A stretch of 64,000 bases of DNA, taken from contig CM037870.1 in the NCBI GenBank assembly GCA_021292105.1, positions 20,987,424 to 21,051,423 of the forward strand, read 5' to 3'. Shown here one piece after another: positions 1-64,000 of the stretch (its first letter is position 1; the number at the start of each line of letters is the position of its first letter). Under the pieces are notes generated by a model. The model was not told where the DNA came from. It did not search any database and saw only the letters and a list, made by a program, of their open reading frames with translations. This stretch comes from Anadara kagoshimensis. Lineage: Eukaryota > Mollusca > Bivalvia > Arcoida > Arcidae. The position numbers and the translations under genes were made by a program.

Positions 1-110
1 TGTTTCACTTATATAGAGACGGTCAGTCCTTGGACTAGTAAGGGACTGACAAACTATCTCTCCCAGTGAGATTCGAACCTAGACAGACAATCAAATGAGT
101 CCCCACCAGC
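1..110 (-). repeat. SINE2 fragment (tRNA-like head family)
   Basis: Reverse-orientation copy of the most abundant SINE in the window, here called SINE2. The diagnostic pieces are a degenerate box-B-like GATTCGAACCTAG and the adjoining ACTGACAAACT body motif, both seen at many other sites below. The copy is diverged and cut by the left edge of the window. Confidence 0.55.
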
Positions 111-507
111 AAGTTAATATTTCAGTCAAAGGACTATAACTCCCAGGAAAATGAGCAAACTCGGGTTAACGATATGCGCATCTCCTATCAGTGTTGATGC
201 TTTACTCCAAGTTGCTTGAAATAGTACTCCATAGTTTTGGAGAATTTGCACCGACAATAATTTCAGACAATCGGATGGATGGACGGACGGACGGAAACTC
301 GTTTTTAATACCTCTGGGACCCCTCTTTCTTCGGAAAGCGGGAGATAATTACGACAGAAACAACAGATTACGACATGGCATTTCTTAATATGTTAAATAT
401 AGAGTTGCACACTTTAACAAAATTATAAAATTTCGAAAATGGCATATATGGCACGTGAAATAAATAATTTAATTCTTTTTTAATTATAATTAATTTTATT
501 TTTACAG

Positions 508-621
508 AACGATTTAAAGAACCAACACTTCTAGTTACCGACAAACTGGTGACATTTGGAAATCTGAGAAAAGCCATACACAAACGATCTGTTAGCGGCA
601 ATGCGCAGGATGTACAACATG
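508..621 (+). CDS. Gene A exon 1: pro-region exon with KR site (copy 1)
   Basis: The acceptor TTTTTACAG precedes the exon and the donor GGTAATT follows it; both ends are phase 1. The peptide reads E-R-F-K-E-P-T-L-L and later A-I-H-K-R-S-V-S-G-N, ending H-G across the junction. The KR pair is a candidate prohormone convertase site. It is the older-looking partner of the exon at 1758-1868; flanking intron sequence is also shared (CATACAAAGT about 80 bp downstream in both), so the duplicated unit was larger than the exon. Confidence 0.5.
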
Positions 622-3388
622 GTAATTATACCATTTTCAAAACATATTCTACGCCATTTTGTTATTGCGATCAGTAACCATACAAAGTTAGTGTGGAGTG
701 GAGTAGCCAGTCAAGAGAATTTCACCTACTTAATATATCCACAGTCAGTGTTGAGGCAGTAGAGGAACCCGGAGTGTCCGAAGTAAACCACCGACGCACG
801 GCAAGCGAACCAAGATCTGCCCTTGCACTATGTGACATGGAAGTTGAGAAGGAAAGGAACATAGAACTATGGGACGTCGCCTCCCTATGCGGCAAAAGTC
901 ACTATTTGTCACTTGAAATATAGCTGGTGACGTCTCGATATAAGTGAAATATTCTTGACTTTAAACCCTATTCATAAAATCAATCAATCAATCAATCATA
1001 TTGCTACAATTAGTTTTGTTGATATTTCAGAAGGTGGTCCTGGTGACATAGAGGAGCCTAATGTCAGCCTGATAGGTGATGTTTTGTGCCAGTTCTGTAT
1101 TAATACAAACAACGCAACATGCATAGCAAGATACTGCAATAGTTCACCGTCAATAGCGACAGGTAAATACATTTAAAATTTTTTTTTTAGAAAAATCTTC
1201 AAAATTAGTGTTGTTTCATCAATGAGTTAGGATTTTTTAAAGACAACTCATTAGACATATCGATTTAAAAAAAATATTTTCTGAGAGAAATATTTAAACT
1301 ACGACATGTCATATTGACAGATTCAGAGTTGCAGCTTAACAACATGTACTTGGCAATGAATGCAAAAGTAACAACTGGTAATTAAGTCCTCAAAATTAAT
1401 TAAAAGCTTTATAATGTCCCCAGTAATTGGTTTGATTATAAATTCAACAGATGGTATAATATTTGTCAGTTTGTTTCCCGATTGTTTTCTCCGGATATGT
1501 CAGTTTCATCCATCATCCTAGAACTGACATCCTGGATATAAAATAAAGAATCTTGACTGTCACTGCTCAGCAACAGTCTTAAAAATGTTCTGCAGCTTTT
1601 AACATCTTGTATAAATTGAAACTACATCCATGCACAAATGAAATAGTGAAAGATATCTAGCAATTTTGTTAATAACTGTGCTGTTTGCAGTTTTTGAAAT
1701 TTTTTATATATTCAGTAAATGATACGTTGATTATATATAGTTTTATTAATTTTACAGAACCAACTCAGGAACCAACATTACTAGGTGCCGACAAACTGGG
1801 GACATTTGGAGATTCCAGTGGAGCCATTTTTAAACGGTCTGTCAGTAACCGGGATCAGGAACTACATGGTATTTATACTTTTTAATCACATTTTTAATTG
1901 CGATAAGTACCCATACAAAGTCGGACTAGAATGGAGTAACGGTGTTTTAGTAGTGAGTGAGTGAGTAATGGTGTTTAACGTCTCAGTCAAGAATATTTCA
2001 CTTATATCGAGACGTCGCCAGCTATAGGCGAAGGTGCAGAAATTTTGCCTGTGCGTTGCGCTGATGACATTTTACAGCAGGGTTCTTTATCGAAAGAACC
2101 GTGACTTTCATTTCGTAATGCCGAGTGCTTGGCGAAAGAACAGTCACTACCCACTTTTAAGTCTTGGGTCAGACGCGGCCGGGGTTCGAACCCACGACCT
2201 CCCACTTACGGAGCGAGCACTCTACCAACTGAGCTACCGCAGTGGTAACGGTGTTTTAAACCTCAAGTCAAGATTATTTCAGTTATACTGGGATGGTGGA
2301 GGAAACCGGATTGCTCAGAGGAAACGGCTATGTCTTGCTCTGTTCGGACCATAAATTTATTAAATTGGTTTCAAGTGGTTTTTCTGGTCACTTTTCATGC
2401 ATGCTTGACGGATTTAAACTGACAATGGCTGTAAAAGAATCTTGACTGTTGTACGTTTACAATTTCCAGCCACCGATAGTTATAATAATGCACGTGCGGC
2501 TTTAAACAATAATTTACTCCCTCAGTTGATTGTTAAATATGAGATTACACCTTCACTCCTTTTTTATTTTAGATATTTCCAGTATGATCGAAGATATTGT
2601 TAGTACTTATGATGAACAGTAATAGTCCTACAAACAATAAAGCCAAAGAGAGTAAGTATCTATATAGTACCTTGAAATTATCATTTAGTTTTCATTATTG
2701 GCTTAGCTTTCTGGTGGAAACACCCGGCCTCACTTCCTTGGTGGATGTTCACTTTTATTTGAGTTTTCATACTTAGCGGTTGTAGATAGCTTAAAAGGAC
2801 GTGCTTACCCTTCTGGAGCACCGATCTCACTTCCCTGGTGGATGTTTACTTGTTTAAGTTAATTAAAGCCAGTTTTCAAAGTTTTCACTTTGTTTTTTGG
2901 ATTGTGCTTTAGACATGACTTAATACTTTATAAAAGTTTATGTCACCGTAGATATTAAGTTGTTACCCGTCTGTTGTGGCTTAAAAATAGGAGGTTGGAT
3001 TAGAGTAAGGAACATTATGCAAAGGTTTGGGCAAATTAAACGCTCAAACAATTTGTTCCCTCCAAATAGCAACCAACTACTTGTAGATTCCAGCCATATT
3101 TGGCTTACGAGACACTTTTAAAACATATAAATACCTATTTACACAGGGATGCACAACATAGTGAGCACACGTCTCGTTCAGAGTTTTAAAGAAAACCCTC
3201 CGAAAAACGCCTAGTTCAGAGATTTAAGTTGATAAAACATTTTGTTCATGAATAAAATATTAATGTGTTCTTTCTAAACTTATCTTTCTCTTTTCTGTTT
3301 AGTATTTCAGGGAATCGAAGATAAGACTGGAATGAAGAGATATTACATACAGGGTTCAGGATTTACTGGAATTCCCGAGTTTTTGTGA
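508..3388 (+). CDS. Gene A: cysteine-rich secreted peptide precursor, 5' partial
   Basis: I do not recognise this family. Five exons are read from splice sites: 508-621, 1031-1162, 1758-1868, then two alternative terminal exons, 2573-2622 and 3303-3388. Every internal junction is phase 1, so any internal exon can be skipped without a frameshift. The start codon and signal peptide exon must lie left of the window. Exons 1 and 3 are duplicates carrying a KR dibasic site; exon 2 carries four cysteines spaced C-x2-C-x7-C-x4-C. Gene B, 9.4 kb downstream on the same strand, has the same exon phases, the same cysteine spacing and a similar pro-exon end, which is the best argument that these exons are real. 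Family knowledge: dibasic sites before small Cys modules are typical of processed secreted peptides. The function (hormone, antimicrobial, other) is unknown. There is no transcript support. Confidence 0.5.
690..1000 (-). repeat. SINE2 body fragment followed by SINE1-type tail
   Basis: Bases 690-830 match the reverse of the SINE2 body (GAGGAACCCGGAGTG, CCACCGAC, GGCAAGCGAAC). Bases about 905-1000 match the 3' tail of the SINE1 family (AGCTGGTGACGTCTCGATAT, AAGTGAAATATTCTTGAC) and end in (CAAT)n. Two dispersed fragments sit side by side in the intron between gene A exons 1 and 2. Confidence 0.55.
1031..1162 (+). CDS. Gene A exon 2: four-cysteine peptide module
   Basis: A phase 1-1 exon bounded by GATATTTCAG and GGTAAAT. 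It encodes an acidic leader (E-G-G-P-G-D-I-E-E-P) followed by G-D-V-L-C-Q-F-C and, seven residues on, C-I-A-R-Y-C-N. The spacing C-x2-C-x7-C-x4-C is identical to that in gene B exon 3 (17016-17200), and the flanking residues G-D-x-L-C and R-[YF]-C-N match gene B exon 2 (16046-16174). Two disulphides are likely. The module is too short for a saposin and matches no family I can name. Confidence 0.5.
1758..1868 (+). CDS. Gene A exon 3: pro-region exon with KR site (copy 2)
   Basis: A duplicate of exon 1 with the same acceptor context (TTTTACAG), the same phase 1-1 ends and the shared core E-P-T-L-L-x-x-D-K-L-x-T-F-G, then A-I-F-K-R-S-V-S-N. The eleven residues after KR end D-Q-E-L-H-G, which resembles the D-P-D-V-L-I-G end of gene B exon 1. 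It could be a mutually exclusive alternative to exon 1 or an added pro-segment in a repeated precursor. Confidence 0.5.
1950..2244 (-). mobile_element. SINE1: full-length tRNA-derived SINE with target-site duplication
   Basis: On the minus strand the element starts with a clear tRNA-like head (GCGGTAGCTCAGTTGGTAGA, box B GGGTTCGAACCC). About 200 bp of body follows, and the element ends in a (TCAC)n-type tail at 1950-1965. It is flanked by a perfect 14 bp direct repeat GTAACGGTGTTTTA at 1936-1949 and 2245-2258. Target-primed insertion with such duplications is established for SINEs. The target is a SINE2 copy (about 1918-1949 plus 2259-2330), so this is a nested insertion inside a gene A intron. 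Other SINE1 copies are at 49388-49680 and 63799-64000. Confidence 0.85.
2573..2622 (+). CDS. Gene A alternative terminal exon a
   Basis: The acceptor CTTTTTTATTTTAG leads into a phase-1 exon reading D-I-S-S-M-I-E-D-I-V and stopping at TAA 2620-2622. An AATAAA lies only 14 bases after the stop (2636-2641). A donor-like GTAAGT follows near 2652, so the exon could instead be spliced on as a non-coding segment. Its start is similar in sequence to the exon at 3303-3388. Confidence 0.35.
2700..2920. repeat. Dispersed repeat family X fragment
   Basis: Contains the marks of a family present in more than ten copies here: CTTACCCTTCTGGAGCACC, CACTTCCCTGGTGGA, and AGTTTTCACTTTG before a GGATTGTG end. 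The class is unknown; no terminal repeats or ORF were identified. Confidence 0.5.
3303..3388 (+). CDS. Gene A alternative terminal exon b
   Basis: The acceptor CTTTTCTGTTTAG leads into a phase-1 exon: V-F-Q-G-I-E-D-K-T-G, later Y-I-Q-G-S-G-F-T-G-I, stopping at TGA 3386-3388. Its end resembles the C-terminus of gene B (L-K-G-N-S-L-P-I-M-G-I): both have G, a small polar residue, a hydrophobic residue, then G-I. This supports it as the true C-terminal exon of gene A. Confidence 0.4.
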
Positions 3389-3524
3389 AATATGACAAGT
3401 GAAATACAAATCACGCACAGACAACATTATATCGAAATCCATAAATATCATCAGAGATTGATGGGGCACCGTTTACGTAAAATTTATCAACTTCCGGTGT
3501 ACTGTATTATAAAAATAATTTATT

Positions 3525-3935
3525 TTATCTCTTAGATTATTTATTAATGTCGTGAATTAAATTATTTATTTTGTGAATTTATATATTCATTTACTTATTT
3601 TGTGAATTTATATATTTATTTATTTTGTGAATGTGATTATTTTTTTTCGTAAATTAGATTAGGATTTTGTGATTTGTGACATGTCTCTTAGATTATTTAT
3701 TAATGTCGTGAATTAAATTATTTATTTTGTGAATTTATATATTCTTTTATTTATTTTGTGAATTTATATATTTATTTATTTATTTTGTGAATTTATATAT
3801 TTATTTTGTGAATGTGATTATTTATTTCGTAAATTAGATTAGGATTTTGTGAATTGAGTTGATTTTATAATGCGAATGAAATTATTTATTTATTTTGTGA
3901 ATTAAAGTTATTTATTTTGTAACTTAATGCACTTT
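3525..3935. repeat. AT-rich degenerate tandem repeat
   Basis: Repeats of about 22-28 bp built on TTATTTTGTGAATTTATATA, with a larger internal duplication (the stretch starting TCTTAGATTATTTATTAATG occurs near 3530 and 3687). It lies just beyond the gene A terminal exon. No coding signal. Confidence 0.8.
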
Positions 3936-4336
3936 TAATAAAATTAATGTTTTTATATTTGTAAAGTTTTGTTCAGTTGTTGTTAGCTATGTTCATATAT
4001 TTTCAATGCCGATTTACCCATGAAACTTGTCAAATCCAAGGAGAACTTGACCAGTTATTTAAGTCATTGTGCCGGGATGATTCAAATAATATCACATGGT
4101 GGTTCAATTATGGCATAGTTGTTCTTAGTTTAAACAATATTTTAATCACAAAAAAGCAATACAATTGTACAATAACATACATATACATGAAGAGAAGGAT
4201 TCGAGAACAAGACCAATGTCTTATATTAACTCGTCTCCACAGTCTTTGCTTAAAATACATAAGATTATAAGATCAGGAAATCAAGTTGAAGAATTAAATA
4301 TTGCATTAAGTATTATATTGTTAAAGTAGATGATAT

Positions 4337-4373
<37 letters not shown>

Positions 4374-4374
4374 T
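4337..4374. repeat. (GA)n microsatellite
   Basis: A run of about 19 GA dinucleotides with one AAA interruption. Confidence 0.9.
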
Positions 4375-4636
4375 TACTGACAAAATCTTTTGGATAATAA
4401 TATATATTTTTGGACAACTTCGAAAGCATAGATATTTTCATCAACAGTAAGGTTTACAACATCACCATATAATAAAAAGTAATAATAGTTGTTCTTACAG
4501 TCTTTTACGCGGTTGTAAATCAATGATTGACTTTTTGGTGGCGTATTTTTATGTTTTTTTTTACACTGGTGTTTCTGTTGTTTGAATGCACATTTGTTGT
4601 AACAATCAAACACAAGAATACCGGTCCATGTTAAAC

Positions 4637-4830
4637 TATAAATCCCATAAACAAAGTAAAAACTTTGAAAACTGACAAGAACAATGGTAGTGAGGGCGTG
4701 TGCTCCGGAAGAATGAGTAACCCCCGTCTAGCTAGCTACACCCGGTTTTGTGTTAAATTAAATTTAGGATACAGAGACGTCATTCTTGTCAACAATATTG
4801 TGATGACGGCCTTAAAACTTTTTTTAAAAC
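4637..4830. repeat. Dispersed repeat family X fragment
   Basis: Contains AAAGTAAAAACTTTGAAAAC, GTGCTCCGGAAG and TAGCTAGCTACACCCG, the fullest set of family X marks. The same sequence order recurs at 10375-10590 and 23085-23345. Confidence 0.55.
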
Positions 4831-4906
4831 TTTTATAAGACCTTGATAATTCTGGTCTTTTATAATAACCGAATCACTAATTTATTTGTAGGTAGCTTGC
4901 TTTTGC

Positions 4907-4959
4907 CATGTGCTGATTATGAATGCATTATTTTAATTAAAATTCAAAATCAGCACATG
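4907..4959. repeat. Short perfect-hairpin element, copy 1
   Basis: Arms CATGTGCTGATTxTGAAT and its reverse complement flank a short AT loop, a stem of about 18 bp with one mismatch. The same hairpin recurs at 5321-5372 and 26686-26737. It is probably a minimal foldback MITE. Confidence 0.75.
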
Positions 4960-5320
4960 CCACTTTATTGCTTGTGCATGATAATGCCTTTCCTACGATG
5001 TTTGCGACTTGCATTTATTTTAATAAATAATTAATAATTAATATTAATTAATAATTAATAGCCTTGATAGCTTTTTACAACTAATATATTGTGTTGTGTT
5101 TTACGTAAAGAAAAATGCTATGTTTTGAAAGAATGGCTTTGCTTGAAGTGCTTTTCTCGAAAATTAAACACTCGAATATTACTCCAAATCATCGAGGTAA
5201 CATAGTGTTTATACCACCTATTCATACAATTTGGTGGGGTATGAGAGTCAAGACACTTAGCTAGATGGGTACCACAGTAGTTGCATTTAGTTTTTTATAT
5301 AATATACACGTCATTGTTGT

Positions 5321-5372
5321 CATGTGCTGATTTTGAATGCATTATTTTAATAAAATTCAAAATCAGCACATG
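5321..5372. repeat. Short perfect-hairpin element, copy 2
   Basis: A 52 bp near-perfect inverted repeat: CATGTGCTGATTTTGAAT, an AT-rich centre, then the exact reverse complement. It is only 360 bp from copy 1. Confidence 0.8.
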
Positions 5373-5536
5373 ACATTGTGAATCATTGTTAAAATTAAAA
5401 CAACACATCATTAAGTTATGGATATGTAATACGTGATAACTTTATATATTAGGATAGGTGTGAATCGCCAATGACAATTTCTGGAAAGTCTATGATATAA
5501 TGTGGCTATAATTGTGTGATAACTACAGTAGGCATA

Positions 5537-5735
5537 CAGACCAATCGAAAGTTTAACATTAAGCTAACGAATTAGTGCCGAAACGACAAATCACCTTGTT
5601 AAATAATATTGCGACGGCATTTTGACAGCTGCCATCTTTTAGGCCAATAGCTGCCAATACACATCCCAGCCACTCGATGGAAGCCGACTTTCGACTTATT
5701 TTCGTTAGCTCAGTGTTAAACTTTGGACAAGCCTG
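5537..5735. mobile_element. MITE M1 with inverted ends
   Basis: The ends share AAGTTTAACA and AGCTAACGAA in opposite orientation: left CAGACCAATCGAAAGTTTAA, right GTTAAACTTTGGACAAGCCTG read as its complement. It is about 200 bp with no ORF. A truncated copy lies at 10726-10845. Confidence 0.6.
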
Positions 5736-6036
5736 TAATGTAAGTGTTATACACAGGAAAGTAAGACAAACTTACTGTTGATTAATTAGAGGGAAAGCTA
5801 TTTATATATTTTTGTCCCCTTTTTAAGACTATAGATACATTTACCGAAGCACGTAGTCAACCGAGTGAAGTGGGATTTTTTTCTCACCAGTTTCAGTAAA
5901 TAAAGTCGATTGATAATTGTTTTTCATCTTTTTGCCAATTTATTGAAGTAAAAACATGACCATGACGGAAAACAAATTTATAAAAACGCATGACGTAGCC
6001 AAATTTGTGAAGTATTGGACCCAGGTTACTTTTTTC

Positions 6037-6400
6037 ACCTAAATCGAGGCAGTCAGTTTTGGGATGGTAGAGTAACCGGAAAAAACAACCGACCTTCGGC
6101 AAGCGAACTGACAAACTCTCTCACACTAGGATCCGATTCGGCCCCTAAGCAACGAGAGAAGTCGGATCCACAGGCGCTTGGGGTCAGGTATTTTTTTTTC
6201 AATTTATTATATATAGAGAAAATCAAGAAAATTTTAAAGTGCAATAAAATCAGTTTATTTCTGGTGCATTTAGTTCAGAACGTTGTCAGATATGATAAAA
6301 TAGCAAAATATCATTGCTTGGTCGATAAAATAATAAATTGAAAAAAAAAAAAAATACCTGACCCCAAGCGCCTGTGGTCGGATCCATAACTTGAAAATAC
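6037..6400 (-). repeat. SINE2 copy interrupted by a hAT-type MITE
   Basis: The SINE2 body in reverse orientation (GGCAAGCGAACTGACAAACT, CTCACACTAGGATCCG) is split at 6168/6377 by the element described at 6169-6376. Confidence 0.6.
6169..6376. mobile_element. hAT-type MITE with 8 bp target duplication
   Basis: The 208 bp element begins CACAGGCGCTTGGGGTCAGG and ends with the exact reverse complement; inverted ends continue into the adjoining A/T runs for about 40 bp. It is flanked by direct repeats GTCGGATC at 6161-6168 and 6377-6384. CA..TG ends with an 8 bp duplication are the known signature of the hAT superfamily. No transposase is encoded. Confidence 0.85.
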
Positions 6401-7156
6401 AAGTAGAAAATAAAAGAAAAGGAAATAAGAAATCTACACAATCTTAGCCAAGTAAGTCTTGTTAAAAAATACTGCCAATGAATGCAAAATTATTTTTACG
6501 TTACTAATATGTTACGTTAATATGCGTTACCTAGCTAAGGGGAACACATAAATATGGATAAACGATAGTTCGATTTTTAATATTTTAAGTTCAATATATG
6601 TGAGCTACAGCTGCCGCCTCACAATTGTCATTCAAGACATGCACTGAATGTTAATGTACTGTAAAATTCAATGTCACATGGTATTTTCTGATGTCAAAGT
6701 TGTGGAAATAGGTGATCAAGAACATAAAAGTATAACTTAATAAGATGTTAAATAATTCAGATTGAATTATGTGGGCGTACAGAAATAGAACTTTATTTTG
6801 TAAACAAAATCATAACTCAATTTTGGAGGCCATTGAAGGTATAAAACACAATTGTTATTTTATAAAATAAAACAATCCTTTGCAATAGCTTTTAACGCCT
6901 CTACCTTCATGGTGTATGGAAGTTTTGTGTCTAGGAGATTTTGCTGTCGCTGTCGGCGTGTCCTTAAAATGGGATAAGTTATGTTTTATACATGTTCAAA
7001 ATAATAGACTTGAGATTAGATACATTTAGTTTGAACACATAAAAGTCACAACACGCACGCGTTTTAAAAGTGAATAATCTGGCATACAAATTAGCCAACG
7101 GTTTATGGAGAAGGATTCGTACCATGCCGTCCTTTGTAGATTTTTGTTATAAGAGG
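6400..7156. other. Intergenic DNA without recognised features
   Basis: AT-rich sequence between a SINE and the minisatellite. No splice-bounded exon, no long reading frame and no repeat I can name. Confidence 0.5.
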
Positions 7157-8697
7157 GCCTCGGAAAGAACGCATACAGACCATAGTGCCACAGTCTCCTA
7201 GGTTCGAATGTCACACGGAAAGAACGCATACAGACCATAGTGCCACAGTCTCCTAGGTTCGAATGCCACTCGGAAAGAACACATACAGACCATAGTGCCA
7301 CAGTCTCCTAGGTTCGAATGCCACGCGGAAAGAACGCATACAGACCATAGTGCCACAGTCTCCTAGGTTCGAATGCCACACGAAAGAACGCATACAGACC
7401 ATAGTGCCACAGTCTCCTAGGTTCGAATGCCACACGAAAGAACGCATACAGACCATAGTGCGACCGTCGCCTAGGTTCGAATGCCACGCGGAAAGAACGC
7501 ATACAGACCATAGTGCCACAGTCTCCTAGGTTCGAATGCCACGCGGAAAGAACGCATACAGACCATAGTGCCACAGTCTCCTAGGTTCGAATGCCACACG
7601 AAAGAACGCATACAGACCATAGTGCCACAGTCTCCTAGGTTCGAATGCCACGCGGAAAGAACGCATACAGACCATAGTGCCACAGTCTCCTAGGTTCGAA
7701 TGCCACACGAAAGAACGCATACAGACCATAGTGCCACAGTCTCCTAGGTTCGAATGCCACACGAAAGAACGCATACAGACCATAGTGCGACCGTCGCCTA
7801 GGTTTAAATGCCACTCGGAAAGAACGCATACAGACCATAGTGCCACAGTCTCCTAGGTTCGAATGCCACACGAAAGAACGCATACAGACCATAGTGCCAC
7901 AGTCTCCTAGGTTCGAATGCCACACGAAAGAACGCATACAGACCATAGTGCCACAGTCTCCTAGGTTCGAATGCCACTCGGAAAGAACGCATACAGACCA
8001 TAGTGCCACAGTCTCCTAGGTTCGAATGCCACTCGGAAAGAACGCATACAGACCATAGTGCCACAGTCTCCTAGGTTCGAATGCCACTCGGAAAGAACGC
8101 ATACAGACCATAGTGCCACAGTCTCCTAGGTTCGAATGCCACTCGGAAAGAACGCATACAGACCATAGTGCCACAGTCTCCTAGGTTCGAATGCCACACG
8201 AAAGAACGCATACAGACCATAGTGCCACAGTCTCCTAGGTTCGAATGCCACACGAAAGAACGCATACAGACCATAGTGCCACAGTCTCCTAGGTTCGAAT
8301 GCCACTCGGAAAGAACGCATACAGACCATAGTGCCACAGTCTCCTAGGTTCGAATGCCACACGAAAGAACGCATACAGACCATAGTGCCACAGTCTCCTA
8401 GGTTCGAATGCCACTCGGAAAGAACGCATACAGACCATATTGCCACAGTCTCCTAGGTTCGAATGCCACACGAAAGAACGCATACAGACCATAGTGCCAC
8501 AGTCTCCTAGGTTCGAATGCCACACGAAAGAACGCATACAGACCATAGTGCCACAGTCTACTAGGTTCGAATGCCACACGAAAGAACGCATACAGACCAT
8601 AGTGCCACAGTCTCCTAGGTTCGAATGCCACTCGGAAAGAACGCATACAGACCATAGTATCACAGTCTCCTAGGTTCGAATGCCACTCGGAAAGAAC
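7157..8697. repeat. Minisatellite, about 28 copies of a 54/55 bp unit derived from a SINE head
   Basis: The unit runs GGAAAGAACGCATACAGACC, then ATAGTGCCACAGTCTCCTAG, then GTTCGAATGCCAC. Units are 55 bp (CACGCGG or CACTCGG variants) or 54 bp (CACACG variant), nearly identical otherwise; two carry GCGACCGTCGCC in place of GCCACAGTCTCC. CCTAGGTTCGAAT is box B of the SINE2 head, and the array runs straight into the SINE2 body at 8698. Long reading frames on both strands through the array come from repetition and are not genes. Confidence 0.95.
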
Positions 8698-8790
8698 GTT
8701 TATTTGTTCGTTTGAAGGTAGGTGGTTTCCGGACGCTCTGGTTTACTCCACATCAAAGAACTGATAGCTTGGATAAAAATGTGTAATTCA
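8698..8790 (+). repeat. SINE2 body adjoining the minisatellite
   Basis: Contains GAAGGTAGGTGGTTTCCGGA, CGCTCTGGTTTACTCC and AAGAACTGATAGC, in the order seen in intact SINE2 copies such as 46605-46795. It is the 3' remainder of the element whose head was amplified into the array. Confidence 0.75.
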
Positions 8791-9189
8791 AATTCTGAAC
8801 AAGACGTTCACGATTTTATTCTTGGTTAAGAAAATTCGGACTTTCTTGACACTACGGCACTCCCATTCCATTAATCCCGAGTGCAAAGTTGTGAAACCAC
8901 AGGTATTACCTATTTGCACTTGTTTATCAATAAAACAAGGCGGATATCGTAATTTTTTGTCAATGTGTCAACAAAAAACATTGTTGACTGATGAGATAAC
9001 GTTGCTGTCTGTCCAACAGTTTTCTTAGAAATACAGATTTAATAAAGAAATGAGAAATAAAAACACCACGATCCATCAACATGTTAAGTTAAACAATGAT
9101 AATAAAGTTAGATTTATCCATTAGATGGATATTATGTAAGTTTTATGAATAATACATGTAATCAATTTTAATTGCTCAGAAGCATGCAA

Positions 9190-9475
9190 TTGCTAAATCA
9201 AAAAAAGTTTTATGGTTGTCATAACAACAATGTTGATAAGTATGATGTCTCTGTATCCAAAATTATCCTGTAAATATTTGCCGTCCCATAGTTCCATGTT
9301 TCGTTCATTCTCTAGATCAATTTTGATTTTACGCTTGGTGGGTCTAGCTAGCTAGACAGGATATGCTTACCTTTCCGAAACACCAGACCCCATTTCCCTG
9401 TTGGAAGTTTAAGTGTTTAACTTAATTTGTCAGTTTTTTAAGTTTTAACTTTGCTTTTGTTTGGAATTGTAATTT
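9190..9475. repeat. Dispersed repeat family X fragment
   Basis: Opposite orientation to 4637-4830: CTAGCTAGCTAGACAGGATA, CACTTTC/CATTTCCCTG-type centre and the AAGTTTTAACTTTGCTTTTG end. The stretch from about 9480 to 10370 beyond it shows no feature I can name. Confidence 0.5.
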
Positions 9476-10374
9476 GAACATGTGTTTGATTATGATGTCA
9501 ACAAGTATTATTCCTTATTCTTTTCTGATACGTTTTACTGCTTTGGGTTCATACGTGTAATTTCAAACAACTACCCTCATGACTGGGTTTTTAAAATGCA
9601 AATTTATTTGCCTTTTGATATCTCGGTTATTTTCGTCTATATACTAGTCAATTTTTGTTGGTACCAGTTTAGATACCATTTACTTTGTGCTATATCTGCT
9701 TCTATCATCGAGATTGTTGGTACCGGATTCTTTAGTAAAAATGGATACCTTTGTCTTTATAATATTCAGGTTATTCGTATCTAAAGATTTGAAACCGGAG
9801 TCGTTGTGGAAGATGAATTTAAGCCTTAAACGAACATATCCTAAAATTTCAATCATCGCTGTTTGCATTGAACATGTTTTGTTTTAATAGCTTATTGCTG
9901 TTGGAATTGTTTATCAATCATAATTCACTTGAATGTTAATGATTACTAATTTCTGAAATATTGTTCAAAAAATATAAACAAAAATATAAACACTTACCGT
10001 AAAACTAGGAGCCAACTGCACCCGCTTGGGGTTTAACCTCGAAACATATATTCGAAAATATCGATATAAATCGGGTTCTGAAAATGATTTTTCTGTATGT
10101 TCACCTGGCTTTTTTGACTGTCATGATTGGAACATGTGTCGGTATCTTTGTTATTTATTTATACTTCTCGAAAAGTTTCTGATTTGTATGCAGTTTTTCT
10201 GTGTGGAAACCAATTATTCTTCCTCACAATCCAACTTATCTACCAAAATTATAGCTGATTTTGAAATTTTCTTATTTCAAGTTGACAGAGTACAGGACCT
10301 TTAATATAAATGAAGATAGTAACCATTTCGACATTTAACTGCATATGCTTAGTATGTTCCAATCACAATCTAAA

Positions 10375-10590
10375 AAGCAAAGTAAACACTGTAAAGTCTG
10401 GCAAACTTAGTTCTACACCCGAACCTCCATCACGGAAGTGAGACCGGGTGGTCCGGAAGGTTAAACACTCCCTGTCTAGCTAGCTAGCTACACCCGCTGC
10501 ATACGCAATCAAAACCAGTAACGAAAGGAACGTGGAACCATGTAATGCCGAACGCACCCAGAACAACCCTGGACACAGATAGCATAAAAG
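10375..10590. repeat. Dispersed repeat family X fragment
   Basis: AAAGTAAACACTGTAAAGTC, CACGGAAGTGAGACCGGGTG and CTAGCTAGCTAGCTACACCC mark the family. The GCTAGC run is palindromic. Confidence 0.5.
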
Positions 10591-10725
10591 TAAGCTATTG
10601 ACAATAGCCATGTAGGACAATGTGGCATGTACAATCTGATGTGCTAGATCTAGAAGTGTAAATGTGATGTCAATATATGCCATTATATATGTTGTAAAGT
10701 TCATGCTAATCTCTTTCTAATATAC

Positions 10726-10845
10726 GGTACAGGCCTGTAGGGAATTTAACACTAAGCTAACAAATTGGCAGGTCATCTCTCCAAAATGTTTTTCGGCGGC
10801 TGCCATCTGGACAGTTTGTAGGCCCTAAGCTATCTATAGGCATCT
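10726..10845. mobile_element. MITE M1, truncated copy
   Basis: Shares the end TTTAACACTAAGCTAAC and the internal GGCTGCCATCTGGACAG with the copy at 5537-5735, but its other end is missing, cut off near the foldback element at 10850. Confidence 0.5.
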
Positions 10846-10849
10846 TGAC

Positions 10850-11317
10850 TACTGTAGGAACCACTGTGTTTGTGACAGTGAAATACTCTTCATATCCATA
10901 GAAAATCAAATAAATTTGAATAAAGATTAATATTTTTCACTGACTTTTACCTAGTCGTAACAGGAAATCTGTATGCGCATTCGCAATTAGCCCCGAATAT
11001 ATCTGCACATGGTAAAACGTTGACGCTATGGGGATTTGACATGTTAAAAAACAAGGCAAATGGCGGATTCTGTTGCGCATATGACGTAAAACGTCACCAA
11101 GGACATCACTTCCGCTGTAAACTTCGCCATTTTCGCCATGTTAAATCCCCATAACGCCAACATGTCATACTTTATGACAATCGCGGATGCGCATACAGAT
11201 TTCCTGTCACGACTAGGTGCACCTAAGTGAAAAATATCGATCTTTATTTAATTTTATTTGATTTTCTATGGATATAAAGAGTATTTCACTGTCACAAACA
11301 CAGTGGTTACTACAGTA
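10850..11317. mobile_element. Foldback MITE F1 with long inverted arms
   Basis: The arms are about 200 bp. Left: ACTGTAGGAACCACTGTGTT, then GTGACAGTGAAATACTCTT and CATAGAAAATCAAATAAATT. The right arm is their reverse complement, ending AACACAGTGGTTACTACAGT. The centre holds GACGCTATGGGGATTTGAC facing GTTAAATCCCCATAACGCC. A second copy is at 36248-36682 and a degraded fragment at 43055-43180. No ORF. Confidence 0.85.
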
Positions 11318-12338
11318 CTTGGTTACTAAACTTCGACTCCTTTTCGTCAGTAGAGTTTTAAAACATTCGACAGATCTGTACTGCTAGATCAAAATATGCA
11401 CCCAGAACACAGCTTTTTGTGATAGGCTTTCATTTTCCTATTGTCGAGAAAAACATATACTCACTTGTCGTGGATAAACAAAGCTTTTGCAATAGAACAG
11501 TTTTCTTACAACATGACGCAAACGAACATATAAATAGGTTGCATAAATTTGTATCGTTTTTATAATGGAGTGCATGCATAGCGTTATTCTCTACACCCGT
11601 TTATTTGAAGGAAAAAAGCACAAAGAAAAAAATAAGACGTTGTTTACCAAAAGGAAATGTCAGCATTTCTGATGTTTCAGCATTATAAATAACATAAAAA
11701 TTCTAAAATGTCATTTAAGATCTTTACAATGTTTGTTGCAAGCCCTAACCAAAAGGTTATGTAGCGACGGCAATGCAAAATGTCATCTTTTGTTTGATGA
11801 AAATTGAAAAGCATGTGACAGGTAAGCAAAGTGTTTCCTAGTAACTGTAAAGAAATCAAAAAAGAAAAATATTTTTATTTACGATTTTGTCAGTCATCAA
11901 GATTTTTTTAAAAATTAAAATGTGGTTAGGATAAAAGGTCATGTAATATGAAACATAAACGTAATTAAACAAGCATCAAGTTGTCATCTATTATGAATAA
12001 CGTGACGACAAAATTCCCAAAATACCTATGAAAAAACGTCAAATGTCTAAAAATAGACTTTATTCAAACACATACATTAACGGACACGTGTTAAAGAATT
12101 CCCCTTGTCGGAAACGATGTGTATGCATATCAAATGTATTTTGTCGTTGATTGTGTTCACTAACCTTTGTACTTTATAACTTAACATCATCAAACAACTA
12201 CCTGGAGTTTTCAGAATTTTCTGGAGTTTTTCCGCGATTAACTTCATTAGAATGGATTTTGAAATTAATCAAATGAGACATATAACATTTACTTTTATGA
12301 CGCAATGAAGTAAGGCGTTGAAAGCTGAGTACAGGTCA
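11318..12338. other. Intergenic DNA without recognised features
   Basis: AT-rich sequence upstream of gene B. I see no splice-bounded exon and no repeat I can name. Confidence 0.4.
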
Positions 12339-12593
12339 ACAACATTGACTTGTCCGCTTGACCTTTCATTGGGACTATTCATATCGGACTCTGGAGGGTC
12401 CACCGAGTACATGGGTAGTGTTAGGATCTCAGTGAATACATATACAGTGTACAAGCTTAGTGATATGTAAACGAGTTAATACTTGTGTTCCCTATAGGGA
12501 AATGTACTCGTCTAAAATAGATATTGAAATTAAAGGCTAAACGTACGGATCAATGCTTTTGCAATAAAAGGTCAAGCATACAGGTCAATGTTG
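12339..12593. mobile_element. MITE M2 upstream of gene B
   Basis: Inverted ends: left CAACATTGACTTGTCCGCTT then GACCTTTCATTG, right the reverse complement of a close match (ATAAAAGGTCAAGCATACAG, GTCAATGTTG). A second copy with the same ends is at 37453-37641. It ends about 140 bp before the gene B TATA box, so it may have altered the upstream region. Confidence 0.7.
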
Positions 12594-12733
12594 TTTGCCT
12601 ATACGTTCATCAATGGCTATTTATCTAACAAGCGGACAACCCATTTAGAACCTCTTCAAAAACGCAAAGGTAATTAGATATAAATATCGACTTAGGTGAA
12701 AAAAAGTGTTTTCTTCAATGTGACAACTGTCTG

Positions 12734-12741
12734 TATAAATA
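12734..12741 (+). promoter_or_regulatory. TATA box of gene B
   Basis: TATAAATA lies 62 bases before the chosen ATG at 12803. A start site about 30 bases downstream (near 12765) would give a short 5' leader of some 40 bases. Inferred from sequence only. Confidence 0.5.
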
Positions 12742-12802
12742 TAAAGCGAATGCAGTGACAGATTACAAGTTTATTTGTCATATGACTAGAACTATTTGCA
12801 AC

Positions 12803-12965
12803 ATGAGAGACTTAGTTAAGATTTTACTGGCGTATTGCTGTGCTCTGGTGGTACAATGTAGACTTCCAGAACAAATTGCTTCACATCGATTAGACCGTCA
12901 TGGAACATCCCGCCAATTCCTGTCCCCGCGAAAAATACAAAGGATGGACCCGGATGTTTTAATAG
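12803..12965 (+). CDS. Gene B exon 1: signal peptide and pro-region
   Basis: Encodes the signal peptide and a 36-residue basic pro-segment. The donor is ATAG|GTAAGT, a full consensus, at phase 1. After the R-K pair, eleven residues end D-P-D-V-L-I-G across the junction, in the same position as D-Q-E-L-H-G in gene A exon 3. Confidence 0.7.
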
Positions 12966-15900
12966 GTAAGTTCAGTGCTTTAATAGTATATTTTAACATT
13001 TTATAATAAACCTAATTTGGTTGCCTTATATGGTATTACGAAATTGAAAAAAATTGTTGAATTCTTGAAATGTATTCTTCAAAGAAGAGTTTTTCAAAGT
13101 TCAAACTGGCAACTGCTGTGTATTGTACAATGTAATTTGCACTTGTGTTCAAATGTTACTTCATTCAAATCGCTAATATCAAAAGAAGCTATTTAAACCA
13201 ATACATCATGTTTACAGCAAATACTTTTAAGGGAGAATGGAGGATAGAGTTGCTTAAAAGTAGTTTCATGTGGGAAAGATAACTGACAAGTTAAATCGTG
13301 TTTTACATCCGAATGCTGAATAAGTAACTAACTTCAGATTTGACTTACTTTTTATGCTGAATAAGTAACTAACTTCAGATTTGACTTACTTTTTCAACAT
13401 TTAATGTTGAGTGTTGAAAAGTAACTAACTTCATAACCGGGCCTATGTGATATGTTTTTTTTTGTGCTCTTGTTAATTTTTAGTTATTGTACATTCCTAA
13501 GTGCTCCTTTTTGGAAATTTTGGGAATTCAACAATTTCAAGACCTTTTCAGTCATGAACATATAAGATATTAGTCTCTGGGTAAAATACTCTTGACTCTA
13601 TGTAGACTTCATTAGGAGCTGTATAAAATTTGCATGTAGGCGTTGTTGATTTGTTGTTCGTCGAGGCAAGACTTATTTTAATGTTTAAATGTGCGCATTT
13701 ATAAACCACTGGTTGTAAAATTTAGTAAGTGGGATGGATAGCACGTAAACCACACCACTAGACATTTACCCCAGTGTCCATACAAAGAAGGTAGTTTTAT
13801 TGTTTTGGATCCAATATGCGTTTGTCTTTTCTTGTTTACCTGTCTTGTTTGACTGTTGATGTTATTAATTTGAAATATAGCCAAAATACACAGATGTTTT
13901 CCAGTTACAGTTTGATTCTTCTATTACATTAATCAGTTTCTATTGAATGGCAGTTTTTTAGTTGCAACTACAAGTATTTCATTTCATTTTTTACGAATTC
14001 CGTATAATTAATTTAGATGCAAAAGTGAATTTATTATGTATTAAAAAGAAGCTTCTTCAAGATAAATAAATTTCCTAAATTGGTACCCATTGAATGTATC
14101 AATATAAATCATTTGTTGTGTTAAGAGACATGCCATTTGTAAACGCATGTCCTTGCCATGTTAAACTTAAGGTGTACTTCGTCATTTCCATAGCTAAATT
14201 TGGTAAAACCTATTTTAGTCATTTGTGTATCTTTACAACATCTTGAAATCAATTTTGGTTTCATAATTTTGGCCCAAGTCCTACTGATGAGAAATTGTAT
14301 CCCGAAACGGCCGTCTTGTGCTATGAAATTAAAACTGGTATAATATGTAATTTGTTGACTTCCGTATGGAACGCCACATTTATGCATCTTTAAGATGTGT
14401 TACCATGGTTTGTTCCTCGTTTCAGTTTGTTTTCGTGTTGCTATGGTTGCTTTAGATGTTTGGTTTTACCTTTTGTTGTGTCATGTTCTCGGTTGTATAG
14501 TTTCTTGTTATGTCATCAGTGTTCTTCGTTGCCTTAGCTTTCATACCAGGTTGAGATGATGAAGCGGTTCTCAACCTATTGATATTTTTGCTGATTTTTT
14601 ATGTAGGGTCCTCCTAATTATTATATTAAATTTTAATTCGGCTTGTAATGTTCTAGCTTGACATTCTGAAGTAAATGTTTAGTACTACGAGATATTGTCA
14701 GGGCTTTTGAGAAAAAAAAACCAATAACAACACAAAAATAACAAATTAAACAAACAGCCACGTCAAAATTACAATTAACGTCGCTGAAAAATAGTATAGA
14801 CCCAAAGTATTTACAACTTAAACCATATAATCGTTGGAATATAAGTTATTGTCTAAGTCTGGCTTGATGCTTAATTCTATTCAATCACATAAAAAAGGGA
14901 AAGTCATGATCTTAATGATCTAACTATGTACTTGCAGTATCGATGACGTCATGTTTGGTTAGGGCCATAATAATTGATCCATACTAAAATAGGGTCGTTC
15001 AGGAAACCAGAAACATACCTTCTTTGTGTGGCCTTACTGTAATTGAATGACGTCATCTTCTTGACATTTCCGTTCATTTTATTAGAGATTTGGACAGGGG
15101 TTTATTTGCCATATCGGTCAACAACACTTTGAGTAATGAGAAACGAAACAGAAAACTTGGCAAGGATGAACAATTGGATTTATTTATAGCAAAGAATATT
15201 TAATATACTTAAATATGTGAAAACATGTTTGAATAACTTATTTACGTCATTTAATGACGTCATTGACCATAAATATTTCAGTAATGATACTATTTAATTC
15301 CTGAATGATTTGACAATACTACGTGTATAGTATATTAAAACATTTTATCATCAACTTAATTCCTGAATGATTTGACAATACTACGTGTATAGTATATTAA
15401 AACATTTTATCATCAACTTAATTTCTGAATGATTTGACAATACTACATGTATAGTACATAGAAACGTTGAATTATCAACTTAAATTATAACGTTTTAATC
15501 TTAAAAAAACTTGTCAATCTAAAGAAGTAAATGAATAATTGTAATTCCACTGAATATCTACAAAATATTTGGTTCTTGCTTTCTCTGAAATAAAGTAAAC
15601 AAGCTGTAGGGTTGAATCCAATTCGGGCAGATCCTAGTGCGAGAAAGTTTGTCATTTGAGTTGCTGAAGGTCGGTGTTTTTCTCCGTTCACTCCGATTTC
15701 CTCCACAATCCCTGAACTGAACACAACGATATAAGTGAAATATTCTTGACTTAGGTATAAAATAGCACTACTCCACTTCACTTTGAACAACTGGTTGTGT
15801 ATTCCCCCCTTAGATCTAAGTTGATACTTTGTATAAACTCAAAATACAGTATGTTGAACGATTATACTAAGTACGGTCCGACCTGCCTTAAAGGCCACAT

Positions 15901-17200
15901 CTATATAAGGACCACCTGCTTATAAAGGTCAGTAGAATTGTATCCCAAGTGTTCTATATTCTTCATATTATTTGAAGTTCCCTTGGGTGGCCTTAATAGA
16001 CAGGTATGACTGTATATTCATGACTTTTAACATCTTAATCCACAGGAAAGAACCCGGACACAAAAACCGCTGTGTTGTTTCTTGGTGATATGCTTTGTGC
16101 GTACTATACACGGATAGGCCATGTAGCTGGTATGATTCGATTCTGTAACAACGGTATCAATGGTGGAAACGCAGGTTTGTATTTAGAAATACACTATATA
16201 ACAATGTTTGACTCATTCCTGTACCCCAGAATTTTTTTTGTACTTACAGACACTGTAAAACGAGAACTTTTGGCGGTTTTTTTTTTGTTATGGATGAATT
16301 CGCGAGCGTAAAAACGCGAAAATAACACTTTCACGAATATTTTAGTACCGTAATTATATGTAGTGAGATGATATTGAACATCATGATCATCTGACGACGC
16401 TAAAATTAATGTGCGCGAATATCTTGAAATCACGATCCTCGTGAAAATTAACCGACGCGAAAAATTCCCGATTTACAGTAACTTAATTTTGTTCATGGTG
16501 ATTTCTTCATCAATGGTAGTATTACACTATCAAACACTTTGATGATCAAAATCTTTTATTAAAGTCATTTTAAGGTTTGTTCAGACTATTAAAAACTTAG
16601 ATAAAATCACGGTTGGCAAACGTTTGAAGAATATTGATCGAACTGTAGAACTGATGTAGTAAAACGTCGATCAAAGTTTAATCAATCATAATTCAAAATA
16701 TACTTGGTCAAGACTTCAAGTGGCACGGGGAAATTTCTATGAGCTCTATTTCACATGTTAACATTCTGTCCTATAATTCTAGATGAATTCCATCTAAGCC
16801 AATTTTATATGCGTTTTTCTCCTACGAATGATGTGGCTACATTAAAGGCGAGAAAATATGTACATATGTTGTAATATGTTGGAATATATTGGGAAATTAC
16901 ACAAGACACAAGTTGTCATATGTCAAATGTTTGAAAGGTTATAGTTTAAGAAAATTACGAAATAAACTATTTTAACATGATGTGACATGATGTTTATGTA
17001 TTTTGTTTTATACAGGATCCAAAACCAAGCTTTCAGAAAAGGATCTTCCACAAGTGAAATGTGATTTTTGTAAGGTATTTGGAGACAGTGGTTGTAGAAA
17101 AAGACATTGTGTTCAGCCTAAAGTTGCTGACATACAAAGAATCCACAAACAATTCGCTTTAAAGGGTAACAGCTTACCAATAATGGGCATTGCCGTCTAA
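12803..17200 (+). CDS. Gene B: secreted cysteine-rich peptide precursor, 158 aa
   Basis: Three exons, 12803-12965, 16046-16174 and 17016-17200, join in frame (477 bases including the stop) with phase-1 junctions at both introns. The start is the ATG at 12803, with A at -3; an in-frame ATG at 12782 has a poorer context. Residues 1-19 (M-R-D-L-V-K-I-L-L-A-Y to V-V-Q-C) form a signal peptide, so the product enters the secretory pathway. A basic pro-region follows (S-P-R-K-I-Q-R). Exon 2 holds a module with two cysteines (G-D-M-L-C to I-R-F-C-N) and exon 3 a module with four (K-C-D-F-C to R-K-R-H-C), then the tail L-K-G-N-S-L-P-I-M-G-I-A-V and TAA. It is paralogous to gene A. I do not recognise the family; a neuropeptide-like, antimicrobial or other secreted role cannot be told apart from sequence alone. 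Confidence 0.7.
13313..13394. repeat. 41 bp tandem duplication
   Basis: Two identical copies of a unit starting ATGCTGAATAAGTAACTAAC, in gene B intron 1. A third partial echo (GTTGAAAAGTAACTAACTTC) follows. Confidence 0.85.
14130..14390 (+). repeat. Retroelement end with hammerhead ribozyme motif (copy 1)
   Basis: About 250 bp shared with 55130-55320 (AGCTAAATTTGGTAAAA, CAACATCTTG, TTTCATAA, then the ribozyme and ATTAAAACTGGTATAATAT). Hammerhead motifs beside such sequence are known from Penelope-like retroelements and retrozymes in bivalves; the assignment here is inference. Confidence 0.5.
14277..14325 (+). ncRNA. Hammerhead ribozyme motif, copy 1
   Basis: Core CTGATGAG at 14284-14291, a stem II segment, CGAAAC at 14303-14308 and GTC at 14313-14315. 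Stem III is the palindrome ACGGCCGT with no real loop, a form known to act as a dimer. Stem I pairs poorly (AGTCCTA against TTGTGCT), so this copy may be weak or inactive. Confidence 0.6.
14944..15262. promoter_or_regulatory. Cluster of CRE-type TGACGTCA sites
   Basis: Three perfect TGACGTCA palindromes at 14944-14951, 15048-15055 and 15255-15262, plus TTACGTCA at 15242-15249, within 320 bp of gene B intron 1. The octamer is the known CREB/ATF binding site. Enhancer function is inference. Confidence 0.35.
15297..15483. repeat. 62 bp tandem repeat, three copies
   Basis: A unit beginning CTGAATGATTTGACAATACT at 15301, 15363 and 15425; the third copy is diverged by several substitutions. Confidence 0.9.
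15605..15785 (+). repeat. SINE2 copy
   Basis: Forward SINE2: GGTTGAATCC, GGCAGATCCTAGTGCGAGAA, GAAGGTCGGTG, CGATATAAGTGAAATATTCT and a CTCCACTTCACTTT end. The 5' part of the head is missing. Confidence 0.65.
15871..16014. mobile_element. MITE M3
   Basis: Inverted ends: GGTCCGACCTGCCTTAAAGG and, reversed, TACAGTCATACCTGTCTATT then AAGGCCACCC. The family recurs at 60428-60610 and, more diverged, at 39083-39258 and 39975-40150. It ends only about 30 bp before gene B exon 2. Confidence 0.65.
16046..16174 (+). CDS. Gene B exon 2: two-cysteine variant of the module
   Basis: Bounded by the acceptor TTAATCCACAG and donor GCAG|GTTTGT, phase 1-1. Encodes K-N-P-D-T-K-T-A-V-L-F, G-D-M-L-C-A-Y-Y, then G-M-I-R-F-C-N. 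Against gene A exon 2 the outer cysteines and G-D-x-L-C / R-[YF]-C-N are kept, but the inner two cysteines are Tyr and Gly. That leaves a single possible disulphide. Confidence 0.65.
16251..16480. mobile_element. MITE M4 with ACTGTAAA ends
   Basis: Left end CACTGTAAAACGAGAA, right end TTCCCGATTTACAGTA, with CG-rich GCGAAAA motifs inside. No ORF. Lies in gene B intron 2. Confidence 0.5.
17016..17200 (+). CDS. Gene B exon 3: four-cysteine module and C-terminus
   Basis: Acceptor TTTTATACAG, phase 1. Encodes D-L-P-Q-V-K-C-D-F-C, seven residues, then C-R-K-R-H-C-V-Q-P-K, the C-x2-C-x7-C-x4-C pattern, followed by a basic stretch and the hydrophobic end P-I-M-G-I-A-V. The R-K-R inside the module may be a surface patch rather than a cleavage site. 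Confidence 0.65.
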
Positions 17201-17530
17201 ATGACTTGGTGATGGCTTTTGTAGCTTTGCATTAAGGGTGTCTGTCACAAAATACTGAAGATTAACATCGCTTAATGATAGCTTTATGTAATAGCTTGCT
17301 ATGTGCATACTTATTGTGTGCCCAAACGAAGTGGCTAGCATATAGTGTTTACTTCATTCCTTGACCAACATGTGATGTAGAACATGTTTACCAGACCATT
17401 TTGAAACTTCACAGAAACAATCTTTGGGTGGAGCAGATGTGCATTTGGATATTGGTATTTAGATCATGTTAGATATTGGTATTTAGATCATGTGCATGTT
17501 TTGTGATTTCCTATTTAGGGTTCGTATGGC

Positions 17531-17552
17531 GGGGGGTGGGGGGTGGGGTGGG
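17531..17552 (+). other. G-rich tract with quadruplex potential
   Basis: Four or more runs of at least three G separated by single T bases, about 330 bp after the gene B stop. Apart from this, 17201-17690 shows nothing I can name. Confidence 0.5.
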
Positions 17553-17694
17553 CTCGCATTTCAGTTATAATTTATTTATATTTAATGATACTATAGGAAA
17601 TACTTTTTTATTGTTTATACTTTTTATTGTTTTTTATACATATTTTATTTTAAATTACTTTGGAAAATTGTGAATGCACGTTACAAGATAGAAA

Positions 17695-17822
17695 CCAGAA
17701 AACAGAGAGTAAGCCATCGACCTTCAATAAACAAATTGACAAATTTTATCACATTATGAGCTGAGTGAAATTCGAACCGAGATGTTGAGAGACGGTGTGC
17801 TCTAGACTATACGGCCACCATG
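17695..17822 (-). repeat. SINE2 head fragment
   Basis: Reverse orientation, including a tRNA-like head: on the minus strand GGTGGCCGTATAGTCTAGAG and box B CGGTTCGAATTTC. Confidence 0.55.
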
Positions 17823-17977
17823 ATCCTTCCTTCATTTAGACTGTATCGTATGTGGCACAAAAGTCATCTAAAATATCAAGTTAAACATTTTAGTCCTGTA
17901 AATTGGAGGCACCTTGGGTTAATCAGTAGAAACATACCAACAGATACAAACTCTCTACAAAGATTGGGAGGTCTACA

Positions 17978-18290
17978 GTGCCTGCTCACGAATCAACAGT
18001 GCCTCTCACATCCCACCTAGGGATATCTTATTGAAAACTACCCAAGTGTGAGAAAATTTGTCAGTTTGCTCTCTGGAGGTGCATGGTTTTCTCCAACCAC
18101 TCTGCCATGTTTTACTTTTGATTTATTTATGAAATAATGCCATGTGGTACTTTTGAATGTATTATTTCATAAAAAACCAAAAGTAGTACATGGGAATTCT
18201 GGTTTCCTCAACTTTCTCTGAATTGGCCGCCTCAATATTTGATGAAAGGATTTTGACTAGGTATAAAATATATTCCTCCACTTTCCTTTG
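17978..18290 (+). repeat. SINE2 copy split by a hairpin element
   Basis: SINE2 body (AAGTGTGAGAAAATTTGTCA, GCATGGTTTTCTCCAACCAC) continues after 18193 (TTCTGGTTTCCTCAAC, GCCGCCTCAATATT). The 89 bp between is a foldback insertion. Confidence 0.65.
18105..18193. mobile_element. 89 bp foldback hairpin inserted in SINE2
   Basis: Arms of about 35 bp: CCATGTTTTACTTTTGATTT and, reversed, CCATGTACTACTTTTGGTTT, each running into ATGAAATAAT. The sequence differs from the CATGTGCTGA hairpins but the design is the same. Confidence 0.7.
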
Positions 18291-18647
18291 ATTTTCACAT
18301 AATGTCTTAAACATCCTAATGATTTTGATGGCCATTCTAATATTTTTAGTTGTATTTCTTACTTTTATACTTTTATTTCAAGAAGCTTCATTATATTTCT
18401 ATGACATATTTATTAAAACAATTTTTCAATGTCCAGCTTTTTTTTGTCGTATGATTATTCGACAAATGTACAATTTAATAATAAAATATATTGTTTTTTA
18501 TTTTTTTTGTGTGTAAATATGTATTTAGTGTTTATAAACACCTTCCTGGTGGAAGTTCACGTGTCTAACTTGTCAGTTTCAGAGTTTTTACTTTGCTTCT
18601 GGATTGTGATTCTACGAAAGCCTATTAAGCTCATGAATAAAAAAAAT

Positions 18648-19337
18648 TAAAAGGCGTAATAACGCAAAATAAAGGCTTTATAATGCAAAAAAGGCGATAT
18701 AACGCCTTGAGAAAGGCGTAAAAACGCGAATTGAAAGGCGTTATGACGCGAAATAAAGGCGTTATAACGCGAATTGAAAGGCGTTATAACGCGAAATACA
18801 AACGTAATAACGCGAATTGAAAGGCGTAATAACGCGAATTGAAAGGCATTATAACACGAAATAAAGGCGTAATAACGCGAATTAAAAGGCGTAATAACGC
18901 GAAGTGAAAGGCGTTATAATGCCTTTTTGTCTATATATAGAGCAGTCACTTACCTGGAGAATGTTTCTAACAACCCTCACCACAAGCAGATTGGTTTAAA
19001 ATTGAATAGCTTATGGCAACTGATTAAACCTTGATCTATTCATCCTTGTTAAAAGTTAACAATAACAATTGACAATAATTGACAATTGGACAGGAACTTT
19101 TTAATAAATACCCATGTGTGTATATTGCCAAATTTCAGATTACTTTAAAGATTTCCATCCCCATATATAAAATGATACTCTTTATGAAAAAACTTTAACA
19201 TTGTAAAGAAACCTTTTTTTTTTTTTACTGAAATAGTATGTTCATTTCAGCTCAGGATCGGATGATGTGCAGTTTTTGAATTTTCATAGAATAAAAACAT
19301 ATAAAACAGCTTATTACATTACATATAGTTGTGCAGG

Positions 19338-19387
<50 letters not shown>

Positions 19388-19752
19388 ATGTGGTTGTAAA
19401 AAGGGGTTGGGGGGGGGTGGGTGGGTTAGAGATTAAACCCCAGGACCTCCACATCATTATGCATCTTAATTTCGCGTTAATACACCTTTCAAATCGCGTT
19501 ATTACGCCTTTCTTAAGGCGTTATAACGCCTTTTAATTCGCGTTATTACACCTTTTAATTAGCGTTATAATGCCTTTATTTCGCGTTATAACGCCTTTCA
19601 ATTCGCGTTATAACGCCTTTCAATTTGCGTTATGACGCCTTTATTTCGAGTTATAACGCCTTGCAATTCGCGTTATTACGCCTTTCTTAAGGCGTTATAA
19701 CGCCTTTTAATTCGCGTTATTACACCTTTTAAATAGCGTTATAACGCTTATT
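18648..19752. mobile_element. Foldback-like element with tandem-repeat arms
   Basis: The left arm (18648-18930) is about 13 tandem units of some 22 bp built on AAAGGCGTTATAACGCGAAT. The right arm (19468-19752) is the same repeat in reverse (CGCGTTATAACGCCTTT). The unit core GCGTTATAACGC is itself a 12 bp palindrome. The 535 bp between the arms carries a CA run and a G-rich tract. Inverted arms made of short direct repeats are the known design of Drosophila FB elements; applying that name here is inference. Confidence 0.65.
19339..19385. repeat. (CA)n microsatellite
   Basis: About 23 uninterrupted CA dinucleotides, followed 20 bp later by a G-rich tract at 19406-19426. Confidence 0.95.
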
Positions 19753-20120
19753 TCGTATGATTCGGATATGGATTAGTATGTTTGTTTTTGATTATAGAGA
19801 TGGTTGATCGTAAACATTGAAGTGATCCTCGAAAAGTGTTTGGACAATATTTTGTCAAAACCAAGCTCTGTCCAAAGTCCGCGATTTTTATCATCAATGG
19901 CCACAGCATGTATTTAGATGCACATGGGTTTTCTTATTTATAATTGTGTTGTGGTGTGTTCTTGTACTCGCATTGGCTGTTGATCTAAGTATAATAGACA
20001 CAATTTTATTGACTGTTAAATCGGTGTCCGATTGTTGTGGTTCTTGGAAGAAATATAATTTAGTGGGGTTGTAACTTAAGGTTTGTGGTTACCGTTTAAG
20101 ATACTAGTAATTATGTTATA

Positions 20121-20319
20121 TACTGTGAAATCAATTATTTCCGCGGTGTTCAAATTTCGTGGTTCTTAGTAGTGTGGTTCTAAATTCGTGGTTTGCGGTG
20201 TCCGTTTTATGGTAAGTATGTAATATATAATATTTCGAAGATATGTAAATTCGTGGGTTCTGATACTCACAAAAAACAAAGACAATTGGAACCCCACGAA
20301 ATGAATGATTTAACAGTAT
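20121..20319. mobile_element. MITE M5 with ACTGTGAAATCA ends
   Basis: Left end TACTGTGAAATCAATTATTT, right end ATGAATGATTTAACAGTA, with repeated TTCGTGGT motifs inside. A related copy is at 44775-44915. Confidence 0.55.
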
Positions 20320-20459
20320 TATGAATTTTTTAAATCTGAAAACAACCTAATATACCACGCCGTTATCAACAGAATATTCGGAATCCTTAACTCATAAAAT
20401 CTAAATAAGTGTGTTTCTTGATATTTTTTATTGTTTTTAAATAATTTTGAATATTGATG

Positions 20460-20690
20460 TATTTAAATGCATCTTTACAATGGTAAAAAGAGCAACTGAA
20501 ACATGTACCTGACAACAGCCAACGCAAGCAAGAACACCAAACAATACAAGTTATGATGGAACAACAAAACAAGAAAATGAAAAGAAAAGACAAACGCATA
20601 TTGGGACAGCTGATTAAATTAAGTCTGGCTTTGGATGGGCACCAGAGTAAATGTTCAGTAGTATGGTTATTTAGTAAAATAGGAGGGACC
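20460..20690. repeat. Dispersed repeat shared with 48895-49075
   Basis: Common blocks include AACAATACAAGT/ACACAATACAAGTC, AAGAAAAGACAAAC, and GGATGGGCACCAGAGTAAAT against GGATAGGTACTGGAGTAAAA. Class unknown. Confidence 0.5.
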
Positions 20691-21120
20691 AAGAATAAGT
20701 AGTCCATAAAAACAAAACAGCAGTCCATTAAACTTAACTATATATTCATGATAAATTGGTGTTTTTTCCAATACACACAAATGAAAATGTTGGACTTAAA
20801 TTAAGATTCAGCAGATACTGAAATTCCATATGATTTTCAAACATGAACCTGTTTTGAATGTTAGTGCTACTAGTCGTTGGTTACCAAACACAAACATGCA
20901 GGCTGTCCGTGTTCAAATCACAGTAAACACTTTGAAAACTGGTAAATTGAGTTAAACACTGAGATCTTCCATGCAGTGAAGAATGTTAGGCCGGTGTTCC
21001 ATAAGGATAAGCGCCCAAAGATAGATTGAAACAAATATCTACTAATGCCATATGGAATTAAAAAAACTGATCATTAAAAATACATTTAAAAACAATTGAA
21101 CTAGTATTTAATGACAAATA

Positions 21121-21165
21121 AATGAATGAATAAATAAATAAATAAATAAAATAAATAAATAAAGC
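21121..21165. repeat. (AAAT)n microsatellite
   Basis: About ten AAAT units just downstream of the NIT-cyclase stop codon. On the minus strand it reads TTTA. Confidence 0.85.
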
Positions 21166-21209
21166 AAAAGGGTATGACACTTTGATCAACTTAGTGTTAG
21201 TAGAACTTT

Positions 21210-21575
21210 TCAAACAGAATCTTCCAGATACTCGTGAAATATTTCATTGTTTTCATTAAACATTTCATTTGTATGTCGTCTAGAAAAGTTCTCGTGTTGA
21301 GTAATGTTCGACTGGCTTGATGATAATTTTCTGAGATATGATGACGAGTTTGAGACATCTGATGTGGATTCTAGGGAGTACCTATGCATCATCCAAGGCC
21401 TTGTCGGTATATATCCCTTTTCCTCGCTATCGTAATCGTAGACAGCTCTCATTTCCAGCTCCACGGGTGTCAAAGTTCTGGAAAACTGGCTAATTTTACG
21501 CCGTGATTCCTCAGTGACGTAACACATTGAAACCCGTCTACCCAATAACCAGTACGTCATCTCTGATTTGCCATT
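21210..21575 (-). CDS. NIT-cyclase terminal exon and tail
   Basis: Acceptor TTTTTTTTTCAAG. Opens N-G-K-S-E-M-T-Y-W-L-L-G-R-R, which matches the final strand of class III cyclases (K-G-K-x-x-M-x-T-Y-W-L-L-G), then runs about 105 residues of Ser/Asn/Glu-rich tail to a TGA. The C-terminus is E-D-S-V, a possible class III PDZ ligand (acidic at -2, Val at 0). Confidence 0.8.
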   Translation of the reverse strand, partial: NGKSEMTYWLLGRRVSMCYVTEESRRKISQFSRTLTPVELEMRAVYDYDSEEKGYIPTRPWMMHRYSLESTSDVSNSSSYLRKLSSSQSNITQHENFSRRHTNEMFNENNEIFHEYLEDSV

Positions 21576-23543
21576 CTTGAAAAAAAAAGAAAAAAGATTA
21601 CTTATATAAAATCTTCGTAAAATATTTAACAATTGAGCGATTTAAAAAGAGACCAAGCTTTTTGGTCTACTTAGGAACCGACAGTCATGATCTAAGTACT
21701 AGCTCGAAACAATTATTTGCTGGGTCTTAAATCTTATGTGTACAACGTGAAATGTTATTAATTTTTGTTTTACCAAGCATCGCCATCGGTCTTCTATCCA
21801 GCAAATTACACATTTTGTATTTTCCAATGTTTCCCCAATACTACTAGCCGATATTGTTGCAATATGGTATTTATTTATTTATTGATAAATGGTTGTGGTC
21901 GAATTAAAACCAATCTATCGTCAAAACACACCGGAAAGGAAATTGACCTTTTTTCCTGTCAATCATTTTGTACTTATGCCAGGTGTTCAAACACCTCCAA
22001 CATGGTTGCTATGGAAATAAGGAGAATCTATCACACCATCAGTTGAAAACAATTATATTTAAAACATACTAGTACACCTGGGGTCAGTTGTTCGAAGCTT
22101 GATTAGTTTAATCAGTGATTAAGTTGAAACTTTATTTTTTTGCATAATTTCTGATATGTTGAGAAATTAAAATTGAAAATTTGATTAAATGGATACAATT
22201 TCATCAATTTATAGCACATTTTTATAAAAAAAATATCGATTTAAAAATTATACTTGTATTTTCAATTTTGTTTGTGTTTTAATTTTTGATAATCACTGAT
22301 TAAACTAATCAAGCTTCGACCAACTGGGTCCTAGGGTCAGTTGTTCGAAGCCTGATTACTTTAATCAATTGATTAGTCAAAATTTAAATTTTGTATAATT
22401 TCAGATACATTGTTAACTTAAAGTTGAGATGTTGAAAAAGAATAAAAATTCCATCAAACTAAAGAAAATTGTAATAAAAATATCGATTCAATAATGATAT
22501 TTTGATTTTTATTCTTGTTTTAATTTCTGCTAATCATTGATTAAGCTCATCACCCCTCAAACAACTGGATCCTGAATTGTCAAACACAGTGGGAGTTGTG
22601 CCGGTGTGAAATTGAATTCTGTGTGTTGATGTGTTTTTGAAAATGACGATCTTAAATTATAATTTGGCAAATCAAACACAAACATACCAGTTCATGTCCA
22701 AACCACAATCCAAAAGACAAAGCATAAACCTTGAAAACTGACAAATAAAGTTTAACATGTTAAAGTTAAACTTCCACCAGGGAAGTGAGGCCGGGTGCTC
22801 CGGAAGGGTAAACACCTTCCAAGTTAAACATATGATCCACCCTCAATCCAAAGTGGATAATGTGAATCAAAGTGGTAGAGGATTAGCGAATTCACTGAAC
22901 GACACATTAGTTTACGTTTTGGTGCAAAGATAGCAAGATAGTGTCGACCAATTTTCACAAGCAGGTTCATAATGTCGTAAGGATTGACATATTTGAAGAA
23001 GTTTCTTTGTAAATTTCGTAATAAAATACCATTATTACTACTCGTAATATTCATTAAAATATGGAATGATAATGATATTATCAAAAACAAACATACCAAT
23101 CCATGTCCGAATCACAATCCAGAAAGAAAAGTAAAATCTTTGAAACTGACATGTTAGGTTAAACGTGAATTTCCACCAGGGAAGTAAGGCCATGTGCTCC
23201 GGGAGGCACCCCCTGTTAAGCTAGCTACACCCGCCACGTGTGTAATCAAAATTGTGTGAAAGAAACATGGAACTATGGGACCTCAAATATATTCAGGGCA
23301 GTCCTGGACACAGAGACATCAAACTTACCAACACTACTGTGATAACGACCATAAAACTTTTAGGACCTTGATGATCCTAGGCTTGCAATATCCCTTGGTT
23401 AACAATTCATTTGTGAGCAACTTGCTTCGTTGTAAAAAGTATAATTACCTTAAGATCTGTTTTGCCTTTCTTTTGTATGTTATACATCATGTTTTTACGT
23501 AGACAGCTGTATGTACTCTCACTTAAATGTATCCTGTTAGCTG

Positions 23544-23584
<41 letters not shown>

Positions 23585-26500
23585 TGATGATTATGATGAT
23601 GATGATGATGATCAAATACGACATATATGTCTACAGAGCCAAAAGGACAATACCAAATCATTGAGAAGCTTTAAAAACACATGAAAAACGATTTTTCTCC
23701 TTTATGTATTCCCATTATAATCGGCAATTATAAGTTGATAATAGTAATAATTATTAGTAATAAATGGAATGCAGTTGAACAAGTCTTTCTGGACACTGAA
23801 CAACTTTTGTATATTTCAATGTTGTACATGTATGTGTTATTGGTATAGTTTTTTACTATTATGGGTGTTATATTTGTATTTACAAAAATAATAGTAATCA
23901 TGGTGTTTCGAAAGTCTAAATTTCAGAAATCATTTGGAACTTCACGTGTTTAACCTAACTTGTCAGTTTCAAAGTTTTTACTTTGCTTCTGGAATATGAT
24001 TCGAAAATGGATCAGTCTGGGTTTTTTTATTATTACATTTAATATGCTATTTTAACGACTAAATTGATGTATATTGGAGTCCATCTATTGATGGAAAGAT
24101 AAAAACGTCATATTACTTACGAATGGCAGTTTTCTGTAGTTTGTTGACAATGGTCAAGATTTCACCGTATATACAATATCTTGGCTTAACTGGACCAGAC
24201 AGTGTCTCAAAACAAATTCCTGAAAATAGGATTGAAAAATGGTATGACTAGATTTACTTAACCAACAAGTTCATCGAGAAATATTGAAATGGCAGATGAC
24301 CTTAAACATTTAAATGACTTTGATAATAGAATGCTCAAATTATTGTTTTTGACCAAAGGCTATTTGGGGCCCCTTTTAGATTGAACACTGGACATTTTTT
24401 TCATTTTTTATATTTCATATCTACTTCACGACTGAACATCTCCAATCAAACCGGGAGTGATAAGATTTTGGTCAATAATTTTGTGACAGGTGCTAATTTT
24501 GAATTTGACAAATCACAACCTTTAAACAATGATACAATGCGGTTGAAGAACCCACACTTGTAACAGCAAAACAACCAGGGGCACTTTCGGGAATATTACA
24601 GTCTATTTGGATAACTCGTCAGTAGAAGTAGAAGTTTGTAACAGCGAAAAAACCAGGAACGAGTCACGTTAAACGGAATGAAATATTAAAAACAAAGAGC
24701 AGGGTTAAAAGAGGTTATATTTTGACAAATGGTTATGAAATTAGGACTAACTTATGCCATATCGTTAACTACTGGACAAAAACTGGTATGGCTAATTTTT
24801 GTGTTTCATAATTCAGATTATTTCTAAGATTTGGGAGTTGTAACTACAATTATCTCTATTTGAGAAACGGGTACACCCTGTCGGTATTAAAAACATACGG
24901 GACTGTTCAAAATAATTAAAATTGCAGCTATTTAAGCTTTTTTATAACTTATAAATTATACATTAAACATTTGAATTTTAACATAACTTTAACAACATAT
25001 CTGAACACCAATTTACAATATTTTTGGTTCAAAAAGTGATAGCTTAATGATCTTAACATCAAGTATATTTAATTCAAATGCCATTGACAACAAATAACCG
25101 ACCGGCTGTTCCCAAACTGCCAGAATAAAAAATTCCATTGACAAATAATAATAATAATAATAAATAAATACAATAAAAAATAAAGCCAACGACCGAACGG
25201 TTGATCCCGAACTGCTAAATAAAAAATAATTCACAACAAATGGCCAAACAGCTGTTTCCGAACTATCAAATAAAAAACAAGAGGCCCATGGGCCTGATAC
25301 GCTCACCTGATAACTAATGGCTAGCTGATAGATTTAAAGAACACATAAATACTAAACCCCAATGACTTTTTTCTTTACATCATGATAACCATTGTATCAA
25401 TACCTACAACATTCTAATATACATGCCTATACAAAAAGTTTATAGTTTTCGAGATAATAAACCATTTTGGTATTGTTTTGCATCTGTGTACTTGACCTTT
25501 GAACTCATGACCTTTTTCTATACATCAAAATGATCATTGTATCGATGCCTACAACATTCTAATATACAAGCCTATACAACAAGTTTATAGTTTTTGGATA
25601 ATTAACCATTTCCGTATTGTTTCGCATCTGTGACCTTGACCTTTGAACCCATGACCTTTTTCTATACATCAAAATGATCGTTGTAACGATACCTACAACA
25701 TTCTAATATATATGCCTATACAAAATGTTTATAGTTTTCGAGATAATTAACCATTTCGGTATTGTTTCGCATCTGTGACCTTGACCTTTGAACCCATGAC
25801 CTTTTTCTATACATCAAAATGATCGTTGTATCGATACCTACAACATTCTAATATACATGCCTATACAAAAAGTTGATAGTTTTCGAGATAATAATTATAA
25901 TAGGAGGTAAAAAAAATTAGGTCACGACCTTCACAATCGACCTTGACCTCATTTTAAGGATACTAACAAGAAGATGTCAAAACTGAAAACCCCATGTCAT
26001 TATCTGGTCAAATAGTCAAGTTATAACAATTTGAAGCTATTTTACGATTTTTTCAAAATTAAACGCAAAAACGCGTAACCTATTTTTTATCCGAATTTCA
26101 CAAAATGAACAAACTATAGGCTCAAGACCCTAGAGAAGCCAAATATTACATCAGATTTTTTCTCCAATCAGTACTTTCGGAGAAGAAGATTTTTTAAGAT
26201 TTTTGCACCCCTAGGTCACCTTGACCTAGTTATGGTAGCCATAGCAACGCCACGAACAAATCTGAATTGCACCGGCCCATATATACTTCTGACAAAGTTT
26301 CATTAAAAACTGTCCAGTAGTTTCAGAGGAGAAGTCGAAAATAGGTGTTAACGACGCACACACGCACGCACGCACGCACACACGCACGCACGCACACACG
26401 CACGCACATACACACGCTGCGCTATGCCATAAGCTCACATGACCTTTGGTCAGGTGAGCTAAAAAATTATACCTGATATTTAATTGAGTAACTTTCAAAA

Positions 26501-29500
26501 TTTATACTTTTATCATCAATTAAAGAAGACACAAATGTCATTCAATAACATCAATTGGATATTAGCACATACGCCATCAGCAAAAATTAACCGATGATTT
26601 GACACAAACGCGTGGGTAAATACTAAACAGAATATTTAAACACAGTCACATTTTAAATAAATATCATTAACTTCAATGGTATTACCATGTGCTGATTTTT
26701 ATTTTTATTAAAATAATGCATTCAAAATCTGCACATGACAGTATTTCAAACCACAAAACTCTTAATACTTGTTCTTTTGTGTTGTTATTTTTTTCCACAA
26801 GTTTTTTGGCTTGTCCTTTGTGGTTTTGGTAATGGTCAAGATAATCATATTTAGTGACAAGTTATGTATTTTTATAAACGCGTTTTTTCATTAAATAAGA
26901 CAGGATATGAAAACTGGAAAACTTTTTGGTTATTATCCATAAAAACGTTACATTTTAAAATTTCAATATGTATAAAGCTGACATGAATGAGGAGGGAAAA
27001 AACAATACCACAGGAGACCCAAGGTCTGAACTCTCAAATATCATCGATTTAAAAATTTCATTAATAGAAAGCAGATCTTAAATAAATGGCTTTCCATATC
27101 ACGTGGAAGTATTCCGAATATCAGTTTCGACGAAGATTTTTGAGAAAAGATCTCGTACATCCTCAATTTCGTATAAATTAAGCCGGTGAAGAATATTTTG
27201 ATGGAAACCCCTGGAAATGTGTTAAATGGGCTGATATTTATTGTCTATCTTATACATTTGAAAAATAATCAGTAGAATCCACAAAGGTATTTTGCATATT
27301 GACTATTTATAGCAATGGTGGCCATTTGAATAGCGCTTGGTACAAAATTTTTAATCTAGTCCACCTAAAATGTTCCATACAAAAGTTTGTTCAAAATGAC
27401 CTAGTGAATTCAAAAACAAAGAGTTTCTAACTGTAACACTTCGGTCGGAAGCATTTGACGCGAAACGTAAACAGGATCAAATCATTTAATTACCAAGGCA
27501 ATCAATTACATTTTAGCGACAAAAGACTGTTTTAACAGAAATATTGTAATTGTTTTGGGACATCATAATTTCTATGGATTCGACAATTTTTCTAGAAACA
27601 TAAGCTGAACTCTGTAACAGCTAAATAATCCAGTTCTGAGATTGATTCGCACCAAATCTACCTCATTGCTAGCCGAGTTGAGATGAAAGAAGCACCATAA
27701 TGTATATTAGTCTTTTGGTTACCTGTGTGTATTCCAATACGTAGACGGAGTTTACAATCTGGTACTCGCTCAATTTCTAAATCACTGCATACGTTTAATA
27801 TGTCAAGAGCCATGTTTGCTATTTCTGTGGCGTGGTTGTTCTTTTGTTTTTCTGTAATCCCTGTAATTAAATATTAATAGGTTATCATCAAACATAAACA
27901 TACCGGTCAAAATCCCAAAAGCAAAGAAAAAGACTGGAAACTGGCAAATAAAGTAAAACACGTGAACGAAGTGAAGCCAGCCAGGTGCTCCTGTCATATA
28001 TCATTTTTTGAATGTATTTTATGATTAGATTTTAAAAAAATGGTATATGACACTCCGATCCAGGTTCAAATAATAATCCATAAAGCAAAGTAAAAAAAAA
28101 ACCCAGAAAAATTAAGTATAATACGTGCATGAAGTGACCCAGGTGTTCCGATCCATGTTTAAATCATAATCCTAAAAGCAAAGTAAAAACTGGAAAATTA
28201 AGTGAGCCTCCAACGGGCAAGTGAGACCTGTAGAAGTCCAATAGTCGAATGCGTTAATTACGGCAACCACCGGGCTCTAATGCCAAGACATTTAAAAATA
28301 AGATAATTGTAAATTCAATTTTACTTGTTCTAAGAATGCTTTAACAAAATTATCTAAAATTTAATTACAGTATATTTATAAACAGCTAAATTAGTAGTAA
28401 AACTGCAAAGGTGAAAAATTCTAATTGTTTTATATTCAGTGTAAGAAAAAATTATTTCTGAAATTATTGTATGTATTATCGCTTTTTACTTGTTTCTGAA
28501 ATAAGTGTTTTCCCCTAAATTTAAACTAAAAAGACAACTAAAAGTGTAAAACGAATGGTTGAAATTTACATCTTACTTGACCTGTCAATCAACAACAATA
28601 AAACAGGTGCTCAAAATCAATCGATTCCAATTGCAATGGTCTCTTGAATGGTAAAACAAGGTGTCCTTCAATGAATCTAGAATAGCCACTTACCTGACAC
28701 AACTGTATAACTGTCTGTTCCTCTGTTCAGCACATGTACGTTATAAAATCCAATTCTGTCATCAAATATCTCCATAAGGGCAGTAACTATATTTGTTATC
28801 TGGTTTGGCGTGCAATAATTCAACAGGCGGTTAAACTTAGCGATATCGGACTTGAAGACAGTTACTGTTTTCTTCTGAAGTGATGTTGATGTCATGTTTC
28901 TCGAAAGGGATACCTCAGGGCAGCTGTATTTCCCAACTTTTTTCTTATTTTGAATCAATCTTTTTGTCCAATCGGATAAACTGTGAAAAATGCTCAGTGT
29001 ACGCTCTTCTATTTTATTCGGGTTTATCGAGTTATTTTCCGACATGATCCTTTTCCCTTTTAATTTCGGATTATCTTCCATAATGATGGTTATCCGATTT
29101 TCCTGAGGTATACAACCAAACAGTTCCGGAGGGACATAATATCCAAGACACGTCTCTGTGGCGTTAGACTGGTTCTTATAATTTTCTTTCAAATTTTCCA
29201 AAGTCGCCACTTGTACCATTAAAATTTTCTCTTTTCGAAATATGTTCCAAAGCGATATAAAAAGTATAATAGACATCGCGATTAAAGATATTGAAAACAG
29301 AATCTTTATGCTTCTTATATATCGTATTGTGTCCATAACATCAGTTTCAGTTGAACTCAAAACAGATTTTGTAACGAGAATAATTTTATTGACGACAAAA
29401 ACTGTTTCTACAATGGTCTTGGTCGACAGGCTAACATTGCACCACTGGTTGTTCCGAAAAGATTTCGCCAATTTTAATCCAGAAAGGACCTTGTCCCTAA

Positions 29501-32500
29501 TTTTAATAAGCACCTTTTTAACAAATGGTGAATCTAGAATACTATTAGCGATATAAGCTTCATGGCTAGCTAAAAGAGCATACTTTGTAACATTGCAGTG
29601 AAGAAATGAGATCGAAACAGCAGCAAGATAGTGCTGACTCAGCTTTGCGAGCTTATCTATGCTTACGAAGGGAACAAATGTATCAACTCTCTCGATTTGA
29701 AGCAGGTGTTTGGTAAGACCCTGATAAAACATATCGGACACTGTGATGTACTTAAGTACAATTTCAGTTAAGTTTCCTTCATGAGACAAGATCTTTGACC
29801 TTATACAAGCTATTATGTCAAACTCTTTCTGTTCCATCTTCCATTTTTCTTTCTCAAAACTGCAATCTGGCTTAAGTTCGAGATTTTGTCCAAATTTAGA
29901 ATCGGAAACTTTGTGAACATTGGTCAATGCTTCTGTAAATTTCATTTTCTCCTCTGTTAAATGTACGGTAACCGTCGAGGCCATCTCTTGTAGACCAATA
30001 GTCATGTCGTCTTGGATTTCACGTAGTTCCTGTATACTGTTGAAAACCTACAATTATACAAATTCTAAATATTAATCTCTTGTCTGTAGACAACATTAAG
30101 ACCATCAAACCATTTCTATTTTATCCTTTATAATACAATTTAAACGATAGTGTTAGGGGAAGCCGAGACATTTGTGGTGAAAAGCAGTTTTCGCCACGAT
30201 ATCATCTCAATAAAAATTACAAAGGTTTTTATCCATGTGTTTTTACATGCTGAACTCATTTTTTTTAGAAAGACTTCTTTCTATTTCATTCATTATATAT
30301 ATACAGCATTGAATTAATTATTTTCATAAATAATTTGAAGATAAAAAATTTAACATAGGCTTTTGCCATTGTGCTTGCCGAAGTGACAATTCTTAGCCTT
30401 TATACAAATCATTTTGAAAGCACACTCATTCTATAGTTGGTATAAAGTGAATTCACAATTAATTTTTCCAGGAATAAGTTAAAATAAGAACAAATCAAAA
30501 TGTTTACATAAATAAAACAAACATACCAATCCTTGTCAAAATCACAATCCCAACACAAAGTAAACACTTATTGAAATAAAACTGACAAATTAAGTTATAC
30601 TATGACACGTGGACTTCCACTTGGAAAGTGAGACCGGTTGCTACGGAAGGGTAAGTGCACCCTGTTTAACTATAACTATATAGAAAATGTAAGAAAAAAC
30701 CAACAAACCTGCCCAGTTGTATACTCTTCATGTCCCAGTTCGGATATGTGATAAATACAGATAGGTAGTAACATAAGATACAGTCCTAGAACCAATGCCA
30801 TCCGGATAAACTTTTTTGGAGTAAGCCGAACATTTTTCACTGAAATTTCTTTTTGCAATTTTGCTGAAATAGGAATGATTTTATTTAGATGCAAAGAGTA
30901 AATTATAAATTGAGCAAATCTAAAAACAAAAAAGTGTCTTAGCCAAAACAAGAGTGCAATGCGTATGTTTTGGTGTTTCTGTATAGCTGATTTACAAATT
31001 TTGAATTTTGTTTCTTCGACACAGTCATACTAATGGGATGAAATTGCAGCTACTCTTTACCATATACATGTAGCTCTAATTGCAGTGCTAGGATCGTCTA
31101 ATCACCTGTCTTGAAGAGAAGACTTGAACATCATACCTGACTAGATGAACGTCTCCAATTAAAAACTGGAGATTTAAAATTGTTCTTGTATCTTACTGTA
31201 TGTTGATAATTGCAATACTGAAAATTAAATTGCTTCAATGTATGTTTATCTGATAACATTAATTTGTTAGTTGACAGGATGGAACGACGTCAAAAAAGCG
31301 TGGTTAAACGTCTTGAAAGGGTCATGGCGCTGTTCCATTCACTGACAAAACCAGCGAATAAGAAATGAAAACCAGTGTTGTTTGGCTTTTTGCAAATCTT
31401 AACAGAAATATCAAGGATTAATATGGTACATATAAGAAATATCTTACCTGACGTAGAGGATAATTTTTTCAACACCATGTTTAGATCTTTCTGTATTTCA
31501 CTATCAGTCATGCTGTATTTAGCTGTTGGTGGTATTCCTCGGGTATTACGTTGTCGTAACAGTTCTTCTATGAACTCCTCGTTATTAATGCCAATGGCTG
31601 AAAGGGAGAATTTGTGTTCATTATCATGCTTTATATTCACATGGGGTCACTTGTTCAAAGCTCTGTTATCTTAATCAATAAATCAGTGAAATTTCATGTA
31701 TATTAAACAATGCTCTTTTTTGGATAAAATAAGTGTTTAATAAAAAATAAAGAAAGAAAGAAAGAAAAAATAAAATTAAAAAGATAGATTAACATAAACA
31801 AAAATATTAGCATAAAAATCAAACTTTTTTTGCCGAGCTGTTGATAGAGGTCTGAACAAAATAAATAATTCAGAAAGGAAGTTCTTAAAATGATTGATGA
31901 AAAAGGGGCGATAGCTCATAATGCAAACCAAATAGATAAGTATATACGGGTTGATTGGAGATGTTCATCTAGTCAGTTACTATGAAATTTTCAATAGAAA
32001 TACTGTACTCCATGGTAAGCTATTAGACACCTCTAGTATATTCAAGTTGAGCAGGCATGTGAATGAAAAAACTCTGTATAATAAACTAAGATATTACCAA
32101 ATCTAGGGAAAACACAGAAGTTAAGGCAGAAGAAAAAATACCCGAAGTGAAACCGGAGTGAATGTAACATCTTACTGTCTAAATACAGATGAAATGTTAG
32201 CTTATCAACCAAACTACTCTCAGAATATTGATAAAATATTAAAATGGTGGATTGAAATTGGCTGCACTGTAGATTGTTTTTGTAAAACTATCACGCTGCC
32301 TTTATGGTACAATGGGAAAGGCAAATCTATGTTTACAACAGTTGTTGCCTTGACAACCAAGACAACAGCGTATTTACTTTATTATTGTCAATATTATGTG
32401 TCATCTGCAGCATTTATCACCATTAGAAACGATAATTAATGTACTGTTATGGATGACTTTGTAAGTATGCAACCACTGTATGTAATAACCCTCTCTCTTT

Positions 32501-34506
32501 CTCTCTTGTGCCATTCCAAATTGTGAAATAGCATTTTGCATAACTATCTTAAGCACTATAAAACACAAATATGAAAGGATGGAGCAAAGGTTTTTCGCCC
32601 CAGTTACCGTGTAAGACTTTTTTCACTGAGGTGGAAGAGGTCTGGAATCATGGAGCAAAACGGAGTGCCTCGGAGAAACCAACCACCTCAGGAAAGTGAA
32701 TTGGCAGACTTTCTCTCACTAGTCCGGAGTGAATTTCGAACTTGGGCTGTGAGAGGAGCTGCCGTCGACCAATCGGTCACTAATAAAGAAAGGGGTGAAG
32801 AATTGAGAGAGAGTTTATCCCCGTAAGGACTGAAGATAGGTCGTTACTTGAATAATCAAGCCACCTTCCCATTTCACATCGGAGATGTCTCCGGCAATGC
32901 AGTCATTGAAACCGTTGTAACTAACGGTCTCAAACAGACTAGCATGGGAAGGAATTACTGACAGATTAAGAAATAGCACGTGTTAAATATTCACGTGAAA
33001 AGCCATAACTGTGGTGTTTTGAAAAAAAGATTTTCAATTATTTCATTTAAATGCATTGTACTTTTTGAAAAATTCAATGTAATCAAATCAGATATATAAA
33101 CTTAATTTTTTGATAAATTTAAATGTAGGCATACATTTTGAATTAATGAATTATTTAAGAAAATACAAGATAAAAACAATAAATAAAAATCACAATTGAC
33201 CAAAGATCAGAAAAGCCCTAGGCACCAAGACACATAATTCCTATTGACCACGCCCCCTTTAGTGGTAATGTGCTTAAATCACACAAACACACGCACACCC
33301 GCGCGCAAAAAGCTTTTAAGATATAACTTAATTTTTAATGCATTTTATATTTATTCCTTATGAAACTTTACCAAATTTTACGTAATGAAATTTCTGCCTT
33401 TAGAAATTTATCTGGATTAAAAACAAGAGCCACAACGGGGCCTGTATCGCTCAATGACAATTTATTTCACGAATAACGGAAGTTCACAAATTCAAAAATC
33501 CATCATGTGCGCCATCATTGGCTGAAACCAGCTTTCTATCAATCAAAGTGGAACAAAACTGGCGAGAAACTGAATCCACAATGTCTGTTTTTGGACCACC
33601 GGTGGGCTTCACTTCCCTGGTAGAAATTTAGAAGGGTAAGGGTTCCTTTTGTACCCCACCTATTAAATTCTATGTAAAAATTTTGAAAAATTAATTTTCA
33701 CAGAAATGTTCAAAATTGCTTGATTCCGTCATTTTTAGGCTTTTTTTTAGTCGAATTTAAAATTTTACATGTTTTAGTGGAGGGCACAAATGAAAGTCTT
33801 TCCGTTAAGAAGTTTATGTGTTTAACACAATTTGCCAGCTTTTAAAGTTTTTGCTTTGCTCTTGGTATTGTGGTTTGGATATGGACCGGTGTATTTGTGT
33901 TTTATTTTGTAGACACAGTAAAGTCGATAATTTTTTTTATATTTTGGTCAACATCATCGAATAAAACGGCTTCATACGTTAAATGACTGCATTCATATTT
34001 TAAATTGTAACAAGAAATTTAAAATTGAATGAATAAATGAGTATTTGTGTCTATTCTATTAAAACTAACCTTGGTTATCTTGGGTTATGGAACAAGCTCG
34101 AATCTAGCTCCACCTAGGAGCCATCCACATCAAATAGCTTCCAACGGCCCTGTGGTTTTAAAGGAAAGATTTTTCAATACTCACCTGCAGACGGGAGCGC
34201 TCGTGAATGCGTGAATTGTCATAATGAGCAATTGTATCATTGTTTTAGGTACATGTTCCGATTTGAAGACATTGTAATTTTTTCTATTCTGTCATTTTTT
34301 TTAAAAAATCGGCAACACATGATAGAACCATTTGCCATTTTAAAACCGAGTTTTAATAAAAAAAAAAATTAAAAAAAAAATCGAGCGTTTGTTGATTTGT
34401 AAGACAACTTCCTTCAATAAAATATATACCATTAAAACATTAGTGGTATATATATTTTAAATATTTTCTAAACAATATAAATATTTTGTTACTTACCTCT
34501 GAGCAT
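21210..34506 (-). CDS. NIT-domain receptor guanylate cyclase-like protein, 778 aa, degenerate cyclase
   Basis: Eight exons in transcript order: 34497-34506, 31448-31597, 30709-30863, 28694-30047, 27723-27860, 24121-24219, 22830-22894 and 21210-21575. They join in frame (2337 bases). The first and seventh are tentative. Order of parts: short cytosolic N-terminus, TM1 about 72-94, an all-helical extracellular region of about 250 residues matching the NIT (nitrate/nitrite sensing) layout, TM2 about 354-376, a linker, a class III cyclase domain about 498-672, and a Ser/Asn-rich tail. Family knowledge: two-TM NIT guanylate cyclases occur in several invertebrate phyla and have been tied to nitric oxide or nitrite signalling. 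Odd: both metal-binding Asp positions remain, but the guanine-contact Glu and the catalytic Asn and Arg are replaced, so activity is doubtful. It may work as a partner subunit. Confidence 0.75.
22081..22573. mobile_element. Two adjacent foldback MITEs (M6)
   Basis: Element 1 (22081-22334) has ends GGTCAGTTGTTCGAAGCTTG and, reversed, GACCCAGTTGGTCGAAGCTT, with TTTAATCAGTGATTA subends. Element 2 (22335-22573) is a diverged copy placed directly after it. A half copy lies near 31645. No ORF. Confidence 0.75.
22670..23345. repeat. Family X repeats flanking tentative exon 7
   Basis: Two copies, 22670-22830 and 23085-23345, both with CAAACATACCA, CACAATCCA, CACCAGGGAAGT and GTGCTCCGG. The second extends to TACACCCGCCACGTGTG and a GGGACCTCAAATATATTCAG segment. 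The 255 bp between them holds the tentative exon. Confidence 0.55.
22830..22894 (-). CDS. NIT-cyclase exon 7 (tentative)
   Basis: Acceptor TCGTTCAG and a weak donor TAT|GTTTAA give 65 bases, phase 1 in and phase 0 out, exactly what the flanking exons require. The peptide Y-H-F-D-S-H-Y-P-L-W-I-E-G-G could stand for the family's beta-hairpin before the K-G-K..T-Y-W end, but it is about nine residues shorter than usual. It sits between two family X repeats. Confidence 0.35.
23544..23612. repeat. (AAT)n and (GAT)n microsatellite
   Basis: About twelve AAT units followed by about seven GAT units with one interruption. Confidence 0.95.
23935..24020. repeat. Dispersed repeat family X fragment
   Basis: Opposite orientation, with AACTTCACGTGTTTAACCTA and TTTTTACTTTGCTTCTGGA. 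Confidence 0.45.
24121..24219 (-). CDS. NIT-cyclase exon 6: cyclase core with lost catalytic residues
   Basis: Phase 1-1. Encodes L-S-G-P-V-K-P-R-Y-C-I-Y-G-E-I-L-T-I-V-N-K-L-Q-K. It aligns with the family motif P-R-Y-C-L-F-G-D-T-V-N-T-A-S-R-M-E-S. The catalytic Asn is Thr and the transition-state Arg is Lys; G-D is G-E. P-R-Y-C, including the purine-contact Cys, is kept. Confidence 0.8.
25070..25280. repeat. Degenerate tandem repeat
   Basis: Three units of about 65-75 bp, each with C/G-rich CGxxCGGCTGxTCCC-type and AAACTGCxAxATAAAAAAT parts, with an (AAT)n run between units 1 and 2. Confidence 0.6.
25270..26463. mobile_element. Dispersed element with AGCTCACCTGA-type inverted ends
   Basis: Starts AAGAGGCCCATGGGCCTGAT then ACGCTCACCTGA and ends TTTGGTCAGGTGAGCTAAAA. 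Within it are four tandem units of about 145 bp (near 25355-25890), each with GACCTTGACCTTTGAAC and ACCTACAACATTCTAATATA, and a CACG-rich microsatellite at 26356-26416. GGCCCATGGGCC is a 12 bp palindrome. A 5' fragment recurs at 37250-37310. No ORF; class uncertain. Confidence 0.65.
26686..26737. repeat. Short hairpin element, copy 3
   Basis: CATGTGCTGATTTT at the left and AAAATCTGCACATG at the right: same family and length (52 bp) as 5321-5372, with the loop in the opposite orientation. Confidence 0.7.
26740..27720. other. NIT-cyclase intron sequence without recognised features
   Basis: Intron between cyclase exons. AT-rich, with no exon-like or repeat signal that I can name. Confidence 0.4.
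27723..27860 (-). CDS. NIT-cyclase exon 5: cyclase core
   Basis: Phase 1-1. Encodes H-A-T-E-I-A-N-M-A-L-D-I-L then L-R-L-R-I-G-I-H-T-G, the standard conserved segment of animal guanylate cyclases. The loop before it is shortened: canonical S-G-L-P is S-G-I-T here. Confidence 0.85.
27885..28230. repeat. Family X repeats
   Basis: Two partial copies (27885-27990 and 28055-28230) with CAAAGTAAAAA, GTGAAGCCAGCCAGGTGCTC and CTCCAACGGGCAAGTGAGAC. Confidence 0.45.
28694..30047 (-). CDS. NIT-cyclase exon 4: NIT domain, TM2, linker, start of cyclase domain
   Basis: A 1354-base exon with acceptor ATTGTAG and donor TCAG|GTAAGT. It opens V-F-N-S-I-Q-E-L-R-E, followed by the helical sensor region (for example K-Y-A-L-L-A-S-H-E-A-Y-I). 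The TM2 segment is I-L-F-S-I-S-L-I-A-M-S-I-I-L. Near the end, V-F-K-S-D-I-A-K-F aligns with the F-S-D-I-V-G-F motif of cyclases (Asp kept), and R-G-T-D-S-Y-T-V-V-S-G with I-G-D-A-Y-M-V-V-S-G (Asp kept, upstream Glu lost). The single large exon is the strongest coding signal in this gene. Confidence 0.85.
30515..30665. repeat. Family X repeat
   Basis: AAACATACCAATCCTTGTCA, CACAATCCCAACACAAAGTA and GTGAGACCGGTTGCTACGGA. It lies just after (in transcript sense) the TM1 exon. Confidence 0.5.
32610..32775 (-). repeat. SINE2 copy
   Basis: Reverse orientation with head: GGAGTGCCTCGGAGAAACCA, GGCAGACTTTCTCTCACTAG and CGAACTTGGGCTGTGAGAGG. Confidence 0.6.
33595..33905. repeat. Family X repeat
   Basis: Opposite orientation: CACTTCCCTGGTAGAAATTT, TTTGCCAGCTTTTAAAGTTT and TTTGGATATGGACCGGTGTA. 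Confidence 0.45.
34497..34506 (-). CDS. NIT-cyclase first coding exon (tentative, 10 nt)
   Basis: ATG-CTC-AGA-G then a perfect GTAAGT donor, phase 1, which fits the phase-1 acceptor at 31597 (giving M-L-R-A-I-G). The ATG has A at -3. An ATG 16 bases upstream would give phase 2 and would not fit. A reverse CCAAT lies about 100 bp upstream (34607-34611). Confidence 0.4.
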
Positions 34507-35049
34507 CTTTAAAGCTAAGCATCTATACAATGACAGGTGTTATCCTAGCTGGCGTCCTCTGTTTCACATGTTCTAGGATTGTCTTAGGTCGTTAACAATA
34601 GTTGTCATTGGTCAATTATCGACAATAACACTTCATTCGTCATCATTTGTTTTCCATTAATTTTAAGATGATCGATTCATTGGGTAATGGTTTGTTTTTG
34701 GTATGTGAGCAAATTTTAATAAACAACATAATTATATTATTGTAACCACCATACCTAATTGTTTCGGATAATTTGTTATCTTTGTGCTCAGACGAGCATT
34801 TGCGCATTTGCGTTAATCAAAATTATCAACCAGCAGGCTGACCAATCAAAATTAATTTGTCCAGATCGTGTAAGGTTGCCATTTAGGTTCTTTATTATCG
34901 TTAAGTGTTTGATTTTGGTACAATTTCCATACAAAAAGTCGGAATTTTAGTACTTTTAATTAACAACGTCAACATGGGAAAATCCGTCTAATTTGACCTT
35001 TTCATTTTATCCGTCCATTTATCAGTTTAAATGGTACAAATCGGCTAGC

Positions 35050-35757
35050 CTGAACCAGCTACGTGATAAGCAATACTTCTACGATGTATACTTTTCAGTT
35101 ACTAGGATATTACAAGCCTAGGTTTTTATCAAGGCCCTCAGAAAGTTTAATGACCGCTACCACAATACTGAACCAGCTACGTGATAAGCAATACTTCTAC
35201 GATGTATACTTTTCAGTTACTAGGATATTACAAGCCTAGGTTTTTATCAAGGCCCTCGGAAAGTTTAATGACCGCTATCACAATACTGAACCAGCTACGT
35301 GATAAGCAATACTTCTACGAAGTATACTTTTCAGTTACTAGGATATTACAAGCCTAGGTTTTTATCAAGGCCCTCAGAAAGTTTAATGACCGCTACCACA
35401 ATACTGAACCAGCTACGTGATAAGCAATACTTCTACGATGTATACTTTTCAGTTACTAGGATATTACAAGCCTAGGTTTTTATCAAGGCCCTCAGAAAGT
35501 TTAATGACCGCTATCACAATACTGAACCAGCTACGTGATAAGCAATACTTCTACGATGTATACTTTTCAGTTACTAGGATATTACAAGCCTAGGTTCTTA
35601 TCAAGGCCCTCAGAAAGTTTAATGACCGCTACCACAATACTGAACCAGCTACGTGATAAGCAATACTTCTACGATGTATACTTTTCAGTTACTAGGATAT
35701 TACAAGCCTAGGTTCTTATCAAGGCCCTCAGAAAGTTTAATGACCGCTACCACAATA
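35050..35757. repeat. 118 bp tandem array, six copies
   Basis: Units start CTGAACCAGCTACGTGATAA at 35050, 35168, 35286, 35404, 35522 and 35640. They differ at only a handful of positions (for example TTTTTA against TTCTTA and CTACC against CTATC). No coding frame persists through the array. It runs directly into a family X copy. Confidence 0.95.
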
Positions 35758-36130
35758 CTGTTGCTGATTATATAAGTATGATGTTTCTGTATCTAAAAAT
35801 ATCCTGATGTCCCATAATTTCTATGTTCCTTTCATTTTCAATTTCGAACTCACAACAGGCGGGTGTAGCTTGCAGCTAGCTAAACAGGAGGGCTTACTCT
35901 TCTGGACAACCCGGCCTCACTTCTTTGGTGGTAGTTCACGTGTCAGTTTCGTGACTGATTGCAGTTCTGACTGTCTTGACATCTTCCCATCATTCCGCAT
36001 CAGTTGAACACAGTCCGCAAGATTCCTAGGGCTGTGACGTCAAGAGAAGCCCCGAGCTTAGGTCCTATATACTGTAGTTTTTACTTTGCTTTTGGATTGG
36101 TTTGGACATGGATTGGTATGTGTTTGTTTT
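35758..36130. repeat. Family X repeat, long copy
   Basis: Opposite orientation: GTATGATGTTTCTGTATC, CCCATAATTTCTATGTTCCT, CAGCTAGCTAAACAGGAG, CCCGGCCTCACTTCTTTGGT and TTTTTACTTTGCTTTTGGAT. About 100 bp of unrelated sequence interrupts it near 35950-36060. Confidence 0.5.
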
Positions 36131-36247
36131 TCATATTAATTAATTTTTCTCTCAATGCTAAGCCGAAATACATCAGGGACACCAGAATTTATATTATTTG
36201 CTTTTGAATATGATCGGGAAAAATACTTTTGTGTTAGATAAAAACTT

Positions 36248-36682
36248 TACTGTAAGAGCAACTTTGTTCGTGACAGTGAAATGCTCTTTATTTCCATAGA
36301 AAATCAAATAAATTTGAACAAAGATTGATATTTTTCACTTACTTGTATCAAGTTAATCTATATGCGCATCCCGTGAATAGCCTAGAATATTTCTGCACAG
36401 AGCAAAAAAGTTGGCGTTATGGGGATTGAACATGGTGAAAAATCAGACAAATGGAGGACCCCGCCGTGTTAATATCATCATTTTTACCATGTAAAAATCC
36501 CTGAAGCGCCAACATTTTCCTTACTACAGAAATACGTTCTGACAATCCCGGATGTGCATACAGATTTTCTGTTACGACTAGGTAACAAGTAAGTGAATAA
36601 TATAATTTTTTTCAAATTTATTTGATTTTCTATGGAAAAGAGCGTAACTTCACTGTCACAAACAGGCAGGCTCTGACAGTAG
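36248..36682. mobile_element. Foldback MITE F1, second copy
   Basis: Same arms as 10850-11317 (GTGACAGTGAAATGCTCTTT, CATAGAAAATCAAATAAATT and their reverse complements) and the same GGCGTTATGGGGATTGAAC centre. It is more diverged in the right arm. Confidence 0.8.
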
Positions 36683-36779
36683 TGACAGTTACTATTCAGC
36701 TCACGTACAAAGTTTGGAGTTCTATAACTATTGATCTTCCATTTGTTTGTCTTTCTTGTATTGTTTGGCTGTTTTATCA

Positions 36780-37182
36780 TTATCATTGTTTTATCATTGT
36801 ATTCCGAAACGGCTGTCTAGTGCTGCAAAAATAAAATAAGTTTAGTAAAGTTTACCACCACTAAGCTAGTATCTCTGCTGGTAGACTAAGAATCCCCGAG
36901 GATAAATCGTTAAACAAGGATTTGTCCATCAAACAATCGGTATAACTATCGGCACAAACTGTGCACCAATGCTTGCTTATTTGTTTCTTTATTAGTATGA
37001 AGCAAAATCTTGTTAAATCTGGAAAGATGGTTGTCGACAAATCATTAAACGCAACATACAGATACATAGATGGCGTTCTATCAATTGATAATCCTAAATT
37101 AGCAGATTATGTGGACGACATCTATCTCAGTGAGCTTGAAATAAAAGATACATCTGATTCATCAAGTTATTTCTTTTTGTAA
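36780..37182 (+). pseudogene. Reverse transcriptase relic with hammerhead remnant
   Basis: Translated pieces include G-T-N-C-A-P-M-L-A-Y-L-F-L-Y near 36950-37000, then a stop. In another frame come N-L-V-K-S-G-K, R-Y-I-D-G-V-L-S and D-Y-V-D-D-I-Y and S-E-L-E-I-K-D-T at 37010-37160. These are hallmarks of a retroelement RT family common in invertebrates; the catalytic Y-I-D-D reads Y-I-D-G. Just upstream, 36804-36825 keeps the ribozyme half CCGAAACGGC and CTAGTGCT but lacks CTGATGA. Ribozyme plus RT in one strand suggests a Penelope-like element. It is broken and not functional. Confidence 0.65.
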
Positions 37183-37249
37183 AATTCTGTAGTTTGTAAT
37201 CAATTGCATATTTTCTTTATCAAATCAAAAACAAAACATGCTAATTATT

Positions 37250-37310
37250 ACAAGAAGCCCATGGGCCTTAACGCTCACCTGAGGCCGAGTACATATCTCA
37301 TGCAGAGGTT
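37250..37310. repeat. 5' fragment of the GGCCCATGGGCC element
   Basis: CAAGAAGCCCATGGGCCTTA and ACGCTCACCTGAGG match the left end of the element at 25270-26463. Confidence 0.55.
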
Positions 37311-37452
37311 CATTGGTCAATGACATTAATTAACAACATTGGTTTGTTTGGACGGGTGAATATTTTTTACTTGACCTATTTCCACATTTGTTTTTGCTTC
37401 ATGACCTTGATTTTATCAAGGAATACAAAATGATAAGCATAGCTTAACAATA

Positions 37453-37641
37453 CTGACCTGTCCACTTGACCTTCAATTTCAATATTTATTATGGACCAGT
37501 ATATTAATATATAGGGGAAGCAGGTGTTATTTTCATCACATGCATTGTTTAAGTATTAATTGGGAATCGTAACACTACCCATGTATTGATTGGATCCTCT
37601 TTATGAATATTCCTACTGAAAGGTCAAGTGGACAGGTCAAT
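37453..37641. mobile_element. MITE M2, second copy
   Basis: Left end CTGACCTGTCCACTTGACCT, right end AAAGGTCAAGTGGACAGGTC, a near-perfect inverted pair. Same family as the element upstream of gene B. Confidence 0.8.
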
Positions 37642-39082
37642 GTTGAAATCAGGTGTATATGATGCAAAAACACCTGTCACAAACAAATAATAAATAAACT
37701 ACATGGTTACAAAAGAGAATGTTTATTATGAAGTTCAATGTTCATAATTATTAAATATAAAATAATGTTTATTGATATAATCAACAAACACATAAGAAAT
37801 TTAGTTATATACTCTTATAGCACTTAAAGTGGTGACAGAAAGCTAAATATTCAATATTCAGCTAATTGAATAAAAAGGTAAAATGTAAACAAACAAGTAA
37901 ACAATAAAACAATATACATGTTCATTTATATAAAGTTCCTAGCTTCAGTTTCGCAATCATTTCTTCAACTTAAATCTGGCAATTTCTGGTAGCATAAACA
38001 TTTCCATAAAATTGGAATATCAAAATAAGTCAAGCTTGATCTTCAAAATAACACTTTAAATTAAAAAAGATCTTGAAAACTATCAAAAATTATTTAGATT
38101 GCTAATTTGCCAGACTTAATGTTAGTTAAGAAATGATTGTGAATTGGAGCCTGTTCTCATTTAAGTACACCTGTACTTAAGTATAACTTCAACTGTTCCT
38201 TCAAATATTGCACCTTCATTAGTGAAATGAAATCGACAACACACTCACACACATTCATATTTCTGAAATTGACATTTTGAAGTTTTTATGGTTTATCTGA
38301 TAAGAAAATGTGAAAAAAAAAAAATCCTTGATAATGTGTAACGTTGTAGGTTCAACCTGATTTTAAATAAAGTTAGCAACAAAAGCAATGATCTGCACAA
38401 TGGCCGATGTGCCACATATAGATGGTTAATTTTGACTGTAATCATTAACCTAACAGAAATAAATTCAACTTCTTGATAAACAATACACAATCATAACTGT
38501 TAATATCTGGCTTAAAACATTTCACTTTTTAGTGGCAAAAAGAAAGGAACATGGGCTTTTTACTGTTTAAGTGTTTATGATAAAACACACACACATACTT
38601 GCAAAATGAATATGAAGACAACAACAAAAGTGCTGCTGTCCAAACACACTGCTTCCTGCTAAACAAAAATTTACTGCCAAACTGTCACTGTCAAAAATAT
38701 GGCCCCCCCCCCCACCACAAGATCACCATCACAACATACCCCTACAAGATCAAAACATAGTCATATAAAATAGGTGCCATTAGACATTGTGTAACATTTT
38801 GCTGTGATGGGCACTTGTCCAACTGATATGAGATTGGCCTGTCTTGAGAGGGGTCGCATATTCTAAGAAGGCCTCATAAATCTGGTCTGAGATGTCTGCA
38901 TTTTCAGTGAAATTTTGATTCGACTTCTTTGATTCACTGAAGTAGAAAAATTAAATCTCAAGGAAAAACCATCAAAACGAAATAAAGAAGTCTAATGAAC
39001 GATTTAGTAAAAAATTGATGTTTGAGTTATTCAAGTTCTATTGCATTATATAAAACTTTATAATCATTTTATGTTAATCATG

Positions 39083-39258
39083 TACTGTAAAACCTGTTTT
39101 TTAAAAACCACCAATGGGAGGTACGAAATATGGACTTTATTGACAAATGGTCCTTATATAGAGGGTATCTCGTTTAAATTTGAAGCAAAGGGACTTCAAA
39201 ACAGTGGTCTTAATAGACAGTGGTATTTATATAGATGTGATCACTATAGTCAGTAACA
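39083..39258. mobile_element. MITE M3-like copy
   Basis: Starts TACTGTAAAACCTG, contains TGGTCCTTATATAGAGG and GTGGTCTTAATAGACAGTGG, and ends AACACTGTA. Confidence 0.5.
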
Positions 39259-39592
39259 CTGTAGAGACAAATGTTTGGAGAGCTACTGCTCTACTGTTGT
39301 CCCTCCCCATTGACCAAAATACTGACTCTGGGAAATCCCAATTTCAGTTGTTTTTATGACAGATGAAACATTAACATGTCTTTTCTCACGTCTTTTCTGA
39401 TTACAAAATAAAGATCATTATGTATTTTTTTGTTTTTCGAGGTGTAGTCCACTTATGTAAATGTATTATATGTACATGTAAGTGACAAATCCTCAGTATT
39501 TCAAAACCTGTTAAATATCAAGGGTCAGTATTGGGATCATAGGAGTGGTAGGCGCTGAACCAGAGGAGGGTTAGGAATAAGATCAAAAGAAT

Positions 39593-39754
39593 AATAGAAT
39601 CTATCACAACTTGTAGTGCCAGATAGGGAAATCTCAACCCGAGTTCTAATATATTTGGTCAAGAACGAGGCTTGTCAAGTTCTGGACCAAATGTATTAGA
39701 ACGAGGATTGAGATTTCATTATCTGGCACTACAAGTAGTGAATAATTCTATTTC
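39593..39754. mobile_element. Foldback hairpin MITE, about 160 bp
   Basis: Left arm AATAGAATCTATCACAACTT then GTAGTGCCAGATAGGGAAAT and CTCAACC; the right arm is its reverse complement with few mismatches (ATTTCATTATCTGGCACTAC). The loop is under 40 bp, so nearly the whole element folds on itself. Confidence 0.8.
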
Positions 39755-39974
39755 TTGCATCAGAAAGTACAATTATTCAATTTAAAATCAATTTCAACTT
39801 TCGACACACCTCTGGCTTTGTTGATAAAATTTTACAGGAAAACGGCGTGTAGGCTATCTTGCACAGATGGAGATATCTTGCAGGAATAGAGTACTCTAGG
39901 GGTGTGAGTAGGATGTACACGCTGTACACTGCCATTTAAATTCACCACACATATGGAACCTGAGTATTTTCATA

Positions 39975-40150
39975 GTACAGTTAAACCTGTAAAAAAAGAC
40001 TACCAATGGAACCCCCCATAGGAATATACACTTTACAGATAGTCTTCATGTAGCAATACTTATGAAGCAAAGGTCCTTTAAAATATTGGTCTTAATGGCC
40101 AGGGATCTTCATATAGAAGTGTTTGCTATAGCAGGTTTTATTATATATAC
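39975..40150. mobile_element. MITE M3-like copy
   Basis: GTACAGTTAAACCTG at the left and GCTATAGCAGGTTTTATTAT at the right, with TTGGTCTTAATGGCCAGGGA inside. Confidence 0.5.
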
Positions 40151-41524
40151 AGAAGGTGCATATTTTACTCTGAAGTTTTTTAATTTATTTTTCATGAATA
40201 TATAATGACTAAATTTCAACGGTTTGCATGTAAAAATTGTTTTTTTTGTCTTATCTCTAAATCAAAACCTGGAATCTATATCCAAGGATTTTTGTTTTAA
40301 ATAAGAATATTTCCAATCATACTAAATTCCCTCAATAAACATTTTGAGAAACACAAGATATTTACAAATAAATTTTGTTGGACAGGTGTGACCTTGAACC
40401 CATAACATCATTGTTTTTCCTTTGATGTAGACAAGTGGGTGGGGCTTACTGACAGTGACGTCATATGACAGTTCAATTTTGAAATATAATGAAGTTATCA
40501 ATCTAATTCATGATCACGGTATTTTGCTTTTTATCATAAAAAGGATTGAACTTGATTGTACTGGCTATAAAGTGGGTGATAATTTCAGTTTGTTACATGG
40601 AAATTTTCACCTAATTAATTCAGCATAATCAAAATTCAATCCTTAAATAAGTATTGGCATTGTTCAGACATGTTTTGCCACAGTTTGTAAATATTGGGTA
40701 TACAGAAATATGTGATTTTGTACTTGTATGATGTGAAAATCACAGCATTGTAAACAATAACCAGTCCTTCAGTCCACAACTGTTTACATTTGGGAAGGGC
40801 TGGTTACTTTTTATACTATAAACATGTACAACAATAGAAAATATTGAAATCATCAAGACAAGAATTTATTGAACATTTTGACTTATTTCGAACACTGCTG
40901 AAATAAAAACCTTTTCTGTACATTTTAGAAATGTACTTTTGTACTTGCAAGATGTGATAATTACACCAAGTTAAAACTGTGTCTGAAAATTGTAATATGT
41001 CAATGTTAATAGCGCGACAAAACCTGATACACAATATTTTTTCAATTGTTAACAAAATATGTATTTTATAAAACTTAAATTAACCAACATTCAAACAATT
41101 ATTTGAGAATCCTGTGCAATCAACTATTGCGTGTTTTGCAAGGACAAAATAATCGCGAAAGTTAATCGTCACAAATTTGATTCCGAAAATGGTTTTATTT
41201 ATACCAAATATTCAGCTAATTTCCATATTGTGAAAGTAAATAGTTGTGGACTGGTTTTTGTAAGAGAATCGCAAAAATGGATAAAAGTGGGTTTACAGTC
41301 TCACCATGTTTGTGACTTAATCACCAGTCAAATATTGGCAATGATAATCAGGTTACACTGTACCTTGAAACATAAAAAACTGTCCTTATTACACAGCATG
41401 ACCAGCAAGTTTGCACATCTGAACAATTAATCTTTTTCACGATCACTTACATACACATACATCTATCAAGTTACAATCAGCTCTTCCACGAATATTTAAA
41501 TGTTGCGTTTCCAATAACAACTGC

Positions 41525-41750
41525 TTTGGTGAGTAAATGGTCTGAAGTGTGTCACGGATCACAGCTCCTCTTACATGCCTAGATTCAAATCCCACTTAGG
41601 ACAGAACCTAGCATAGGAAAGTTTGTCAGTTTACTCACTCAAGTTTGGTGGTTTTTCTCGGAAATCTGGCTTCCTACACAACACAGAACTGACCCACTCC
41701 ATATAAGTGATCTTAAGACAATTGCTACATTCCTAAAAACCTTTACAACA
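41525..41750 (+). repeat. SINE2 copy
   Basis: Near full length: CATGCCTAGATTCAAATCCC, AGGACAGAACCTAGCATAGG, GTTTGTCAGTTTACTCAC and CCACTCCATATAAGTGATCT. Confidence 0.7.
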
Positions 41751-41837
41751 CTCAGCAGTCAGCCAGTAAAGCAACAATATAAAATAACCAAAACTAGAAC
41801 TCTAATGTTACAACAATAGCACCATAAAGTAAATTGT

Positions 41838-42335
41838 ACATACACAGTTCAGTTATACAATCAATAAATACTTGTTGATAAAATTGATGGATCGCCGAAC
41901 GCCGACCAATGTCTTAACAATGAAGTGTACAAACAGTTCAGTTATACAATCATAAATACTTGTTAACAAAATTGATGGATCGCCAATCACCGATTTAATT
42001 TCTTAACAATGAAGTGTACAAACAGCTGTTATACAATCATAAATACTTGTTAACAAAATTGCTCTGTCAGTGTCAACACTGAGGGATTCAACAGAGTTTG
42101 TGGATAAAGTTTCAACACCGAGGGGTTCGGCAGGATATGATGTCTCAACAATGAAGCATACAAACAGTTCAGTTATACAATCATAAATACTTGTTAACAA
42201 AATTGCTCTGTAAGTGTCAACACTGAGGGATTCTGTTGGCTTTGTGGGTAAAGTCTTAACATCGAGTGGTTAGGCAGGATATGATGCCTCAATAATAAAG
42301 GGTACAAACAGTTCAGTTATACAATCATAAATACT
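41838..42335. repeat. Degenerate tandem repeat, five copies
   Basis: TACAAACAGTTCAGTTATAC followed by AATCATAAATACTTGTTAAC recurs five times at spacings of about 86-146 bp. The longer units add a GTGTCAACACTGAGGGATTC segment. Confidence 0.8.
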
Positions 42336-42671
42336 TGTTCACAAAATTTTTTAGTCAGTGTCAACACCGCAGATTTGGCAGGGTTTGTGGGTAAAGTCTC
42401 AACACTGCAAAAATCAGCAAGTAAGGTTTGTGCGTAAAGTGTCAAACTGAGGGATAAGTTAATGATGTGGAAGAAAGAACATATCCTCTAGCATGTTTTT
42501 AATACATCTTATGGTTTAACTCAAAATCCTACATCAATTCCTTTCTTGGAGCCACAAATTTCTCAATATAAATATAATGATAAATGTAAAGTGATGATTG
42601 CTGATATACAAAGAATGGTTCATTGCAGATGTAAGACAAATATAAAATCACTAATATCACAGTTTGTTAGA

Positions 42672-61862
<19,191 letters not shown>

Positions 61863-62133
61863 TATTACACTTTTTCTGTTAGAATTTTTCTCTAAAAATG
61901 CAATAAAAATAAAAATAAGATAGATTAATCTAGAAATAGTTTGTTAACATTTATTTACACACAAGGAATAACAAGTGAACTCTTAAAACAAGAGTTGCTT
62001 AAGAGGCCACTTGAAAGGCACTTCAAAGAATGAAGCATTTCTTCAGTATCTTTTATAAACTGATCTTAAATGATTGTAAAGTTGACCACAATTGACGTCT
62101 TCTTATATATTTATATATAAGTAGGTGTATAAG

Positions 62134-62512
62134 TACAGTAAAACCTCTTTGTCACTCCACTTATCATCATAACACATGCATTTTGAAGTCCAAAGTCTAT
62201 TTTTCCAGTAGTCTCCCTTGATTTATACCCAAATTCTTTTATAATGGGGGAGGGGGAATAGGTTTTCTTAAGTATTTGCTAAGGGATCACAGTGCCTCAC
62301 ACCACATAGGTTCAAATCAAACTCTGATCTGTGTATGAAGCTTTGTCAGTTTACTTGCCGAAGGAAGATGGTTTCATCATCCTAGCGCTAACTGCCTCAA
62401 TATAAAAGAATCTTTTTCCTTGGGTGTAAAACACCATTACTCCACTACACTCACTTTACAATGACATCATCTGAGTGAACAAATGGTGGCAATGAATGAA
62501 GGTTTTACTGTA
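62134..62512. mobile_element. MITE M7 interrupted by SINE2
   Basis: Ends TACAGTAAAACCTCTTTGTC and ATGAAGGTTTTACTGTA are inverted. A SINE2 (+) at 62283-62460 (GCCTCACACCACATAGGTTC, AAGATGGTTTCATCATCC) sits inside, so the MITE is the older insertion. Confidence 0.65.
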
Positions 62513-62689
62513 GTACTAAGTACATATAATGCTCAAGTAAGGGTTATTTTTAGTGGATACAAACTTGGATATTTAGCTACATGAACCTCTCCAGTGCAGA
62601 TTCCTTCCTTTTTTTTTTTTTTTTTGCGTCATGAATTGTTGCAGAGACAAACAATAATTTTAAAGGATATTTTGTCAACAGCCTGCCTG

Positions 62690-63495
62690 ATATTGCTTAT
62701 AAATCTATGACCAAACCAGAAGTCAAGCTATCTTTCCAGCCTACCAAAGATTGCAAAATTTATGACCAAACCAGAAGTCAAGCTAGCTTCCCAGCCTACA
62801 TAAGATTGCAAAATTTATGACCAAACCAGAAGTCAAGCTAGCTTCCCAGCCTACCTAAGAATGCAAAATTTATGACCAAACCAGAAGTCAAGCTAGCTTC
62901 CCAGCCTACCTAAGATTGCAAAATTTATGACCAAACCAGAAGTCTAGATAGCTTAAGCTCCCAAGTAAACAATTCCCTACTATTCTTTTTTTTTTACATC
63001 AGAGACAGATTTAAAAGAGAAGGTAAATTTGTCAACAGCCTACCTGAGATTGCAAAATCTATGACCAAACCAGAAGTCAAGCTAGCTTCCCAGCCTACCT
63101 AAGATGGAAAAATCTATGACCAAACCAGAAGTCTAGATAGCTTAAGCTCCCAAGTAAACAATTCCCTACTATTCTTTTTTTACATCAGAGACAGATTTAA
63201 AAGAGAAGGTAAATTTGTCAACAGCCTACCTGAGATTGCAAAATCTATGACCAAACCAGAAGTCTAGATAGCTTAAGCTCCCAAATGAACAATTCAATTT
63301 TTTTTGCATCAGATTCAGAGACATAGATTTAAAAGAGACAACTTTGCCAACAGCCTACCAGAGATTGCAAAATCTATGACCAAATTAAAAGTCAAGACAG
63401 CTTAAACTCCCAAGTGAACAATTCCAAATTTCTTTTGAATCAGAGACATAGATATTTTTGTCAACAGCCTACCTGAGATTGCAAAATGTATAACC
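62690..63495. repeat. Compound 55 bp tandem array upstream of PIK3CA
   Basis: TATGACCAAACCAGAAGTCA recurs at exact 55 bp steps from 62706 to 62926, then in longer units (about 120-180 bp) that add CTCCCAAGTAAACAATTCCC, a T run and CAGAGACAGATTTAAAAGAG. It lies 0.8-1.6 kb upstream of the PIK3CA ATG. Confidence 0.9.
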
Positions 63496-63798
63496 AAACC
63501 AGACTGCTAATTGTCACATATTAGCTGTAGATTATTGAGGTTATTATAATAATACAGTGAATATATCCAGATGCTGAGTGTTGTTTACTAATAACATGTT
63601 TACTTCCTGGTAATATGATATTGATTAAATAAATAAAAATACACACACAAGGTCGCAGGTTTTTACAAAATGATTAGCAATGTAACCAAAAATAAACACA
63701 ACAGATTGAAAATGAATAAATCACACCAATTTAAATGTTGTAATACGGTCAAGTGGTATAATAATAGGAGTTGAGTTGAGTACCGGTAATTTGGTTTA

Positions 63799-64000
63799 AT
63801 GTTTCACTTATATTGTGATGTTGCCAGCTATATGCAGAGGTGCAGAAATTTTGCCTGTGCATTGTGCAACACCTACCGTGACACAGGACCTAGTTTATTT
63901 TCAGTTCCCATCCGAAAGAACTGTGACTTTCATTTCATAATGCTGAGGGCTTGGAGGAAGAACAGTCACTATCCACTTTCAAGTCTTGGGTCAGACCCGG
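63799..64000 (-). mobile_element. SINE1, cut by the window edge
   Basis: Reverse orientation. Tail CACTTATATTGTGATGTTGC, body CAGAAATTTTGCCTGTGCAT and AAGTCTTGGGTCAGACCCGG. The head lies beyond 64000. Confidence 0.75.

Follow-up and report, generated by a model that had tools for sequence, protein, structure and literature searches.

Two linked genes, A and B, most probably encode members of a small, fast-evolving family of secreted module peptides in which each module is predicted to occupy one phase-1 symmetric exon. We give this reading, which comes from the sequence, a probability of roughly three in four. Both genes fall at one end of the window (the whole 64,000-nucleotide stretch of DNA that was analyzed, contig C14:20987424-21051423), and the genome searched for relatives comprised 1.115 Gb in 36 contigs. 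The first-pass annotation had proposed a tandem family of secreted cysteine-module peptides, and this proposal gained from several findings: gene A has three modules and gene B one and a half, exons were duplicated together with introns, the exons are phase 1, and the two genes have a promoter arrangement in common. It had also been unable to name the family. Our searches of Pfam, NCBIfam, and PDB sequences agreed, giving no credible match to the peptides of these genes (Pfam matches were listed up to an E value of 10, the HMMER filters dropping most of those above ~0.1).

Structure of Genes A and B

Six-frame translation of the window gave exactly two matches to C-x2-C-x7-C-x4-C, both on the forward strand, at 1087 in the module 3 exon of gene A and at 17060 in gene B exon 3. 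When the window was resampled with a first-order Markov model, such matches averaged 0.065 per resample, and 1 of 200 resamples contained at least two. The identical spacing of these two exons had been pointed out beforehand, as had two shorter motifs that link the module 3 exon of gene A with gene B exon 2, and all three observations held. The first of the shorter motifs, G-D-x-L-C, was found in the window only in these two exons when written as GD-x-[LIVM]-C (1075 and 16084); the second, R-[YF]-C-N, was present in them at 1129 and 16138 and also at five other window sites.

The 5' end of gene A lies ~2 kb upstream of the window, where a signal-like exon and two further modules were recovered (L004, 9.9 kb before the window; Table 1). 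Gene A in total contains three modules, all spaced C-x2-C-x7-C-x4-C and each with an N-A-T-C sequon. Several readings of its 3' end are available. The spliced reading that ends at 1385 gives 241 residues; the acceptor at 1321 is the weakest of the set (9 of 18 pyrimidines). With an alternative phase-1 GTAATT donor at 1378, after position 1377, splicing would instead continue into the second pro-exon and end with the exon at 2573 or with that at 3303, giving 292 or 304 residues. Gene B encodes 165 residues; in agreement with the signal peptide and TATA box described previously, its N-terminus is hydrophobic and a TATA box starts 48 bases 5' of the ATG. The internal junctions of both genes, as built, are GT-AG and, as first reported, phase 1. 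A PI3K-type gene is situated downstream.

Table 1. Features of genes A and B in window coordinates (negative values lie upstream of the window) or in L004 coordinates where so marked.
Feature	Position	Strand	Description
Gene A counterpart promoter	L004:7668-7698		upstream of gene A; TATAAATA-N15-TGACAGAT
Gene A signal-like exon	-2012..-1877	+	phase 1; L004
Gene A module 1 exon	-1011..-898	+	GDVICGFCKKTKNATCITRFC; phase 1; L004
Gene A module 2 exon	-352..-188	+	ADALCQFCIATNNATCIARYC; phase 1; L004
Gene A pro/linker exon	508..621	+	RFKEPTLLVTDKLVTFGNLRKAIH-KR-SVSGNAQDVQH; both ends phase 1
Gene A module 3 exon	1031..1162	+	GDVLCQFCINTNNATCIARYC; C-x2-C-x7-C-x4-C, N-A-T sequon; DNA duplicate of module 2
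Gene A exon after module 3	1321..1385	+	terminal reading DSELQLNNMYLAMNAKVTTGN, then stop (1383-1385); or internal
Gene A second pro/linker exon copy	1758..1868	+	EPTQEPTLLGADKLGTFGDSSGAIF-KR-SVSNRDQELH; phase 1
Gene A alternative last coding exon	2573..2622	+	DISSMIEDIVSTYDEQ, then stop
Gene A further possible last exon	3303..3388	+	FQGIEDKTGMKRYYIQGSGFTGIPEFL, then stop; pyrimidine-rich acceptor, 17/18
Gene B core promoter	12734..12763	+	TATAAATA-N14-TGACAGAT
Gene B exon 1	12782..12965	+	signal-like N-terminus and pro part
Gene B exon 2	16046..16174	+	degenerate module GDMLCAYYTRIGHVAGMIRFC, retaining cysteines 1 and 4 but not 2 and 3
Gene B exon 3	17016..17200	+	module KCDFCKVFGDSGCRKRHC, C-terminal tail, stop

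The module spans ~25 residues and consists of two hydrophobic residues, GD, and then C-x-F-C-(x6 or x7)-C-(x3 or x4)-C, with an R two residues before the last Cys; module 2 and gene B exon 3 have variants of the GD. A tandem pair of two-exon genes on another chromosome of the genome (contig C5), C5a and C5b, carries a similar motif (GDILC-x-F-C...C-K-R-x-C). These genes lie 4.7 kb apart, have signal-like first exons and phase-1 joins, and encode small predicted secreted peptides, one of 86 residues that contains GDILCAFCNRSKPSCKRTC and the other of 92 residues that contains GDILCGFCPFSETVCKRMC. By reading, the N-terminal exon is hydrophobic in all four genes (A, B, C5a, and C5b).

Predicted Fold, Processing, and Role of the Modules

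An AlphaFold2 model of module 3, built from a three-sequence alignment, placed helices at residues 12-26 and 29-35, with a mean pLDDT of 92 for residues 21-30 and of 71.9 overall (pTM 0.43). Counting residues, Cys 20 and 23 fall on the first helix, and Cys 31 and 36 either on the second or directly behind it. We predict a short helical hairpin, held closed by nested C1-C4 and C2-C3 disulfides, as the fold of the module. The degenerate module of gene B, in which C2 and C3 were lost as a pair while C1 and C4 remain, is consistent with such nested bonds. If this is true, the loss of the inner disulfide in gene B would amount to a natural test of how much of the hairpin is required. The module is short enough for direct synthesis and assay.

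An N-A-T stands before the third cysteine in all three gene A modules, and the gene A precursor may be N-glycosylated at the N-A-T-C sequon; gene B exons 2 and 3 and the C5 pair are without an N-A-T sequon, C5a having N-R-S. Dibasic sites are found in both pro-exons of gene A (HKR/SVSG in 508-621 and FKR/SVSN in 1758-1868, the slash marking the putative cut). Module 2 comes after KK/VSVG and module 3 after KR/SVSG, and a KK is also present 3' of module 2. Dibasic processing of the precursors is plausible for gene A, the cleavage sites being less clear in gene B. Cuts at EGKAVKK/VSVGPGG...SPSIKK/...AIHKR/SVSG... would free three module peptides from gene A, the C5 pair would represent single-module versions, and gene B would supply one intact and one reduced module. 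We tentatively propose that these genes define an unnamed molluscan class of secreted peptides, possibly a minimal two-disulfide helical hairpin made from a single mobile phase-1 exon and used as a single basic module (C5), as one and a half modules (gene B), and as a glycosylated three-peptide polyprotein (gene A).

As to role, the layout of the gene A precursor favors signalling, and we rank first, with some hesitation, the prediction that the gene A products are extracellular signalling peptides. Host defence is ranked next, as a possible role that the charges of the C5 pair and of gene B exon 3 favor; further secretory functions, for example in reproduction or the shell matrix, come third and appear rather unlikely. 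The defence role can be framed as a reading of the whole family, in which the modules would be of the cationic antimicrobial type, the active type being represented by the C5 pair and by gene B exon 3, and gene A being an offshoot that is neutral and glycosylated. The net charge of module plus tail is +6 for gene B exon 3, +8 for C5a, and +9 for C5b, against 0 to +3 for the gene A modules (gene B exon 2 has +1). The genes are also small, tandem, and divergent, and mussel CRP-I, as presented in the available text of its description, is a comparable secreted multicopy family (PMC10138031). However, in C5a, C5b, and gene B exon 3 the cationic tails did not go beyond shuffled sequences in amphipathicity (3833, 3321, and 1219 of 5000 shuffles, respectively), and among the seven stretches analyzed only the acidic alternative end of gene A was clearly amphipathic (19/5000), the C5b core being moderately so (298/5000). 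The N-glycosylation sequons in the gene A modules and the lack of an antimicrobial family match in Pfam also argue against an antimicrobial type, which we regard as a tentative second choice; signalling by the gene A peptides is still the reading that we place ahead of it.

Duplication and Coding Constraint in Gene A

At the DNA level, positions -500 to -44 matched 880 to 1306 at 72% and positions 480-705 matched 1727-1938 at 71%, introns included in both cases. We conclude from these matches that the module exon and the pro-exon were each duplicated in tandem. The two pro-exon copies kept K-R-S-V-S and agree at 19 of 31 residues. The first-pass annotation had described a dibasic site followed by a similar end as shared between the pro-exons of genes A and B; the description fits the two gene A copies, but between genes A and B the pro parts, compared by eye, gave no convincing similarity. 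No recognisable module was present 3' of the last pro-exon copy of gene A. A SINE-like insert with a tRNA-Thr-like head sits after that copy. The proposal that modules can be added or lost freely can be followed part of the way: the one degenerate module, the repeated gene A modules, and the pro-exon copy without a module all point to gain and loss, on the basis of this single genome.

Codon-position differences between modules favor real coding sequence, modules 1 and 3 of gene A differing at 7, 4, and 17 first, second, and third positions and C5a and C5b at 7, 6, and 13. Modules 2 and 3 gave a dN of 0.18 and a dS of 0.39; the intron just upstream of them is identical at 121 of 144 positions and is thus conserved like the exon core (81%), so that this pair alone is no demonstration of selection. 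The intron downstream of the same modules is identical at 93 of 135 positions. The pro-exon pair is under little constraint (dN 0.33, dS 0.48).

This last result would also suit a gene A in decay, its extra pro-exon and multiple stop-bearing ends being pseudogene debris and gene B alone being live. Competing last exons at 1321-1385, 2573-2622, and 3303-3388, as well as a pro-exon copy that stands without a module beside the SINE-like insert, fit such a history. Against it, neither stop nor frameshift interrupts gene A in the five consecutive exons that run from the signal-like exon through module 3, modules 1 and 3 show a third-position bias, and gene A has its promoter arrangement in common with gene B. 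Decay of gene A is in our view improbable.

Kinship of Genes A and B and of the C5 Pair

With the four Cys columns excluded, the similarity score between gene B exon 2 and modules 1, 2, and 3 of gene A was reached by only 2, 9, and 2 of 20,000 shuffles, respectively. The scores for gene B exon 3 were weaker (403, 93, and 300 of 20,000). The TATAAATA...TGACAGAT arrangement upstream of both genes was spotted post hoc and, as a pattern, has 167 places genome-wide, many of them repeats, compared with 62 in the reversed control; it therefore supports, and does not prove, common descent of genes A and B.

The degenerate pattern GDxLCxxC occurred at 193 genome places compared with 121 in the reversed control, and among the 28 places examined only the C5 pair fits. 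The more specific GD-[IVM]-x-C-x-F-C was found at six places in the 1.1 Gb genome (two in the reversed control), four of which are modules 1 and 3, C5a, and C5b; the places on C2 and C17 were rejected as relatives owing to their poor fit. Outside the bait motif, none of the six comparisons between C5 and gene A was significant (716 to 1506 of 2000 shuffles), and among the four between C5 and gene B the pairing of exon 3 with C5b was the only one to stand apart (30/2000, uncorrected for ten comparisons). A local tblastn comparison of C5a with module 1 gave 1.2e-4, a value that includes the bait letters. The C5 pair is likely to be kin of the gene A and B modules; since similarity outside the search motif is not significant, we term its members only probable relatives.

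One could argue that gene A has no kinship with gene B, or the C14 genes none with those on C5, and that short cysteine-bearing secreted peptides converged. The moderate similarity of gene B exon 3 to gene A outside the cysteines (93-403 of 20,000 shuffles) and the six unconvincing comparisons of C5 with gene A would agree with convergence. It is nevertheless quite unlikely, considering the strong similarity of gene B exon 2 to gene A, the promoter arrangement that A and B have in common, and the fact that a motif with so few places in the genome falls mostly in these modules.

Additional searches were made for members of the family. The motif C-I-[AT]-R-[YF]-C was found at 12 genome places compared with 10 in the control, three of the 12 being the gene A modules. 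Of the other nine, eight show the motif and one (L057) has Ser for Arg; GD and the module spacing are missing from all nine. L060 on contig C19, which is among these nine, reads CNVCCHYYCIARYC, with CxxC present and a shorter loop. By pattern, no additional module was found in the 80 kb around the C5 pair (eight 10-kb stretches) or in the 19.8 kb upstream of L004 (L005 and L006). Whole-genome protein searches with gene A, gene B, and C5 queries returned these loci and three matches at E values of 0.617, 1.84, and 3.89. A search of GTDB genome contigs with the module 3 peptide gave 128 pattern-matching stretches, of which 0 were confirmed.

Comparison with Known Peptide Families

The genes are probably of a familiar kind, secreted cysteine-bearing peptides, within an apparently unnamed family. 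If real, the family would be an unnamed addition to the molluscan secreted-peptide repertoire, and the gain, duplication, and loss of its modules could be followed exon by exon, with unusual clarity, within 20 kb. The locus also illustrates how easily such families are missed in profile libraries, the module being one small exon and gene A starting outside the window.

Among known folds, alpha-hairpinins are helix-turn-helix peptides with nested C1-C4 and C2-C3 bonds and the spacing CxxxC...CxxxC. The model and the paired cysteine loss suggest a nested-bond helical hairpin of this type, but the spacing here is CxxC...CxxxxC in gene A and gene B exon 3 and CxxC...CxxxC in C5, and no sequence match was found in Pfam or PDB. 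The GD-x-L-C-x-x-C start of the module resembles the first helix of saposin B domains, which have six cysteines over ~80 residues; the modules in contrast have four cysteines within 17 residues, and no SapB match was listed in Pfam up to an E value of 10. CHH/ITP and eclosion hormone share a six-cysteine pattern, and both identities were rejected, the modules having four cysteines and no Pfam match to these hormones.

Mussel CRP-I is the nearest in kind, insofar as the available text describes it (PMC10138031). Like the precursors predicted here, those of CRP-I are secreted mollusc proteins with one or several cysteine arrays each and a function that this text leaves unsettled, and the dibasic KR/RR propeptide site of CRP-I has its equivalent in the HKR/SVSG and FKR/SVSN sites of gene A. 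The likeness fails on cysteine array and exon layout. The CRP-I array is a six-cysteine knottin, C(X3-6)C(X1-7)CC(X3-4)C(X3-5)C, whereas the modules here have four cysteines and no CC; CRP-I arrays are all encoded in the fourth and last exon whatever their number (PMC10138031), whereas in gene A every module occupies a separate phase-1 exon. Molluscan neuropeptide and hormone precursors, as portrayed in the text of four surveys, combine a signal peptide, dibasic sites, and repeated related peptides, some of them cysteine-bearing (PMC8398477, PMC5996578, PMC4200219, and PMC6425005), a layout that the gene A precursor would resemble. The gene A module peptides differ from these in having, by reading, no C-terminal amidation signal at their ends, and the text of the same surveys, figures and supplements aside, contained no family with this motif (section 2.7 of PMC8398477 included).

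Literature with these cysteine spacings, among the matches listed and in the text available, was all on the plant SHI/SRS or LBD families. The spacing CX2CX7CX4C also occurs in the intracellular zinc fingers of SHI/SRS proteins (PMC9846857) and CX2CX6CX3C in those of LBD proteins, so that spacing alone is no proof of disulfides. The full SHI/SRS motif is a ring-like finger, CX2CX7CX4CX2C2X6C, of which only the first four cysteines are present here, and an SHI/SRS identity was rejected. That the modules bind zinc through CxxC...CxxxC, and are not disulfide hairpins, is very unlikely in view of the signal-like first exon in all four genes, of the sequons that adjoin C3 in the gene A modules, and of gene B exon 2, which lost one cysteine pair and kept the other. 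The module sequence strings had no occurrence in a literature search, whose reach excludes the figures and supplements that are the usual home of precursor sequences.

The genome also encodes, on contig C1, a precursor of the APGWamide/RPGWamide type (RRPGWGKRAPGWGKR), which is a molluscan kind.

A sequence elsewhere in the genome that shares CIARYC

A search with the pattern C-I-[AT]-R-[YF]-C led to a stretch on contig C19 (L060) whose open stretch has the sequence CIARYC in common with gene A. However, its spacing differs from that of the gene A modules and it has no GD.

Features in the window and at other loci

Feature	Location	Strand	Detail
SINE-like element	window 1954-2243	-	tRNA-Thr-like head
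Tandem arrays, 21-22-bp and 43-bp spacing	window 18636-18925 and 19465-19769		families D3, D6, D7
Long open frame, start of guanylate cyclase catalytic domain	window 28680-30047	-	Pfam E 1.1e-5
Open frame, PI3K p85-binding domain	window 61431-61943	-	Pfam E 9.4e-29
Open stretch	L060, contig C19:26725670-26725970	-	reads CNVCCHYYCIARYC
APGWamide/RPGWamide-type neuropeptide precursor exon	L069 (stretch on contig C1) 377-607	-	

Repeats and other open frames

The SINE-like element lies where a fourth module of gene A might be expected, and an inverted match to it (68%) was found upstream of the window start, at -605 to -388. Two further repeats were noted by eye in the 9.9 kb directly preceding the window (L004). 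In the 5' leader of gene A (L004 7745-7905), a short unit about 50 bases long (CTTCAGCGTATACATTGCAGCACAAGATT...) recurs several times in imperfect form, and upstream of the gene lies a long tandem array with units of roughly 45 bases (L004 ~4690-5860). Between genes A and B, a minisatellite with a unit of 54-55 bp (families D1 and D2) occupies window positions ~7150-8700. Outside the window, the APGWamide/RPGWamide-type precursor exon of L069 speaks for a molluscan origin. Among the other open frames of the window, the one encoding the p85-binding domain probably marks where a gene for a PI3-kinase catalytic subunit begins.
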